A stretch of DNA of 58,502 bases from Maribellus sp. YY47 (GTDB taxonomy: Bacteria; Bacteroidota; Bacteroidia; Bacteroidales; Prolixibacteraceae). Where the stretch lies: positions 1 to 58,502 of the forward strand of contig NZ_JALGYW010000029.1 of the NCBI RefSeq assembly GCF_023111095.1. The letters run 5' to 3'. Of the stretch, positions 1 through 58,502 are shown in pieces. The notes beneath the pieces are model-generated. The model saw only the letters and a program-made list of their open reading frames with translations, was not told the origin of the DNA and ran no database searches. The translations under genes were made by a program, and so were the position numbers. How positions within the stretch are numbered: the stretch's first letter is position 1; each line of letters opens with the position of its first letter.

Positions 1-114
1 ATCCTTAGCATATCTCTACTCGACAAAACTCCTATAAAAGAAGTACTTACGAAATACGATTACAAAAATGTCAAAGAACTAAAAAATAAACAATTAATAA
101 TCAGCGGGTTTTAA
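1..114 (+). CDS. C-terminal fragment, probable DDE (IS4-like) transposase tail
   Basis: An open frame enters from the left edge and ends at the TAA at 112-114, giving 37 residues that begin ILSISLLDKTPIKEVL and end IISGF. This tail, with a hydrophobic ILSISLLDKTPI stretch, resembles from memory the C-termini of IS4/DUF4372-type transposases common in Bacteroidota. The resemblance is too short to prove. The stop lies inside a 6-bp hairpin (103-108 pairing with 118-123) that has no U-tract, so it could be an element end rather than a terminator. The N-terminal part is outside the window. Confidence 0.4.
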   Translation: MLSISLLDKTPIKEVLTKYDYKNVKELKNKQLIISGF

Positions 115-150
115 GTGCCCGCTTATGGTTCTAACTCTAAAAAATGAATC

Positions 151-627
151 ATGAAAAAAATTGCGTTACTTGTATTAGGGCTATCCTTTCTGATGATGGG
201 ATGTACCAAAGAAGACATGTATGAAAACGAAGCTGATGCTGTTTTAAAATCGGCGGAAACCAAATCCTACCAGGCTAAATTCACTGAAGACGGATACATG
301 ACACCCCTGTTTTGCAACGGAGAAATGGTAGATTATGTATCCGGAAATATTCGTTCGCACTGGCGTGTACATTACAAAGACGGGGTACGCGAATGGATCA
401 TTATCAATTTTAGCGGCACGTTAACCAGCACCAACGGAGAGGTGCTAACCATTCGCGAAACCGATAAAATAGATTTCGAAGAAGGTATGGATCCTGTCTA
501 TTTGATTCGGTGGAATATTATGGGACAAGACGGCAGTCATTACATCGGATCGGGTTATGTCGACAGGACCACCTGGGACGTAGTACCCGAAATGACGGTT
601 TGTCCACCGGAAAACCAGAAACAATAA
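151..627 (+). CDS. hypothetical lipoprotein
   Basis: This 158-residue protein has a short lysine-rich N-terminus, a hydrophobic core and the lipobox LMMGC, with the lipidated cysteine at residue 18. It is therefore expected to be a membrane-anchored lipoprotein. The mature part has no motif I recognise. It is rich in aromatic and charged residues (HWRVHYKDG, WIIINFSGT), which suggests a small beta-rich fold. It has two late cysteines, at about residues 55 and 151. It stands alone and is followed directly by a terminator hairpin. Function unknown. Confidence 0.8.
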   Translation: MKKIALLVLGLSFLMMGCTKEDMYENEADAVLKSAETKSYQAKFTEDGYMTPLFCNGEMVDYVSGNIRSHWRVHYKDGVREWIIINFSGTLTSTNGEVLTIRETDKIDFEEGMDPVYLIRWNIMGQDGSHYIGSGYVDRTTWDVVPEMTVCPPENQKQ

Positions 628-640
628 TTTGCGTATGAAG

Positions 641-668
641 AAAGGAGGTTCAGCCTCCTTTTACTTTT
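641..668 (+). terminator. rho-independent terminator after the lipoprotein gene
   Basis: The stem AAAGGAGG / CCTCCTTT around a 4-5 base loop at 641-661 is followed by a T-rich run. It lies 14 bases after the lipoprotein stop and before the osmC-like start at 682. Confidence 0.75.
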
Positions 669-681
669 TATACACCATCCG

Positions 682-1194
682 ATGAAAACAGAAGAACTAA
701 AACGGCTGCAGGCTCCGCTTAAAAAAAAGTACGCCGACGATCCCGAATCGGCCATTATTACTTTGCATGCTACGGGTAAGCTGGGCGAAGGAATTTCGTG
801 TAAAGTAGACATCGGTCGGGCACTTACCCAGGCAGGTCTGCATCCGGCAACGGGTGGCGACGGAACCATGCTTTGTTCGGGCGATCTGCTGCTCGAAGCA
901 CTGGTAGCCTGTGCCGGAGTTACACTAAATGCTGTAGCAACTTCCATCGGAGTCACCATCAAAGAAGGGAAAGTAAGGGCGGAAGGTGACCTCGATTTTA
1001 AAGGGACTTTAGGAGTTTCGAAGGAAGTTCCGGTGGGTTTTAAAAACATTCGTTTGTATTTTGAGCTCGATTGCGATGCCGACGATGAAAAGAAACAAAC
1101 CCTTCTGAAACTCACCGAACGTTATTGCGTTGTTTTTCAAACCCTTGTATCAGCCACTCCGGTAAGTACCAATATTCACGCATTAAAACAATAA
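682..1194 (+). CDS. OsmC family protein
   Basis: This 170-residue protein is of the OsmC/Ohr fold, whose members are thiol-dependent peroxidases acting on organic hydroperoxides in the cytoplasm. The expected pair of reactive cysteines is visible: C77 in LVACAGVTLN and C149 in ERYCVVFQ. The family signature of a GG/GDxxLxALxxCxGV stretch is present around residues 58-80. The N-terminal extension of about 25 residues is slightly long for the family. A second, different OsmC paralogue lies at 28056-28472. The gene is alone between a terminator and an acyltransferase gene. Substrate specificity cannot be read from the sequence. Confidence 0.88.
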   Translation: MKTEELKRLQAPLKKKYADDPESAIITLHATGKLGEGISCKVDIGRALTQAGLHPATGGDGTMLCSGDLLLEALVACAGVTLNAVATSIGVTIKEGKVRAEGDLDFKGTLGVSKEVPVGFKNIRLYFELDCDADDEKKQTLLKLTERYCVVFQTLVSATPVSTNIHALKQ

Positions 1195-1296
1195 CAGACA
1201 GAAACTCCCAACAAACGAATCAAAACCTACTGCCCGGCTTCTGCAAAAGGTATCTACTTTTTTATACCTTTAAACCACTCAAAATCAAAACAGTAA

Positions 1297-2406
1297 ATGA
1301 CCAGTAAGCGCCTTTATTACATCGACAACCTCCGGATTTTCCTGATCAGTCTGGTGGTTCTTCATCATCTTGCCATTACCTACGGAGCCCCTGGTGGATG
1401 GTATTACAACGAAGCAGAAGCCGGACTTCCGGAGATCATACCCTTGTCGATGTTTGTGGCTTCGAACCAGGCCTTTTTTATGGGGATGTTCTTCTTTATC
1501 TCTGCATTTTTCCTGGTTCCGTCGCTCCAACGCAAAGGCACCGGGCGTTTTGTTTCCGACAGGCTGATCCGCCTGGGAATTCCGACCGTGCTTTTCTTTT
1601 TTATTTTGAATCCCCTGACCAACTTTATTGCCAACCACTATATCCGCAAGCAGGAGCCCGGCCTACTCGAACATATTTTTTCGGGGCGTACCTTTGGTTT
1701 CGGCCCCATGTGGTTTGTGGAAGCGTTGTTGATCTTCACGGCCTTTTATCTTCTAATCAGAATGACTCCCCTAAAAATCCGTATCCCTTTTCCCGGAACA
1801 AAAAAAATCCTATCCGCAGCTCTTTTAATCGGAATGGCGCAGTTTATCATCCGTATTTGGCTGCCCGTTGGCTGGAGCTGGAGTTTTACAAACTTTCAGT
1901 TTCCGTTCTTTGTGCAGTACATTGTTCTGTTTGCTATTGGAACCATAGCCTGGCAAAACAACTGGTTGGAACATTTTAACCGAAAAATGGGAATACAGTG
2001 GTTCCTTTTTGCACAAGCGCTTATTTTTATTGGCTTTCCGGCGGTATTTTTAGGGGGCAAAGCAATAAGCTCCGGACTTGATCCTTTTATGGGAGGCCTT
2101 ACCTATCAATCCTTTTCGTATGCTTTGTGGGAACAATTGGTGGGTTTTTCGTTGATCATGGGTTTACTCGGAATTTTTAAAGACCGGTTTAACGCTCAGC
2201 CAAAATTCGCCCGGCACTTATCCGAAAGCGCTTACGGTGTATTTGTTTTTCATGCCCCTCTGATTGTTGCTTTAAGCGCTGTTTTTCTGCCACTTTCCAT
2301 TCCGCCCTACCTTAAATTTCTGGTTCTGGCACCTTTGGCTTTGCTGCTCACTTTTCTTACCGCCTGGCTGGTCAAGCAACTTCCGGTATTCAAAAAGATA
2401 TTTTAA
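1297..2406 (+). CDS. acyltransferase 3 family integral membrane protein
   Basis: The 369-residue protein has about ten hydrophobic segments. It begins with the family's typical YYIDNLRIFLISLVVLHH, in which the histidines at about 22-23 are in the position of the catalytic histidine of acyltransferase 3 (PF01757). Members move O-acyl groups, often acetyl or succinyl, onto extracytoplasmic sugars or lipids. The closest layout I recall is the MdoC/OpgC-like subgroup, with a long loop holding GAPGGWYYNE after the first helix. No polysaccharide genes are adjacent, so the acceptor is unknown. The ATG at 1297 gives the expected N-terminus. Confidence 0.85.
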   Translation: MTSKRLYYIDNLRIFLISLVVLHHLAITYGAPGGWYYNEAEAGLPEIIPLSMFVASNQAFFMGMFFFISAFFLVPSLQRKGTGRFVSDRLIRLGIPTVLFFFILNPLTNFIANHYIRKQEPGLLEHIFSGRTFGFGPMWFVEALLIFTAFYLLIRMTPLKIRIPFPGTKKILSAALLIGMAQFIIRIWLPVGWSWSFTNFQFPFFVQYIVLFAIGTIAWQNNWLEHFNRKMGIQWFLFAQALIFIGFPAVFLGGKAISSGLDPFMGGLTYQSFSYALWEQLVGFSLIMGLLGIFKDRFNAQPKFARHLSESAYGVFVFHAPLIVALSAVFLPLSIPPYLKFLVLAPLALLLTFLTAWLVKQLPVFKKIF

Positions 2407-2494
2407 ACTAAGCACACTCCCCAGCGATTTCATATTGGTTGAAAATTGCATCTCACAGAAAATCTACATCTTTACCGGAAAGTAAAAAGAGAAG

Positions 2495-3490
2495 ATGTCA
2501 GATAAATTCAGGCGAATTATTCGCACTGTAGTTCCCGATCCATTTATTGCCGGAATCCTGTTGATGATTTTGCTGGCCCGTTTTTTCCCAGGTGTTGGAG
2601 CAGAAGGCAGCACTATTGAATTACGGGTGCTGATTAAATACGGCATTACCCTGCTTTTCTTTTTCTACGGACTGAAACTCGATCCGGCACGATTAAAACA
2701 TGACCTTGGAAACTGGCGACTTCATGTTGTTATTCAGGCTATCACTTTTCTTGTGTTTCCGTTTTTACTGCTTTTATTCTACCCGCTTTTCAGGGGAAGC
2801 GACCAGAAAATTTTATGGCTGGCTGTTTTCTTTCTGGCAGCTTTACCCAGCACCGTTTCTTCATCGGTGGTGATGGTTTCCATAGCCGGGGGAAATATTC
2901 CGGCAGCCATTTTTAATGCCAGCATTTCAGGAGTGATCGGCATCATTCTTACACCTGCCTGGATGGGGCTTTTCCTCGATCAGCAAGCCGGTTCATTTTC
3001 ATTCGGTCCTGTAATTCGCGATCTAACGTTGCAAGTGCTGGTACCGGTAATAGTAGGACTTATTCTGCATCGTTCCTGGGGGGACTGGGCCAACCGCAAC
3101 CGGAAACGCATCAGTTGGTTTGACAAATCAGTGATTCTTACCATTGTTTACCGCAGTTTCAGCGAATCGTTTACCAACGGCATTTTCACTAGTATTCCGG
3201 TGCATTCACTCCTTATTTTGTCTGCAGGTGTCATCGCCCTTTTCTTTATCGTTTTTGAAGGAACCAAATACCTTACCCGCAAACTGCATCTCAACCGCGA
3301 AGACCGGATCACCGTTCTTTTTTGTGGTTCGAAGAAATCGCTGGTTCACGGTTCGGTGATGGTAGGAGTTCTCTTTGCAGGAAGTACTTTGGGCAGTCTG
3401 TTCCTGGTTCCGGTGATGATCTATCATGCTTTTCAGCTGTTTTACATCAGTGTTGTGGCCGGAAAGTATGGCCGCGAAATTCAACATTAA
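2495..3490 (+). CDS. SBF-like (bile acid:sodium symporter fold) transporter, YfeH type
   Basis: This 331-residue polytopic protein has about nine to ten helices. Its length and motifs (GLKLDPARL near residue 60, LAALPSTVSSSVVMVSIAGGN near 125, then an unwound SGVIGIILTP segment) match the SBF-like CPA/YfeH family (PF13593). These are putative sodium-coupled carriers of organic anions, and their physiological substrates are mostly unknown. The C-terminal half carries FCGSKKSLVHGSVM, also typical of the family. It stands alone between the acyltransferase and GH5 genes. Confidence 0.85.
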   Translation: MSDKFRRIIRTVVPDPFIAGILLMILLARFFPGVGAEGSTIELRVLIKYGITLLFFFYGLKLDPARLKHDLGNWRLHVVIQAITFLVFPFLLLLFYPLFRGSDQKILWLAVFFLAALPSTVSSSVVMVSIAGGNIPAAIFNASISGVIGIILTPAWMGLFLDQQAGSFSFGPVIRDLTLQVLVPVIVGLILHRSWGDWANRNRKRISWFDKSVILTIVYRSFSESFTNGIFTSIPVHSLLILSAGVIALFFIVFEGTKYLTRKLHLNREDRITVLFCGSKKSLVHGSVMVGVLFAGSTLGSLFLVPVMIYHAFQLFYISVVAGKYGREIQH

Positions 3491-3693
3491 CAGCCACATT
3501 TCCACTGCTTTCCTCCTTTTGAGTTTTCCGCTGCAAATGATATCTTTACAAGAGTCATTTATAATCAGAACCAATGAAACGCAAATGAATTTTCTTCATT
3601 CTAAATTCAAAAACAAGAATGATTAAAATTTATGTGAGTTCCTGAATGTCTTCAAATTTTTTGAACATTCAGAAATCAAAAAATTTTATACAG

Positions 3694-4836
3694 ATGAAAC
3701 GAAGACATTTTCTGCAAACCGCAGGTACTGCTGCAACTGCCGTTAGCTTATCAGGACTTTCAGCTTTTACTTCCCCTGCAAGTGTCAAAAATCCGCTGCC
3801 GCGCTGGAAAGGATTTAATCTGCTCGATTATTTTGCTCCCGCCCTGAATGGTGGAGGACGACCACAAACCACCGAAGAACAATTTAAATGGATGGCCGAC
3901 TGGGGTTTTGATTTTGTGCGTCTTCCGATGGCTTATCCCCGATATATTGATTTCGATCAGCAACGAAATATTACACCCGACGATGTGCTCAAAATCAACG
4001 AAAAGGAAGTTGATAAAATTGAAGCACTGGTTGACAAGGCCAACAAACACGGACTTCATATTAGCCTGAACCTGCACCGGGCACCGGGCTTTTGTGTGAA
4101 TGCCGGGTTTAACGAACCGTACAATCTCTGGCAGGACAAAGAGGCGCAGGAAGCCTTTTATTTCCATTGGGGAATGTGGGCCAAACGTTTTGCATCCAAA
4201 ACTCCCGACCAGATCAGTTTCGACCTGGTAAACGAGCCCTGCACCCGCGAAGATATGAACGATCAGTTTTCAAAACGGGGAGCCATCCCGGGGGCTTTGT
4301 ACCGCGAAGTGGCTCAAAAAGCCCTGAACACTATCCGGCAATACAACCCGAAACACCGTGTAATGGCCGACGGAAATAACGTGGGCAGCGATGTGATCCC
4401 CGAGTTGTTTGATCTGGAAATCGGACAAAGTTGCCGCGGTTATTTTCCTCATTATATCTCGCATTACCGCGCACCGTGGGTATTCAAAAATCCGGATGAC
4501 GCGCCAAAACCCGTTTGGCCGGGAACCATTGACGGAAAGTATTTCGACCGCAGCAGTATCGAGAAATTCTATGCGCCCTGGATTGAAGCTGTGCAAAAAG
4601 GAGTGGGTGTGCACTGTGGCGAATGTGGTTGCTGGCAGGAAACCCCGCACGATGTTTTCCTGGCCTGGTTTAACGATGTGCTGGATGTGCTGACCCAGCA
4701 TGGAATCGGATATGCACTTTGGGAATTTAACGGAACTTTCGGCTTACTGAATTCCGGAAGAAAGGATGTGGATTACGAAGACTGGTACGGCCAGAAACTC
4801 GACCGTGGCCTGCTGAATTTACTCATGAAATATTAA
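3694..4836 (+). CDS. glycoside hydrolase family 5 protein with Tat signal
   Basis: A secreted retaining glycosidase of 380 residues. The start at 3694 is preferred over the upstream ATG at 3646 because it puts a twin-arginine signal (MKRRHFLQTAG) at the extreme N-terminus. The GH5 acid/base glutamate is E181 in FDLVNEPC. The likely nucleophile is E310 in VHCGECGCW. Supporting motifs are RLPMAYPRY at 77-84 and SLNLHRAPG at 124-132. The cluster of cysteines around the nucleophile (CGECGC) is unusual and may bond after export. No SusC/SusD pair or other glycosidase is adjacent, so this is not part of a classical polysaccharide locus here. Substrate (beta-glucan or mannan-type) is not decidable. 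Confidence 0.88.
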   Translation: MKRRHFLQTAGTAATAVSLSGLSAFTSPASVKNPLPRWKGFNLLDYFAPALNGGGRPQTTEEQFKWMADWGFDFVRLPMAYPRYIDFDQQRNITPDDVLKINEKEVDKIEALVDKANKHGLHISLNLHRAPGFCVNAGFNEPYNLWQDKEAQEAFYFHWGMWAKRFASKTPDQISFDLVNEPCTREDMNDQFSKRGAIPGALYREVAQKALNTIRQYNPKHRVMADGNNVGSDVIPELFDLEIGQSCRGYFPHYISHYRAPWVFKNPDDAPKPVWPGTIDGKYFDRSSIEKFYAPWIEAVQKGVGVHCGECGCWQETPHDVFLAWFNDVLDVLTQHGIGYALWEFNGTFGLLNSGRKDVDYEDWYGQKLDRGLLNLLMKY

Positions 4837-4869
4837 TTCTTCCCATAGAAATTCTGCTTACAATGAACG

Positions 4870-4900
4870 TTTGTAGTTATTGGCGTGTTTTCTATCTTTA
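4870..4900 (+). promoter_or_regulatory. Bacteroidota-type promoter of the adenine deaminase gene
   Basis: TTTG at 4870-4873 and TATCTTTA at 4893-4900 are separated by 19 bases. This fits the -33 TTTG / -7 TAnnTTTG pattern of the phylum with one mismatch in the -7 box. The ATG at 4916 follows by 15 bases, which supports that start over an in-frame ATG at 4880 that would lie inside the promoter. Confidence 0.6.
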
Positions 4901-4915
4901 ACAAAAGAAAGAACA

Positions 4916-5923
4916 ATGCAGACAGAAAATCTAACGGCACTTATTCAGGCCATTCCGAAAGCCGAATTACACGTACATATTGAAGGGACTTTTGAACCCG
5001 AATTGATTTTTGCTTTGGCAGAACGAAACAGTATTCCGTTAAAATACGCGGGCGTTGAAGCGCTTCGTAAAGCTTACGAGTTTAAAAACCTGCAAGAGTT
5101 TCTCAATATTTATTACCAGGGAGCAAACGTATTGTTGCAGGAACAGGATTTTTATGATCTGACCATGGCTTACCTGAGTCGTTGCCGCGAAGAAAACATT
5201 GTGCATACCGAAGTGTTTTTTGATCCGCAAACCCATACACATCGCGGAGTTGCGTTGGATACAGTGGTTAACGGGATTCAGAAAGCATTGAATGATGCAC
5301 GCGAACAATGGGGAATTACCAGCCTGTTGATTCCAAATTTCCTGCGTCATCTGAGTGAAGAAGATGCGATTTCCACTTTCAGGGAATGTCTGCCGTTTCG
5401 CGAATATTTTGCCGGATTTGGCCTTGATTCTTCCGAGTTAGGTCACCCGCCCATCAAATTTGAGCGGGTTTTTGAAATGGTTCGTAAAGAAGGCTTTCGT
5501 GTGGTAGTACATGCCGGCGAAGAAGGCCCCGCACAAAATATTTGGGACAGCCTGAACTTACTGCATGCCGAACGTATCGATCACGGTGTGCGTTCCATCG
5601 ACGATCCGGAGTTGCTGAAGGAACTCGCCAAACGTCAGACTCCGTTGACGGTTTGTCCGCTTTCCAATTTAAAACTAAAAGTGGTGGACAATTTGAAGGA
5701 TCATCCCCTAAAAAAAATGCTCGATGCGGGTATTATGGCAACTGTAAATTCTGACGATCCGGCTTATTTTGGTGGCTATCTGAACCAGAATTTCCGGAAA
5801 ACGGCTGAAGCACTGAAGCTATCAAAAGAAGAAATACTAAAGCTTGCCAAAAACAGTTTTAAAGCCAGCTTCCTCAGCGAACATGAAAAAGAGCGATGGA
5901 TCGCTGAACTCGCTGCTTTTTGA
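4916..5923 (+). CDS. adenine deaminase (adenosine-deaminase-fold, Aah1 type)
   Basis: A 335-residue zinc amidohydrolase converting adenine to hypoxanthine in purine salvage. Metal and catalytic motifs of the ADA fold are intact: H19 and H21 in AELHVHIEGT, H199 and E202 in VVHAGEEGP, H223 in ERIDHGVR, and the pair D280-D281 in NSDDPAYFGG. Several stretches (IEGTFEPELIFALAERN, FDPQTHTHRG, HAGEEGPAQNIWD, TVCPLSNLKL) match what I recall of characterised bacterial and fungal adenine deaminases better than true adenosine deaminases. The name adenosine deaminase would therefore probably be wrong. The ATG at 4916 is chosen because of the promoter just upstream. Adenine phosphoribosyltransferase, the competing salvage route, lies at 49.4 kb. 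Confidence 0.85.
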   Translation: MQTENLTALIQAIPKAELHVHIEGTFEPELIFALAERNSIPLKYAGVEALRKAYEFKNLQEFLNIYYQGANVLLQEQDFYDLTMAYLSRCREENIVHTEVFFDPQTHTHRGVALDTVVNGIQKALNDAREQWGITSLLIPNFLRHLSEEDAISTFRECLPFREYFAGFGLDSSELGHPPIKFERVFEMVRKEGFRVVVHAGEEGPAQNIWDSLNLLHAERIDHGVRSIDDPELLKELAKRQTPLTVCPLSNLKLKVVDNLKDHPLKKMLDAGIMATVNSDDPAYFGGYLNQNFRKTAEALKLSKEEILKLAKNSFKASFLSEHEKERWIAELAAF

Positions 5924-5933
5924 GCAAACTTCG

Positions 5934-8315
5934 TTAAAACGAAACAATAACACCGATGGTGGGAAGCACCGTTCCCGATTTGTTTTCAATCACATTTAGC
6001 TGATAGCGGGTACCGTTGTCGGTCAGCAGAAAATTACCACTGGCATCGGTTGCCCGCACCACAATATCGTTGGTTTTGGCCTGAAAATTATACAGATTCT
6101 GAATGTCGATGTAAAACTTGGTCGTGATCTTTTCTCCGTAAATAGCCTTATCTACCCGCACATCCAGCTGATGAAAAGCAGGCTGACGCTCGCTGTTAAG
6201 ACGCGAAAAATCGTAGTAAGGGCCGCCACTCAGGTTCCAGGCTTCCACCAGCGACGACTTGTCCAAATCCCACGGAGTGTAAGGCAAAGCTCCCACATAC
6301 CGCCAGCGGGCTCCAAGGCTCCAGCCTTTTTTCAGGTCTTTGGTAGTGGTCAAAACGAGCAAATGCTGGCTGTCCCAGCTCGAAGGAATATATTGTTGGC
6401 TGCCGTTTTTAAACTCGCTGCGCACCAGCGTGTAAGAAAGGTTGAAATTAAAGCCCTCACTCGAATTAATGCGTGCCTGAAATTCCGCCCCGTAAGCTCT
6501 TCCTTCAGAGCTTGAAACCACTTCCTCATCACCAATCACACCATAATCGGCTCCCTTATTCGCCAGGCTGATCTGGTCTTTCACCGAAAACGGATAGTCG
6601 GCATAGCTTTTCCAAAATGCTTCAGCCGAAAGCTGAACCGTTGATTTGGGTCGAAATTCAAGCCCTCCAATCAAATGATCCACTGAAATATATTTCAGCT
6701 TGTTTTGCTTGTTCACCAGCACATCGTCCTGTTTGAAACCCAGCGAAGTGTACGACGGCAACTGGTAATAGCGCCCCGTGTTAAAATTAAGACTCCATTG
6801 CGGGCTCAGTTTGTACGAAGCCGAAAACCGAGGAGAGATCTGTTCCAGCAGGTTGTTCATGCTGGCCGAGTAATTGTTGGCGTCGGTACGTACACCCAGC
6901 GAGAGCGCCAACCGTTCGTCAAAAACATTTTTACTAAGCTGAAAAAAGAGCGAATATTTTAGCAACGAAAGATCGGCGTCGTAATTTACCTGTTGCAATT
7001 CTCCTTCGTAAAAACGCCCTGAAACTGTGTTGTTCAGATAATTGACCACGTCAAGCCCTGCACCAAAGTTCAGCTTAAACCCGTCGATGCGGGAAGTGTT
7101 CTCGAGCCTGATCTTATTCTCTACTTCCTGCGATTCATAATCCAAAATCCGGTTATCCACGGTACTTTTGTCATTATCCAGGTACTTATCCGACAGGTTT
7201 TTCAACTGACTGCGGCTTACCACAAAAGTCTGATAGCTATTGTCGCGGTAATGCTTGTAAACAGCTCCCACAGTGTAGCTCCACTGGCGGTTCTCGGGCA
7301 GCTGGCTCAAAATGTATTGCTGTTCCTCATCCGGGTTTTCGATATCCAGATTCAGCTTATTCACATCGTAGGCCCCCAGCCCGATCAGCGTAAGTTCATT
7401 TTTTTGATCGAAACGGGTACGCACCTTAAACTGCATATCCGTGAAATTGGGCAGAAACGGCAGTTCCAAAGCGCTGAACAACAATTGCAGATACGAACGG
7501 CGCACCGAAAAAACATAGTTGGTTTTCTCGCCCAGCGGCCCGTCAAGGGTAGCAGCCACTTCCGAAGCACCGAGCGTTCCGTGAAACTGCATCTTCTCTT
7601 CGTTGCCGTCGATTTGCCTGAACTCCAGCACTCCACTTAAAGCATTGCCACGATTGGCAGGGAAAGCACCTGAGTAATAATTCACTTCCCGGATAAAATC
7701 GGCATTCAAAATACCCACCGGGCCCCCCGAAGCACCCTGTGTGGAGAAATGATTGATGTTGGGAATTTCCACATCGTCGAGAAAAAAGCGGCTTTCTGAA
7801 GGCCCGCCCCCCCGGATGATCACATCGTTGCGGTAAGCCGGCGTGGACTGAACTCCGGGAAAAGATTGAATAATACGCGAAACATCGCGGTTGGCACCCG
7901 GGCTTTTCTCTATCTCTCCCACCCCGATCGTCCGCATCGACAAGGGGCTTTCCATCGTCACCCGAAAAGGAGAAGCTTTAACCGTTACCTCATCAATGTT
8001 CTCGCGGCTTTTTTCCATCTTAATTTCGATGTAAGCATTACCGGCCTGCCGAACTTCCGTTTCAGATGAAATCACTTTCCGGTATCCCACAAACGACGCC
8101 TCTACCCGAATAAATCCGGACTCAAGACCTTTCAAAACAAAATGACCTTCGGTATCGGTAACCGTCCCAATACCCGTTCCGGCCACCACCACATTTACAA
8201 ACGGAAGCGGTTCGTTACTGGTGGCATCTACCACTTTACCACTTAAACTTGCTTTTTGCGCCCAGGAGCATACAGGAAAAATAAGCAGGTATATAAAAAC
8301 ATGAATGATTCTCAT
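5934..8315 (-). CDS. TonB-dependent receptor with carboxypeptidase-regulatory-like domain
   Basis: A 793-residue outer-membrane receptor. In order it has a signal peptide (about 1-20, ending SWAQ), a CarboxypepD-reg-like beta sandwich at about 22-105 (SGKVVDATSNEPLPFVNVVV), a plug domain with IIRGGGPSESRFFLDDVEIPN, and a long 22-strand barrel ending in an aromatic residue (GVIVSF). It lacks SusC length and a SusD partner, so it resembles metal or small-molecule receptors more than glycan importers. It is monocistronic and convergent with the adenine deaminase gene. The ligand is unknown. Confidence 0.9.
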   Translation of the reverse strand: MRIIHVFIYLLIFPVCSWAQKASLSGKVVDATSNEPLPFVNVVVAGTGIGTVTDTEGHFVLKGLESGFIRVEASFVGYRKVISSETEVRQAGNAYIEIKMEKSRENIDEVTVKASPFRVTMESPLSMRTIGVGEIEKSPGANRDVSRIIQSFPGVQSTPAYRNDVIIRGGGPSESRFFLDDVEIPNINHFSTQGASGGPVGILNADFIREVNYYSGAFPANRGNALSGVLEFRQIDGNEEKMQFHGTLGASEVAATLDGPLGEKTNYVFSVRRSYLQLLFSALELPFLPNFTDMQFKVRTRFDQKNELTLIGLGAYDVNKLNLDIENPDEEQQYILSQLPENRQWSYTVGAVYKHYRDNSYQTFVVSRSQLKNLSDKYLDNDKSTVDNRILDYESQEVENKIRLENTSRIDGFKLNFGAGLDVVNYLNNTVSGRFYEGELQQVNYDADLSLLKYSLFFQLSKNVFDERLALSLGVRTDANNYSASMNNLLEQISPRFSASYKLSPQWSLNFNTGRYYQLPSYTSLGFKQDDVLVNKQNKLKYISVDHLIGGLEFRPKSTVQLSAEAFWKSYADYPFSVKDQISLANKGADYGVIGDEEVVSSSEGRAYGAEFQARINSSEGFNFNLSYTLVRSEFKNGSQQYIPSSWDSQHLLVLTTTKDLKKGWSLGARWRYVGALPYTPWDLDKSSLVEAWNLSGGPYYDFSRLNSERQPAFHQLDVRVDKAIYGEKITTKFYIDIQNLYNFQAKTNDIVVRATDASGNFLLTDNGTRYQLNVIENKSGTVLPTIGVIVSF

Positions 8316-8418
8316 TTGTTCTGTTCAATTTTTATTGCAAAATACTAAACAATGTCAAATCTCAAAAGTTGAGAGTTACTTCCCTTTTTATACCTTAGCA
8401 AAGCAAAATCAAAAATTT

Positions 8419-8874
8419 ATGCGTGTAGTTATTCAGAAAGTAAAAGAAGCCTCCGTTACTGTTGAAGGAGAAAAGATTTCGGCAATAGAGACAGGACTGC
8501 TGGTCCTGGTGGGTATCGAAAGCGAAGATACAGAGGAAGATATATCGTACCTGGTAAAAAAGATAGCTCAGCTTCGCGTTTTTGATGATGAGAACGGGGT
8601 GATGAATTTATCAGTACAGGATGTGGGGGGCGATGTAATTGTTGTCAGCCAGTTTACGCTTCAGGCCAGCACCAAAAAAGGAAACCGGCCCTCGTACATT
8701 CGTGCGGCGCGGCCCGAGTTTTCCATCCCGATGTACGAGAAATTTGTGGCTTCGATGGAAGAAGCGCTGGGTAAAAAAGTTGGCACCGGTAAGTTTGGCG
8801 CCATGATGGAGGTAGCCCTGGTGAACGACGGTCCGGTAACCATTATCATTGATTCAAAACAAAAGGATTTTTAA
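8419..8874 (+). CDS. dtd: D-aminoacyl-tRNA deacylase
   Basis: This 151-residue enzyme hydrolyses D-amino acids and glycine mischarged on tRNA. The N-terminus MRVVIQKVKEASVTVEGE is diagnostic, so the start is the ATG at 8419 rather than the open frame extending upstream. The two active-site motifs are present: SQFTLQASTKKGNRPS at about 81-96 and the cross-subunit Gly-cisPro motif NDGPVTIII near the C-terminus. It heads a two-gene unit with the mazG-like gene 11 bases downstream, a pairing that places tRNA and nucleotide-pool quality control together. Confidence 0.95.
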   Translation: MRVVIQKVKEASVTVEGEKISAIETGLLVLVGIESEDTEEDISYLVKKIAQLRVFDDENGVMNLSVQDVGGDVIVVSQFTLQASTKKGNRPSYIRAARPEFSIPMYEKFVASMEEALGKKVGTGKFGAMMEVALVNDGPVTIIIDSKQKDF

Positions 8875-8885
8875 TTTTTCAGGAA

Positions 8886-9227
8886 ATGAATTCGCAAAAC
8901 ATAAGCATAAAAGAAGCCCAGCAACAAGTAGATGAATGGATCAAAACCATTGGAGTACGCTATTTTAGCGAGCTGACTAACATGGCTATACTTACCGAAG
9001 AAGTGGGCGAACTGGCGCGCATTATGGCGCGAAAATATGGCGATCAGTCGTTTAAAAAGTCGGATGAAGAATACAAGCTGGCCGACGAAATGGCGGATGT
9101 TCTGTGGGTGTTGATTTGCCTGGCCAATCAAACCGGTGTTGACTTAAGTGAGGCATTTATCAAAAATATCGGGAAAAAAACAACAAGGGACAAAGACCGT
9201 CATCAAAACAATGAAAAACTGAAATAA
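8886..9227 (+). CDS. MazG-like nucleotide pyrophosphohydrolase
   Basis: A 113-residue all-alpha NTP pyrophosphatase of the MazG superfamily. The metal-binding signature is visible as EEVGELARIMARKYGD (about 39-54) followed by LADEMADVLWVLICLAN (about 65-81), that is, EExxE then ExxD. Such proteins hydrolyse non-canonical or excess nucleoside triphosphates. The single short domain resembles the small iMazG/RS21-C6-like forms rather than two-domain E. coli MazG. It is probably co-transcribed with dtd. Confidence 0.88.
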   Translation: MNSQNISIKEAQQQVDEWIKTIGVRYFSELTNMAILTEEVGELARIMARKYGDQSFKKSDEEYKLADEMADVLWVLICLANQTGVDLSEAFIKNIGKKTTRDKDRHQNNEKLK

Positions 9228-9470
9228 ACGCGAAAATCTGGGATTTTGATCAGTTCAGAACTTTATTCCATCCAATGAAATGAATTTGCAAGTTCCGGAA
9301 ACTACCTGGTTCCAATCTCTAAAAACCGCCAATATTAAGCAGCTTTAAAACATTTGCTGTGAGTAGACTTCGGTGACTATTATCGTGTTTTAATCCCGGA
9401 AAATTTCCTTACTTTGGCTATGCAACAAAAGTTGCATTCATTCCGAATTAACAAGACTTAAAATAATAAA

Positions 9471-10490
9471 ATGGAAAATATCGATTGGAATAATCTTGGT
9501 TTCGGCTACCGAAAAACAGATTACAACATAAGATGCACCTATAAAGATGGCGCCTGGGGTGATCTGGAAGTTAGCGACAGTGAATATTTTACAATGCACA
9601 TGGCTGCCTCTGCCATTCATTACGGGCAGGAAGCGTTTGAAGGCCTGAAAGCATTCAGAGGAAAAGACGGCAAAATCCGTGTTTTCAGAATGGATGAAAA
9701 TGCCAAACGTATGCAGGATTCGGCCAACGGAACCTTGATGGCCCGCTTTCCGCAGGAAAAATTCATGGAAGCCGTAACCAAAGCGGTAAAACTTAATGAG
9801 AGGTTTGTTCCTCCTTACGAGTCGGGAGCTTCGCTGTACATTCGCCCGGTGCTGTTTGGCACAGGAGCCGAAATTGGTGTAAAACCGGCCCGCGAGTACA
9901 TGTTCATCCTGTTTGTGACTCCGGTTGGTCCGTATTTTAAAGGCGGTTTCCAAACCACTCCTTTCGTGATTATGCGCGAATTCGACCGCTCTGCTCCGCT
10001 TGGAATGGGAAAATTTAAAGTGGGCGGAAACTATGCAGCCAGTCTTATTGCCGGACAAAAAGCACACGAGTTGGGCTATTCCAATATTTTCTATCTCGAT
10101 GCAAAAGAGAAAAAATACATCGATGAATGTGGTGCAGCCAATTTCTTTGGGGTAAAAAATAACACCTACATTACACCCAAGTCAGAATCTATTTTACCAT
10201 CCATCACCAACAAGAGTTTGATGGTTTTGGCCGAAGAAATGGGAATGAAAGTAGAATGCCGCCACGTTCCGGTGGAAGAGCTTGCTACGTTTGAAGAAGC
10301 CGGTGCCTGCGGAACAGCAGCTGTTATCAGCCCGATCCAGCGGATTGACGACTACGATACAAAAGAATCGTACGTTTTCTCGAAAGACGGAAAACCAGGC
10401 CCCATCAGTGAAAAACTGTACAATAAGTTACGTGCTATTCAGTATGGCGATGAGCCGGATAACCACGGCTGGGTAACTGTTATTGACTAA
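9471..10490 (+). CDS. ilvE: branched-chain amino acid aminotransferase
   Basis: This 339-residue class IV PLP aminotransferase carries out the last step of isoleucine, leucine and valine synthesis and the first step of their breakdown. It belongs to the longer group related to mitochondrial BCATs. The PLP lysine is K183 in GKFKVGGNYAAS. Other fold motifs are EAFEGLKAFRG at 55-64, YIRPVLFGTGAEIGV and IDECGAANFF. It is monocistronic, with its own terminator at 10550. A 209-residue antisense open frame over this gene is a shadow. Confidence 0.95.
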   Translation: MENIDWNNLGFGYRKTDYNIRCTYKDGAWGDLEVSDSEYFTMHMAASAIHYGQEAFEGLKAFRGKDGKIRVFRMDENAKRMQDSANGTLMARFPQEKFMEAVTKAVKLNERFVPPYESGASLYIRPVLFGTGAEIGVKPAREYMFILFVTPVGPYFKGGFQTTPFVIMREFDRSAPLGMGKFKVGGNYAASLIAGQKAHELGYSNIFYLDAKEKKYIDECGAANFFGVKNNTYITPKSESILPSITNKSLMVLAEEMGMKVECRHVPVEELATFEEAGACGTAAVISPIQRIDDYDTKESYVFSKDGKPGPISEKLYNKLRAIQYGDEPDNHGWVTVID

Positions 10491-10549
10491 TAAGGATACT
10501 TCGCCTCATTCAGGTGGTGAGAGAAAAAAAATCAAACTATCAGATATTT

Positions 10550-10586
10550 AGAGCCATTTCTTTTTTAGGAATGGCTCTTTTATTTT
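10550..10586 (+). terminator. terminator after ilvE
   Basis: The 9-bp stem AGAGCCATT / AATGGCTCT (10550-10558 with 10570-10578) has an 11-base loop and is followed by TTTTATTTT. It lies 60 bases past the ilvE stop and also faces the 3' end of the transposase gene on the minus strand. Confidence 0.8.
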
Positions 10587-10648
10587 CATGAAGTTGTTGC
10601 AGATTACCTGATCATTGAGCCCCCAATATCCCTTTTTCAAAACAGATA

Positions 10649-11086
10649 CTAGCGTTTCATACCTGTTTGATAATGTTTTATGAACTCCTGGTATTCTTCT
10701 TCAAAAGTAGTTCGCCGGTGATGTTCCGGTTGATTTAAAATATATCTGCAAACCCTGTCTACATCTGATTTAGAAACCGAAAAAGCTGAAGCTGATTGCT
10801 GCCATGCAAATTTTCCTTTTATCAATTGGTTTGAATTAATAAATCGCTCAGAACTATTGGCAACTACCAAAACCAATTCCAATTCAGAAATGGAAGGAGA
10901 GCGGGAAACAAGCATATGAACATGCTCTGGATTTGCATAGATCGCATATAATTTTGATGAATTGTTAGAAACAATACCCGTTATGTATTTTTCAATTCTT
11001 TCCCGGATTTCTTCCCTGATAACTGGCATTCGCTGATAAGTAGTAAGGACAAAATGAGTGTAAAGGTTGTTATATTCAATCTTCAT
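10649..11086 (-). CDS. Y1 (IS200/IS605-type) HUH transposase
   Basis: A 145-residue single-strand transposase of the REP/IS200 superfamily (PF01797). The HUH metal motif is HVH in NPEHVHMLVSRSPS (about 74-76). The catalytic tyrosine is in DRVCRYILNQPEHH near residue 114. Length and the FEEEYQEFIKHY tail match complete Bacteroidota members, so it looks intact. No tnpB partner is present. Its 5' end lies 5 bases from a symmetric inverted repeat (11092-11301) that may be its DNA substrate. It sits between ilvE and the ECF sigma operon. Confidence 0.88.
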   Translation of the reverse strand: MKIEYNNLYTHFVLTTYQRMPVIREEIRERIEKYITGIVSNNSSKLYAIYANPEHVHMLVSRSPSISELELVLVVANSSERFINSNQLIKGKFAWQQSASAFSVSKSDVDRVCRYILNQPEHHRRTTFEEEYQEFIKHYQTGMKR

Positions 11087-11091
11087 GTCTG

Positions 11092-11301
11092 ATAAGGTTA
11101 ATAAGGTTTATTTCAAAATAATTTTCTTAGCTACCAAGCTCAATATCATAAAAATAAGGTTTTACACATTCTAATCAAGCTTGCAGAAATACCTCCATTT
11201 TAAAACACATTCAAAATGGAGCAGAAATAAACCTTATTCTTTGCTTACCAAGCTTAGTAGACAATTAAATTATACAAAAACCAAAACCTTATTACCTTAT
11301 T
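11092..11301. repeat. large imperfect inverted repeat with six AATAAGGTT-type motifs
   Basis: The left arm (11092-11162) reads ATAAGGTTAATAAGGTTT, then CTACCAAGCT at 11131-11140, then 12 bases, then AATAAGGTTT at 11153-11162. The right arm (11229-11301) is the same series inverted: AAACCTTATT at 11229-11238, 12 bases, the complement of CTACTAAGCT, then AAACCTTATTACCTTATT at 11284-11301. Motif centres are symmetric around about 11196. A perfect 15-bp pair (11100-11114 with 11224-11238) and a small central hairpin (11194-11201 with 11213-11220) are also present. This accounts for most of the 326-base gene-free gap upstream of the sigma factor. Possible roles are a REPIN-like substrate of the adjacent Y1 transposase or a protein-binding array. 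Confidence 0.75.
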
Positions 11302-11356
11302 TTTCAGGGATAAATACTAAGTTGGACGTGTTAAATAGAAACAAAAGTATTTTCCC

Positions 11357-11384
11357 CTGTAACTTCCTGTTCACTCGCCCGTCA
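11357..11384 (+). promoter_or_regulatory. ECF-type promoter of the sigma factor operon
   Basis: CTGTAACTT (11357-11365) and GCCCGTCA (11377-11384) form a -35 AAC / -10 CGTC pair with 16 bases between AAC and CGTC, as in many ECF promoters. CGTC lies 33 bases before the sigma ATG at 11413. The same two blocks recur before the third gene of the locus at 13013-13041, which implies autoregulation. Confidence 0.7.
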
Positions 11385-11412
11385 TATGCAAATGAACAGT
11401 GTTTGAAAACGA

Positions 11413-11898
11413 ATGACCGTAAACGAATATAACCAGGCTGTTGATGAATATTCGGACCGTTTGTACCGGTTCGTCCTTAAAAGCATTAGGGACACGCACA
11501 AGGCAGAGGACATTGTGCAGGACAGCTATGAAAAGCTGTGGAAAAACGTGGAAAATGTTAATGCCGACAAAGTAAAGGCTTATTTATTCACCACCGCTTA
11601 CCACACCATGATTGACCGGATACGAAAAGAAAAACATTCGGTTTACGCCGACGACCTTATTCTTCCGGAACAGGGACAGGAAAACAATTATACCGACTTG
11701 TCGGAAATATTACGGGAAGCAGTAGATAAATTGCCCGAAGTACAGCGAATAGTAGTGCTGCTGCGCGATTATGAAGGATACAATTACAAAGAAATTGGTG
11801 AGCTTACTCACTTAAGCGAAGCACAGGTAAAAGTGTATATTTACCGTGCCCGGGTATTTCTGAAAAAATACATCGGAAGCATTGAGGCGGTTGCATAA
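11413..11898 (+). CDS. ECF-family RNA polymerase sigma factor
   Basis: A 161-residue sigma-70 family protein with only regions 2 and 4. Region 2 spans about residues 8-75 (YSDRLYRFVLKSIRDTHKAE, DIVQDSYEKLWKN). Region 4 spans about 98-155, with the helix-turn-helix YKEIGELTHLSEAQVKVYIYRAR. It probably directs RNA polymerase to the TGTAACTT-CGTC promoters at 11357 and 13013. The next gene, 18 bases downstream, encodes a single-pass membrane protein placed as its anti-sigma factor. No FecR/SusC partner is present, so this is not the classical iron or glycan ECF pair of the phylum. Confidence 0.93.
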   Translation: MTVNEYNQAVDEYSDRLYRFVLKSIRDTHKAEDIVQDSYEKLWKNVENVNADKVKAYLFTTAYHTMIDRIRKEKHSVYADDLILPEQGQENNYTDLSEILREAVDKLPEVQRIVVLLRDYEGYNYKEIGELTHLSEAQVKVYIYRARVFLKKYIGSIEAVA

Positions 11899-11916
11899 GA
11901 AGAAAAAAAGTTGAAC

Positions 11917-12981
11917 ATGAAGATCACAAGACAAAATTACGAGGCATATTTCATCGATTACCTGGAAGGTAAGCTCGATGAACAGCTGGTGGATGTCTTT
12001 ATCGACTTTCTGCAACAAAATCCCGATCTGAAAGAGGAACTTGAACTTTTCAGTGCGGTAAGTGCCGTACCCGAATCGCATACATTCAATAAAAAGAAAA
12101 AGCTTTATCACGAAAAATACGACCTCGAAAGCGAGTTCAACCAGGCGGCAGTTGCCAAACTGGAAGGTGACCTTTCGCAACAGGAAACCGAAGACTTTGA
12201 AAGGTATATTTTAGCTCATCCTGAAAAACAGGAAGATGTTGATCTTTTTGAAAAAACCCTGCTAAAAGCTGATGTGAACATCGTGTTCGAAAAGAAAAAT
12301 AAGCTTTACAAACGTACTGTAGGAAAGACAATTATGCTTTGGGCTTCCCGGATATCTGCTATGTTTATAGTAGGATTGGTGATTTTTAGTGTGATGACAA
12401 AAAATGACAAAGATCCCGAATCAATTCATCAGCTTGCCCAGATTGAAGAACCCAAAAACCCGAATACAGATGCTCAGCAGAAAATCGTTTTCACGCAAGA
12501 GCCAGCCGCTGAAAATAAAAAAGTAACAGAAGTAACGGAAAAGTCTGTTCCTCAAAAAACAGAAACAAAGAATAGTACCAAAACTCAGGAAGTTATTCAA
12601 AAAAATATTCAGGCAGAAAAACCTGTAACACAAAGGATTCGCATTGAAATACCAAAAGAAATACAATCGCTTACAGCATCGCTCGATGTTCAGCCTGCCG
12701 CCGAAACACTGGAAACGATGTACATTTCAATTCCTGAAACTCCGCAATCCAACGTTGAAGAACGCCTGCTGGCAGATGTAGTACTCGAAAAAACCGGGCT
12801 CGACAACCTCTCCATCAATAAGATTAAAAAAGCCGGATTAAAACTGGTTTCGGGCTTTACCAAAGACAATCTTACCTACAAAACCGATGATGAAGGCGAA
12901 ATAACCGAGATCAACTACGATTCTCGTTTACTGGCGTTTACCATTCCTAACAATCCGAAAGAAAAAGCCGACGGTAAATAA
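11917..12981 (+). CDS. putative membrane anti-sigma factor with duplicated N-terminal domain
   Basis: A 354-residue protein with no firm family match. Residues 7-66 and 74-132 look like a tandem duplication: YFIDYLEGKLDEQLVDVFID and AAVAKLEGDLSQQETEDFER each run on to a P-rich helix and end FNKKKKLYHE / FEKKNKLYKR. A single transmembrane helix follows at about 137-160. A low-complexity T/K/E/Q-rich stalk spans 165-245, and a C-terminal domain spans about 280-354. Position directly after an ECF sigma factor, a cytoplasmic helical head and one membrane span fit an anti-sigma factor, by inference. Codon 11917 (ATG) is preferred over an in-frame TTG at 11911. Confidence 0.75.
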   Translation: MKITRQNYEAYFIDYLEGKLDEQLVDVFIDFLQQNPDLKEELELFSAVSAVPESHTFNKKKKLYHEKYDLESEFNQAAVAKLEGDLSQQETEDFERYILAHPEKQEDVDLFEKTLLKADVNIVFEKKNKLYKRTVGKTIMLWASRISAMFIVGLVIFSVMTKNDKDPESIHQLAQIEEPKNPNTDAQQKIVFTQEPAAENKKVTEVTEKSVPQKTETKNSTKTQEVIQKNIQAEKPVTQRIRIEIPKEIQSLTASLDVQPAAETLETMYISIPETPQSNVEERLLADVVLEKTGLDNLSINKIKKAGLKLVSGFTKDNLTYKTDDEGEITEINYDSRLLAFTIPNNPKEKADGK

Positions 12982-13012
12982 CTGGGTATTTTTCGGGCCT
13001 TTTTTTATTCTG

Positions 13013-13041
13013 CTGTAACTTTTCCATTAAGCAGCCCGTCA
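13013..13041 (+). promoter_or_regulatory. second ECF-type promoter, before the barrel gene
   Basis: CTGTAACTT (13013-13021) and GCCCGTCA (13034-13041) repeat the blocks at 11357-11384 with 17 instead of 16 bases between AAC and CGTC. CGTC is again exactly 33 bases before the ATG (13070). The sequence between the blocks differs, so the conservation is confined to the promoter elements. Confidence 0.7.
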
Positions 13042-13069
13042 CAGCATCAGAAACAAAAAATAGAAAAAG

Positions 13070-13984
13070 ATGAAACGATTAATGACCTTATTTTTGTGCG
13101 GTGCTCTAGCCACCAACCTTTTTGCACAAGAAGATACCACCCAGGTAAAAGTTCTGAAAAAAAACGTGGTTACCGTAGTTGAAGACGGAAGAGGGACCAA
13201 AGTTAAAGTTGGAGAAAACAAAGGCGTTGAAGTAATTACCGACGACTGGGGCGATACCACCCGCATCAGGATCGGACGGCGGACTTTTGACGTGGTGGAA
13301 GACTGGCACGGGACCCATGTAAACGTAAGCAAAGAACCCAAAAGAAAAAACTGGGCCGGGAGTTTTAATCCGCACTGGGCGGGGGTTGAAGTAGCCATGA
13401 ACCTGTTTAGCAGCACCGATTACTCGATGTATAACGGCAACGAATTTTTCGACCTCATTCCCGGAAAATCACTCACCTGGAACATCAATTTCGCCGAGTG
13501 GGCCTTCAAAAATGAGCAAAACAACTTCGCCTTTGTAACCGGACTTGGACTTAGTTTTTCGGATTACCGCTTTGATCGCCGCATTACGATCGAAAAAGAT
13601 CCAAGCAGCGGAATCATTGTTCCGGTTTCGCTCGACGAACTGGAGAATTTCAACAAATCGAAACTGACAATGACTTACCTGACTGCTCCTTTGATGCTCG
13701 AAGGAAAAACACCGCTCCGGATGGGAGGATCGCATCTTTACCTGGCTGGTGGTATAATTGGCGGCCTACACATTGGTTCGCACACCAAAATTAAATACGA
13801 CGGGAACAAAGATAAAGCCAGGGGCAACTTTAACCTTTCGCAGTTTAAATTTGATCTTACCGGAAGAATCGGATTCGGCGATTTCTGCGTATTTGTTAAT
13901 TACGGACTTACTCCGTTGTTTAAAGACGGCAAAGGCCCTGAACTTAATCCGATGATGATCGGAATCTCGTTCCCCAATATCTAA
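13070..13984 (+). CDS. outer-membrane beta-barrel protein with short beta-repeat head
   Basis: A 304-residue exported protein with a signal peptide of about 20 residues ending LFAQ. Residues 33-92 hold three 20-residue repeats (VVTVVEDGRGTKVKVGENKG, then VEVITDDWGDTTRIRIGRRT, then FDVVEDWHGTHVNVSKEPKR) with a common DDWGxT-V-V pattern. A PorT-like barrel with alternating strands and a terminal GISFPNI follows from about 95. The gene has its own ECF-type promoter, so it is the likely output of the upstream sigma factor. An envelope sensing or repair role is inferred only. A terminator follows at 14014. Confidence 0.8.
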   Translation: MKRLMTLFLCGALATNLFAQEDTTQVKVLKKNVVTVVEDGRGTKVKVGENKGVEVITDDWGDTTRIRIGRRTFDVVEDWHGTHVNVSKEPKRKNWAGSFNPHWAGVEVAMNLFSSTDYSMYNGNEFFDLIPGKSLTWNINFAEWAFKNEQNNFAFVTGLGLSFSDYRFDRRITIEKDPSSGIIVPVSLDELENFNKSKLTMTYLTAPLMLEGKTPLRMGGSHLYLAGGIIGGLHIGSHTKIKYDGNKDKARGNFNLSQFKFDLTGRIGFGDFCVFVNYGLTPLFKDGKGPELNPMMIGISFPNI

Positions 13985-14013
13985 ACAAAATTTCAAACCA
14001 TGAATGATATTAC

Positions 14014-14041
14014 TCCCCGGTCGTTTTACCGGGGATTTTTT
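14014..14041 (+). terminator. terminator closing the ECF operon
   Basis: The perfect 8-bp GC-rich stem TCCCCGGT / ACCGGGGA (14014-14021 with 14028-14035) has a 6-base loop and a TTTTTT tail. It lies 30 bases past the barrel gene stop. Confidence 0.9.
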
Positions 14042-14089
14042 ATGGCATTAACTTCTATTTCAACTAATTTTAGAGGGTAAACAGATAAG

Positions 14090-14689
14090 ATGGAGTTTTT
14101 CAATTACTTTCCGCTGACGGGATTTCTGCTGATGCTCATTTTTGTGGTAGGCAGAATTTATCTCCTGAAGCAAAAGCAAATTCAGGTAATATCATCTTCT
14201 CAAAAGAACCGTTCATCAAAAGTGCTCTATCCTGTTTTTGCATTTATTTTTCTAATTTGGATTTTCGAGCTGATCCGACCAGCTTTTCAGGTTTCGTTCT
14301 CCCTTCTTCCAACATCTGTTACGACGCTGCTTTTCAATTTTTCAATATTAAAAAAGATTGGCATTATTCTAATTTTCGGTGCACTGATTCTTTGGATGAT
14401 AACGCTGGTTCATTTCAAAACTTCGCTGCGAATGGGCCTGGATGAAAACAACTGCGGAAAACTGATCACAAGCGGAGTATTTTCGTTTTCTCGTAATCCC
14501 TTTTTCTTTTCGCTTGACCTCTATTTTCTTGGAGTGGCGTCGATGCTATCTTCTGTTTTTAACATCGTATTTTCGCTGGCAGCTATTATTGGCATTCACT
14601 TTTTTATTCTGAAAGAAGAACGATTTCTGCTTGAAAACTACGGGGAAGAATACCTAAACTATCAGCAAAAAACGGGAAGGTATTTTTGA
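14090..14689 (+). CDS. isoprenylcysteine methyltransferase-like membrane protein
   Basis: A 199-residue protein with five or so membrane helices. The C-terminal signature GVFSFSRNPFFFSLDLYFLG followed by KEERFLLENYGEEYLNYQ is that of the ICMT/PEMT-like membrane methyltransferase family, which use S-adenosylmethionine bound at this region. Bacterial members modify lipids or small hydrophobic substrates. The actual acceptor is unknown. It is monocistronic, starting 48 bases after the ECF operon terminator and convergent with the lipoprotein gene at 14704. Confidence 0.8.
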   Translation: MEFFNYFPLTGFLLMLIFVVGRIYLLKQKQIQVISSSQKNRSSKVLYPVFAFIFLIWIFELIRPAFQVSFSLLPTSVTTLLFNFSILKKIGIILIFGALILWMITLVHFKTSLRMGLDENNCGKLITSGVFSFSRNPFFFSLDLYFLGVASMLSSVFNIVFSLAAIIGIHFFILKEERFLLENYGEEYLNYQQKTGRYF

Positions 14690-14703
14690 AATTCTGAGCT
14701 TAA

Positions 14704-15315
14704 CTACTGCTCGGTCGAAATAAAAAAATTGTTCTCTTTTCCCAGCCGGTAATCAAAACGCCCATACGATATTTTAGTGGTATTACCAATCGAATCTGTT
14801 ACAGAAAACCCAAAAGTACCGGAAAAAATGGCGCTACTCAATGAATCGTTCAGTTCAACATTTCGGATATAGAGTTGGCCAATTCCCTTATGTTTATATG
14901 CTTCCTGATAATTTGATTCACGAATGTAAAATGCCTTATTTGTTACTCCATCAAGTGCAATTTTTTGTCCTTCCAAATGGCTTATATCCTCAAATCCATC
15001 CACTTCCGATTCATGAAGAGAAAATTCAATACTTGAATGCCCGTTTTCGGCACTTCCGTAAAAGCATATAACCAGGCTATCTTTTTCAGGCCATACATTC
15101 ACCAAGGGAGCGTATGAATACCCATACAAACTCCACGTTAACTGTGATTCCCATACTTTGTTGCCGACAAAGGCACCCGCAACATTGTTGCCGCTCTCAG
15201 TGTATTTTGGAAGCCGTGGATCGATTGGATCAGGAACAAATATACCGTTGCAGGCGAACAGCCCAATCGCCAGACCTGCCATCCATAGCTTATTTACCAA
15301 ACGCAATTTTTTCAT
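14704..15315 (-). CDS. hypothetical lipoprotein
   Basis: A 203-residue protein with the lipobox GLFAC (cysteine near residue 22) and then NGIFVPDPIDPRLPKYTESG. The remainder is beta-rich, with TWSLYGYSYAPLVNVWPEKD and GTFGFSVTDSIGNTTKISYGRFD, and shows no motif I recognise. It overlaps the upstream barrel gene (15290-15943) by 26 bases on the same strand, so the two are probably translated together and may form an outer-membrane pair. Confidence 0.8.
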   Translation of the reverse strand: MKKLRLVNKLWMAGLAIGLFACNGIFVPDPIDPRLPKYTESGNNVAGAFVGNKVWESQLTWSLYGYSYAPLVNVWPEKDSLVICFYGSAENGHSSIEFSLHESEVDGFEDISHLEGQKIALDGVTNKAFYIRESNYQEAYKHKGIGQLYIRNVELNDSLSSAIFSGTFGFSVTDSIGNTTKISYGRFDYRLGKENNFFISTEQ

Positions 15316-15943
15316 TCCTCAATTTGATTTTAATGCCTGCCGAAAAGCAAACGTTGTAGATGTCATTTATATCTCTGTCAAAATTTCCCATTTCATCAAT
15401 TACCACATAATCCAGCATATACCTCAGACCATAAGTAGCCCTGGAATAAAAACTAATTCTTGAGTTATCGAAAACACTTATTCCCAACACCAGTCCCGTA
15501 TCGAAATGCCTGTATGTTTTCATTCCCTGCTTGATACTCGTTGACATCAACTGGCTTAGTTCAATCCCGCACTGAATCGAAAAAAAAGGGTATGGCTCAT
15601 AATTAACTAAAATAGGTAATGCCATGTAATTAAAACGGAAAGTATAATCCTCGGCGAAGCTTTGCTGATAACCCTTTTGTGAGAAAATCAGTTCGTTCGT
15701 AATGGATAATTTTTCGAGGCTTTTTATCGGATAATACTGAACACTTACCCCAAAATGATAAGCTGTAAGCCCTTCTTTATTTTCCAATGAAACATCGTTT
15801 CGTACATCGCTAAAATTAACGCCCCCGATTACTGCAATTTGTGCCTCGGCTTTCAATGCAAAAACAAAGAACAACCAACACAACGCGAACAGCTTAAAAA
15901 ACAGCGTTGGAGATTTACAGGAGACAATTTTGGGAATTTTCAT
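15290..15943 (-). CDS. PorT-like outer-membrane beta-barrel protein
   Basis: This 217-residue exported protein has a long signal sequence (about 1-35, ending KAEAQ) followed by IAVIGGVNFSDVRND, the typical opening of the PorT/outer-membrane-beta-barrel family in Bacteroidota. Alternating amphipathic strands continue to the C-terminus (FSAGIKIKLRN). The stop overlaps the following lipoprotein gene by 26 bases. The upstream 210 bases (15944-16153) show no clear promoter box or RNA structure. Confidence 0.82.
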   Translation of the reverse strand: MKIPKIVSCKSPTLFFKLFALCWLFFVFALKAEAQIAVIGGVNFSDVRNDVSLENKEGLTAYHFGVSVQYYPIKSLEKLSITNELIFSQKGYQQSFAEDYTFRFNYMALPILVNYEPYPFFSIQCGIELSQLMSTSIKQGMKTYRHFDTGLVLGISVFDNSRISFYSRATYGLRYMLDYVVIDEMGNFDRDINDIYNVCFSAGIKIKLRNEKIAFGK

Positions 15944-16153
15944 AATTCAGGTTATTGGTTTATTAGCAGATGATAAATACAATCCGATGGTTGCGTTGAT
16001 TGATAAAACAATTACAATAATTGAAAATAGAGTTTTTTGTCACCAGCTATCTTTTACAAATTAAACCTGATAACAAGAAATCGTGTCTTGCCCTGAAATA
16101 AGGTGCAAATCAGACAATAACTTGACCGATCCCAATATCAATGAATGGGTTCA

Positions 16154-17785
16154 TCAAAACACCTTTTCCCCACCAATCCAGGTACTTTCCACTTTCGCTT
16201 TCAGTACTTCTTCGGGCGTGGCTGTCATTAAATCGGTATCAAGTACCACAAAGTCTGCATATTTACCGGGTTCGAGGCTGCCTTTTTCTTTTTCTTCAAA
16301 CGATGCTTTTGCGGCCCAGATGGTCATAGAACGCAGCGTTTGTTCGCGTGTCAAGCCTTCGTTCATGGGCCAGCCGCCTTCTGGCCAGCCATTATGATCG
16401 GTACGAAAAACCGAGGAATAAAAGGTAAACAGCGGCTCAATGTTCTCCACCGGAAAATCTGTTCCGTTGGGCAACCAGCCGTTTTGCTGAAGTAAAATCT
16501 GGTAAGCATAAGCGCCTTTGATCCGCTCCGGGCCCAAACGATCTTCCGCCCAGGACATATCAGAAGTACAATGCGTTGCCTGAATGGAGGGAACAATCGA
16601 ATACTCTCCAAACTTTTGAAAATCCTCCGGATTAACAATCTGCGAATGCTCGATACGCCAGCGTCGGTCGTTCTTCCCTTTCAGAAACTTAGCATAAGTA
16701 TCCAAAATCAAACGGTTACCGCCGTCGCCAATGGCATGGGTCGCCACTACAAAATTGTTATCGTACGCCAGCTGACAAATGCTGTCGTAATACTCCTGAG
16801 ATTCTATCTGAAGACCACGATTACCGGGGTTATCCGAATAATCGGCTAAAAGCAGAGCTCCACGCGAACCCAGCGCGCCATCGGCATAAATTTTTATCGT
16901 GTTCACCAATAAACGGTCGGTTTGGTAAGCGCCTTTCTTTACAAAATATTCAAAGTTTTCCTGTGTTGGATCCAACATCGCGTTGATCCTCATTTTCAGG
17001 ATCCCTTCCTTTTGCATTTCGTCCATCAGTAAAATGGCACTTTTACCTAAACCACAATCGGTTACAGAGGTCAATCCTGCCGCGAAACAATTTTTTTGAG
17101 CCGCCAGTAATCCTTTTTCATGTTGTTCCGGACTTATTTGGGGAACAAGGCTATAAACCAGGCTCATGGCATTATCAATCAAAATTCCGCCGGGCTTGCC
17201 ATTCTTCAGCAATACTTCTCCCCCATTTACTTTCGACGATGAAGTTACACCAGCCATTTCCAAGGCTTTGGAGTTGCACCAGCCCGCATGCCCGTCAACC
17301 CGAACCAGGTAAACCGGAGTATCTGGAAACAATTCATCCAATTTTGTCTTATCCGGAAATTCTTTTACCTGCCAGTCGTTTTGATCCCAACTACGGCCCA
17401 GAATCCATTCTCCGCCAAATTTTTCGTGATGTGCTTTTATCACTTCATAAATTTCCTCCGGACTTTTGGTGCCGCGCAAGTCGGCATATTGCATCAGGTC
17501 AACACCGTATCCGTTGAAATGACAATGTGCATCATTAAATCCCGGATATACAAATTTGCCTTTTAAGTCGAGTGTTTTTTGCCCTTCGTATTTTGATAGT
17601 ATCTCTTTGGAAGTCCCGGTGGCCAACACTTTCCCCTGATTTACAGCAAGGGCTTCTATAATCCTAAAATCATTATCGATTGTGTAAATCGTTGCATTGG
17701 TTAAAACCAAATCCACTTTTTCCCGGGTTGTACAGCCGATCATAAAAAACAGTATTACTAAAACCAAAAACAGCTTCTTCATCAC
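16154..17785 (-). CDS. amidohydrolase family lipoprotein (YtcJ-like)
   Basis: A 543-residue metal-dependent hydrolase of the amidohydrolase 3 group. The N-terminus carries a lipobox (FFMIGC, cysteine near residue 18), so it is a membrane-anchored periplasmic or surface enzyme rather than the cytoplasmic form. Metal-ligand motifs are GFNDAHCHFNG (HxH, about 85-87), FVVATHAIGDGGN, RIEHSQIV, and PNGTDFPVE with the catalytic aspartate. Family members deacylate or hydrolyse varied amides and the substrate here is open. It stands alone and is divergent from the haem-linked operon at 17.9 kb. Confidence 0.88.
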   Translation of the reverse strand: MMKKLFLVLVILFFMIGCTTREKVDLVLTNATIYTIDNDFRIIEALAVNQGKVLATGTSKEILSKYEGQKTLDLKGKFVYPGFNDAHCHFNGYGVDLMQYADLRGTKSPEEIYEVIKAHHEKFGGEWILGRSWDQNDWQVKEFPDKTKLDELFPDTPVYLVRVDGHAGWCNSKALEMAGVTSSSKVNGGEVLLKNGKPGGILIDNAMSLVYSLVPQISPEQHEKGLLAAQKNCFAAGLTSVTDCGLGKSAILLMDEMQKEGILKMRINAMLDPTQENFEYFVKKGAYQTDRLLVNTIKIYADGALGSRGALLLADYSDNPGNRGLQIESQEYYDSICQLAYDNNFVVATHAIGDGGNRLILDTYAKFLKGKNDRRWRIEHSQIVNPEDFQKFGEYSIVPSIQATHCTSDMSWAEDRLGPERIKGAYAYQILLQQNGWLPNGTDFPVENIEPLFTFYSSVFRTDHNGWPEGGWPMNEGLTREQTLRSMTIWAAKASFEEKEKGSLEPGKYADFVVLDTDLMTATPEEVLKAKVESTWIGGEKVF

Positions 17786-17869
17786 CTAAGCTTTGAATTT
17801 TGCCAAATGTATGGATTAAAGTGCTATTCTAAAACATATACAAGTTACTGTTCAGCTGAATTTTATTTA

Positions 17870-17877
17870 TAACTTTG
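17870..17877 (+). promoter_or_regulatory. -7 box of the haem-linked operon
   Basis: TAACTTTG is a full match to TAnnTTTG and lies 26 bases before the ATG of the small membrane protein at 17904. No clear TTTG -33 box is seen at the usual distance. It is the only good promoter box I see in the 527-base gap before the TonB receptor, so it probably drives the whole co-directional run to 25718. Confidence 0.5.
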
Positions 17878-17903
17878 CCGGCTGACAGAAAAGGCACAAA
17901 CAA

Positions 17904-18242
17904 ATGTTTACATTCGGAATATTTACAACCCACTTCCCCTATTTGGCTTTCCTGTTTTTTTATGCCTATTTTCTACTGTTTGGAGTTAAAGAAGCCAGTA
18001 ACGGCAACATTCGTGTTACTGAAAATTCTCAACAGGTTGAATTTAATCTGAATACACAGCATGAAACTTACGTTTCCGACCTTGTTTATCACTTTGAAAA
18101 TCAATATACAAAACAGGAAGAGACTACACTTCCGAAGATATTTCAACAACCTCACCGGAAAGGCCGGTTAAAAAGCACGCATTTCAAGCAGGATTCAAAT
18201 CCAAACCTTTTTTTTTGTCGCCCCCCTCCGGTATTAGCATGA
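17904..18242 (+). CDS. small membrane protein upstream of TonB receptor
   Basis: This 112-residue open frame begins MFTFGIFTTHFPYLAFLFFYAYFLLF, giving one membrane helix at about 8-28. A polar region and a proline-rich end (FFCRPPPVLA) follow. A -7 box 26 bases upstream and the absence of any other gene in the gap support it being real. I have a recollection of similar small proteins with a GIFTTH-PY-AF start in Bacteroidota but no name for them. It ends 70 bases before the receptor gene. A non-coding leader remains the alternative. Confidence 0.6.
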   Translation: MFTFGIFTTHFPYLAFLFFYAYFLLFGVKEASNGNIRVTENSQQVEFNLNTQHETYVSDLVYHFENQYTKQEETTLPKIFQQPHRKGRLKSTHFKQDSNPNLFFCRPPPVLA

Positions 18243-18312
18243 AAAACAAATGCCCTAATAATAACCTGTTCCCTATTTTCAAAGGAACGAGATACATCAA
18301 CAAATTGAAACC

Positions 18313-20412
18313 ATGAGAAAAACAGTAATGCTTTTAGCGGCGATGCTGCCATTTATTTCAGCGATTAAAGCACAAACAAATACATCACAGGATTCGATCA
18401 AACATTACCATTTGGAGGACATCGAAATAAAATCGCCCAAATACAACCGGAACATATTTGAGATTCCGGCAGCCGCGACAATGGTGCCCGAACGTTTGAT
18501 TGAAAACAATAAAATTCAGAACCTGACCGATATTTCGGCGGTGGTTCCCAACTTTTTTATGCCCGATTATGGTTCGAAACTTACCTCTCCGGTTTATATC
18601 CGGGGTGTGGGTAACCGAATCAATACACCATCGGTGGGACTTTATGTCGACGGGATTCCCTACTTTGAAAAATCAGCTTTCAATTTTGATTTTTTTGATG
18701 TGGAACGTATCGAAGTACTGCGCGGACCGCAGGGAACCTTGTACGGAAGAAATGCCATGGGTGGCTTGATCAACGTGATCACCAATCAACCCGGCAATAA
18801 AAGACGCACAAGCGTTTCCGCCGATTATGGAAAGTTCAATCAAAAGAATGTGCAAGTTTCACACAACCAGCCAATCACCGAAAAACTGTCGGTTTTGGGT
18901 AACTTCAATGTGCGCGACAACGAAGGCTTTTTCACCAACCAATTTAACAATACAAAAGTGGATGCACTTGAAAGTTATTCAGGTCGGTTAAAACTGGCAT
19001 ACAATCCGTTAAAAAATTTCCATATCAACGGTAACATTCAGTACGAAGACAGCAAGCAAATCGGCTATCCGTATGCTGTGTTTAACGATTCAACCAACCG
19101 GGCGGGAGCGATTAATTACGACCATGAGAGCTTGTATAACCGAAAAATGCTGTCGACAGGGATTAACCTGAGTTATCAGGCCGAAAAATTTCTGTTTACC
19201 GCTACAACAAGTTATCAGTCGGTCAAAGATTTTCAGGATATCGATCAGGACTTTACTCCGGAGTCGTTGTTTTTTGTAATACAAAATCAAAAACAACACA
19301 TGTATTCTCAGGAATACAACATGCAATCGTGTGAACAAAATCTGTATAACTGGATGTTTGGTATATTTTCGTTTAGCCAGTATCAGGATAAGTCGGTTAC
19401 GGTAGAATATGGCGAAGACGGCCTCGCAAAATACCGGCTTCCCTATAACGAATATCGTTATACCAAGACCTACGGCAATAATAATTCAGGTCTTGCTTTT
19501 TTCCACCAATCAACTTTCGATTTAGGTGGGCTTTCATTTACTGTGGGATTACGCGCCGATTTTGAAAAAGCCATGCTGAGTTATTTCTACGACAAATTTC
19601 CAAACGGAGAACTTAAACCGGTTGAAACCTTTGCCAGTGAAATGGATTTCTTTGAAATTCTTCCGCGTTTTGCGCTAAAATACAGCATTTCAGAATATTT
19701 TGTTCCTTATGCAACTGTTGCCAAAGGGTATAATTCGGGAGGTTTTAATTCCACATTTGAACGTGAAGAAGATCGCTCTTTCAAACCCGAAGAATCGTGG
19801 AATTACGAGGCCGGTATCAAGGCAAAATGGCTGGAACAACGCGTATATGCCAACCTGGCTTTCTTTTATATCGACTGGACCAACCAGCAGATATACCAAA
19901 CCGTGCCCAGCGGAACAGGCTCGATGCTGACCAACGCCGGAAAATCGGAAAGCAAAGGTGTTGAATTTGAACTCAAGGCACTGCCGGCAAAAAATCTTGA
20001 AACCTGGTTCAGTTTCGGTTACAACGATGCTAAATTTACCGATTACGTTAAAGACGAAAACGAAGACTACAGCGGAAATTATATTCCTTATGTTCCCCGT
20101 TTCTCATTTAATGCGGGTGCAAATTACACACTTGAACTCGACAATTCGTGGCTCGACCGTGTTCGTTTTCACGTTACCTACAATGGTTTTGGAAAGCATT
20201 ACTGGAAAGAAACCAACGAAGCTTATCAGGATTACTACGGATTACTGAACCACCGCATCACCTTCGAAAAAAACAATGTGACACTGGCATTCTGGGGTAA
20301 AAATATTTTAGACGCTAATTACAATTCTTTCTATTTTCAGGCTTTGGGAAATTCCTATGCACAAATCGGGAAACCGGCAACCATGGGATTCAACCTGAAA
20401 ATTGCATTCTAG
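18313..20412 (+). CDS. TonB-dependent receptor linked to late haem genes
   Basis: A 699-residue outer-membrane active transporter. It has a signal peptide of about 20 residues (ending IKAQ) and a TonB box-like DIEIKSPK region near 37-45. The plug holds PVYIRGVGNRINTPSVGLYVDG and VERIEVLRGPQGTLYGRNAMGG, and a 22-strand barrel ends GFNLKIAF. It lacks the carboxypeptidase-like head of most Bacteroidota receptors and resembles the FyuA/FptA siderophore and haem group. An MFS gene starts 7 bases downstream, followed by hemN, hemG and hemH. Imported substrate is inferred to be a siderophore or a tetrapyrrole. Confidence 0.9.
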   Translation: MRKTVMLLAAMLPFISAIKAQTNTSQDSIKHYHLEDIEIKSPKYNRNIFEIPAAATMVPERLIENNKIQNLTDISAVVPNFFMPDYGSKLTSPVYIRGVGNRINTPSVGLYVDGIPYFEKSAFNFDFFDVERIEVLRGPQGTLYGRNAMGGLINVITNQPGNKRRTSVSADYGKFNQKNVQVSHNQPITEKLSVLGNFNVRDNEGFFTNQFNNTKVDALESYSGRLKLAYNPLKNFHINGNIQYEDSKQIGYPYAVFNDSTNRAGAINYDHESLYNRKMLSTGINLSYQAEKFLFTATTSYQSVKDFQDIDQDFTPESLFFVIQNQKQHMYSQEYNMQSCEQNLYNWMFGIFSFSQYQDKSVTVEYGEDGLAKYRLPYNEYRYTKTYGNNNSGLAFFHQSTFDLGGLSFTVGLRADFEKAMLSYFYDKFPNGELKPVETFASEMDFFEILPRFALKYSISEYFVPYATVAKGYNSGGFNSTFEREEDRSFKPEESWNYEAGIKAKWLEQRVYANLAFFYIDWTNQQIYQTVPSGTGSMLTNAGKSESKGVEFELKALPAKNLETWFSFGYNDAKFTDYVKDENEDYSGNYIPYVPRFSFNAGANYTLELDNSWLDRVRFHVTYNGFGKHYWKETNEAYQDYYGLLNHRITFEKNNVTLAFWGKNILDANYNSFYFQALGNSYAQIGKPATMGFNLKIAF

Positions 20413-20419
20413 CCGGCCG

Positions 20420-21634
20420 ATGAATAAAAATGAACTGAACAAATACGGCACGCTGCTGAGTCTCTACCTGGCACAGTCGATCCCGATGAGTTTTTTCTCG
20501 ACGGTGATCCCTGTGATCATGCGCATGGAAAACTATTCGCTGGAGTCGATCGGTTATATCCAGCTGATAAAACTTCCATGGATTTTAAAACTGCTTTGGG
20601 CCCCGTTGGTGGATTTCACCAGCAAAACCAAAGCGCAATACCGGCGTTGGATTTTAGCTTCCGAAGTGTTTTATGCAATGGTGATTGTGAGCATCGGCTC
20701 GCTAAACCTGGCCACCGATTTTATAGCCATTGTGGTGCTGATGGTGATTGCATTTACCGCTTCGGCAACACAGGATATTGCCACCGACGCTTTTGCCATT
20801 CTTGTACTGAAAAAGGAGGAACGCAGCCTGGGAAACAGCATGCAATCGGCCGGAAGCTTTATAGGAACCATGGTGGGAAGCGGCGTACTGCTGATTATCT
20901 ACCACTACTGGGGCTGGAAAATGCTGCTACACTCGCTTGGCGCTTTTGTGTTGCTGGCACTTATACCGGTTACCCTCTACAAAGTGCGAAAAGACCTCGA
21001 GACCAAAGGTCCTTCCAAAAAGGTTTCACCTTTCGATTTTGCCTACTTCTTTAAACAAAAGAAAATAGGCGGCCACGTATTACTGCTGTTCCTGTTTTAT
21101 TCAGGAATTATCGGAATACTAACCATGGTAAAACCTTACTTTGTTGACCTGGGTTACGATGTAAAGAAAATTGGCGTTATTTCGGGCATTTTCGGAACGG
21201 CCTGCGGTGTGGCCATGACCATTCCTGCCGGAATGTTTCTCCGCCGCCGGGGAATTGTGCGATCAGTCTGGTATTTTCCGGTCATGAACCTGATCGTGGC
21301 GCTTTACTTTTTTGGTTTAACTTTTACCAACCATCATTTGTTACTGATGTATATCGGAGTTGCATTGCTTTGGGGAACTTATGCAATGGCGTCGGTATTT
21401 GTTTATACCATGAGTATGCAGGTGGTACGCAAGGGGCGTGAAGGAACCGACTTCACCATCCAAATCGTTATCACCCATCTTAGTAGTTTGGTAATTGCAA
21501 TAATGAGCGGAAAAATAGCGGATGCAATCGGCTATCGCGGATTATTTGGCATTGAGATTGCATTGTGTGTGATCCTTTTGCTGCTTTTACCGTTTATATT
21601 CAATGTATCGTTCTACGAGCGCGAAGAGGAATAG
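20420..21634 (+). CDS. MFS transporter, AmpG/RhtX-like
   Basis: A 404-residue, roughly 12-helix major facilitator protein. The start MNKNELNKYGTLLSLYLAQSIPMSFF and the PWILKLLWAPLVD and ATQDIATDAFAI motifs match the AmpG / RhtX-FptX branch. Its members import muropeptides or whole siderophores across the inner membrane. ATG 20420 is chosen over 20402, which would overlap the receptor gene. Immediate linkage to a TonB receptor favours the RhtX/FptX-type role of carrying the receptor's ligand into the cytoplasm. The hemN gene follows after 35 bases. Confidence 0.85.
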   Translation: MNKNELNKYGTLLSLYLAQSIPMSFFSTVIPVIMRMENYSLESIGYIQLIKLPWILKLLWAPLVDFTSKTKAQYRRWILASEVFYAMVIVSIGSLNLATDFIAIVVLMVIAFTASATQDIATDAFAILVLKKEERSLGNSMQSAGSFIGTMVGSGVLLIIYHYWGWKMLLHSLGAFVLLALIPVTLYKVRKDLETKGPSKKVSPFDFAYFFKQKKIGGHVLLLFLFYSGIIGILTMVKPYFVDLGYDVKKIGVISGIFGTACGVAMTIPAGMFLRRRGIVRSVWYFPVMNLIVALYFFGLTFTNHHLLLMYIGVALLWGTYAMASVFVYTMSMQVVRKGREGTDFTIQIVITHLSSLVIAIMSGKIADAIGYRGLFGIEIALCVILLLLLPFIFNVSFYEREEE

Positions 21635-21669
21635 CGCCGTAAACAAATTTTATTTTTAAATTTCAGATT

Positions 21670-23046
21670 ATGCAGATCGATCAAAGACTTATTCAAAAAT
21701 ACAATACACCGGTACCAAGGTACACCAGTTACCCGCCGGCCAACTTTTTCACACCCGATTTTACCGCCGATGACTACATCCGGATACTGGAACGTTCGAA
21801 TACCGAAAATCCACAGAATATTTCGATTTATATTCACATTCCGTTCTGTCCGAAAATATGTTATTACTGTGGCTGTAATACCCATTTAACAAAGGATCAG
21901 GATAAAATGCGGCGCTATGTCGATGCCGTAAAGAAAGAAATCCTGATGGTAAAAAATTACCTCGATCCGAACCGAAAAGTTTCGCAGGTACACTGGGGAG
22001 GCGGAACACCCAATTCGTTGCCCGTGGGAATGATTGATGAAATCATGCAGGTTATTCACGACAATTTCACTTTTATCGACAAAGCGGAAATTGCGATGGA
22101 ATGCCATCCCGCCATGCTCGACGAAGCGTTTATTGAACGGCTGGTGGCCATGAAATTCAACCGGTTCAGTCTGGGAATTCAGGATTTTGATCAAAAAGTG
22201 CTGGACAATGTTAACCGCGACGGCTCGATTATTCCGGTAGAAGAACTGGTGGCTATGATCCGGAAACACCCCAACACAGGTATTAACCTCGATTTTATCT
22301 ATGGACTACCTTATCAGGATGTGGATTCGTTTGCCAAAACCATCGAAAGAGCTATTGAAATCTCGCCCGATCGTTTGGTAACGTTTTCGTATGCACATGT
22401 TCCGTGGGTACGCAAGGCACAAAAAATACTTGAAGCCAAAGGCCTTCCATCGGCAACTAAAAAGCTCGACATGTTCGAAAAAGGCTATCAACTGCTTACC
22501 CAAAATGGTTATGCAGCCATCGGACTGGATCACTACGCCAAACCCGACGATGAACTGGCCATTGCATTCAACAGCAAAAAACTACACCGTAATTTCCAGG
22601 GTTACTGTACCCGCGAAACTACGGGCCAGGTATATGCTTTCGGAGCCACCGGAATCAGCCAGCTCGAAAGCGCTTATGCACAGAATATAAAAGACACCAA
22701 CACTTATGTTGATCAGATCAACCAGGGAAAATTCACCGTTGAAAAAGGGTATGAACTCAGTCAGCGGGAAAAAATAATCCGCCATGTGATCAACGAAGTG
22801 ATGTGTAATTACTATATTTCATGGAAAGATGCAGAACAGGTTTTTGGCATCGGCGTAGATGAAATCAAAAAGGCAATCAGCTATGAGGAAGAATCATTGG
22901 GAGCATTTGCTGAAGAAGGATTGCTGGTTTTTAACACCGATGAAATTACGGTGCTTGACCGCGGAAAGTTTTTTGTAAGAAACATTGCCGCCAACCTCGA
23001 TCCCATCTTAAAAAATGCGACACAAAAATTCTCAAGAGCCCTGTAA
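21670..23046 (+). CDS. hemN: oxygen-independent coproporphyrinogen III oxidase
   Basis: A 458-residue radical SAM enzyme that decarboxylates two propionates of coproporphyrinogen III to give protoporphyrinogen IX anaerobically. The HemN-type cluster CxxxCxxCxC is present at C60, C64, C67 and C69 (PFCPKICYYCGCN). The HemN N-terminal arm with VPRYTSYPPANFF is intact, which separates it from the HemW-type chaperone at 35016. GGGTPN and the HemN C-terminal domain are present. Full length for the family. It lies in the same transcription unit as the receptor, MFS, hemG and hemH genes. Confidence 0.95.
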   Translation: MQIDQRLIQKYNTPVPRYTSYPPANFFTPDFTADDYIRILERSNTENPQNISIYIHIPFCPKICYYCGCNTHLTKDQDKMRRYVDAVKKEILMVKNYLDPNRKVSQVHWGGGTPNSLPVGMIDEIMQVIHDNFTFIDKAEIAMECHPAMLDEAFIERLVAMKFNRFSLGIQDFDQKVLDNVNRDGSIIPVEELVAMIRKHPNTGINLDFIYGLPYQDVDSFAKTIERAIEISPDRLVTFSYAHVPWVRKAQKILEAKGLPSATKKLDMFEKGYQLLTQNGYAAIGLDHYAKPDDELAIAFNSKKLHRNFQGYCTRETTGQVYAFGATGISQLESAYAQNIKDTNTYVDQINQGKFTVEKGYELSQREKIIRHVINEVMCNYYISWKDAEQVFGIGVDEIKKAISYEEESLGAFAEEGLLVFNTDEITVLDRGKFFVRNIAANLDPILKNATQKFSRAL

Positions 23047-23047
23047 C

Positions 23048-24403
23048 GTGAATAAAGAAGATGTTAAAATTGCCATTATCGGCGCCGGATTAACCGGATT
23101 AACCACCGCTTTTTACCTCAAAAAGAACGGTGTAAAATTTCATGTTTTTGAAAAAGATAATCGCCCCGGAGGAGTGATCCGAACCAACCAAGAGGATGGT
23201 TTTATATTTGAATCGGGTCCGAACACCGGTGCATTGGGGCAACCCGAAGCTGCCGAACTTTTTGAAGACCTGAAAGACGATTGCACACTTGAAGTCGCCA
23301 ACGAGGCAGCAAAAGCACGCTGGATCTGGCTAAACGGAAAATGGGAAGCCATTCCTTCGGGTTTGATCGGCGGTATTGCCACTCCCCTGTTTACCTTTGG
23401 CGACAAGCTTCGCATATTGGGTGAGCCTTTCCGAAAACCCGGCACCAATCCCGATGAAACCGTTGCCGAAATGGTCCGCCGACGCATGGGGAAAAGCTTC
23501 CTCAGAAATGCTGTCGATCCGTTTTTATCGGGTGTTTATGCCGGCGATCCGGAAAAACTGATCACCCGTTTTGCACTGCCCAAACTTTACAACCTTGAAC
23601 ATAAGTACGGCAGTTTTATTGGCGGCACCATCAAAAAAGCCAAAGAGCCCAAAACCGAAAGAGAGAAGAAAGCCACAAAAGCTGTTTTTTCGGCAGAAGG
23701 TGGCCTCGAAAACCTGGTGAAAGCCCTTGTAAAAAATATTGGCGACGAGAACATCAGCCTCAGTTGCAAAAACCTTGAAGTAAAAAAACTGGATGACAAC
23801 AATTCCTACCAACTGGGTGAAGAAACGTTTACCCATGTAATTTCTACGGTTGGCGCGTATGGATTACAACACCTGTTTCCTTTTCTTCCGGCTGAAAAAG
23901 TAGGCGAAATCAACCAGATGAAATATGCGAAAGTAACGCAGGTTTCACTGGGATTCAAAAACTGGAAAGGCTTACCGATCAAATCGTTTGGAGGACTGGT
24001 ACCATCGGCTGAAAAGCGACAGGTACTGGGTATCTTGTTCCTGTCCTCGTTTTTGAAATACCGTGCTCCCGAGGGCGGTGCCATGCTGTCGGTGTTTATG
24101 GGTGGCATCCGAAAACCCGAGTTGTTTGAATTGAACGACGAAGAACTTTTGAAAATCGTTGAACAGGAAGTCACTGAAATGATGGGACTTCAAACCTTCG
24201 ATCCAGATATATGCCGCATTTTCCGTTACGAACATGCTATTCCGCAATACAGTTTTGAAAGCGAACAGAAACTGGCTGCCATTTCAGCGCTCGAAAAAGA
24301 ATTCCCGGGTGTGATTTTGGCCGGAAACATTCGCGACGGAATTGGAATGGCCGACCGTATTAAACAAGGCCGCATTATTGCTGATCATTTCTCAACCATT
24401 TGA
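23048..24403 (+). CDS. hemG: protoporphyrinogen oxidase (HemY-type, FAD)
   Basis: A flavoprotein of about 451 residues that oxidises protoporphyrinogen IX to protoporphyrin IX. The FAD-binding motif GAGLTGLTTAFYLKK lies near the N-terminus, followed by FEKDNRPGGVIRT. The C-terminal AGNIRDGIGMADRIKQG is the family's second FAD contact. The GTG at 23048, two bases after the hemN stop, puts the glycine motif about 10 residues from the start, as usual. An ATG at 23015 would overlap hemN by 32 bases and is the alternative. hemH follows one base after the stop. Confidence 0.9.
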   Translation: MNKEDVKIAIIGAGLTGLTTAFYLKKNGVKFHVFEKDNRPGGVIRTNQEDGFIFESGPNTGALGQPEAAELFEDLKDDCTLEVANEAAKARWIWLNGKWEAIPSGLIGGIATPLFTFGDKLRILGEPFRKPGTNPDETVAEMVRRRMGKSFLRNAVDPFLSGVYAGDPEKLITRFALPKLYNLEHKYGSFIGGTIKKAKEPKTEREKKATKAVFSAEGGLENLVKALVKNIGDENISLSCKNLEVKKLDDNNSYQLGEETFTHVISTVGAYGLQHLFPFLPAEKVGEINQMKYAKVTQVSLGFKNWKGLPIKSFGGLVPSAEKRQVLGILFLSSFLKYRAPEGGAMLSVFMGGIRKPELFELNDEELLKIVEQEVTEMMGLQTFDPDICRIFRYEHAIPQYSFESEQKLAAISALEKEFPGVILAGNIRDGIGMADRIKQGRIIADHFSTI

Positions 24404-24404
24404 T

Positions 24405-25394
24405 ATGAATAAGTCGAACACAGCTGTTTTACTGGTCAATATAGGTAGTCCGGATGCTCCAACCAAGCCGGCAGTACGTCGTTATCTTACTCAATTTCTG
24501 AATGATAAACGAGTAATTGATATTCCGTGGCTGGCACGAAAAATACTTGTGAATCTGATCATTATCCCCTTCAGGGTAAAAAAATCGACTCAACTTTACC
24601 TGCGGCTATGGACCAAAAAAGGTTCACCTCTTATTTATCTTTCAAAAGAACTGCAGGAAAAATTACAGCATAAACTGGGCGAAAAAGCCGATGTTTTTGT
24701 GGGGATGCGGTACGGAAATCCCGGTTATAAGCAGGCGCTTCTTCAAATTCAGAAAGAAGGATATAAAAAGCTGATCGTTTTGCCGCTTTTCCCGCAACAT
24801 GCACTTTCTACAACCGAGACTGCCTTTGTAGCGGTTGAAGAGTATGTGAAAAAGAAAAAAATTGATGTTGAAATTATCCGTATCGGGCAATTCTTCCGAA
24901 ATCCGGGATTTATCAAAGCTTTTGCCGAGCAGGCCGAAAAATACGATCCGAAAAGTTACGATTTTGTACTTTTCTCGTACCACGGGCTACCCAACCGTCA
25001 GGATGAAAAGAGCCAACCCGACGACCAGCCGGCCGGAGAAGTTTATGCCTACAGCCGCGCCTGTTGCGAAACAACCCAGTTAATTGCCAAGGAAATGGGT
25101 TTGAAAGACGATGAGTACACCATTGGATTTCAATCGCGGCTTTCGAAAAACTGGCTGACTCCGTTTTCGGATGATGTGCTCGACCGCAAACTAAAGGAAG
25201 GTAAAAAGAAAATTCTGGTACTGGCACCGGCTTTTGTAACCGATTGCCTGGAAACCATTGTTGAGATCGACCACGATTACAACCGCGAATTCAGGCAGAA
25301 AGGCGGAGAAAGAGTAAAACTGGTCGAAAGTTTAAACACCGAGGATCGCTGGGTGGATACCTTGTGTGAACTGATTGAAGAAAAACTCAATTAA
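24405..25394 (+). CDS. hemH: ferrochelatase
   Basis: A 329-residue enzyme that inserts ferrous iron into protoporphyrin IX, the last step of haem b synthesis. The catalytic histidine is H193 in FSYHGLPNRQ and the acidic partner is E283 in TDCLETIVEIDHD. NIGSPDAPTKPAVRRYL at the start is typical. ATG 24405 is chosen over the longer frame from 24342, which would overlap hemG. It is the last enzyme of the hemN-hemG-hemH series and the only haem enzymes in the operon are these three. Confidence 0.95.
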   Translation: MNKSNTAVLLVNIGSPDAPTKPAVRRYLTQFLNDKRVIDIPWLARKILVNLIIIPFRVKKSTQLYLRLWTKKGSPLIYLSKELQEKLQHKLGEKADVFVGMRYGNPGYKQALLQIQKEGYKKLIVLPLFPQHALSTTETAFVAVEEYVKKKKIDVEIIRIGQFFRNPGFIKAFAEQAEKYDPKSYDFVLFSYHGLPNRQDEKSQPDDQPAGEVYAYSRACCETTQLIAKEMGLKDDEYTIGFQSRLSKNWLTPFSDDVLDRKLKEGKKKILVLAPAFVTDCLETIVEIDHDYNREFRQKGGERVKLVESLNTEDRWVDTLCELIEEKLN

Positions 25395-25397
25395 GGG

Positions 25398-25718
25398 ATG
25401 AGTGATTTCCTGAACATTCTTCCGTCAGATTTATATCCCGAAGAGCTTTGGATACGTGTTTTGTTAACCTGTCTTGTTACTTTTGTGGTTAATCTTCCGT
25501 TTGGATATATGCGTGGAAAGTTCAGGAAACTCTCCTTCTGGTGGTTTTTCTTTATTCACCTCCCGGTTCCACTGATCATTCTTATCCGGAAATTCTTTGG
25601 CCTGTCGCTAACCTGGGGTTTGGCTCCGTTTCTGATCGGAAGTTTCTTTCTGGGGCAATTCGTCGGACGAAAAATTTACGCCAAATATCCGCTGAAAAGT
25701 TCAAAAAAACCGGATTAA
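25398..25718 (+). CDS. small membrane protein at the end of the haem operon
   Basis: A 106-residue protein with two to three hydrophobic segments (about 20-40, 48-66 and 75-92) and a basic tail (KYPLKSSKKPD). No family recognised. It starts 3 bases after the hemH stop, so it is almost certainly co-transcribed. It could be a membrane partner of the haem enzymes. It ends 12 bases from the convergent aldehyde dehydrogenase gene. Confidence 0.75.
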   Translation: MSDFLNILPSDLYPEELWIRVLLTCLVTFVVNLPFGYMRGKFRKLSFWWFFFIHLPVPLIILIRKFFGLSLTWGLAPFLIGSFFLGQFVGRKIYAKYPLKSSKKPD

Positions 25719-25730
25719 AAACCGAAACGG

Positions 25731-27095
25731 CTATTTCACTACCACCGTTTTTACATTGGTAAATTCTTTTATTCCCTGCGACGAAAGTTCTCGGCCAAAA
25801 CCACTGGTTTTTATTCCGCCAAAAGGTAAGCGCGGATCAGACTTCACAAAATCGTTTACAAAACAGGCCCCCGCTTCCAAACGCATTTCAGCGATGTTTT
25901 CGCCTTTTGAAGTGTTGGCGGTGAAAATGGCTGCCCCCAATCCAAATTCGGTGTCATTTGCCACTTTAATCGCCTCCTGAAGGTCTTTTACTTTTATTAC
26001 TGCAGCCACCGGTCCAAAAAGCTCTTCTTCGTAGGCCGGCATTCCGGGTTTTACATTTTCCAGAATTGTGGGTGGATAGAAAGCCCCTTTTATACGCGGA
26101 ATTTCTCCCCCGATGATCACTTCAGCGCCTTTTTCGACCGAAGCTACTACCTGCTGATGCAATTCATCGCGCAGATCGGTTCTTGCCAAAGGACCAATGG
26201 TTGTATCTTCATCAAAAGGATCGCCAAACACGGCAGCGCTCATTTCGTGGGTAAACAACTCCAGAAAATGGGCATACACTTTTTCTTCCACGATAAAACG
26301 CTTGGCGCCGATACAACTTTGTCCGGCATTTATCAGCCTTCCGGAAGCACATTTTTTTGCGGCACGTTCCATATCGGCGTCTTCCATAATAATGTAGGGA
26401 TCACTCCCTCCCAGCTCCAGCACACATTTTTTGAGTTCCGATCCGGCTATGGCAGCCACGCTTTTTCCGGCAGGCGTACTCCCGGTTAAACTCACTGCTT
26501 TTATTGCTTTATGACGGATAACTTTCTCAACCTTCTTACTGTCAATCAACAGAGAGCGAAAAACGTTCTCAGGGAATCCGGCTTCACGAAACAGGTCTTC
26601 GATGGCAATTGCACAACCCGGCACGTTACTGGCATGTTTCAATACCGCTGTGTTGCCGGCCATCAGTGAGGGTACCGCAAAACGAAATACCTGCCAAAAC
26701 GGAAAATTCCAGGGCATAATTCCAAAAATCGTCCCCAGGGGATGATACGAAACATATGATCTGGAAGCCTCTGTCCGAATGGGCTCGTTTTCCAGAAAGC
26801 TTTCGGCATTTGCCGCATAATAATCACAAACCCAGGCACACTTTTCAATCTCGGCAATTCCTTCACGTTTTACCTTCCCCATTTCAAGCGCCATCAGAAA
26901 AGCCAGTTCGTCCTTTTTCGACTTTAATAATCCCGACAAATTCTGCATCAACTGGCCCCGAAACATAAAAGAGGTGCTCTTCCAGTGCTGCCAGCTTTTA
27001 TCTACGGCATTGATTATTTTCTCTGTTCCTTCGTTGGTGTGCGCTTCGTATGATTTAACCACTTCTCCCGTGGTTGGGTTGATCGATTGTAACAT
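25731..27095 (-). CDS. NAD(P)-dependent aldehyde dehydrogenase, succinate-semialdehyde type
   Basis: A 454-residue aldehyde dehydrogenase. The catalytic glutamate is in VLELGGSDPYII (about 237) and the nucleophilic cysteine in INAGQSCIGAKRF (about 270). The cofactor motif GIMPWNFPFWQ is complete. The short 454-residue form and FGGIKTSGFGRELSSQG ending resemble the succinate-semialdehyde dehydrogenase group of Bacteroidota, which converts succinic semialdehyde to succinate. No GABA aminotransferase is nearby, so the substrate is uncertain. Monocistronic, convergent with the haem operon. Confidence 0.9.
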   Translation of the reverse strand: MLQSINPTTGEVVKSYEAHTNEGTEKIINAVDKSWQHWKSTSFMFRGQLMQNLSGLLKSKKDELAFLMALEMGKVKREGIAEIEKCAWVCDYYAANAESFLENEPIRTEASRSYVSYHPLGTIFGIMPWNFPFWQVFRFAVPSLMAGNTAVLKHASNVPGCAIAIEDLFREAGFPENVFRSLLIDSKKVEKVIRHKAIKAVSLTGSTPAGKSVAAIAGSELKKCVLELGGSDPYIIMEDADMERAAKKCASGRLINAGQSCIGAKRFIVEEKVYAHFLELFTHEMSAAVFGDPFDEDTTIGPLARTDLRDELHQQVVASVEKGAEVIIGGEIPRIKGAFYPPTILENVKPGMPAYEEELFGPVAAVIKVKDLQEAIKVANDTEFGLGAAIFTANTSKGENIAEMRLEAGACFVNDFVKSDPRLPFGGIKTSGFGRELSSQGIKEFTNVKTVVVK

Positions 27096-27163
27096 GGCTA
27101 AAATTTGTGTTGTAACTTTTAAAAGTACAAAATATGGTCAAAAAACAGGACTGCTGCACCCAT

Positions 27164-27955
27164 TTATTTGACATAGTCTTTCCCAAGAATGACCCGCATA
27201 GTAGTTCCGTTCAAAAAATATTCGTAATACGAACCTTCTTCCTCCTTATCGTCGCGAATAATTCTTCCTTTTTTGTTCTTTTTCAAATCATACATTCGGT
27301 TTACAACGCCAACCACTTCTCCCTTCTGGTTGACAATGGGCGCCCCAACGAAATTGCTGTAAAAAATATAGTCTTCCACTTTCAGCCGAATATCCGGCTC
27401 CGAATATTTTTCATTCATTGGCGTTTCAACGATTCCGCTAACCATCTTCAGATTATGGTCGTTGTCATATCCCACTACAAACAGGCTGTCTTTATTTCGA
27501 ATACGGTTAACATTGGGTTCAAGGGGAATGATGTTCTCATTTTTCTCTTTTATTGAAAAGGAAAGAAAGGGAGCCGAATACAAAAAAATGAACGATTTCT
27601 TTTCGATTCGCTGTTTCATAAACAGGCTATCAAGCAATACAAATTGAGAAGGGTCGTCGGAAACAAACATTTTCCACGATTTCAGTTCCGTGCGGAAAGA
27701 ATCAACCGGAATAATGTCTCCCCAACTGTAAGTGGTACCGGTAAGATCGCGCGCGGTAATGGCAATTACATCCTTGTGGTAATTGATCAGAAAACCCGAG
27801 CCCCAGGTCAGATCGTTGTACTTTTTGAAACTGGCCTCGTTGTGCAAAACAATCTTTTTCCAGGGCATGTACAGCAGAGGATCGCCAATGTATTGACCGT
27901 TAACATTTCCAACGGCAAGCAGAAAAAGAAATATCGTCTGAAATATCGTTTTCAT
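27164..27955 (-). CDS. secreted trypsin-fold protein lacking catalytic residues
   Basis: A 263-residue protein with a signal peptide of about 20 residues (ending NVNGQ). The body has landmarks of a trypsin-like protease. GSGFLINYHKDVIAITARD (52-70) corresponds to the strand and loop that carry the catalytic histidine, and NFVGAPIVNQKGEVVGVVN (201-219) to the GNSGGPxxNxxGxVVGV serine loop. Here D70 stands where histidine is expected and V203 where serine is expected. It therefore looks like an inactive pseudoprotease that may bind peptides or other proteins. The alignment is by eye. Alone on its strand between the aldehyde dehydrogenase and osmC genes. Confidence 0.6.
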   Translation of the reverse strand: MKTIFQTIFLFLLAVGNVNGQYIGDPLLYMPWKKIVLHNEASFKKYNDLTWGSGFLINYHKDVIAITARDLTGTTYSWGDIIPVDSFRTELKSWKMFVSDDPSQFVLLDSLFMKQRIEKKSFIFLYSAPFLSFSIKEKNENIIPLEPNVNRIRNKDSLFVVGYDNDHNLKMVSGIVETPMNEKYSEPDIRLKVEDYIFYSNFVGAPIVNQKGEVVGVVNRMYDLKKNKKGRIIRDDKEEEGSYYEYFLNGTTMRVILGKDYVK

Positions 27956-28014
27956 CGCTTAAAATTCTATGAGATTAAAGGTGAAAATTAATCACTGATT
28001 TGCAAAAAACAGTT

Positions 28015-28045
28015 CCATAAAAAAAAGCGGCTGTTGGGCCGCTTC
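28015..28045 (-). terminator. terminator of the second osmC gene
   Basis: The stem AAGCGGC / GCCGCTT (28025-28031 with 28038-28044) has a 6-base loop. On the minus strand it is followed by a T-run, seen as the A-run at 28016-28026 on the plus strand. It lies 11 bases past the stop of the gene at 28056. Confidence 0.85.
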
Positions 28046-28055
28046 TTCGGTATTT

Positions 28056-28472
28056 TTAGTCTACAATCCTGATTTCGATTTCCATCTCCATGGCCTTTCG
28101 GTACACAGCCGTTACCCCACAATACTTCTCTTCCGACAACTTCACCGCTTTTTCCAGTTTTTCCAGAGGTAAATCCTTTCCTTTAAACTGGTAAACCACT
28201 TTCATTTTGGAGTAATGTTTAGGATGTTCATCGGTAACATCGGCTTCAACAATTACATTGAAAGCTTCCACATCCACTTTCATTTTTTTCAGAATCATGA
28301 TTACGTCAACACCGGTACAACCCGCTAAAGCCGTAAGCATCAATTTCTTCGGACGCGGTCCCAGATCGCTCCCACCAGCTTCCTCGGTGGCATCCACTAT
28401 CACTTTGTGCCCGTCCATGTCGGCTTCGAAAGCGAGCTTGTCCGTCCACGCCATATCGACAATATGCTTCAT
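28056..28472 (-). CDS. OsmC family protein, short form
   Basis: A 138-residue OsmC-fold protein with the cysteine pair in LTALAGCTGVDVIMIL (about C52) and SEEKYCGVTAVYRK (about C118), as in thiol peroxidases acting on organic hydroperoxides. It is of the YhfA-like short subtype, different from the 170-residue paralogue at 682. It is divergent from a Crp/Fnr regulator gene. A palindrome in its promoter spacer suggests that the regulator or a relative controls it. Confidence 0.9.
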   Translation of the reverse strand: MKHIVDMAWTDKLAFEADMDGHKVIVDATEEAGGSDLGPRPKKLMLTALAGCTGVDVIMILKKMKVDVEAFNVIVEADVTDEHPKHYSKMKVVYQFKGKDLPLEKLEKAVKLSEEKYCGVTAVYRKAMEMEIEIRIVD

Positions 28473-28512
28473 AACATCCTAATTTTAAAATACTTTTAAG
28501 TTACTTTTGCAA

Positions 28513-28543
28513 CAAATATACAACATAGAGTTATGTATATAAA
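28513..28543 (-). promoter_or_regulatory. osmC promoter with operator-like palindrome in the spacer
   Basis: Reading the minus strand, TTTA (28543-28540) and TATATTTG (28520-28513) are 19 bases apart. This is a good -33/-7 pair of the phylum with a full TAnnTTTG match. The perfect palindrome ACATA-GAGT-TATGT (28523-28536) lies inside the spacer, where a bound protein would block polymerase. The divergent Crp/Fnr gene starts at 28626. Confidence 0.6.
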
Positions 28544-28625
28544 TAGTTTTTAGGATAAAGCAGATAATTGTATTTTTATCCCCTATTAGAATGAGCCGTA
28601 AAATAATTTATTTTAAGAACCTGAA

Positions 28626-29327
28626 ATGAGAAGCGCAATTAAAAGGCCGTCAGAAGCAGAATCGGATTTGAGTGGATTTCAGTTGTTTAAAAAACTGACA
28701 GAAGATGAGTTCAATCGTTTAAACTTCGAAAAAACGTGTTCGATTTACAAAAAAGGAACCATCATTTACCGCGAAGGAAGCAGGCTAACCGGATTTTTCT
28801 GTGTTACCCGCGGAATCATCAAAATCTATAAAACCGGTATCGACGGAAAGGAACAGATCATTCGTTTTGCCAAAAAAGGTGAAATCATTGCGTATCGTTC
28901 GTTGCTGAGCCAGGAACTGGCCTGTACAACGGCAAAAGTAATCGACGAAGCAGCGCTTTGTCACATTCCTTATCAAACTTTGTTGTACCTGATCCAAAGC
29001 AACTGGCAGTTTTCGCATCACATGTTACAGATTGCCTGCCGCGAATTGCGCGAAGCCAACGATTACATTACCGATATTGCGCAGAAAACCGTACGTGAGC
29101 GTTTAGCTGAAGTACTCTTGCTCCTGAAGGAAAATTTTGACCTCGACAATCAAAATACGCTTCAAATTTCGCTTACCCGCGAGGAGCTGGCCAATATGGT
29201 AGGAACGGCAACTGAATCGGTAATCAGGCTGCTATCAGAATTCAAAAGCGATAAAATTATCGAGCTGCAGGGCCGAAAGATCAAGTTTCTTGATATCGCC
29301 TCGCTTACAAGAGTGGCTAATCTTTAA
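28626..29327 (+). CDS. Crp/Fnr family transcriptional regulator
   Basis: A 233-residue regulator with a cyclic-nucleotide-binding-like beta roll at about 20-130 (GTIIYREGSRLTGFFCVTRGIIKIYK). A dimer helix and a winged helix-turn-helix follow, with LTREELANMVGTATESVIRLLSEFKSDKII at about 185-214. The N-terminus lacks a four-cysteine Fe-S cluster, so it is not an oxygen-sensing Fnr of the usual kind. Lone cysteines at about 38, 59, 99, 112 and 139 are present. Divergence from osmC and the intervening palindrome suggest autoregulation and control of peroxide defence, by inference. A terminator follows at 29344. Confidence 0.92.
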   Translation: MRSAIKRPSEAESDLSGFQLFKKLTEDEFNRLNFEKTCSIYKKGTIIYREGSRLTGFFCVTRGIIKIYKTGIDGKEQIIRFAKKGEIIAYRSLLSQELACTTAKVIDEAALCHIPYQTLLYLIQSNWQFSHHMLQIACRELREANDYITDIAQKTVRERLAEVLLLLKENFDLDNQNTLQISLTREELANMVGTATESVIRLLSEFKSDKIIELQGRKIKFLDIASLTRVANL

Positions 29328-29343
29328 AAACGATACCTACAGA

Positions 29344-29366
29344 AACCGGCCGCAAGCCGGTTTTTT
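29344..29366 (+). terminator. terminator after the Crp/Fnr gene
   Basis: The stem AACCGGC / GCCGGTT (29344-29350 with 29356-29362) has a 5-base loop and a TTTTTTG tail. It lies 17 bases past the regulator stop. Confidence 0.88.
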
Positions 29367-29400
29367 GTTACCCGTAAACTTAACTTCAAACTAACCAATA

Positions 29401-30276
29401 ATGGAATTTCAAACGCTTGAAAATCTAACGATTAATGAATTAACTAAGCTGTTCAACCGTGCTTTCGAAGAGTATTTTGTACCAATAAATCTTACTCCTG
29501 AGATACTCTCAGAGAAAATGATGTCGGAAGATGTTTTGCCTGATCATTCGATGGGAATGTTTACCGGCGGAAGACCGGTAGGCTTTATGCTGCATGCCAT
29601 CCGTAAAGTAAATAACCAAACAGTTGCATACAACGCAGCCACGGGTGTTTTGAAAGCATTCAGAGGGCAAAAAGCTACTTTAAAAATGTACGAACAGCTT
29701 ATTCCTTTACTTCGGGATAAAAAGGTTGCTGAAATTGAGCTGGAAGTCATCAGCGAAAATATTCCCGCCATAAAATCATACACGGCAGCGGGTTTTAAAA
29801 AGGTAGCCACCCTGGAATGTTTTAAAGGAAAACCCATTTCAGCCTTAATCAATCACGATGTTGAAATTCGTGAGATCGTTCGTCCCGATTTCAGCACATT
29901 GGATACTTTCAGGACTTGGGAGCCTTCCTGGCAAAATGCTTCGGCTACCCTCCAAAAACTCGACAGCGTTACGGTTTACGGTGCCTATTTACAAGGCGAA
30001 CTGGCAGGTTTTCTGGCAGGAAATTTACCAAAAGCCAGAATTTTGCAATTTGCAGTGGCTCCAAAGTTCAGACGACAGAAAATAGGAAGCACTTTATTCC
30101 GTTATTTTTATGATAAAACCGGAAACGAAATCAACACCAACAATATTGACGATCCAGGCAGGGAAACGCAGGTATTTCTTGAAAAAATCGGTATGAAACA
30201 CTTCCTTTCCCAATACAAAATGAAACTGAATTTAAACGCATTATACCATGAGATTTCTGGGAATAAAAATGGATAA
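29401..30276 (+). CDS. GNAT acetyltransferase with two GNAT-like halves
   Basis: A 291-residue protein. The first half contains a GNAT acetyl-CoA segment (YNAATGVLKAFRGQKATLKMYEQLI, about 80-104) and KSYTAAGFKKV (about 123-133). The second half has another (RILQFAVAPKFRRQKIGSTLFRYF, about 214-237). This makes it a tandem GNAT protein. The substrate is unknown. It shares an 8-base overlap (stop with next start) with the small membrane protein gene that follows. Confidence 0.85.
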   Translation: MEFQTLENLTINELTKLFNRAFEEYFVPINLTPEILSEKMMSEDVLPDHSMGMFTGGRPVGFMLHAIRKVNNQTVAYNAATGVLKAFRGQKATLKMYEQLIPLLRDKKVAEIELEVISENIPAIKSYTAAGFKKVATLECFKGKPISALINHDVEIREIVRPDFSTLDTFRTWEPSWQNASATLQKLDSVTVYGAYLQGELAGFLAGNLPKARILQFAVAPKFRRQKIGSTLFRYFYDKTGNEINTNNIDDPGRETQVFLEKIGMKHFLSQYKMKLNLNALYHEISGNKNG

Positions 30277-30595
30277 ACGCACCTTTATCCGGTGGAAAAT
30301 TTATATCGATCGTGCGCGGATGTACATCAATTACACCAGCTTTTTAATGATCGCTTTTATGTTTTTGAATGATTTAAAAGACGAGACGATTCGCACTTTT
30401 CTGGATGAAAACAAATGGATAACGTACCCGGTAATGATGGTCGCTTTTGTTGTTTTCTCCCTGATTCTGGGAAGAATTGATACCAAACTGGGATTACGAA
30501 AAGAGGAAATGCGCAATGCTGCCGTTGAAAACCCGGTAACCATGGAGATGCTGGAAAACCTGAGGGAAATAAAGGCAAAACTAAACGAACGCTAA
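30269..30595 (+). CDS. small membrane protein
   Basis: A protein of about 108 residues from the ATG at 30269, or 115 from the ATG at 30248, with two hydrophobic segments (around YTSFLMIAFMFLN and TYPVMMVAFVVFSLILG). A charged C-terminal helix follows (MEMLENLREIKAKLNER). No family recognised. The 30269 start overlaps the GNAT stop by 8 bases, a usual coupling distance. It ends 3 bases from the convergent M23 gene. Confidence 0.7.
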   Translation: MDKRTFIRWKIYIDRARMYINYTSFLMIAFMFLNDLKDETIRTFLDENKWITYPVMMVAFVVFSLILGRIDTKLGLRKEEMRNAAVENPVTMEMLENLREIKAKLNER

Positions 30596-30598
30596 CGA

Positions 30599-31789
30599 TT
30601 AGCGAACAATCCAGTCTTCGGGATTCATTTTCTGGCTTTCGTGCCAGATCTGAAACTTGAGGATCGTTTTATTGTCGTCGTTATAATCGGTGAAAACCGT
30701 TCCGATCACTTGCTTGGTCGTTACTTTATCGCCTTTTTTAACCACTACTTCACGTAAATTCGAGTAAACCGAAAGATAACTCCCGTGCCGGATAATAACG
30801 GCTGTATTTCCGCCTGAAATGCCAAATACGCGGGTTACTTCGCCGTTAAAAACCGCCCGTACTTTAGAACCGGCTTCGGTGGCAATATTTACACCGTTGT
30901 TTCGCACCTGTACATTGGTAAGCACCGGGTGCTGATGAATCCCAAAGTGTTCCACAATTATTCCTCTTTCAACCGGCCAGGGCAGGCGCAGTTTGTTTTG
31001 TTCGAAGTTATCGCCTATCAGTTTCTGCTCGGGCGTGAGCGCAAAACCGGAGACTCCTGCATCCCTTCCTTTTTTTGCTTCTTCTTCGATAATACGCTGA
31101 ATCTCGCGTTCGAGCTGTTCTTCTATTTTGCGTTGTTCTTGCAGCCGCTTTTCCAGGCTTCGCTTCTGATCTTTTAGTTGTTGCAGTTCCTGGTTTTGCT
31201 GGCCCTGTTCTTTCGAAAGTTGTTGGCGTTCCTGTTGTGTCTGCCCCACCAGTTGCTGTTTTGCCGCTTTTCGTTCTTCCAGTTTTTTAATGCTTTCGTT
31301 GAGCACTTCCTGAACAGAACTGATCGTTTCCACCTGGTTCTGACGATAGTCAGAATAACGGCGGGTATAGAGCAGCCGACGGTAAGCCTGATTAAAATTA
31401 TCAGCCGATAACATAAACAAAAGCACATCTCCGCTATGTCGGTTTTTATAGGCCAGCCTGATCATCTCTGCATACTCGTCCTTTAGCTTTTTAAGGTCGT
31501 CGCCCAGCAAATCGATGGAAATAATGTTATTGGAAATAAACTCGTCGTATAAGCGAATTTCTCCGTTAATGGCCGCTATCAGATTGTTCCGCTGACGTAT
31601 TTTACTGTTGAGCAGATTTAATTTTGTGAGTGAAGATTTCTCGTTTTTTTGGGCCTCCTGAAGTAAACGCGTTGTATATTCTATTTCTTTGGCAGCATTT
31701 TCCTTTTGCTTTTGCAGCTCAGAAATAGATTGCGAAAAGCCAAGGAAGGGAACCAGAAAAATAAAGCATGTGAATACGAAATACCTCAT
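30599..31789 (-). CDS. EnvC-like murein hydrolase activator (M23 fold)
   Basis: A 396-residue exported protein. It has a signal peptide of about 19 residues and long coiled coils at about 20-120 and 155-255 (QQERQQLSKEQGQQNQELQQ). A LytM/M23 domain spans about 270-396. The usual zinc residues are replaced: NNGVNIATEAG where HxGxD is expected, YSNLREVVVKKG where YxHL is expected, and LKFQIW where LHFE is expected. As in E. coli EnvC, the domain is therefore probably catalytically dead and activates an amidase at the division site. It is the last gene of the dut-TPR-DUF4292-envC unit. Confidence 0.88.
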   Translation of the reverse strand: MRYFVFTCFIFLVPFLGFSQSISELQKQKENAAKEIEYTTRLLQEAQKNEKSSLTKLNLLNSKIRQRNNLIAAINGEIRLYDEFISNNIISIDLLGDDLKKLKDEYAEMIRLAYKNRHSGDVLLFMLSADNFNQAYRRLLYTRRYSDYRQNQVETISSVQEVLNESIKKLEERKAAKQQLVGQTQQERQQLSKEQGQQNQELQQLKDQKRSLEKRLQEQRKIEEQLEREIQRIIEEEAKKGRDAGVSGFALTPEQKLIGDNFEQNKLRLPWPVERGIIVEHFGIHQHPVLTNVQVRNNGVNIATEAGSKVRAVFNGEVTRVFGISGGNTAVIIRHGSYLSVYSNLREVVVKKGDKVTTKQVIGTVFTDYNDDNKTILKFQIWHESQKMNPEDWIVR

Positions 31790-31825
31790 TCCAAAATCGT
31801 TTTCACGAATGTAAATGAATCGAGC

Positions 31826-32704
31826 TTAATTTACACGGATTTCCTCGTATTTTTCAGGAATCTTGATGCTAAAGGAAGTAATCTCTTCAGTAGAAAAACC
31901 ACTCATTTTTAACTTCACAGTAATTTCTTCCACCTCCGACTGAAAACTCATATCAATCGCTCCCGGATACTCTTTTCCATCCACATCCGTAAATTCATCA
32001 AACGTCATACGTACATTTCGATTGTTTGTTTTGTCGAAAATTTCAAGTTTACGGAGCGAATAATGCATCGGATCAAAAAACATCCGTTGCAGAATGAGCG
32101 CTTCCACATCGAGTCGTTTTAAGCGCCGGTCGAGTTTCTGCGGCTTCTTATTTTCCATTTTGAAAATTTTCCGGTTCTTCTCCGACTGAAGGACGTACAT
32201 GCCTGAATCCACAAAGGAATCAAAGGTTTTATAATCATCACGCGGATCGTCGCGATACGAGAAAACATTGTTGGAAATGATGTTTTGAATGGTGGCAAAA
32301 TTGATGTCCATATTCAAAAAATCGCTGATAAACGAATAGTCGTCCATAAAATAATTGTGATCGATGTAATTCACATATTTCACACTGTCGGGGGTAAGCA
32401 ACACCCTTCCAACCGGAATATTGAGTTTACTGATCGCAATCAATATTTGCTCGTTTTTTTGAGCTTTCAGATTAATGCGAAACGACGATTTATTTTCAGA
32501 ACTGGAATACTGACAGTTGATGCGTTTAATTGTAAGGTATTCAAAATCAAAAGCATTGTCTTCAATATTCTTCAAAAGTTTATTGGTGCTCATCGGTTTA
32601 ACAGCGGTGCGTTTGATTTCGCGCGGCGCTTTACAGCCACTCACCCAAATCAAAAGCAGAACAAATCCTAAAACCGGAAATCGAAACAAGGAACCCTTTT
32701 GCAT
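31826..32704 (-). CDS. DUF4292 lipoprotein
   Basis: A 292-residue lipoprotein with the lipobox WVSGC (cysteine about 24). The body (FEYLTIKRINCQYSS, FRINLKAQKNEQILIAIS, PVGRVLLTPDSVKYVN) matches the DUF4292 family, a LolA/LolB-like half-barrel expected to handle lipids or lipoproteins. It starts 3 bases after the TPR gene stop and is followed by the EnvC-like gene. This arrangement is common in Bacteroidota and suggests an envelope assembly function. Confidence 0.85.
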   Translation of the reverse strand: MQKGSLFRFPVLGFVLLLIWVSGCKAPREIKRTAVKPMSTNKLLKNIEDNAFDFEYLTIKRINCQYSSSENKSSFRINLKAQKNEQILIAISKLNIPVGRVLLTPDSVKYVNYIDHNYFMDDYSFISDFLNMDINFATIQNIISNNVFSYRDDPRDDYKTFDSFVDSGMYVLQSEKNRKIFKMENKKPQKLDRRLKRLDVEALILQRMFFDPMHYSLRKLEIFDKTNNRNVRMTFDEFTDVDGKEYPGAIDMSFQSEVEEITVKLKMSGFSTEEITSFSIKIPEKYEEIRVN

Positions 32705-32707
32705 TTT

Positions 32708-34471
32708 CTATTCTTCAAAATATTTCTGTTCCTTTATTTTTCGCAGCAACACTTCAGAATCTCCCCCGAAGTTTTTGGCTTTTTCCCAATACGATTGGGC
32801 TTCGTCCAGTTTTTTCAGCATAAAAAGGATATCGCCATAATGTTCGAGCAAAGTCGGATTATCTTCTCCCCCGTTTTTCAGGGCCGATTCCATGTAAAAC
32901 TTAGCCAGTGTATATTCACCTTTTTTGAACAAAACCCAGGCGTGCGTATCGAGATAAGTCGAATTATCGGGGAAACGCTCAACTACCTTGCCGCTCATGC
33001 GTTCTGCCTTGTCAAGTTCTCTCCCTTCAACCGACAAATAATACGCGTAGTTATTCAGCAACAGGTAATTCTCCGGATCGAGTTCCAATGCTTTATCAAA
33101 CAACCTGTACGCCTCGTCTTTTTTGTTGAGTTTGTAAAGTGCATCTCCTTTTAACATCTGAAAATTGGCTTTCAACTGCGGATTCTGAATTACAAAATCA
33201 ATTCCTTCGTCGGTTATTGAAATCGTCTCATCGTATTTTTCGAGCTGAATACAAGCAATGGCGTGGAAAAAATATCCCTGGGGCTGATTAGGAAACAACT
33301 CCATGATCTCTTTGGTGTGCCCGTACAGGCTGTTCCAGTCTTGTAAATCGTTGTCGATAAACATTACCCGTTCCCAAAGCATATAATCGTTTCGCTCAAT
33401 ATCGAGCGATTTTAACAGTTCAACCCTGGCTTCCGGCAGTTTTTCCTTTTTCAGCAAACTCTCGGCATAAATGGTATGTACAAGCGCATCGTCGCCATTT
33501 TTATCGAGCAGAATTCCAATCAGTTCGTTTTGTTGTTCTTCCGAAAGTTTGGTCTCGCTGTTATCATTGGTCAGCATCATAAACAGCTGAAGCTTGGTCT
33601 GCACTTCCACGGCTTCACTTTCAAATCCTTTTTTGGTTTCGGCAAACGATTTCAGGGCATCCCCTTTTTCGAGGTAATAATTGGCCAGCGAGAAATGTAC
33701 AAAACCATTTTGAGGATCCATCTCCTCGATTTTTTTGTAGTATTTCAATGCATTTTCATCGTCGCCCTGACTGTGGTATAAATCGGCCAGTAAACCGTAA
33801 TATTTGGCTTCGTCGGGATTGTAGTCAATTAGTTTTTGAATTTCAGCAAAGGCCTGATCAATTTTGCCCTGCGAAACAAAAATCTGTTGTTTGGCCACCG
33901 AAATCTGTTCGTTTACCCCGGTTTCCTTTTCCATTTTATTGTAAGCAGCAACCGCCTCGTCGTAGCGTTGTGCACTGGCCAGCAAAGCCGCATTCATATA
34001 AACGTACTCCAGATTTTCGGGTTCTTTTTTTACCAATTCGGCATACAAATCGGCTGCTTCCGAAAACTTCCGCGTTTGCTGATAAACCTGCGCCAGCAAA
34101 AGTTTGTACCATTTGTTGCCGGGATTCAGCGAAATCGCTTTCTCGAGCAACAAAGAAGAACTGGTAAAGTCGTTGTTAACCGCATGAATATTGGCCAATT
34201 CGAACATGGCTGCCGACGAATTCGGATCAATTTCCAAACAGCTCGACAACAATTGAATGGCTTTCTGCGGATTTCCAAACATTTTTTGTTTCAACGCCTC
34301 CACAAAAAGGTATTCAAATTGCTTCTGCTTTTCTTCCGCCAAATCATCAACGGGTTTATTTACGGCCGCTTTGACTACCTCCTGCTCTGTAACCTTTTTG
34401 GGTCCTGAACAGGAAATAAAAGATGCCATCAGCAAGGCAGCCCCTAATCCTTGTACTATTCTTTTTTTCAT
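32708..34471 (-). CDS. tetratricopeptide repeat lipoprotein
   Basis: A protein of about 587 residues. ATG 34471 is chosen because it gives MKKRIVQGLGAALLMASFISCSG, a lipoprotein signal with cysteine at about 21. The longer frame to 34567 would run into dut. At least a dozen TPR helices follow, for example PQKAIQLLSSCLEIDPNSSAAMFELANIH, DENALKYYKKIEEMDP and DEAYRLFDKALELDPENYLLLNNYAYYL. These form a protein-binding superhelix in the periplasm. It begins 1 base after the dut stop, so it is translationally linked to it. Confidence 0.9.
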   Translation of the reverse strand: MKKRIVQGLGAALLMASFISCSGPKKVTEQEVVKAAVNKPVDDLAEEKQKQFEYLFVEALKQKMFGNPQKAIQLLSSCLEIDPNSSAAMFELANIHAVNNDFTSSSLLLEKAISLNPGNKWYKLLLAQVYQQTRKFSEAADLYAELVKKEPENLEYVYMNAALLASAQRYDEAVAAYNKMEKETGVNEQISVAKQQIFVSQGKIDQAFAEIQKLIDYNPDEAKYYGLLADLYHSQGDDENALKYYKKIEEMDPQNGFVHFSLANYYLEKGDALKSFAETKKGFESEAVEVQTKLQLFMMLTNDNSETKLSEEQQNELIGILLDKNGDDALVHTIYAESLLKKEKLPEARVELLKSLDIERNDYMLWERVMFIDNDLQDWNSLYGHTKEIMELFPNQPQGYFFHAIACIQLEKYDETISITDEGIDFVIQNPQLKANFQMLKGDALYKLNKKDEAYRLFDKALELDPENYLLLNNYAYYLSVEGRELDKAERMSGKVVERFPDNSTYLDTHAWVLFKKGEYTLAKFYMESALKNGGEDNPTLLEHYGDILFMLKKLDEAQSYWEKAKNFGGDSEVLLRKIKEQKYFEE

Positions 34472-34472
34472 T

Positions 34473-34907
34473 CTAATTTTTCCCGGTATGACCAAAGCCA
34501 CCGGCTCCTCTTTCTGTTTCCTCCAACACTTCCACCAAATCCCATTCCACGGTTTCGTGGCTGGCAATTACCATCTGGCAAATTCTTTCTCCGTTCTCAA
34601 TAACAAAATCTTCCTGCGACAAGTTGATCAGAATGACGCCTATTTCACCGCGATAATCCGCATCGATGGTTCCGGGAGTGTTTAGCACCGTTATTCCCTT
34701 TTTTAAAGCCAGCCCGCTGCGTGGGCGAACCTGTGCCTCGTAACCCACCGGAAGTTCAATGAACAAACCTGTTGGGACCAAAGCCCTTTGCAAAGGTTTT
34801 AAGGTTACCGGTACATCGAGATTTGCGCGTAAATCCATTCCGGCAGAAAGTTTTGTACTGTAAGCCGGCAGCTCATTCTTCGATTTATTGACAATTTTTA
34901 CTTGCAT
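34473..34907 (-). CDS. dut: dUTP diphosphatase
   Basis: A 144-residue trimeric dUTPase that keeps uracil out of DNA and supplies dUMP. All five motifs are visible: [48 protein letters not shown] and the C-terminal [12 protein letters not shown] that closes the active site. It heads a unit with the TPR, DUF4292 and EnvC-like genes. Confidence 0.96.
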
Positions 34908-35015
34908 GCAATCTGATTTTCAAAAGAACGGCAAAGATAGGGAAATAATGCCATCCGCCTTTTGTTTTAACAATATTTTTGAAATCGAATTTGAATTCAA
35001 CTGATTGGTTGACAA

Positions 35016-36143
35016 TCAAATAATCATCAGGTCGGTCATAATCTCGTCCGAAACAAAGAGTCCTTTACGCGGCAAAGTGATGGTTTCGTTTTTTACCGTT
35101 ACCAAATCAGCCTGAATATATTTTCCCAGCTGCTTCAGAAGATAATTTTTCACATCGGCGCCAAAAAGCTCATTTACAGCCTTTAACGACACGCCCCATT
35201 TGGTTCGTATGCGGGTTAAAATATATTCGTTGTAGCGGTCTTTTTCGGTTAATATTTCCTCTTCGGAATAGGCCAGATTATTCTCAATGGCTTTGATGTA
35301 CGATTCAACATGTGAAGTATTCCACCGCCGCGAAAGCTGATCGAACGAATGCGCTGATGGCCCCAAACCCAGGTATTTTTTTCCCTGCCAGTACGAAGTA
35401 TTGTGTTGCGAATACAGTTCGTTACGAGCAAAATTTGATATTTCGTACTGTTCGAATCCGGCGGAAGCTGCCCTGTCGATCAATATTTCGAATTGTTTTA
35501 CACTTTCGGTTTCCGAGAGTTCCTTTAAAGTGCCTTTTTTTAGCCAGGTGTAAAAAGCTGTGCCTTCGTGATAAGTTAGATGGTAAGCCGAAAGATGCTG
35601 CACGGGTAATTGAAAAACCTGATCCAGACTGTCTTTCCATTCTTCTTCTGTTAAACCCGGTAATCCGTATATAAGATCGACACTGATATTATCAAAACCT
35701 ACTCTTGCTGCATTTTGAATGGCTTCGATGGCCTGGCCGGCATCGTGGCGACGATTCATTTTTTGCAGGTGCCGGTTTTGCAGGGCCTGAATACCTAGAC
35801 TCAAGCGATTAATACCGGCTTTTTTTATGGCCAAAAGATATTCTGTTGTCAAATCATCGGGATTGGCTTCGAAGGTAATTTCAGCCGCTTCACGAATATC
35901 GAAATGCTGATTTAAATGCGTCAGAATATCGGCCAGTTCGCTGGCTTCAAGTACCGAAGGTGTTCCTCCTCCGAAATAAATGGTTTCCACCACCTCGTTT
36001 TGAAGGTAGTTTTTACGTAACTTTGCCTCCGCTTTCAGGCCAACCAAAAACTTTGGTTTTAATGTTGTATTTACGGTTTTATAAAAATCGCAATAGTAAC
36101 ATTTTTGCCTGCAAAAAGGAATATGAATATAAATTCCCGCCAT
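35016..36143 (-). CDS. hemW: radical SAM haem chaperone HemW
   Basis: A 375-residue HemN-like radical SAM protein. It has the cluster CRQKCYYCDF (C11, C15, C18) with phenylalanine two residues after the third cysteine, where HemN has a fourth cysteine. It also lacks the HemN N-terminal arm. Both points identify the HemW type, which binds haem and delivers it to haemoproteins rather than oxidising coproporphyrinogen. YFGGGTPSVL is intact. Its start codon overlaps that of the divergent vanZ-like gene by two bases. Confidence 0.92.
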   Translation of the reverse strand: MAGIYIHIPFCRQKCYYCDFYKTVNTTLKPKFLVGLKAEAKLRKNYLQNEVVETIYFGGGTPSVLEASELADILTHLNQHFDIREAAEITFEANPDDLTTEYLLAIKKAGINRLSLGIQALQNRHLQKMNRRHDAGQAIEAIQNAARVGFDNISVDLIYGLPGLTEEEWKDSLDQVFQLPVQHLSAYHLTYHEGTAFYTWLKKGTLKELSETESVKQFEILIDRAASAGFEQYEISNFARNELYSQHNTSYWQGKKYLGLGPSAHSFDQLSRRWNTSHVESYIKAIENNLAYSEEEILTEKDRYNEYILTRIRTKWGVSLKAVNELFGADVKNYLLKQLGKYIQADLVTVKNETITLPRKGLFVSDEIMTDLMII

Positions 36144-36522
36144 GTTAAAATTTAATGACTATTGGAGACTTACGATCTGGTTCTTAATGATGTGTTATCT
36201 GCTTTTTATACCGGCCAGCCAACTTCCGACAGAACCGTTTTTAAAGATCCCTCATTTTGATAAAATTGTCCATTTTTCCCTGTTTTTTATGCTCTGTCTT
36301 TTGCTCTTCAGACCGGTAAAAAAACTTACGCCCAACTATTATTTTTGGGCGCCGTTTGTGAGTATATTTCTGGCCATAACACTCGAATCCGTCCAGCATA
36401 AAATTTCTGCCAGTCGTCAATCCGATATTTTCGATTTATGGGCAAATTTAGCCGGTCTGTCAACAGCGACCCTTGTATTTCGGTTGCTGATTTCAGGAAA
36501 AAAGCTGGAAAAACTGATCTAA
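36142..36522 (+). CDS. VanZ-like family membrane protein
   Basis: A 126-residue protein with four membrane segments. The motifs LLFIPASQLP, HFDKIVHFSLFFMLCLLLF and ESVQHKISASRQSDIFDLWANLAG are those of the VanZ-like family. The conserved ExxQ and D-x-x-AN positions are intact. Function in the phylum is unknown. The ATG overlaps the HemW start on the opposite strand, so any promoter must lie within hemW. Its last bases overlap the rrf2 stop on the other strand by 4. Confidence 0.85.
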   Translation: MLKFNDYWRLTIWFLMMCYLLFIPASQLPTEPFLKIPHFDKIVHFSLFFMLCLLLFRPVKKLTPNYYFWAPFVSIFLAITLESVQHKISASRQSDIFDLWANLAGLSTATLVFRLLISGKKLEKLI

Positions 36523-36962
36523 AGTTTAACCAGGTCTTCGTATTTATCAATGTCTTCCCCGATCTTTTCGAGCGTTGTTTCCTTGTAAAAATTACGAATT
36601 TGTGTTCTAAGCACCTCGTATTGTGCATGTACCGGACACAAAGGTTTTGATGGATCGTGCGTTTTACAGGGTTCCAGACTAATCAGACAGTTGGTGAAAA
36701 ACTCTTCGCCATCCACTTTGGTAACGATTTCCCACAACGATATTTGTGAAGCATCTCTTGCCAGCGAAAAACCACCGTTGGGCCCTTTAGTGGAAACCAG
36801 CAACTTTTGTTTTACCAGGTTTTGGAGAATTTTTCCCAAAAATGGTGAGGATAAACCAAGATCTTCTGAAATTTTCTTGATACCGATTCGTTTGTCTTCG
36901 GTCGAAAATTTTCCAAGATAAATGAGGGCTCTGAGAGCATATTTACAAGTATTCGATAACAT
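36519..36962 (-). CDS. Rrf2 family transcriptional regulator
   Basis: A 147-residue winged-helix regulator. It begins MLSNTCKYALRALIYLG and contains the recognition region GLSSPFLGKILQNLVKQKLLVSTKGPNGGF, typical of Rrf2/IscR proteins. Three cysteines (C92, C99, C109) in the usual C-terminal loop can hold an Fe-S cluster that senses redox or iron status. It starts downstream of lutB with a 2-base gap, so the regulator is the last gene of a lutB-rrf2 unit. Confidence 0.93.
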   Translation of the reverse strand: MLSNTCKYALRALIYLGKFSTEDKRIGIKKISEDLGLSSPFLGKILQNLVKQKLLVSTKGPNGGFSLARDASQISLWEIVTKVDGEEFFTNCLISLEPCKTHDPSKPLCPVHAQYEVLRTQIRNFYKETTLEKIGEDIDKYEDLVKL

Positions 36963-36964
36963 AA

Positions 36965-38335
36965 TTAAGACATTTTGTTAATTATCCATTGTTTGCTAAA
37001 TGAGTTTTGGGCCACGCGTGGAAATTTCTTCCGGTTGCCCAAAATATCGGGTTGCAACTTCAACAATCCGTTTTTAAGCGAACCGTTGACGATGTCTAAG
37101 TTTTTACGTTTTTTGAAGGCCCATTGGTAAGCTTTCATTCCCATATTCCAGCCCAGCGATCCGTGCTTCTGATCGACACTGGCTTTCCGGTTGAGCAAAA
37201 GTAAATCGTGCAAAGGAATCTTTACCGGGCAAACCTGTGTACAAGCTCCGCAAATGGTACAGGCAAAGCTAAGGTGATCAAATTTGAAGCCTTTCATTAG
37301 TGGTGTTATCACCGAACCAACAGGCCCGCTGTAAGTGGTATTATAGGTATATCCTCCTACATTTTTATAGATGGGGCAAGCATTTAAACAGGCGCCGCAC
37401 CGTAAACATTTTAAGGCTTTAAAATGCTCTTTTCCTTCGGCAATTTTGGTTCGGTTATTATCCAGTAAAACCACAACCATTTTATCGGGTCCGTTGGCTT
37501 CGTTGCTTCTTTTAGGCCCCGTAAACAACGAGTTATAAACGGTTACCTGTTGACCAGTACCGAGGGTTGAAAGCAGTGGAAAAAACAAAGGCAAATCGTT
37601 GATCGAGGGTATGATCTTTTCGATTCCGGTGATTACAATATGTACTTTCGGAAAAGACACTGACATCATTCCGTTTCCTTCGTTTTCGGTAAGCGCCACC
37701 CCGCCAACATCGGCCACCAAAAAGTTTGAACCCGTTACTCCTATTTCGGCGCTGGTAAACTTTTTACGCAAAACACCCCGCACAAATCTGGTCAGCTCTT
37801 CGGGTGTTGAATGTTCGGGTGTATTAAATTTTTTATGAAAAAGCTCCGCCACATCTTCTTTCGATTTGTGCATGGCGGGTGTTAAAATATGATAAGGTTT
37901 TTCGCCGGCTACCTGAACAATAAACTCTCCAAGATCGGTTTCAACCGGCTGGTAACCGGCGTGTTCCAGATTTTCATTCAGTTCAATCTCTTCCGAGATC
38001 ATCGACTTACTCTTCACTAGAACATGTGCGTTTACGCTCTGCAGAACCTTTTTTATTTCTTCAACGGCTTCCGTTCCGTTGCGGGCCCACAACACTTCAA
38101 TTCCGTTATTTCGGGCATTTTTTTCAAATGTTTCGAGCTGGGTGGCAAGGTCGGCCACAACTTTATCCTTGACGTACGAAACACGCTGTTTCGCCAGTTC
38201 AAGGTTGGTATAACGAAGCTTGCCTTTGGCCACTGCTTCATCATATTTCGAAATATTGAAATTTAAGGTTCGTCGATGCTGTTGGTTATAAGCTATTTTA
38301 GAATCCTGAAGAAATATGTTTTTGAATTCCGTCAT
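36965..38335 (-). CDS. lutB: LutB-type iron-sulfur protein (lactate utilisation)
   Basis: A 456-residue protein with an N-terminal LUD domain (about 60-290) and two ferredoxin-type 4Fe-4S motifs, CLRCGACLNACP and CTICGACTQVCP, followed by a C-terminal tail. In the LutABC complex this subunit passes electrons during L-lactate oxidation to pyruvate. LutA and LutC are not next to it here: the neighbours are rpiB, 3 bases upstream, and an Rrf2 regulator. The partners may be elsewhere or the protein may act with other partners. Confidence 0.9.
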   Translation of the reverse strand: MTEFKNIFLQDSKIAYNQQHRRTLNFNISKYDEAVAKGKLRYTNLELAKQRVSYVKDKVVADLATQLETFEKNARNNGIEVLWARNGTEAVEEIKKVLQSVNAHVLVKSKSMISEEIELNENLEHAGYQPVETDLGEFIVQVAGEKPYHILTPAMHKSKEDVAELFHKKFNTPEHSTPEELTRFVRGVLRKKFTSAEIGVTGSNFLVADVGGVALTENEGNGMMSVSFPKVHIVITGIEKIIPSINDLPLFFPLLSTLGTGQQVTVYNSLFTGPKRSNEANGPDKMVVVLLDNNRTKIAEGKEHFKALKCLRCGACLNACPIYKNVGGYTYNTTYSGPVGSVITPLMKGFKFDHLSFACTICGACTQVCPVKIPLHDLLLLNRKASVDQKHGSLGWNMGMKAYQWAFKKRKNLDIVNGSLKNGLLKLQPDILGNRKKFPRVAQNSFSKQWIINKMS

Positions 38336-38338
38336 TCA

Positions 38339-38785
38339 TTAACAAATAGGAATCTGATCGACTCTTCGCGCGTGTCTTCCTCCCTCGAAATCAGTATTCA
38401 AAAAAGTTTTTACAATGGCAATTGCTTCTTCGTCGCTGACAAAACGACCCGGAATGGCACAAACATTTGCATTATTATGCTGACGCGCCAGAGCAGCAAT
38501 TTCAGTATTCCAGCAAACAGCAGAACGAACACCCTGGTGTTTATTGGCAGCTATGCTAATTCCCTGACCTGTTCCGCAAAATGTAATACCTGTTTCGTAC
38601 TCGCCTTTTTCAATGGCTTCACCGATTAAATGTGCATAAACCGGGTAGTCGACACTTTCTTCGGTATACGATCCAAAATCTTTATACTGAATGTTGTTTT
38701 CCTGCAGGTATTTTATAATCACCTGTTTTTTCAGAAAGCCTGCGTGATCGCTAGCCAATGCAATAACTTTTCCTTCGATATTCAT
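38339..38785 (-). CDS. rpiB: ribose 5-phosphate isomerase B
   Basis: A 148-residue RpiB/LacAB-family isomerase interconverting ribulose 5-phosphate and ribose 5-phosphate. Motifs present are ASDHAGFLKK near the start, DYPVYAHLIGEAI, the active-site loop TFCGTGQGISIAANKHQGVRS with its cysteine, and HNNANVCAIPGR. It lies 3 bases upstream of lutB. A minus-strand TAATTTTG box at 38793-38800 may be its -7 element. Confidence 0.95.
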   Translation of the reverse strand: MNIEGKVIALASDHAGFLKKQVIIKYLQENNIQYKDFGSYTEESVDYPVYAHLIGEAIEKGEYETGITFCGTGQGISIAANKHQGVRSAVCWNTEIAALARQHNNANVCAIPGRFVSDEEAIAIVKTFLNTDFEGGRHARRVDQIPIC

Positions 38786-38908
38786 AATCTGACAAAATTA
38801 ATACTTTTTCATATTTATCTCATCCATTCTTTATAATTATGAAAAAGATGTCTTTCTTCTAAATAAGCATCTGTTTGACACTGATAAACAATGCCTTACA
38901 AACTAATT

Positions 38909-40393
38909 TTATTTACTTTTTCCTCGTTTGAACAGTTTTTGGAGGTCACTTTTTTCGTGTTTAAAAACAGTTGCAAGAAAAAGAAGCATAAAAACGGTGT
39001 TTACTCCGTATTCAATAACTGCATTTAGTGTTGCTGTAAAATAAGATGCGGCAAAAAACACAAGCGCAAATAAAACATAAGTTCCAATCCGCTTTAAATC
39101 GTAAGGAACGAAGTAATGTTTTTGTCCGATTACAAAGGATACAACCATCATCACCAGAAAACAAACGAAAACCGCAATGGCCGATCCCATATAACCCATA
39201 AGAGGTATCAGTAAAATATTTAAGAGCAATGTAATAGCTGAACCTACCAACGCCATATAGGCTCCATAGCGTGTTTTATCGGTGAGTTTGTACCAAAGCG
39301 AAAGCGTAAAATAAACTCCGAAAAACAGATTCGCCAGTAATACCAAGGGAACCACTTTTAATCCTTCGTGATATTTGGGATCGATGATCATTTTTACCAC
39401 ATCGAGGTAAAGCATCATTCCCAAAAAAATGATTAATCCGAAAATCACAAAATACTTCATGACCACTGCATACACACGGGGATCGTCTTTTGATCCGCCA
39501 CGCGCAAAAAAGAAGGGTTCGAAAGCATAACGAAAAGCCTGAATAAACATATTCATTAGCACCGCCAGTTTATAGTTGGCGCCATAAATTCCCAGTTGAA
39601 ACATCGGATCCTGATCCTGCGGCAATAAAAAAGGCAGCAAAACCTTATCAATGTTTTGATTGATCATACCGGTTAATCCTACAATCAAAATAGGAAAACC
39701 GTAACTCAACATTTGCTTCAGCAGCTTCCTGTCAAAATGAAAAGAAATACGGAAGATTTCGGGAAGAAGGAAGAACAATACAATTACAGATGCCAGCAGG
39801 TTTGAAATAAACACATACCCAACGCCGATTTCTTTTGAATACACCAGGTTAACTATTGAATCCGGATTGTTTTCCACCAGTTTTGGACAAAGCGAAATAA
39901 AGAACAGGTTAAAACCAATGTTAAAACCGATAAAAATGAACTTAAGCATCGCAAATTTTATCGGCCGGTTGTTCAGGCGTAAACGAGCAAAAGGAATGGC
40001 CGTAAACGCATCAATTCCCAAAATAATGGCAAACCAAAGGATGTATTCCGGATGATCGGGATAACGAAGCCATCCGGCTATTTCGTTTCTAAAAGCCGAG
40101 GCCAGCAATACAAAAGAAAGTGTGGTAAAAAACAGCGAAATAATGGAAGTGGAATAAACCGTTTCGGGTTTTTCGCTTCGCGATGCATACCTGAAATAGG
40201 AGGTTTCCATCCCAAAAGTAAGCAACACCAGAAAAAAGGCCACATACGCATACATGTTGGTAACAACCCCGTATTCTTCGGGCAAAAACATAAAAGAATA
40301 ATAGGGGACAAGCCACCAGTTCAGAAAACGCCCCACTATACTGCTAACGCCATAGATTGCTGTATCGCCGGCTAATTTTTTAAAAGGATTCAA
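38909..40393 (-). CDS. polysaccharide flippase (Wzx/PST type)
   Basis: A protein of about 494 residues and 13-14 helices from the MOP/PST exporter superfamily. Such proteins flip lipid-linked sugar units across the inner membrane. The N-terminus FKKLAGDTAIYGVSSIVGRFLNWWLVP is typical of Bacteroidota members. The frame stays open to an ATG at 40441, but a TATCTTTG box on this strand at 40419-40412 would then lie within the gene. A TTG start at 40393, giving MNPFKKLAGD, fits better. No glycosyltransferases are adjacent. Confidence 0.82.
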   Translation of the reverse strand: MNPFKKLAGDTAIYGVSSIVGRFLNWWLVPYYSFMFLPEEYGVVTNMYAYVAFFLVLLTFGMETSYFRYASRSEKPETVYSTSIISLFFTTLSFVLLASAFRNEIAGWLRYPDHPEYILWFAIILGIDAFTAIPFARLRLNNRPIKFAMLKFIFIGFNIGFNLFFISLCPKLVENNPDSIVNLVYSKEIGVGYVFISNLLASVIVLFFLLPEIFRISFHFDRKLLKQMLSYGFPILIVGLTGMINQNIDKVLLPFLLPQDQDPMFQLGIYGANYKLAVLMNMFIQAFRYAFEPFFFARGGSKDDPRVYAVVMKYFVIFGLIIFLGMMLYLDVVKMIIDPKYHEGLKVVPLVLLANLFFGVYFTLSLWYKLTDKTRYGAYMALVGSAITLLLNILLIPLMGYMGSAIAVFVCFLVMMVVSFVIGQKHYFVPYDLKRIGTYVLFALVFFAASYFTATLNAVIEYGVNTVFMLLFLATVFKHEKSDLQKLFKRGKSK

Positions 40394-40411
40394 TTGTGTA
40401 TTATTTTTCAG

Positions 40412-40419
40412 CAAAGATA
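40412..40419 (-). promoter_or_regulatory. -7 box of the flippase gene
   Basis: The minus strand reads TATCTTTG at 40419-40412, a full TAnnTTTG match, ending 18 bases before the proposed TTG start at 40393. No well-spaced TTTG -33 box was found. Confidence 0.45.
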
Positions 40420-40452
40420 AAATACATTTGACAGCAAACATTTAATAGTTTT

Positions 40453-40460
40453 TATCTTTG
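40453..40460 (+). promoter_or_regulatory. -7 box of the glutaminyl cyclotransferase gene
   Basis: TATCTTTG at 40453-40460 matches TAnnTTTG. TTTG at 40427-40430 is 22 bases upstream, slightly long for a -33 box. The ATG follows at 40484. Together with the minus-strand box at 40412 it makes a compact divergent promoter region. Confidence 0.5.
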
Positions 40461-40483
40461 ATTTTTAATTTATTCGAAAGCGC

Positions 40484-41557
40484 ATGAGACAAAAGCTTTT
40501 TCCAGTTTTGCTGATGATTACAATGTTTGTAACCATATTTTCCTGTTCAAGCAAATCAGATAAAAGACCGCGTAAACCGGTAAGCAGCATTGCTGTTCAA
40601 CCCGAAAGACAACAGTACGTTTGGGGAGAAAAGGTTTCGGTAGGCGTATCGACCAAGCTTCGCGATGGTGAATTGAAATCGGTTAAGCTGTATTTTGAAA
40701 ATAATTTGATTGAAGAAAGCAAAGAACTTGATTTTACGGCGAAAAGTGTTGAATTAAAGACACTTGGAAACGTGAATTTAAATGTTCATACTGAAAAAAC
40801 AGATGAATTAGAAAATACACGTTCAAAAACCATCACGGTTCTATCCGATGTTAAACCTGCCCAGTTTTCGTACCAGGTGCTGAATAATTACCCACATTTA
40901 ACAACTTCTTACACCCAGGGCCTGGAATACTACAACGGTTATCTTTATGAAGGAACCGGTGAAAGAGGTCATTCCAAACTGATGAAGATAGACATAACAA
41001 CCGGTAAGCCGCTTCAGGTTTTCGAAATGGAGGATAAGTATTTTGGAGAGGGAATTACCATTTTGAACAACAAAATTTATCAGCTCACTTACAAAGCACA
41101 AAAAGGTTTTGTTTACGATCTGGAAACACTGGCAGTTATCGACAGTTTTACTTATACTTCCCAGGAAGGTTGGGGACTTACCAACGACGGAGAAAACCTG
41201 ATAATGAGCGACGGAACACATGTTCTTACCTGGCTTAATCCCGAAGATTTTTCGGTAGTGAAAAAACTTCAGGTTGCCGACGACCGCGTGTTAATGAACA
41301 ATTTAAACGAACTGGAATATGTGAACGGCTTTATTTACGCCAACATTTATACTTCCAATTACCTTGTAAAGATTGATGTTTCGACTGGTAAAGTGCTCGA
41401 AGAAATAAACATGGCCGGGATTATTGATCTTTACCACAAACAAGGCGAGCGTATCGACTATCTGAACGGAATTGCGTACGATGCCGAAAACGACCGCATG
41501 TTTGTTACCGGAAAATTGTATTCCCGTTTATTCCAGGTAAAATTTATTTCAAAATAA
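40484..41557 (+). CDS. glutaminyl-peptide cyclotransferase lipoprotein
   Basis: A 357-residue lipoprotein (lipobox TIFSC, cysteine about 21). After an N-terminal beta-sandwich-like region at about 30-130 comes a five-bladed propeller of the plant-type glutamine cyclotransferase family (PF05096). Motifs are [60 protein letters not shown] and [16 protein letters not shown]. The enzyme cyclises N-terminal glutamine to pyroglutamate on secreted proteins, as is common for exported Bacteroidota proteins. Its 3' end overlaps the convergent ruvB gene by 9 bases. Confidence 0.88.
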
Positions 41558-42571
41558 AGTAGGGGAGTCTCCGTATTTTATTTTTCCTAAATGTTTGTAG
41601 GCCAAATCTGTAACTTCTCTTCCCCGGGGAGTACGTTTAATAAATCCTTCTTTAATTAAAAAGGGTTCGTAAACTTCTTCTATGGTGCCTGCATCTTCGC
41701 CAACTGCAGTGGCAATAGTTGTAATACCCACCGGACCACCTTTAAATTTGTCGATAATGGAGGCCAAAATACGGTTATCCATTTCATCCAAACCATGTTT
41801 GTCGATGTTCATGGCCGTTAAAGCATGACGCGTAATATCAATTTCGATATTACCGTTTCCTTTTACCTGGGCAAAATCGCGTACTCTGCGAAGTAATGAA
41901 TTCACAATACGAGGTGTTCCACGGCTTCTTAAAGCAATTTCGCGGGCAGCATCTTCGGTTATATTTACATTCAGAATACCGGCCGAACGTTTAACGATAA
42001 GCGTCAATACATCTGCATCGTAGTACTCCAGGTGCGATTTAATGCCAAAACGGGCGCGCAGGGGAGACGTTAACAATCCAGACCGGGTTGTGGCTCCAAT
42101 AAGCGTAAAAGGGCTTAATTCGAGCTGTACGGACCTTGCACTGGGTCCTTTGTCGATCATAATATCGATTCGAAAATCTTCCATGGCCGAATACAGGTAT
42201 TCTTCCACAATGGGCGACAAGCGGTGAATTTCGTCGATAAACAACACATCGCAATCATCGAGGTTGGTTAATAAACCTGCTAAATCGCCGGGTTTATCCA
42301 GCACCGGTCCCGATGTAATTTTAAAACCAACTCCCAGTTCGTTGGCAATTATATTTGATAAGGTGGTTTTACCCAATCCGGGCGGACCGTGTAATAAAAC
42401 ATGATCTAGGGCCTCACCCCTCATTTTAGCGGCTTTTACAAATATTTCGAGGTTTTCAACAATTTGTTTCTGACCTCTGAAATCACTGAACTCAAGTGGG
42501 CGTAATTTTTTATCCAGCTCCCTCTCCGTCTCCGCGTATGAACCTCCTCTTATGTCCAGATTTTCTTCCAT
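41549..42571 (-). CDS. ruvB: Holliday junction branch migration helicase RuvB
   Basis: A 340-residue AAA+ motor of the RuvAB complex. It has Walker [11 protein letters not shown], Walker [12 protein letters not shown], sensor 1 [19 protein letters not shown] and the C-terminal winged helix ([18 protein letters not shown]). The ATG at 42571 ([10 protein letters not shown]) is preferred over an in-frame TTG nine bases upstream. It lies 9 bases downstream of a lone receiver-domain gene and is probably co-transcribed with it. Confidence 0.97.
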
Positions 42572-42580
42572 TATTAACAA

Positions 42581-42952
42581 TTAAGCTAAAAAGTGCATTA
42601 CTTTTTCCAATAGTTGCTCGGCAGTGAAAGGTTTCGACAGGTATTCATTCATGCCGGCGTCAAAGCATTTTTCACGATCGTTATCCAGTGTATTTGCAGT
42701 TATGGCAATTATAGGTACTTGATTTTCAATACCTTGTTCAAGTTCGTATTTTCTTATTTCGCCGGTTATTTCATAACCGTTCATCCCGGGTAACATCAAA
42801 TCCATTAATATTAAGCGGTAACTGTTGTTTTTAACCGCTTCAATGGCATCGTGCCCGTTTGTGACTGCCGTAACCGTGAAATTGTATTTCTTTAGATTAA
42901 AAGTAACTATTTTCTGATTCAGCACATTGTCCTCAACTAATAGAATGTCCAA
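42581..42952 (-). CDS. single-domain response regulator
   Basis: A 123-residue CheY-like receiver without an output domain. Acidic pocket E7-D8, phospho-acceptor D51 in LILMDLMLPGMNG, T85 and K107 in YLSKPF are all in place. The sequence resembles the receiver of hybrid histidine kinases (VEDNVLNQKIV), so it may take phosphate from such a kinase. No kinase gene is in the window. It precedes ruvB. Confidence 0.93.
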   Translation of the reverse strand: MDILLVEDNVLNQKIVTFNLKKYNFTVTAVTNGHDAIEAVKNNSYRLILMDLMLPGMNGYEITGEIRKYELEQGIENQVPIIAITANTLDNDREKCFDAGMNEYLSKPFTAEQLLEKVMHFLA

Positions 42953-42983
42953 GCTTACCGTATTAATATATTTATATTCAAAA

Positions 42984-43016
42984 CAAATATAAAAACTAAT
43001 ACTGGTTATTATAACC
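42984..43016 (-). promoter_or_regulatory. promoter and palindrome upstream of the receiver gene
   Basis: The minus strand reads TATATTTG at 42991-42984, a full TAnnTTTG match. The perfect 13-base palindrome GGTTAT-T-ATAACC at 43004-43016 sits where the -33 box would be, so a bound factor could activate or block transcription. The rest of the gene-free stretch 42953-43382 is AT-rich. I see no further structure in it beyond a possible leader for the gene at 43383. Confidence 0.4.
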
Positions 43017-43382
43017 TGTTGATTGGTGTTAATTAGTATTTCTTAGTTTTTATGAAGAACGTTTTCACTGCGTTTTTAAGTAGTTTTAAACATCGCTGGT
43101 AAACAATAAAACGCTATAAAATAACCCTGTTCTATTTTTTATAAACAATTGTTAATAGCGCAACACAGAAGGAAAGGAACGATATTAACCGGTGTAAACA
43201 GTGTTGAAATATTGAACCTAAAATTTTACGCTTCTAACAATTCTATTTCAAACTCGTTTTTATATGTAGAAAATTGCGGATAAACCAAATATTAATTGAA
43301 AAGATTATTTTTGTTTTTTAAGCAAAAAGCCCACAGTTTGTTAACAATTCAGCTATTTTGCAAAGGCCTGAAAAATAATTCA

Positions 43383-46300
43383 ATGACGAAAAGTTTCGAC
43401 ATACTTGTTCATAAACTAAATACTTTTAAACTTAAGTACCATTCGTACCAGGTTATAAAAGGATTAGTGCTAAGTGCAGTTGTTTTGATTGTGTTATTAA
43501 CCGCTTTTTCTCTGATTGAATATTTTGGGTACTTGTCGACTGATGCCAGGAAAACGCTGTTTTATGGTTTTATTGTTTTTAGTGTTTTGCTTCTGGTAGG
43601 TTTTGTTGGAATTCCTCTGCTTCGGCTATTACATATTTTCAAACCACTTAATTTAAAGAGGACGACACTGTTAATTCAGAATCATTTTTCTGAAATACAA
43701 GATAAATTATTGAATATCATTGAATTATCAAATTATCAAGATAATAATGTTTCTGCTGATATTTTAATGGCCAGTATCGATCAGAAGATTGATGAATTAA
43801 AGGTTTTTAACTTTAATGAAGCTGTTAGTTTCAGAACTATTCGATTAATAGCTGTTTATCTCATGATTAGTGCAGCAGCTACTTTGGGATTGTTTATTAT
43901 CAATAGAAATATTTTTACCGAATCGGCGCATAGGATTATTCATTACAACGAAACCTTTGTTAAACCCGCACCTTTTACTTTTTATCTTCAAAATAAAGAG
44001 TTGAAAGCGAAAAAGGGAGATCCTTTTATTATTAAGGCAACTGCCGAAGGAAACGAAATTCCTCAGATTGCTTACATTAATATTGACGGGAATAACTACC
44101 TGATGAAATCGAGTGGGGAAGGAGCGTTCGAATTTGAAATGGCTTCGGTTATTAACCCGGTTAAGTTTTATTTTTCTGATTTGAAATACAAGTCTCAGTC
44201 TTATCAACTGCAATTATTACCCAAACCGGGTATTAACGGTTTTAAAACTGAAATAGATCCACCCGCTTACACTGCATTGAAAAGCCAGGTTTTTGATAAT
44301 ATTGGCGATTTGCAGGTACCCAACGGAGCTCGTATAAAATGGATTTTTAACGGAATCGATGTTGATTCGTTATATATTGTTGTAAACGATTCTGTTCGGA
44401 TAAACGCTAAAAATACGGATGAAGGATTTACCATTGAAAAGAGTTTTTATCAATCTTCGTCGTATAATGTTTTAATACAAAACAAAGTAACCGAACCAGA
44501 GCTTGCACTTTCCTATTCCGTTGATGTAATTCCCGATCTCTATCCAGAAATTGATGTGGTTCAGTTGCAGGATTCAACACATATTACACGGTATTTTTAT
44601 AAGGGAATGATAGGAGACGATTATGGTTTTTCTTCACTCAAATTTCACTATAATATCGATAATGCCGATTCCAGTATCACTATTCCCGTGGTAAAGAATT
44701 TAAGCGATCAGGAGTTTTATTTTAGTTACGATTTTAATGACTTACCCAACAAGGAAGGATTGATATCTTATTATTTTTCGGTAAGCGACAATGATGCGAT
44801 CAATCGTTATAAAACAACTACATCGAAAAGTTTTACCTTTCATTTTCCTACTCAAGAGGAAATTCAAGAGTTCGATACAGAACAGTTCAAGGCGCTTGAA
44901 AATATTTTGGATCAGAGTCAGATGTTGGCCAATGAAATTCAGCAGGATCTTAAAAATCTTCAGTTTAAAAACATGGATGCTTCGGTATCGGATTGGGATA
45001 AGTCGCAGATGGTCAACGATATCGTTCAAAAGCAAAATCAACTTGAAAAGTTATACGATCAGGTAAAACAAAGCAACGAGAATTTAAATAACTATTTAAA
45101 CTCGTTTGATAAACCAGATAATGATATTCTCGAAAAACAAAAACAGATTGAAGAACTTCTGGATGAAGTGTTTACGGATGAGCTAAAAAAGCTGATGGAA
45201 GAGTTTAATAAACTCGCTGAGGAGTTTGACAGTAAGAAATTGAATCAGCTGAGTAAAAACATGAATATGACATTCGACGATCTTCAAAAGCAATTAGACC
45301 GCAACCTGGAAATGCTTAAAAAGATGAAGATCGAGCAAAAACTCCAGGATGTGATTGATACAATAGAAGAGATGGCCGGCGAAGAGGAACAGTTAGCTGA
45401 TCAGGTTTTGGAGGAAAAGAACTTCGAAGAAGCGAAAGAGGAAGTTGAAAGGCATGATCAAGAAATGGAAAATCTTAGAAAGCAAATAAAGGATGCTTTA
45501 GAGATGAATAAGGAGCTTGAAAAGCCAATGATGTTTGATGAGTTCGATGAAGATTTTAAAAATGTGGATGAAAGCATAGAAGAAAGCAAAGAAAATCTGC
45601 AACAGAAAAACAAAAGGAAATCTGGTTCCAGTATAAAGGAGACGTCGGAGAAAATGAAGAATATGGCTTTTGGTATGCAGCAAATGCTGGATATGAACGG
45701 TCAGCAGCAGAATATGGAAAATATTCAGAATTTAAGGCAGATTCTAAGTAACCTGATTTACATTAGTTTCAACCAGGAAGATATTTTAAATGGTCTTAAC
45801 GGAGTCGATACAAAGGATCCGCAATTGGTTAAGTTTAACCAAAGCCAGAAACGGATAAAGGATCAAAGTATCATTGTAAGAGATTCTTTGTATGCACTGG
45901 CAATGAGGACCCCTCAAATTACCAGCACTGTAAACAATGAATTGGTTTCGCTCGAGATTAATCTCGATAAAGCGTCGTCTGAAATGGAAGAAGCACTTTT
46001 TCCGCAGGCCAGAGGTAGTCAGCAGTTTGTAATTACAGCAGCCAATAACCTTGCTTTATTACTGAACGAAGTGTTGGAACAAATCGAAAAGCAGCAAGCC
46101 AGCGCTCAGCCCGGAGATCAGCAATGCGAAAATCCCGGCGGTAGTGGTAGCGGAATGCAAGATTTAAAAGAGTCTTCTGAAAGTTTAAAAAAGCAGTTAG
46201 AGAACATGATTCAGCAAATGAAGAACGGTAGTAGTCAAGGGATGAGTCAACAACTTGGAGAGAGTTTAATGCAACACGAAATGATGCAGCAGATGATTCG

Positions 46301-46667
46301 GGAGATGATGAATAACGGTAGTGTTGGAAGCGGTGCAAAAAACATGCTGCAGCAGATCGATCAAATGCTCGAACAAAACCGTAAGGAATTGATGAGTAGA
46401 AATATAAACGCTGAAACAATTAAACGTCAGAATCTGATCACAACGCGATTGCTCGAAGCTGAAAAAGCTGAGATGGAAAGAGAGTATGAAGAGAAGCGTG
46501 AGTCGGAGAGTGCCGATGATTTTTACAGTAACCCCGTTAAATTTTTTGAGTATAAAGAAAAAGAAAACTACTCAATTGAATATTTAAACAAGAATTCTCA
46601 TAAATTGAACCACTTTTATAACAGTAAATACAAGCAGTATTTGAATAATATCAAAACCAACCAGTGA
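43383..46667 (+). CDS. DUF4175 family membrane protein with long coiled coils
   Basis: A 1094-residue protein from the ATG at 43383; the frame extends to a TTG at 43296 but the ATG gives the cleaner start. Two membrane helices lie at about 25-47 and 60-82, and a third near 150-172. A beta-rich extracytoplasmic region spans about 200-500. Long Q/E/K/N-rich coiled coils span about 510-1030, with repeated QQMLDMNGQQQNMEN-type stretches. This matches the DUF4175 family of Bacteroidota, of unknown function. It heads a tightly coupled operon of ATPase, RNase and tRNA-modification genes, and its stop overlaps the next GTG start. Confidence 0.82.
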   Translation: MTKSFDILVHKLNTFKLKYHSYQVIKGLVLSAVVLIVLLTAFSLIEYFGYLSTDARKTLFYGFIVFSVLLLVGFVGIPLLRLLHIFKPLNLKRTTLLIQNHFSEIQDKLLNIIELSNYQDNNVSADILMASIDQKIDELKVFNFNEAVSFRTIRLIAVYLMISAAATLGLFIINRNIFTESAHRIIHYNETFVKPAPFTFYLQNKELKAKKGDPFIIKATAEGNEIPQIAYINIDGNNYLMKSSGEGAFEFEMASVINPVKFYFSDLKYKSQSYQLQLLPKPGINGFKTEIDPPAYTALKSQVFDNIGDLQVPNGARIKWIFNGIDVDSLYIVVNDSVRINAKNTDEGFTIEKSFYQSSSYNVLIQNKVTEPELALSYSVDVIPDLYPEIDVVQLQDSTHITRYFYKGMIGDDYGFSSLKFHYNIDNADSSITIPVVKNLSDQEFYFSYDFNDLPNKEGLISYYFSVSDNDAINRYKTTTSKSFTFHFPTQEEIQEFDTEQFKALENILDQSQMLANEIQQDLKNLQFKNMDASVSDWDKSQMVNDIVQKQNQLEKLYDQVKQSNENLNNYLNSFDKPDNDILEKQKQIEELLDEVFTDELKKLMEEFNKLAEEFDSKKLNQLSKNMNMTFDDLQKQLDRNLEMLKKMKIEQKLQDVIDTIEEMAGEEEQLADQVLEEKNFEEAKEEVERHDQEMENLRKQIKDALEMNKELEKPMMFDEFDEDFKNVDESIEESKENLQQKNKRKSGSSIKETSEKMKNMAFGMQQMLDMNGQQQNMENIQNLRQILSNLIYISFNQEDILNGLNGVDTKDPQLVKFNQSQKRIKDQSIIVRDSLYALAMRTPQITSTVNNELVSLEINLDKASSEMEEALFPQARGSQQFVITAANNLALLLNEVLEQIEKQQASAQPGDQQCENPGGSGSGMQDLKESSESLKKQLENMIQQMKNGSSQGMSQQLGESLMQHEMMQQMIREMMNNGSVGSGAKNMLQQIDQMLEQNRKELMSRNINAETIKRQNLITTRLLEAEKAEMEREYEEKRESESADDFYSNPVKFFEYKEKENYSIEYLNKNSHKLNHFYNSKYKQYLNNIKTNQ

Positions 46668-47074
46668 TAGAACCGTCCCGTTACATATTGGTTATCAATT
46701 CTTCGCAAAACGAACTAACGAAAGCAGAAGCTTTTTTAAAAGATATTTTCGTAGCACATAAGCTACCTGATATTTGTTTTAATAAGGCTTATTTATGTCT
46801 TTCGGAAGCCGTAGTGAATTCAATTGTACACGGGAATAAAAATGTATTGCACAAAGAAATAAAAGTGAAAGTCGATTGTTTAACACACAGTCTTGTTGTT
46901 AGTGTAACCGACGAAGGAGAAGGTTTTGATTTTATAAATTTGCCTGATCCAACACATAGAAAGAATTTAAAAAAGGAATCAGGTAGAGGCATTCATATCA
47001 TTAAATCTTTGTCTGATTCCGTCGAATATAATCATATTGGAAACAGCCTCCAATTTAAAATTCAATGTAAATGA
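46664..47074 (+). CDS. RsbW/SpoIIAB-like ATP-binding protein
   Basis: A 136-residue GHKL ATPase domain alone. The N box is E48...N52 and HGN (56-58) in CLSEAVVNSIVHGNKN. The G1 box is DEGEGFD (83-89) and the G2 box GRGIHIIKSL (107-116). Such proteins are anti-sigma or switch kinases that phosphorylate a serine in an antagonist. Neither an antagonist nor a sigma-B-type factor is in the window. The GTG start overlaps the DUF4175 stop (GTGA) and the stop overlaps the ybeY start (ATGA), so it is translated with both. Confidence 0.88.
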   Translation: MIEPSRYILVINSSQNELTKAEAFLKDIFVAHKLPDICFNKAYLCLSEAVVNSIVHGNKNVLHKEIKVKVDCLTHSLVVSVTDEGEGFDFINLPDPTHRKNLKKESGRGIHIIKSLSDSVEYNHIGNSLQFKIQCK

Positions 47075-47508
47075 ATTCGGTAGAATTTTACTTCGAAGAC
47101 ATTGATCCCATTTCAATTCACGAAAATATTTTAAATTTGCAGCTTAATTCTTTGATTAAAAAAGAGTTAAAGGAAATGGGTGATATTTCGGTCATTTTTT
47201 GTTCTGATGAATACTTATTGGAAATGAACAAAGAGTACCTGAATCACGATTATTATACGGATATAATAACATTCGATTATGTCGAAGGTGATGTTATTTC
47301 CGGAGATCTTTTCATCAGTATTGACAGGGTACGGGAAAACGCTCAGCAATTCAATTCTACGCTCTTAAAAGAGCTTTACAGAGTTGTTTTCCATGGCACT
47401 TTACACTTGGTTGGGTATAAGGATAAAACAGACGATGAAAAGGTTTTAATGCGAAGTAAAGAAGATTTCTATCTGGGTGAAGTTGATTTTAAGGGGTTGG
47501 ATATATGA
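47071..47508 (+). CDS. ybeY: endoribonuclease YbeY (16S rRNA maturation)
   Basis: A 145-residue metal-dependent RNase acting in 16S rRNA 3'-end processing and ribosome quality control. The motif is [18 protein letters not shown]108 and H112 are present, but the third histidine of the usual H-x3-H-x5-H is aspartate (D118), a variant I associate with Bacteroidota. [18 protein letters not shown] is typical of the fold. It overlaps both neighbours by ATGA. Confidence 0.9.
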
Positions 47509-49385
47509 TACCAAAATATGATGTGATTGTGGTAGGAGGTGGGCATGCCGGATGCGAGGCTGCAGCCGCTGCTGCTAATTTAGGCTCAAAAACCTTACTG
47601 ATTACAATGGATATGACCAAATACGGTCAGATGTCCTGTAATCCGGCAATGGGAGGTATAGCAAAGGGGCAAATTGTTCGGGAAATTGATGCTTTAGGCG
47701 GTTATTCAGGAATTATAGCGGATAAAACTACTATTCAGTTTAGAATGCTCAACCGTTCGAAAGGTCCTGCTATGTGGAGTCCTCGTGCGCAAAACGACCG
47801 TTTCCGGTTTACCGAAGAATGGCGTAATGTGCTGGAAAACATTGATAATCTGGATCTTTGGCAAGACGCTGTGGTCGGTTTATTGATTGATAATAAGCAA
47901 GTTAAAGGGGTTAGAACAAAAATTGGAATAGAATTTCAGTCGAATACAGTAATTCTTACCAATGGTACTTTTCTTAACGGTTTAATGCATATCGGTGCAT
48001 CTAAAATGCAAGGTGGACGGATTGGCGAGTCGGCTTCTTACAACATAACAGAACAGTTGTTTGATAACGGGTTTAAAACCGGCCGTTTAAAAACAGGAAC
48101 ACCCGTTAGAATTGATGGCAGAACTATTGATTTTAGTCGATTAACAGAGCAAAAGGGAGATGAAGGTCATTTCAAGTTTTCATACTTACCTGAAGCAAAA
48201 TCGACGTTAAAACAGCGTTCTTGTTGGATCACTTATACCAGTCCTGAAGTTCATGGCGAATTGGAAAAAGGTTTTGAATTTTCTCCTATGTTCGATGGAA
48301 CCATTCAAGGTGCCGGACCTCGTTATTGTCCAAGCATAGAATCTAAGCTTATTACGTTTGCTGAAAAGCAACAACATCAGTTGTTTCTTGAACCTGAAGG
48401 CGAGAATACCATAGAATATTACCTTAATGGTTTTTCTTCATCGCTTCCCTGGGATGTGCAATTAAACGCATTAAATAAAATACCCGGATTGGAAAACGCG
48501 AAAATATTCAGGCCAGGATACGCGATTGAATACGATTATTTCGATCCCACTCAATTGCATCACACACTGGAAACTAAACTGGTTGGAAATCTTTATTTTG
48601 CCGGGCAAATTAACGGAACAACTGGTTATGAAGAGGCTGGAGCCCAAGGTATTATGGCCGGAATTAATTCCCATTTAAAAGCGCAAGGTGCTAAAAAAGA
48701 GTTCATTTTGAATAGAGATGAAGCTTATATTGGGGTATTAATTGACGATTTGGTGACAAAGGGAGTGGATGAACCTTATCGTATGTTTACCAGCCGGGCT
48801 GAATATCGTATTTTGTTACGACAGGATAATGCTGATATTCGTTTAACACCTCGTTCTTTTGAATTAGGTTTGGCAAAAGAGGAACGTATTCATTTATTGG
48901 AGGAGAAATACGACTGGATAAACCAGATTATAACGTTTACAAAAGATTTTTCTGTTAAACCAAGATTTGTAAACGAGTTTCTTTCAAGAAGCGGTACTTC
49001 TGAACTCAAACAAGGAGTAAAGTTGTATGATATTATTTTACGTCCTCAGATTTCGATATTTGATTTAATTGAAGTGATCACTCCATTTGAAGCGTTTCTC
49101 AAAGATTTACCGGAATCGCGTAAATATGAAATTATTGAGGGTGCTGAGATTGCAATCAAATACGAAGGTTATATAAATCGTGAAAAACAGCTAGCCGAAA
49201 AGTTTGTTAAGCTGGATAATATAATAATTGAAGATAAATTTAATTATAGTGAATTAAAATCACTATCAACCGAAGCCCGCCAAAAACTCGAAAAAATACG
49301 ACCTAAAACAATTGGACAGGCGAAAAGGATATCTGGTGTTTCACCCGCTGATATCAATGTTCTTTTGGTAATGATGGGTCGATAA
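47505..49385 (+). CDS. mnmG: tRNA uridine-5-carboxymethylaminomethyl modification enzyme MnmG
   Basis: A 626-residue FAD protein that works with MnmE on U34 of several tRNAs. It has the dinucleotide motif [18 protein letters not shown] at the start, [24 protein letters not shown], and the C-terminal helical domain ([26 protein letters not shown]). Full length. It is coupled to ybeY by ATGA overlap. A parS-like site begins at the base directly after its stop. Linkage of mnmG (gidA) to origin-proximal DNA is common in bacteria. Confidence 0.97.
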
Positions 49386-49401
49386 CGTTTCACGTGGAAC
49401 A
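49386..49401. promoter_or_regulatory. parS-like ParB binding site 1
   Basis: CGTTTCACGTGGAACA matches TGTTNCACGTGNAACA at 13 of 14 fixed positions; only the first base differs. It is palindromic around CACGTG and lies between the mnmG stop and apt start. Confidence 0.7.
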
Positions 49402-49413
49402 ATAATATTTAAA

Positions 49414-49935
49414 ATGGATTTAAAAAAAGAAATTAGAGAGATTGCTGATTATCCAAAAGAGGGGATAAGTTTCAAAGATATTACAACACTTTTTTTGAAT
49501 CGGGATGCCATGCGGTATGTTACCGATTCTATTTGTGATCGATTTAAAGATAAAGGAATAACAAAGGTTGTTGGTCTGGAAGCGCGGGGATTTGTGTTTG
49601 GAGGTGCTCTGGCGAATCAGTTAAATGCAGGTTTTGTTCCGGTTCGTAAGCGAGGAAAACTGCCTTTTGATATTTTACAGGAGACGTATGATTTGGAATA
49701 TGGCAGTGATGTGGTAGAAATGCATGCAGATGCATTAACAAGTGACGATGTAATTTTAATTCATGACGATTTGTTGGCCACAGGAGGAACAGCAGTAGCT
49801 GCGCTTAAACTTGCTCAAAAATGTGGGGTGAAGCAAATTTTTTTCAGTTTTATTTGTGATTTGGAGTTTATTGAAACCCCAAATAAACAACTTTTGCGCG
49901 ATTACGAAACACAGGTTTTGGTTAAATATAATTAG
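49414..49935 (+). CDS. apt: adenine phosphoribosyltransferase
   Basis: A 173-residue purine salvage enzyme making AMP from adenine and PRPP. The PRPP-binding motif VILIHDDLLATGGTAVAA (about 111-128) and the adenine-site stretch VGLEARGFVFGGALA (about 53-67) are intact. It lies 28 bases after mnmG, with a parS-like site between, and 3 bases before uvrC. It competes for adenine with the deaminase at 4916. Confidence 0.96.
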   Translation: MDLKKEIREIADYPKEGISFKDITTLFLNRDAMRYVTDSICDRFKDKGITKVVGLEARGFVFGGALANQLNAGFVPVRKRGKLPFDILQETYDLEYGSDVVEMHADALTSDDVILIHDDLLATGGTAVAALKLAQKCGVKQIFFSFICDLEFIETPNKQLLRDYETQVLVKYN

Positions 49936-49938
49936 TAT

Positions 49939-51768
49939 TTGAAATATAAAGCTAAAAATAGTGATCTGGACCATCTGAAAGAGTTGTTGGTTGTCTTGCC
50001 GCATCAGCCCGGAATTTATCAGTTTTTTGATGCTTCCGGGATTATTATTTATATAGGTAAGGCAAAGGATTTAAAAAAGCGGGTTTCTTCTTACTTTTCA
50101 AAGCAACACGAGCATCGAAAAACAGCTATGCTCGTGCGGAATATTGCAGATATAAGGCATATGGTTGTGGAGAGCGAGCAGGATGCTTTGTTGTTGGAAA
50201 ATAATCTTATCAAGAAATATCAGCCCCGTTATAATATCCGGTTAAAAGACGATAAGAGTTATCCGTGGATATGTGTGAAAAACGAACCTTTCCCAAGGGT
50301 TTTTAAAACTCGGAATTTAGTTCGTGACGGATCCCGATATTTTGGGCCGTACACGTCCTTTTATACCGTTCAAACCTTGCTTGATTTGTTTAAATCGGAA
50401 TATAAATTAAGAACGTGTAATTATAATTTAAGCAAGGAAAATATAGCTGCAGGTAAGTTTAAGGTTTGTCTGGAATATCATATTGGTAATTGTCTTGGTC
50501 CTTGTGAAGGATATGTTTCTGAGGATAGTTATCAGCAGGGGATAATGGACATAAAGGATATATTGCAAGGAAACGTATCTGGAGTTATCAAGCATTTGGA
50601 GTTGTTAATGGCTGATATGTCTTCTGAATTGAAGTTTGAAGAGGCAATTAAGATCAAGGGAAAGTACGATTCATTAAAGCGTTATCAGAGTCGGTCGACA
50701 GTGGTTTCTCCTGTTATTACGGATGTGGATGTGTTTTCGATTGATGAGAATGAGACGCATGCTTTTATTAATTATCTTAAAATTATCCGTGGTGCCATTA
50801 TTCAAACGTTTACTTTGGAAATAAAAAAAGGTCTTGAAGAAAGTACAAAAGAGCTTTTAATGGCCGGCATCGTTGATATTCGACAGAAAATATTTAGTAA
50901 TGCCCGCGAGATTTTAGTACCTTTTAAACTCGATCAGGTACTTCAAAATGTCGAATTTAAAGTACCGCAGAGAGGGGATAAAAAGCAATTATTGGATCTG
51001 TCTATTCGAAATGCAAAGTATTTCAGACTTGAAAAGGAGAAGCAAGTTGTATTGAAAAATCCGCAAGTGAAAACCGATCGGATCTTAAATGCTATTAAAA
51101 AGGACCTTCAATTACAAGAGTTGCCCGAGTTGATTGAATGTTTCGATAATAGCAATTTGCAGGGTACACATCCTGTTGCTGCCTGCGTGGTATTTAAAAA
51201 TGCAAAACCCTTAAAGCGCGAATACCGCCATTTTAATATTAAAACTGTTGAAGGTCCGAATGATTTCGCTTCAATGGAGGAGGTGGTTTATCGGCGCTAC
51301 AAACGGTTATTGGATGAAGAAAAGCCGTTACCTCAGTTGATTGTTATTGATGGAGGGAAAGGGCAACTTTCTTCTGCTGTAAATGCCCTGGATCGGCTTA
51401 ATCTTCGAGGTAAAATTTCAATTATTGGGATAGCAAAACGTCTGGAAGAAATTTATTTTCCCGGAGATTCTATACCTGTTTACATTAGTAAAAATTCCGA
51501 AACATTAAAAGTTATTCAGCAGTTACGCGACGAAGCCCATCGCTTTGGAATTACTTTTCATCGGAATAAGCGTTCTAAAAGTTTTATTGGATCTGAATTG
51601 AACGGAATTGAAGGGATAGGAGAGAAGACTGCAGAGAAATTGCTAAAGGAATTTAAGTCTGTTAAAAACATCCAAAATCAGACAGAAGAGCAGATCGCCG
51701 AAGTAATTGGTAAGGCAAAAGCTAAAATTGTGACTACCTATTTTAGTAGCAAAGATGGAGGTAAATAA
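49939..51768 (+). CDS. uvrC: excinuclease ABC subunit C
   Basis: A 609-residue dual-incision nuclease of nucleotide excision repair. In order it has a GIY-YIG domain (QPGIYQFFDASGIIIYIGKAKDLKKRV, about 19-45), a UVR motif (FEEAIKIKGKYDSLKRY, about 230), the RNase H-like domain with ECFDNSNLQGTHPVA and VIDGGKGQL, and helix-hairpin-helix repeats (LNGIEGIGEKTAEKLLKEF). The start is a TTG at 49939, 3 bases after apt; no ATG lies in the right place. It overlaps mnmA by 14 bases. Confidence 0.96.
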   Translation: MKYKAKNSDLDHLKELLVVLPHQPGIYQFFDASGIIIYIGKAKDLKKRVSSYFSKQHEHRKTAMLVRNIADIRHMVVESEQDALLLENNLIKKYQPRYNIRLKDDKSYPWICVKNEPFPRVFKTRNLVRDGSRYFGPYTSFYTVQTLLDLFKSEYKLRTCNYNLSKENIAAGKFKVCLEYHIGNCLGPCEGYVSEDSYQQGIMDIKDILQGNVSGVIKHLELLMADMSSELKFEEAIKIKGKYDSLKRYQSRSTVVSPVITDVDVFSIDENETHAFINYLKIIRGAIIQTFTLEIKKGLEESTKELLMAGIVDIRQKIFSNAREILVPFKLDQVLQNVEFKVPQRGDKKQLLDLSIRNAKYFRLEKEKQVVLKNPQVKTDRILNAIKKDLQLQELPELIECFDNSNLQGTHPVAACVVFKNAKPLKREYRHFNIKTVEGPNDFASMEEVVYRRYKRLLDEEKPLPQLIVIDGGKGQLSSAVNALDRLNLRGKISIIGIAKRLEEIYFPGDSIPVYISKNSETLKVIQQLRDEAHRFGITFHRNKRSKSFIGSELNGIEGIGEKTAEKLLKEFKSVKNIQNQTEEQIAEVIGKAKAKIVTTYFSSKDGGK

Positions 51769-52810
51769 TCGTGTGCTTCTTGGAATGAGCGGTGGTATTG
51801 ATAGTTCAGTGGCTGCTGTTATTTTAAAGGAAAAAGGATTTGAGGTTGTTGGTATTAGTTTTCAGTTTAGCGGTTCGGATAAACAATGTGATGAAAGTTT
51901 TCGCGATGCTCGTGAATTAGCTGCTAAGCTTAAGATACCTCACATTGTAGTTGATCTTAGAGATGAGTTTAAAAATACAATCATAAAATATTTTATTGAG
52001 GAATATCTTCAGGGCCGAACACCATTTCCGTGTGCGTATTGTAATCCTCGTTTGAAATTTCATTACCTCGAAAAATATGCGAATGAGCATAACTGTTATT
52101 ACATTTCAACCGGGCATTATGTGAAAACAGGAATTCATAAAGGTGAAAAATATTTGTTTGCCGGGGACGACCCGGATAAAGATCAGACTTTTTTTCTGTG
52201 GGGACTAAAACGAGAAGTTGTTGACCGTTTACTTTTTCCTTTAGGTGAAAGTATAAAAACAGAGATTAGAAACTTAGCCAGCGAAAAAGGATTTAAAAGT
52301 TTATCGGAGAAAAAAGATAGTTTAGGAATCTGTTTTATTGAAGGAAATAACTACAGAAAATTTTTGGAAGAAAACGGAATTCAATCTACTCCCGGTAATT
52401 TTATTTATCATAATAATGAAATTATTGGGCGGCACAAAGGAATTAGCAATTATACCATCGGACAACGACGGGGATTAGGCTTAAATCTCAATTTTCCCGT
52501 TTTTGTGGCAGAAATTCGTCTAGATACTAACGAAATTGTGTTGGCGAAATACGAAGATTTGTACCGTAATAAAATCTTTCTGAGTAACTATTATTTTATT
52601 GATAAAGAGATTTTTAACGAGAGTGTAGATCTAACGGTTAAAGTACGATACAGGCTTCAGGAAACGCCCTGTAGATTGCATATTTTAGACGAGGCTAGGG
52701 CAGAGGTCGAATTATTACAACCTGAAGCCATGATTTCACCCGGACAAACAGCTGTATTTTATGATGGCGACAGATTAGTAGGCGGAGGTTTCATTGAATC
52801 GGCCGAATAG
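51755..52810 (+). CDS. mnmA: tRNA-specific 2-thiouridylase MnmA
   Basis: A 351-residue enzyme that thiolates U34 of tRNA(Lys, Glu, Gln), working on the same base as MnmG. The PP-loop SGGIDSS is at 12-18. The catalytic cysteine pair is C93 (FPCAYCNP) and C193 (LGICFIEG). IGQRRGLGL and the C-terminal beta barrel are present. It overlaps uvrC by 14 bases and closes the operon, convergent with rsgA. Confidence 0.95.
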   Translation: MEVNNRVLLGMSGGIDSSVAAVILKEKGFEVVGISFQFSGSDKQCDESFRDARELAAKLKIPHIVVDLRDEFKNTIIKYFIEEYLQGRTPFPCAYCNPRLKFHYLEKYANEHNCYYISTGHYVKTGIHKGEKYLFAGDDPDKDQTFFLWGLKREVVDRLLFPLGESIKTEIRNLASEKGFKSLSEKKDSLGICFIEGNNYRKFLEENGIQSTPGNFIYHNNEIIGRHKGISNYTIGQRRGLGLNLNFPVFVAEIRLDTNEIVLAKYEDLYRNKIFLSNYYFIDKEIFNESVDLTVKVRYRLQETPCRLHILDEARAEVELLQPEAMISPGQTAVFYDGDRLVGGGFIESAE

Positions 52811-52826
52811 ATTTTATCTATTAAAA

Positions 52827-53777
52827 TTAAAAAGCAGGTCGATACTTTTCATCGCCTTCCAAAAGGCCCAGATAACTGATAAATCTCGATGGAGCAATTT
52901 CACCATTATCCACTGCCTGCTTAACGGCACAACCCGGTTCGTGGGTGTGAGAACAATTGTTGTACTGGCAATTTTCTGAGGTCTTAAATATTTCGACAAA
53001 ATAATGCGAAATTTCCCACGGTTCCATCTCCAGCATACCAAAGGCTTTAATTCCCGGAGTATCGATGATATAGCCGCCAAAATCGAGTTTAAACAGCTCT
53101 GAATACGTAGTGGTGTGTTTACCGGTTTTATGCAGATCAGAAATTTCTTTTGTTTTAAGGTTTAAACCGGGCTGTATTTGATTGATCAAAGTTGATTTTC
53201 CAACTCCACTGTGCCCGTTTACTACGTTGGTTTTATTTTTGAGTGCATTTTTGAGTTCATCAACGCCATCTCCGTTATTAGCCGAAGTGCCCAGGCATTT
53301 GTAGCCAATGCTCTCGTAGATCGCCATCAAATCCTTCATTTTTTGGGTTTGTTCGGCATTGTACCTGTCGGTTTTATTAAACACCAGCATAACCGGAATT
53401 CGGTAGGCTTCAGCCGATGCGAGGTAACGGTCGATAAAAGTGGTGGTGGTAACCGGGTAGTCGATGGTTACGATCAGAATTGCCTGGTCGATATTGGCAG
53501 CAATAATGTGTGCCTGCTTCGATAGGTTGATCGAACGGCGGATGATGTAATTCTTTCGCTCCGCAATGGCGCTTATAAGGCCTATTTTAGCGTCTTTTTC
53601 GTTGGCAGATACGGTTTGAAGGGAAAAACTCACGCGATCGCCTACAGTGACAGGATTCGTGTTTTTAATGCCTTTTATCCGGAAGTTGCCTTTTATTTTG
53701 CATTCAAAGGTATTTCCTTCTTCATCCTCTACTGTGTACCAGCTTCCTGTTGATTTTATGACCAGTCCTTGTTTCAA
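52827..53777 (-). CDS. rsgA: small ribosomal subunit biogenesis GTPase RsgA
   Basis: A 316-residue circularly permuted GTPase of late 30S assembly. An N-terminal OB fold (about 1-70) is followed by G4 NKTD (134-137), then G1 GHSGVGKST (188-196), then G3 DTPG (239-242), the permuted order that defines the family. The zinc finger uses C270, C275, H277 and C283 ([16 protein letters not shown]). It is monocistronic with its own promoter. Confidence 0.96.
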
Positions 53778-53793
53778 AATATTTCTTTTGCTG

Positions 53794-53824
53794 CAAAGGT
53801 AGTCGAAATACTAATTCCCCGAAA
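53794..53824 (-). promoter_or_regulatory. promoter of rsgA
   Basis: The minus strand reads TACCTTTG at 53801-53794, a full TAnnTTTG match. TTTC at 53824-53821 is 19 bases upstream, in the -33 position. The -7 box ends 16 bases before the ATG. Confidence 0.55.
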
Positions 53825-53832
53825 CTCAAACA

Positions 53833-53861
53833 AAAAGGGGAATCATGTTTGACTCCCCTTA
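53833..53861 (-). terminator. terminator of tdh
   Basis: The 11-base arms AAGGGGAATCA (53835-53845) and TGACTCCCCTT (53850-53860) have one mismatch and a 4-base loop. On the minus strand the stem is followed by TTTTTG. It lies 40 bases past the tdh stop, with a parS-like site in between. Confidence 0.8.
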
Positions 53862-53882
53862 ACGTGTATTCTTTTATACTTG

Positions 53883-53898
53883 TTTTTCACGTGAAACA
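53883..53898. promoter_or_regulatory. parS-like ParB binding site 2
   Basis: TTTTTCACGTGAAACA matches TGTTNCACGTGNAACA at 13 of 14 fixed positions; only position 2 differs. It lies one base beyond the tdh stop. Confidence 0.7.
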
Positions 53899-53899
53899 A

Positions 53900-54928
53900 C
53901 TATTCCCAGTCGAGAATAATCTTGCCGCAGTCGCCACTTTCCATAATATCAAAAGCTTTCTGGAAATCGTCTGCCTTGAAACGGTGTGTAATAATAGGCG
54001 AAATATCAAGACCAGAAGTCAGCATCATTTCCATATGATACCAGGTTTCGTACATTTCGCGACCGTAAATACCTTTTAAGGTTAATCCTTTGAAAATTAA
54101 GCGGCTCCAGTTGATTTGAGTGCTTTGTGGAAGCAGGCCCAAAAGGCTGATCTTTCCGCCGTTGTACATGTGGTTAACCATGTCGTTAAAGGCTATTGGT
54201 GATCCTGAGCACTCCAAACCAATGTCGAAACCACTTACCATATTGTGTGTGGCCATTGCTTCTTTTATACTTTCTTTTGTTGGATCAATCACCCGGGTAG
54301 CGCCCATTTTTCGCGCCAGATCGCGGCGATATTTACTTAGATCGGTTCCGATAACGTTACGGGCTCCTGCAAATTTACAGATCGCTACAGCCATTGCTCC
54401 GATTGGACCACCGATACCCGTAATCAGCACGTCTTCTCCCAACAGAGGGAAGGACAAAGCAGTGTGTGTCGCATTTCCCAGCGGGTCCATAATGGCCATC
54501 ATTTCGTCCGAAATTCGATCGTCGATGTGAAGCACATTTTTAGCCGGAACAGCGATATATTCAGCAAAACCACCATCGCGTTGAACGCCAATGCCAACAG
54601 TATTGTCGCAAATATGCTGACGACCGCGGCGGCAGTTACGACAGAAACCACAGGAAATATGGCCTTCTACTGTTACGCGTTCTCCAACTTTTACACGATC
54701 TACTTCCGAACCAACTTCCACTACTGTTCCCATGTATTCGTGCCCGATAATCACCGGAGTTTTAATGGTTTGCTGCGCCCATTCATCCCATTTGTAAATG
54801 TGTAAATCGGTTCCGCAAACAGCTGCTTTTTTCACTTTCAACAATATATCATTGGGTCCTGGTTTTGGAATTGGTACTTCTTCCATCCATAAACCTCTTT
54901 CCGGTTTACTTTTAACAATTGCCTTCAT
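53900..54928 (-). CDS. tdh: L-threonine 3-dehydrogenase
   Basis: A 342-residue zinc-dependent medium-chain dehydrogenase. Catalytic zinc ligands are in AAVCGTDLHIYKWDEWAQ and GHEYMG. The structural zinc site is CGFCRNCRRGRQHIC. The Rossmann segment is ITGIGGPIGAMAVAICK. KWDEWAQ and QRDGGFAEY are characteristic of TDH, which oxidises threonine to 2-amino-3-ketobutyrate. The kbl lyase gene that usually accompanies it is not adjacent. It is monocistronic, ending just before a parS-like site and a terminator. Confidence 0.94.
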   Translation of the reverse strand: MKAIVKSKPERGLWMEEVPIPKPGPNDILLKVKKAAVCGTDLHIYKWDEWAQQTIKTPVIIGHEYMGTVVEVGSEVDRVKVGERVTVEGHISCGFCRNCRRGRQHICDNTVGIGVQRDGGFAEYIAVPAKNVLHIDDRISDEMMAIMDPLGNATHTALSFPLLGEDVLITGIGGPIGAMAVAICKFAGARNVIGTDLSKYRRDLARKMGATRVIDPTKESIKEAMATHNMVSGFDIGLECSGSPIAFNDMVNHMYNGGKISLLGLLPQSTQINWSRLIFKGLTLKGIYGREMYETWYHMEMMLTSGLDISPIITHRFKADDFQKAFDIMESGDCGKIILDWE

Positions 54929-55065
54929 AATTTATTAAGTGATGATATTACTTTTCTAAATCAAAAAATAAAACTTTGCTAATTATTTAAAAAGTTGATA
55001 CTTCAAATTTAATTTATGACCGAAAGTTAACACAAATAGAGAGTTAATACTCTGATTAAATTCAG

Positions 55066-56298
55066 CTAATTAATATTAATTTTTGCAAGGCGCTTTTGCG
55101 ACATAAATTTTACCGGGTACCACGAGGCAAGAAAACCAATTGAGAGCACCGCCACAAATGCCAGGATAACATCGCTTACCATTATGTACACCGGATAAGC
55201 AGAAATGACGAAAGAACCATTGGCTCCGGGAAGCTTTAGCAAACCAAATTCAATTTGCAGCCAGCAAACAAAAATTCCCAGTAATGTTCCGATTAATCCA
55301 CCGGCAAAAGAAATAATCCATCCCTCGTACAGGAAAATGCGGTTGATATTTTGAGTGGTCATTCCCATGCTCTGTAAAATAGTAATATCTTCTTTTTTAT
55401 CGATATAAAGCATGGTAAGGTTGCCAATCATATTACCCGAGGCGAGCAGTAAAATAAAGATAAGAATAAAGTACACGGCCCATTTCTCCGACTTCATGGT
55501 TTTGAATACCAGGTCGTGTTGTTGTTCCTTGTTTTTCACGTGGAACTTGTCGCCTAAAATCGCCTCAATCTTATTCTGAACTTCTTTTACTGATGCAGAA
55601 TCGTCAATATCCAATTCGATAGCTGACACCTTATTGCCGCTTTCAAAAAGCTCTTTAGCATAGCTGTCCGACACCAAAATATATTGTGCGTCGATCTCTT
55701 CCAAAACCGAAAAAATACCTGCGGGATACAAGTATCCGTGATTAACGGATCGCGAAGGATTTAAGGAAAACTGCCGGCCTTTTTTAGGAACATAAATATC
55801 GATAGGGTCAAGAAATGAAACACCTACGTTCAGGTAATTTGCCACTCCTCTTCCAACAATTGCGTAATCTATACCCTGTTTTTCAAAGTAATAGGAGCCG
55901 TCAGTAAGAAGTTTTTCGATATTGGTATAGCAGTTGTAATTGGCCGGAACTCCTTTAACCGTTGCCGGATATTGCTGTTTTCCGTATTTCAGCATGGCCA
56001 CCTCTTCAATTACCTCGGCATAAGAAACCACACCGGGAACATCCTTAATTTTTTGGGCATCTATTTCTGAAGGATCAAACATTTTTCCTTCGGTTGGTGT
56101 GATTTTGAGATCGGGATCAAAATCGCTGTAAAAAACGCCAATCAACTGCGTGAAGCCGTTCATCACCGAAACAATAATAATGATAGCCATGGCCCCAACC
56201 ACAATTCCTGCCATGGAAATCCCAGATATTATGTTAATAATATTTTGTTTCTTTTTTGAAACCAGGTATCTCTTGGCAATAAAAAAAGGTAAGTTCAA
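55066..56298 (-). CDS. LolC/LolE-type ABC transporter permease
   Basis: A 410-residue permease of the FtsX/MacB superfamily. It has four membrane helices: one near the N-terminus (IINIISGISMAGIVVGAMAIIII, about 20-45) and three in the C-terminal third. A large periplasmic domain spans about 50-270. The N-terminal FIAKRYLVSKKKQNIINIIS is typical of LolC/E, which extract lipoproteins from the inner membrane. No ATPase partner is adjacent. It follows rbfA by 31 bases on the same strand, a frequent Bacteroidota pairing. A parS-like site lies inside it. Confidence 0.9.
   Translation of the reverse strand: MNLPFFIAKRYLVSKKKQNIINIISGISMAGIVVGAMAIIIIVSVMNGFTQLIGVFYSDFDPDLKITPTEGKMFDPSEIDAQKIKDVPGVVSYAEVIEEVAMLKYGKQQYPATVKGVPANYNCYTNIEKLLTDGSYYFEKQGIDYAIVGRGVANYLNVGVSFLDPIDIYVPKKGRQFSLNPSRSVNHGYLYPAGIFSVLEEIDAQYILVSDSYAKELFESGNKVSAIELDIDDSASVKEVQNKIEAILGDKFHVKNKEQQHDLVFKTMKSEKWAVYFILIFILLLASGNMIGNLTMLYIDKKEDITILQSMGMTTQNINRIFLYEGWIISFAGGLIGTLLGIFVCWLQIEFGLLKLPGANGSFVISAYPVYIMVSDVILAFVAVLSIGFLASWYPVKFMSQKRLAKININ
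55532..55547. promoter_or_regulatory. parS-like ParB binding site 3 (within the permease gene)
   Basis: TTTTTCACGTGGAACT matches TGTTNCACGTGNAACA at 12 of 14 fixed positions; positions 2 and 16 differ. It lies within coding sequence for the periplasmic domain (FHVKNKE), so codon choice must accommodate it. Confidence 0.55.
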
Positions 56299-56329
56299 GG
56301 TAGTATCTCTTGGTAACGAATTGAAATGA

Positions 56330-56674
56330 TTACGTTTTTAACAAGTTATCGATGTTTTCAATGTAATCGAGGCTATCGTCGATATAGAATTCAAGATCAG
56401 GAATTACACGCAGGCTTTTTCCTACTTTCCTGCCCAATTCACCTCTTAACTGTTTACTTATTAGTCGTATTTCTTCCAGTATTTCGTTGGCAAATTCCGA
56501 GGGGAAAACACTCAGATACACCCGTGCAATGCCCAGGTCTTTTGTAACCCTTACAACCGTTACACTGATTAATTTACCTACGAATTTTGTTTTGTTTACT
56601 TTTAGTAAAATATCGGCCATTTCGCGATGGACGAGTTTAGAAATTTTATTTTGACGCGTGCTGAATTGTTCCAT
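56330..56674 (-). CDS. rbfA: ribosome-binding factor A
   Basis: A 114-residue KH-type 30S maturation factor. STRQNKISKLVHREMADILLK at the N-terminus, VTVVRVTKDLGIARVYLSVFP and LRVIPDLEFYIDDSLDYIENIDNLL near the end are the family hallmarks. It is the first gene of a unit with the LolC/E-type permease and is divergent from the aldo-keto reductase gene. Confidence 0.95.
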   Translation of the reverse strand: MEQFSTRQNKISKLVHREMADILLKVNKTKFVGKLISVTVVRVTKDLGIARVYLSVFPSEFANEILEEIRLISKQLRGELGRKVGKSLRVIPDLEFYIDDSLDYIENIDNLLKT

Positions 56675-56815
56675 GATGTTCTGTTAATGCGTCAAAATTA
56701 ATGAAAATGAATGAATACCGTTCGTCTTTGTGCGAGTGTATTCAAAGAACGCACTCTCTTTTGAACGATAGCCCGATAAAATCGTTAATTTTAACTGCAA
56801 AATAAAACTTCTGTT

Positions 56816-57802
56816 ATGACATATGTGGCAAATGAAAGTCGTTACGATACGATGAAATACAATCGATGTGGAAAGTGGGGGCTTAAATTACCGGCAGTTT
56901 CGCTGGGATTATGGCACAACTTCGGAGGCATCGATGTTTATGAAAACGGCAGGGCAATGTTGCACCGGGCATTCGACCTGGGAATAACACATTTCGACCT
57001 CGCCAATAACTACGGACCACCTCCCGGATCGGCAGAAGAAAATTTCGGAAGGATACTGAAACAGGATTTCCCGGCTTATCGCGACGAACTGATTATTTCA
57101 ACAAAGGCTGGTTATTTGATGTGGCCCGGACCTTATGGCGAATGGGGAAGTCGCAAATATGTATTATCGAGCCTCGATCAGAGTTTGAAGCGGATGGGAC
57201 TAGAGTACGTCGATATTTTTTATTCGCATCGTCCTGATCCTGATACGCCGCTGGAGGAAACCATGATGGCGCTTGATCAGGCAGTGCGGTCGGGAAAAGC
57301 ACTGTATGTTGGCATTTCAAACTATCCGGCCGATATGGCCAAAGAAGCTTCACGCATTTTAAAGGAGCTGGGCACACCTTGCCTGATTCATCAACCTAAA
57401 TATTCGATGTTTGAACGTTGGGTGGAAGACGAATTACTGGATGTATTGGAGCACGAAGGAATTGGATGTATCCCTTTTTCTCCATTGGCGCAAGGACTTT
57501 TAACCGACAAGTATTTGAATGGAATACCGGAAGGGTCCAGGGCTACCCGCGAAGTATTTTTAAAGAAGGAACACGTAGATTCTGGCTACAATAAAATTGT
57601 GAACTTGAACCAAATTGCATTGGAACGGGGACAGACTTTGGCGCAAATGGCACTGGCGTGGGTTTTACGAGACAAACGCGTTACATCGGTGTTAGTGGGA
57701 GCCAGTTCGGTAAAACAGATCGAAAACAACGTAGAAACGCTGAATAAGCTTTCGTTCTTCGACGAGGAATTGGTCGAAATTGAACGTATTTTGAAAGGAT
57801 AA
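56816..57802 (+). CDS. aldo/keto reductase, YghZ/GPR (AKR14) type
   Basis: A 328-residue NADPH-dependent reductase. The tetrad is in place: D in THFDLANNYG, Y in the same motif, K in ISTKAGYLMWPGPYG and H in FYSHRPDPDTP. The segments WHNFGGIDVYENGRAMLHRAFDLG and STKAGYLMWPGPYGEWGSRKY are specific to the L-glyceraldehyde 3-phosphate reductase group, which detoxifies methylglyoxal and related aldehydes. Monocistronic, with a strong terminator at 57838. Confidence 0.92.
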   Translation: MTYVANESRYDTMKYNRCGKWGLKLPAVSLGLWHNFGGIDVYENGRAMLHRAFDLGITHFDLANNYGPPPGSAEENFGRILKQDFPAYRDELIISTKAGYLMWPGPYGEWGSRKYVLSSLDQSLKRMGLEYVDIFYSHRPDPDTPLEETMMALDQAVRSGKALYVGISNYPADMAKEASRILKELGTPCLIHQPKYSMFERWVEDELLDVLEHEGIGCIPFSPLAQGLLTDKYLNGIPEGSRATREVFLKKEHVDSGYNKIVNLNQIALERGQTLAQMALAWVLRDKRVTSVLVGASSVKQIENNVETLNKLSFFDEELVEIERILKG

Positions 57803-57837
57803 TTAATTTGGATTGAAATTGAAACTTCTATAAAACA

Positions 57838-57867
57838 AGAAAAGCTTGCCAAACGGCAAGCTTTTCT
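57838..57867. terminator. bidirectional terminator
   Basis: The perfect 13-bp stem AGAAAAGCTTGCC / GGCAAGCTTTTCT (57838-57850 with 57855-57867) has the loop AAAC. Flanking A and T runs suit both the aldo-keto reductase gene (plus) and the small gene at 57887 (minus). Confidence 0.88.
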
Positions 57868-57886
57868 GTTGTGTATTGTACCCAAC

Positions 57887-58054
57887 TTACATTCCGAGTA
57901 ATTTCTCTACGGCCCAAAACAGGCCGAAGATAATTGCCACTCCGGCAATTGCGCCAGCTGCCAAAGTGAATAGCATTTTCACGGGCAACATTTTCTTCTC
58001 ATTTTCAGTGTCGGTATTAATGACAATCTGATTCTGATTTGTTTGAGTTTTCAT
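57887..58054 (-). CDS. 55-residue single-helix membrane protein
   Basis: A short open frame from the ATG at 58054 to the TAA at 57887. A polar head (MKTQTNQNQIVINTDTENEK) is followed by one membrane helix (MLFTLAAGAIAGVAIIFGLFW, about 27-47) and a short amphipathic end (AVEKLLGM). Placement 20 bases before a terminator, sensible composition and a clear transmembrane design support a real gene. No family recognised. It might be a small regulator or subunit of a membrane complex. Confidence 0.6.
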   Translation of the reverse strand: MKTQTNQNQIVINTDTENEKKMLPVKMLFTLAAGAIAGVAIIFGLFWAVEKLLGM

Positions 58055-58335
58055 CTGTTCTCTATTTGATATCCGGGAAATTAAAAAATAGATATTTCAA
58101 GTTTGTTTTCTTTCTGTAAGTAAATCCCGGATGGTTAAAATCATGCTTTATTGTCAATTAAAGACTAATAAGTATTTTGCAAAAATAGGATATTTACTTG
58201 AAACATACCAGGTGACAAGTGTTAATTTATGATTTGTTAAGCTCTTGTTAACGTGTGAGTTGCGAAATACTCATAAATAATAATAATAATATAAAATAAT
58301 TTATACTTAATTATAATTATTCAGCAAAAACAAAA

Positions 58336-58362
58336 AAAAGGAGCCTGTTTATGACTCCTTTT
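58336..58362. terminator. hairpin with U-tracts, probably a minus-strand terminator
   Basis: The stem AAAAGGAG / CTCCTTTT (58336-58343 with 58355-58362) has an 11-base loop. The A-run at 58332-58339 gives a long U-tract on the minus strand. It would end a gene lying to the right of the IS3-type insertion. The gene-free stretch 58055-58335 before it is very AT-rich. It contains an 8-bp inverted pair, ATCCGGGA (58071-58078) with TCCCGGAT (58125-58132), just upstream of the small gene. Confidence 0.6.
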
Positions 58363-58376
58363 TCTTGCTATTATCG

Positions 58377-58502
58377 TGTCTCGTCCTGAAATAGCGTTAC
58401 ACAAAAAGTAGCGTTATGAAAGAAATCAATCATTCACAGTACGTTAAGCGTACACAGAAGGACTATTCGATGTCCTTTAAATTGCAAGTTGTCACTGAGA
58501 TA
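58377..58502 (+). mobile_element. left end of an IS3-family insertion sequence
   Basis: A TG-starting terminal sequence (TGTCTCGTCCTGAAATAGCG from 58377) is followed after 39 bases by a transposase start. Both the terminal style and the first residues of the protein fit IS3-family elements of Bacteroidota. The element runs off the right edge, so its other inverted repeat cannot be seen. Confidence 0.65.
58416..58502 (+). CDS. IS3-family transposase OrfA, N-terminal fragment
   Basis: 29 residues before the window ends: MKEINHSQYVKRTQKDYSMS followed by FKLQVVTEI. The segment YVKRTQKDYSMSFKLQVV is the usual opening of the helix-turn-helix OrfA of IS3-group transposases in this phylum. The rest lies beyond the right edge, so intactness is unknown. 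Confidence 0.7.
   Translation, partial: MKEINHSQYVKRTQKDYSMSFKLQVVTEI

Follow-up and report, generated by a model that had tools for sequence, protein, structure and literature searches.

A probable tetrapyrrole-salvage operon behind a putative RPPP leader peptide in Maribellus sp. YY47

Analysis of a 58,502-nucleotide contig of Maribellus sp. YY47 (NZ_JALGYW010000029.1 of assembly GCF_023111095.1; the window) reveals a seven-gene run that is probably an operon for tetrapyrrole salvage headed by a nascent-peptide leader, with transport, stalling and signal as its presumed elements. We read ORF1, its first gene, as a leader that serves haem supply through nascent-chain arrest, built on a design like that of CruR and CutF and predicted to stall in response to a haem-related signal. 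The observations behind this are the conservation and position of the genes, the placement of the promoter box, selection acting on the peptide, an association with haem loci of four kinds and a phylogenetic profile.

Results

Seven co-directional ORFs span positions 17904–25718 of the forward strand (ORF listing of window part 15500–28500), preceded by a -7-type promoter box, TAACTTTG, at 17870–17877, whose first base lies 34 nt 5′ of the ORF1 start codon. An earlier note on this DNA had claimed both the run and the box, and both are present. The sequence TAACTTTG at this position is a promoter box of the Bacteroidota -7 type. On the forward strand, ORF1 (17904–18242) encodes a 112-aa leader peptide, characterized by the ORF listing, alignments and dN/dS, and is separated from the receptor start by a gap at 18243–18312. 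The gap is followed by a TonB-dependent receptor gene (18313–20412), an MFS permease gene (20417–21634, with an earlier possible TTG start at 20402), hemN for oxygen-independent coproporphyrinogen III oxidase (21670–23046), hemG for a HemY-type protoporphyrinogen oxidase (23015–24403), the ferrochelatase gene hemH (24405–25394, an internal ATG start being assumed in an ORF that opens at TTG 24342), and ORF7 for a 106-aa membrane protein (25398–25718).

Conservation of this order in relatives, proposed earlier as a check, holds for the receptor-MFS-hemN segment, which is intact in 24/24 family relatives fetched; hemG comes next in 23 of them, and in the 24th the contig stops after hemN. Additionally, in 35/35 order-sample genomes that have both MFS and hemN, the window's genome among those counted, the MFS gene lies upstream of hemN on the same strand and at most 455 nt apart. 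The receptor-MFS-hemN arrangement is far beyond chance, and the proposed tie of receptor and MFS to the last three haem steps stands.

The enzymes score above the cut-offs of their NCBIfam equivalog models, HemN with 497 bits against 325 (TIGR00538), HemG with 264 against 98 (TIGR00562) and HemH with 228 against 125 (TIGR00109). ORF7 gave zero matches in Pfam and NCBIfam profile searches. It accompanies hemH in many family relatives, some of them without the importer; since it remains beside hemH at three importer-less loci (L113, L114 and L115), the suggestion that the small proteins are dedicated parts of the system is not supported for it.

PF00593/PF07715 matches identify the product of the second gene as a TonB-dependent receptor, the proposed outer-membrane porphyrin receptor. 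It scores below cut-off against the TonB-siderophore receptor model TIGR01783 (176.6 bits; cut-off 223.5) and the haem receptor model TIGR01785 (58.2 bits; cut-off 316.85), its closest solved structure is the pesticin receptor 4EPA, and two divergent receptor classes occur in this slot among close relatives. The siderophore-receptor resemblance and the pesticin-receptor structure count against the porphyrin-receptor reading. The third gene, encoding the proposed inner-membrane porphyrin importer (PF07690), has AmpG as its closest solved structure and RhtX/FptX (TIGR02718; 152.4 bits, cut-off 356.15) and AmpG (TIGR00901; 147.1 bits, cut-off 350) as its closest NCBIfam models, scoring under both cut-offs. 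RhtX/FptX siderophore permeases are also MFS proteins and pair with a TonB receptor, whereas the window's MFS is linked to haem enzymes. With TIGR01783 and TIGR02718 as the closest models, though under cut-off, 4EPA as the closest receptor structure and two receptor classes in the slot, receptor and MFS might import a ferric siderophore, supplying iron to ferrochelatase while the leader senses iron. This alternative is unlikely, and it leaves unexplained the importer's association with hemB loss, its adjacency to hemN rather than hemH, and the same leader before hemA-hemE.

A complete early haem set lies elsewhere in the Maribellus genome, comprising hemA, fused hemC-hemD, hemB, hemL and hemE (G000:C3:86283–92596). 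A genome search for hemA/L/B/C/D/E, suggested in the earlier note, thus recovers the full set on another contig; the idea that early haem genes are lacking is wrong for this genome, so that a need for outside tetrapyrroles is not implied, and dependence of the organism on outside porphyrin was rejected because these genes are present. Because the full early pathway is kept, salvage would be optional in this genome.

Across the order sample of 295 Bacteroidales genomes, the MFS gene is present in 31/33 hemN+ hemB- genomes versus 4/45 hemN+ hemB+ genomes (Fisher p 4e-15, the genomes not being independent), the pattern expected of a porphyrin importer, which should occur in genomes that retain the late steps but have lost the early ones. 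Collapsed by family, 17 families are hemB- MFS+, 23 are hemB+ MFS- and none is crossed, in a count that leaves out 8 mixed families, to which belong all 4 genomes with both hemB and MFS as well as the two MFS- exceptions. One exception, G154, has hemE over cut-off and the other, G371, has a leader match at a contig end; both may be assembly gaps. In the family sample of 100 genomes, the MFS gene is present in 9/11 hemN+ hemB- versus 16/70 hemN+ hemB+ genomes, and the presence of hemB in 16 of its 25 MFS+ genomes, like the full early pathway of the Maribellus genome, counts against the salvage reading. Moreover, none of 43 MFS+ hemB- genomes has hemE over cut-off, eight of them giving weak hemE-like matches (75–96 bits; cut-off 303).

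Together, the MFS profile, the MFS-before-hemN order and the absence of hemE point to delivery of coproporphyrin(ogen) III to HemN, and this is therefore the most likely role of the receptor and MFS. Of the entry points proposed earlier (HemN, HemG or HemH), HemN is accordingly the best reading, backed by the hemB contrast. That the importer carries haem itself, with HemN, HemG and HemH present for other reasons, would suit the occurrence of the leader before a HmuY-receptor pair of haem-acquisition type; it is very improbable, as HemN would be superfluous for haem import, yet 35 of 39 MFS+ genomes are hemN+ (four being without hemN), and the receptor falls far under the haem model (58 versus 317 bits).

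The leader peptide itself consists of one N-terminal membrane segment (about residues 10–28), seen by alignment and simple hydropathy and strongly conserved within the family, a variable middle, and a C-terminal FCRPPPVLA-stop. The RPPP codons (residues 106–109; 18219–18230, forward strand) encode the presumed arrest motif, as suggested by alignments and codon variety. Length and RPPP end stay constant although the middle is free to vary, homologs measuring 109–115 aa in 44/45 cases and R106, P108 and P109 being invariant across 39 aligned sequences. Among 51 leaders chosen by motif, with start codons restricted to 95–135 aa before the stop, the C-terminal motif is RPPP in 42, RGPP in 3, RPPT in 3, and RAPP, KAPP and NPPP in one each. 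These motif-selected leaders use 47 distinct codon quadruplets for the motif, which is therefore kept as peptide, and dN/dS values of 0.15 and 0.17, from comparisons with two Maribellus genomes, indicate purifying selection on ORF1. A Pfam search with ORF1 and two further leaders gave zero matches, and the leader alignments contain neither a conserved cysteine pair or CXXC nor a conserved metal or haem ligand. The idea that His10 serves all leaders as haem ligand was rejected, since several members of the order have lost this residue.

Across leaders, TANNTTTG lies at most 90 nt upstream in 30/50 cases (2.7 expected from mononucleotide shuffles), while the 90 nt that follow the stop codon of the leader contain it in 0/50, the count covering 50 of 53 leaders. 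As in arrest-type upstream ORFs, the small ORF1 opens the operon with a promoter box ahead. The window's own gap holds a weak hairpin (arms 18267–18272 and 18284–18289) and folds with a z of -0.3; over 45 leader gaps, considered as candidates for a conserved RNA switch, RNA structure is only weakly in excess, at a mean z of -1.25 obtained without an intergenic control set. The purifying selection and strongly conserved N-terminal segment could instead mark ORF1 as a small membrane protein with a function of its own in haem metabolism, a chaperone or subunit and no regulatory leader. Such a function is unlikely, given a free middle combined with constant length and RPPP end, a promoter box found before the leader and never after it, and the absence of ORF1 at 12 of the 34 importer loci that could be assessed in the order.

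In relatives, the leader precedes four kinds of haem locus: receptor-MFS-hemNGH, hemA-hemE, hemN alone, or a HmuY-receptor pair. Whole-genome searches of the order yielded 29 matches at E < 1e-4, 27 before haem loci and 2 at contig ends; the 27 comprise 20 receptor-MFS loci (one a receptor remnant only), 6 hemA loci and 1 HmuY locus. A separate scan of genome contigs, sharing part of its genomes with the whole-genome scan, places 23/23 leaders before haem loci (20 receptor-MFS, 2 hemA, 1 hemN). The 22 order importer loci with a leader carry RPPP in 14 cases and a variant in 8, three of the eight variants having N-termini unlike the family, and hemA loci bear the leader in 7/30 assessable order loci and 10/20 family loci. 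These motif variants and incomplete occurrences, with the 12 importer loci that have no leader, count against the leader reading. In the Maribellus genome, no leader was found upstream of its own hemA and no second copy was found, a single match being obtained at E up to 10.

Five weak order matches (E 6e-4 to 0.007) were left out of the leader counts, as were 10 weak matches beyond Bacteroidales besides the window (E 0.003–0.047; 166 genomes). The five order matches were a partial one (G230), one with internal stops (G129), one inside a 1113-aa frame (G384), one at a locus without a leader-like ORF (G377:C16), and an RGPP peptide ahead of a different TonB receptor (G281).

Since the same leader heads hemA-hemE and other importer-less haem loci, the earlier view of ORF1 as a dedicated part of the system is not supported; a role as import subunit was rejected because of the hemA, hemN and HmuY contexts. 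The leader might instead monitor protein localisation in the manner of SecM or VemP, its use at haem loci being due to membrane proteins among their products. Sec/YidC monitors are indeed built as a membrane anchor with a RAPP-like C-terminus, and proline-ending upstream ORFs precede secA and secDF in Bacteroidota, according to the accessible text of PMC10987492. This role is nevertheless quite improbable, with soluble HemA or HemN encoded next in many loci and 27/27 assessable strong order matches before haem loci.

Discussion

The arrest-leader reading of ORF1 draws on several known systems. CruR of Bordetella pertussis (BP2923, DUF2946) is likewise a first operon ORF with an N-terminal export signal and a TonB-receptor gene next, and its C-terminal RAPP, three residues from the end, is reported to be needed for downstream expression (PMC9426467, accessible text). 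CruR senses copper via CXXC, whereas ORF1 has no conserved CXXC, no Pfam match, haem genes downstream and RPPP; the CruR/DUF2946 hallmarks, a Pfam match and a CXXC about 45 residues ahead of RAPP, are thus absent from it. CutF of Rhodobacter capsulatus, also an exported leader with a proline-rich C-terminus, is described as acting on the gene that follows it, the gap between them holding a stem-loop, and its proline-rich end by itself causes no stalling (PMC9973294, available sections); unlike ORF1, it has a copper-binding CxxxC and a multicopper oxidase as target.

RAPP/RGPP arrest peptides (ApdA, ApdP and TonB-related upstream ORFs) are, like the leader, small membrane or secreted proteins with the motif near the C-terminus, and the leaders overlap their motifs directly (RGPP in 3/51, RAPP in 1/51). 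By sequence, ORF1 appears to share their features, with a predicted membrane segment and a RAPP-like, polyproline motif near its C-terminus. According to PMC12992588, Gram-negatives widely carry RAPP/RGPP upstream ORFs ahead of TonB-receptor genes; as accessible, that survey deals with RAPP and RGPP and its main text has no words beginning PPP, RPPP or heme, whereas the ORF1 family mostly carries RPPP and has haem-gene targets. In the accessible part of PMC4176338, RPPP without EF-P strongly stalls E. coli ribosomes and is the strongest XPPP stall in the NlpD context, and EF-P rescues PPP stalls; because of that rescue, RPPP alone is possibly just a pause.

In the proposed mechanism, coproporphyrin III, or a reduced or metal form, would cross the outer membrane via the TonB receptor, then pass the inner membrane via the MFS, to be converted to haem by HemN, HemG and HemH. 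Salvage would replace a lost early pathway in many relatives and supplement a complete one in Maribellus. Transcription would start directly ahead of ORF1, and a ribosome translating ORF1 would pass the N-terminal segment into the membrane and then pause at RPPP near the stop codon. The length of this pause may be set by haem or porphyrin supply and, by analogy with CruR and CutF, would in turn set transcription or translation of the downstream haem genes, with Rho kept off or the gap RNA opened.

Porphyrin salvage in Bacteroidales without early haem genes is likewise described for Porphyromonas HusA/HusB, where HusA differs from the receptor-MFS pair as a secreted haemophore with no coproporphyrin III binding (PMC6173696, accessible text). 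The accessible literature on this system (PMC6173696, PMC4700951) names no MFS-hemN operon, and foraging of precursors from others by partial-pathway species has already been proposed (PMC4700951). Bacteroidota haem auxotrophs are reported to be concentrated in Bacteroidales (PMC11139205), and no named coproporphyrin uptake route was found in the accessible literature on their auxotrophs and foraging. Nor was a description of the leader or of a Bacteroidales coproporphyrin importer found in the literature covered, outside which lay preprints and most subscription papers. Tentatively, and with somewhat less than even confidence, the membrane-anchored RPPP leaders of Bacteroidales may form a dedicated family of haem gauges ahead of whichever haem-supply operon a lineage has, be it for de novo synthesis (hemA-hemE), coproporphyrin salvage by receptor and MFS, the late steps alone or HmuY-type haem capture. 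Within the literature covered, this would be the first tetrapyrrole nascent-peptide sensor, with receptor-MFS as the first dedicated coproporphyrin importer.

The phylogenetic profile points to a specific receptor-permease pair with a likely substrate, and yields a prediction of the genomes that would be able to live on coproporphyrin from their neighbours. The copper class of RAPP-like upstream ORFs is reported missing from Bacteroidota in the accessible survey text (PMC12992588). If the leader reading is true, haem supply would join copper and protein export as signals read by nascent chains.

Organization of the operon

The seven-ORF arrangement described in the earlier note, comprising a small membrane protein (ORF1, 17904–18242, + strand; here read as a leader), a TonB receptor (18313–20412), an MFS transporter, hemN, hemG, hemH and ORF7, is borne out by the ORF listing. 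The genome lies close to Maribellus within Prolixibacteraceae; its MFS is 95% identical to that of Maribellus luteus, and the six post-leader genes share 86–96% protein identity with those of M. luteus and Maribellus sp. CM-23. HemN, HemG and HemH exceed their equivalog cut-offs; the receptor and MFS fall below the cut-off of every transporter model listed. The models closest to the MFS are RhtX/FptX and AmpG, and the closest solved structures are the pesticin receptor for the receptor and AmpG for the MFS. ORF7 (25398–25718) encodes an unclassified 106-aa membrane protein, kept with hemH in family relatives having the proposed importer (receptor plus MFS) and in three relatives without it. 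Across nine close relatives (loci L031–L039) whose MFS is 75–79% identical to that of the window, the protein in the receptor slot (window 18313–20412) is 69–70% identical in three and 41–43% in six, as if receptors had been exchanged in place.

Linkage of the proposed importer to late haem genes, and loss of the early pathway in relatives

The linkage between the importer and the late haem genes is strong, despite a full early pathway in the window's genome. Among 100 Prolixibacteraceae genomes, the MFS (E up to 1e-20) is present in 25, the window's included, and the tie of import genes to late haem genes claimed in the earlier note holds throughout the relatives: receptor and MFS lie upstream of hemN in all 24 other MFS-positive genomes fetched, followed by hemG in 23, with the contig ending in the remaining one. 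In the order sample of 295 Bacteroidales genomes, the MFS, hemB, hemH and hemN occur in 39, 53, 74 and 78 genomes, respectively, and the MFS precedes hemN at a distance of at most 455 nt in 35/35 genomes having both. The premise that early haem genes are missing falls for this organism, since hemA, a hemC-hemD fusion, hemB, hemL and hemE, all recognised by NCBIfam, are clustered at G000:C3:86283-92596 of its genome; judged from gene content, it is no haem auxotroph.

Across the order sample, the MFS is present in 31 of 33 genomes with hemN and without hemB versus 4 of 45 with both (p 4e-15, a guide only, since the genomes are related); substituting hemH for hemN gives 26/33 versus 3/41. When genomes are collapsed by family, 17 families are hemB-negative and MFS-positive, 23 are hemB-positive and MFS-negative, and none is crossed, a count that leaves out eight mixed families holding every counterexample, namely all four genomes with both hemB and MFS (G000, G112, G197, G301) and both hemN-positive genomes with neither (G154, G371). 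The latter two may reflect assembly gaps; G154 has hemE above cut-off, and G371 has a leader match at a contig end. Two mixed families, f3 and f57, contain hemB-negative, MFS-positive genomes alongside hemB-positive, MFS-negative ones and display the switch itself. The split is weaker in the family sample (9/11 versus 16/70) because Draconibacterium-like genomes retain both routes.

No hemE above cut-off is found in the 43 MFS-positive, hemB-negative genomes (35 from the order sample and 8 more from the family), eight of which give weak matches of 75–96 bits against a cut-off of 303. As hemE scores above cut-off in none of these genomes and the MFS precedes hemN wherever both occur, the retained steps start at HemN. 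From gene content, the compound missing in them is predicted to be coproporphyrinogen III; the substrate of HemN must be the reduced porphyrinogen. Precursor foraging is already proposed for Porphyromonas species with partial pathways (PMC4700951).

Several importer loci differ in make-up. One genome (G256) carries receptor-MFS-hemG-hemH and two loci (L098 of G338, L108 of G131) carry receptor-MFS-hemG, all without hemN; ferrochelatase (hemH) is undetected in G131 and G338, and G172 has the MFS without hemN. In these four genomes protoporphyrin may be the entry point, or a divergent enzyme may have been missed by the models. In L089 (G311), a 496-aa ORF (6314–7804, + strand), transposase-like as judged by eye only, lies between receptor and MFS, antiparallel to the operon; beyond it is a short piece of receptor sequence. 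In L125 (G104) and L133 (G222), the MFS frames are 508 and 482 aa, extra sequence splits the match in two, and RGPP peptides with unusual N-termini precede the receptor.

The candidate leader peptide and its genomic contexts

Protein searches recover 45 ORF1 homologs, 44 of 109–115 aa and one of 151 aa, whose alignment retains the N-terminus MFTFGIFTTHxPY...FYAYFLLFG, a free middle and the end F-x-R-P-P-P. A set of leaders lying ahead of receptor or hemA, picked for carrying [RKN][PAG]P[PT] close to the C-terminus, comprises 51 peptides (109–124 aa, with starts sought 95–135 aa before the stop); the motif sits 2–9 residues ahead of the stop, reads RPPP in 42, RGPP in 3, RPPT in 3 and RAPP, KAPP and NPPP in one each, and has 47 different codon spellings. 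The N-termini of three (L125, L133, L139) are unlike the rest. Leader dN/dS against two Maribellus genomes is 0.15 and 0.17, with dS close to saturation. With those three omitted and L099 and L114 added, a TANNTTTG box occurs upstream of 30/50 leaders (2.7 expected) and downstream of 0/50, which makes it probable that the leader is transcribed together with the haem genes from a start just ahead of it.

A whole-genome search of the 295 genomes, scoring at most 15 candidates per genome, yields 29 leader matches with E below 1e-4, two at contig ends; of the other 27, 20 have receptor-MFS downstream (the receptor being a remnant in G112), six precede hemA-hemC-hemD-hemB-hemL(-hemE), and one precedes an HmuY gene and TonB receptor. 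A scan of named close relatives, several overlapping the first samples, gives 23 leader loci: 20 receptor-MFS, two hemA and one hemN-hemG-hemH, the last in Draconibacterium aestuarii (L198), where the importer is absent. The leader lies upstream of the receptor in 23/23 assessable family loci, window included (two with too little upstream sequence are left out), and in 22/34 assessable further order loci, with three more not assessable; these 22 end in RPPP (14), RPPT (3), RGPP (2), RAPP, KAPP or NPPP (1 each). It is not recognisable at 12 importer loci (L126, L127, L129, L130, L132, L134, L135, L137, L140–L143); for the MFS of L135, the closest relatives with a name come from Dysgonomonas and Parabacteroides. 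Upstream of hemA, the leader is found in 7/30 assessable order loci (46 of 49 hemB-positive, MFS-negative genomes fetched, six chosen for a leader match) and in 10/20 family loci, drawn from 59 hemB-positive genomes without MFS and including G093, already known to carry it; two more have an SPP variant end.

Within 1.5 Mb of fetched loci, selected around receptor, MFS and hem genes, 49 of 1072 ORFs of 90–180 aa combine R[PAG]PP near the end with a membrane segment, and 45 of these lie within 650 nt upstream of receptor, MFS or hemA; the other four are in L114 (hemN), L099 (HmuY), L111 (another receptor) and L170. In L099 (G247, 7104–10412, − strand) an RPPP leader precedes an HmuY gene and TonB receptor, and hemB of G247 is on a different contig. 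In L111 (G281, 9889–10218, − strand), a membrane peptide with an RGPP end precedes a different TonB receptor; it may be an arrest leader in its own right, belonging to the TonB-related class already reported.

Proposed leader function and relation to known systems

In E. coli without EF-P, RPPP stalls ribosomes more strongly than any other XPPP motif when placed in NlpD, and it is among the strong stallers in the CadC context (PMC4176338). Related systems are CruR, in which a RAPP end and copper control a TonB receptor gene via Rho (PMC9426467), and CutF, whose action involves export, a C-terminus rich in proline and a stem-loop (PMC9973294). By analogy with these, the ribosome on the leader would pause at RPPP during membrane segment insertion, and haem supply would alter this pause. 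RNA folding of 45 leader-downstream gaps, compared with shuffles only, is slightly better than shuffled sequence (mean z −1.25). Across the order, the leaders compared have no conserved ligand residue in common. Haem is the common factor of all assessable leader contexts, which makes haem or a porphyrin the likeliest candidate signal, with iron second.

C-terminal RAPP-like arrest leaders are known, a survey has covered RAPP/RGPP uORFs that precede TonB receptors (PMC12992588), and proline-ending arrest candidates upstream of secA and secDF are published for Bacteroidota (PMC10987492). In the literature retrieved, a description appeared neither of an RPPP family dedicated to haem loci nor of a receptor-MFS pair replacing the early haem pathway. 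Relatives including G093 and G042 have the gene order leader-hemA...hemE-hemN-hemG-hemH-ORF7; the window has leader-receptor-MFS-hemN-hemG-hemH-ORF7, with the receptor-MFS pair occupying the place of the early haem genes.
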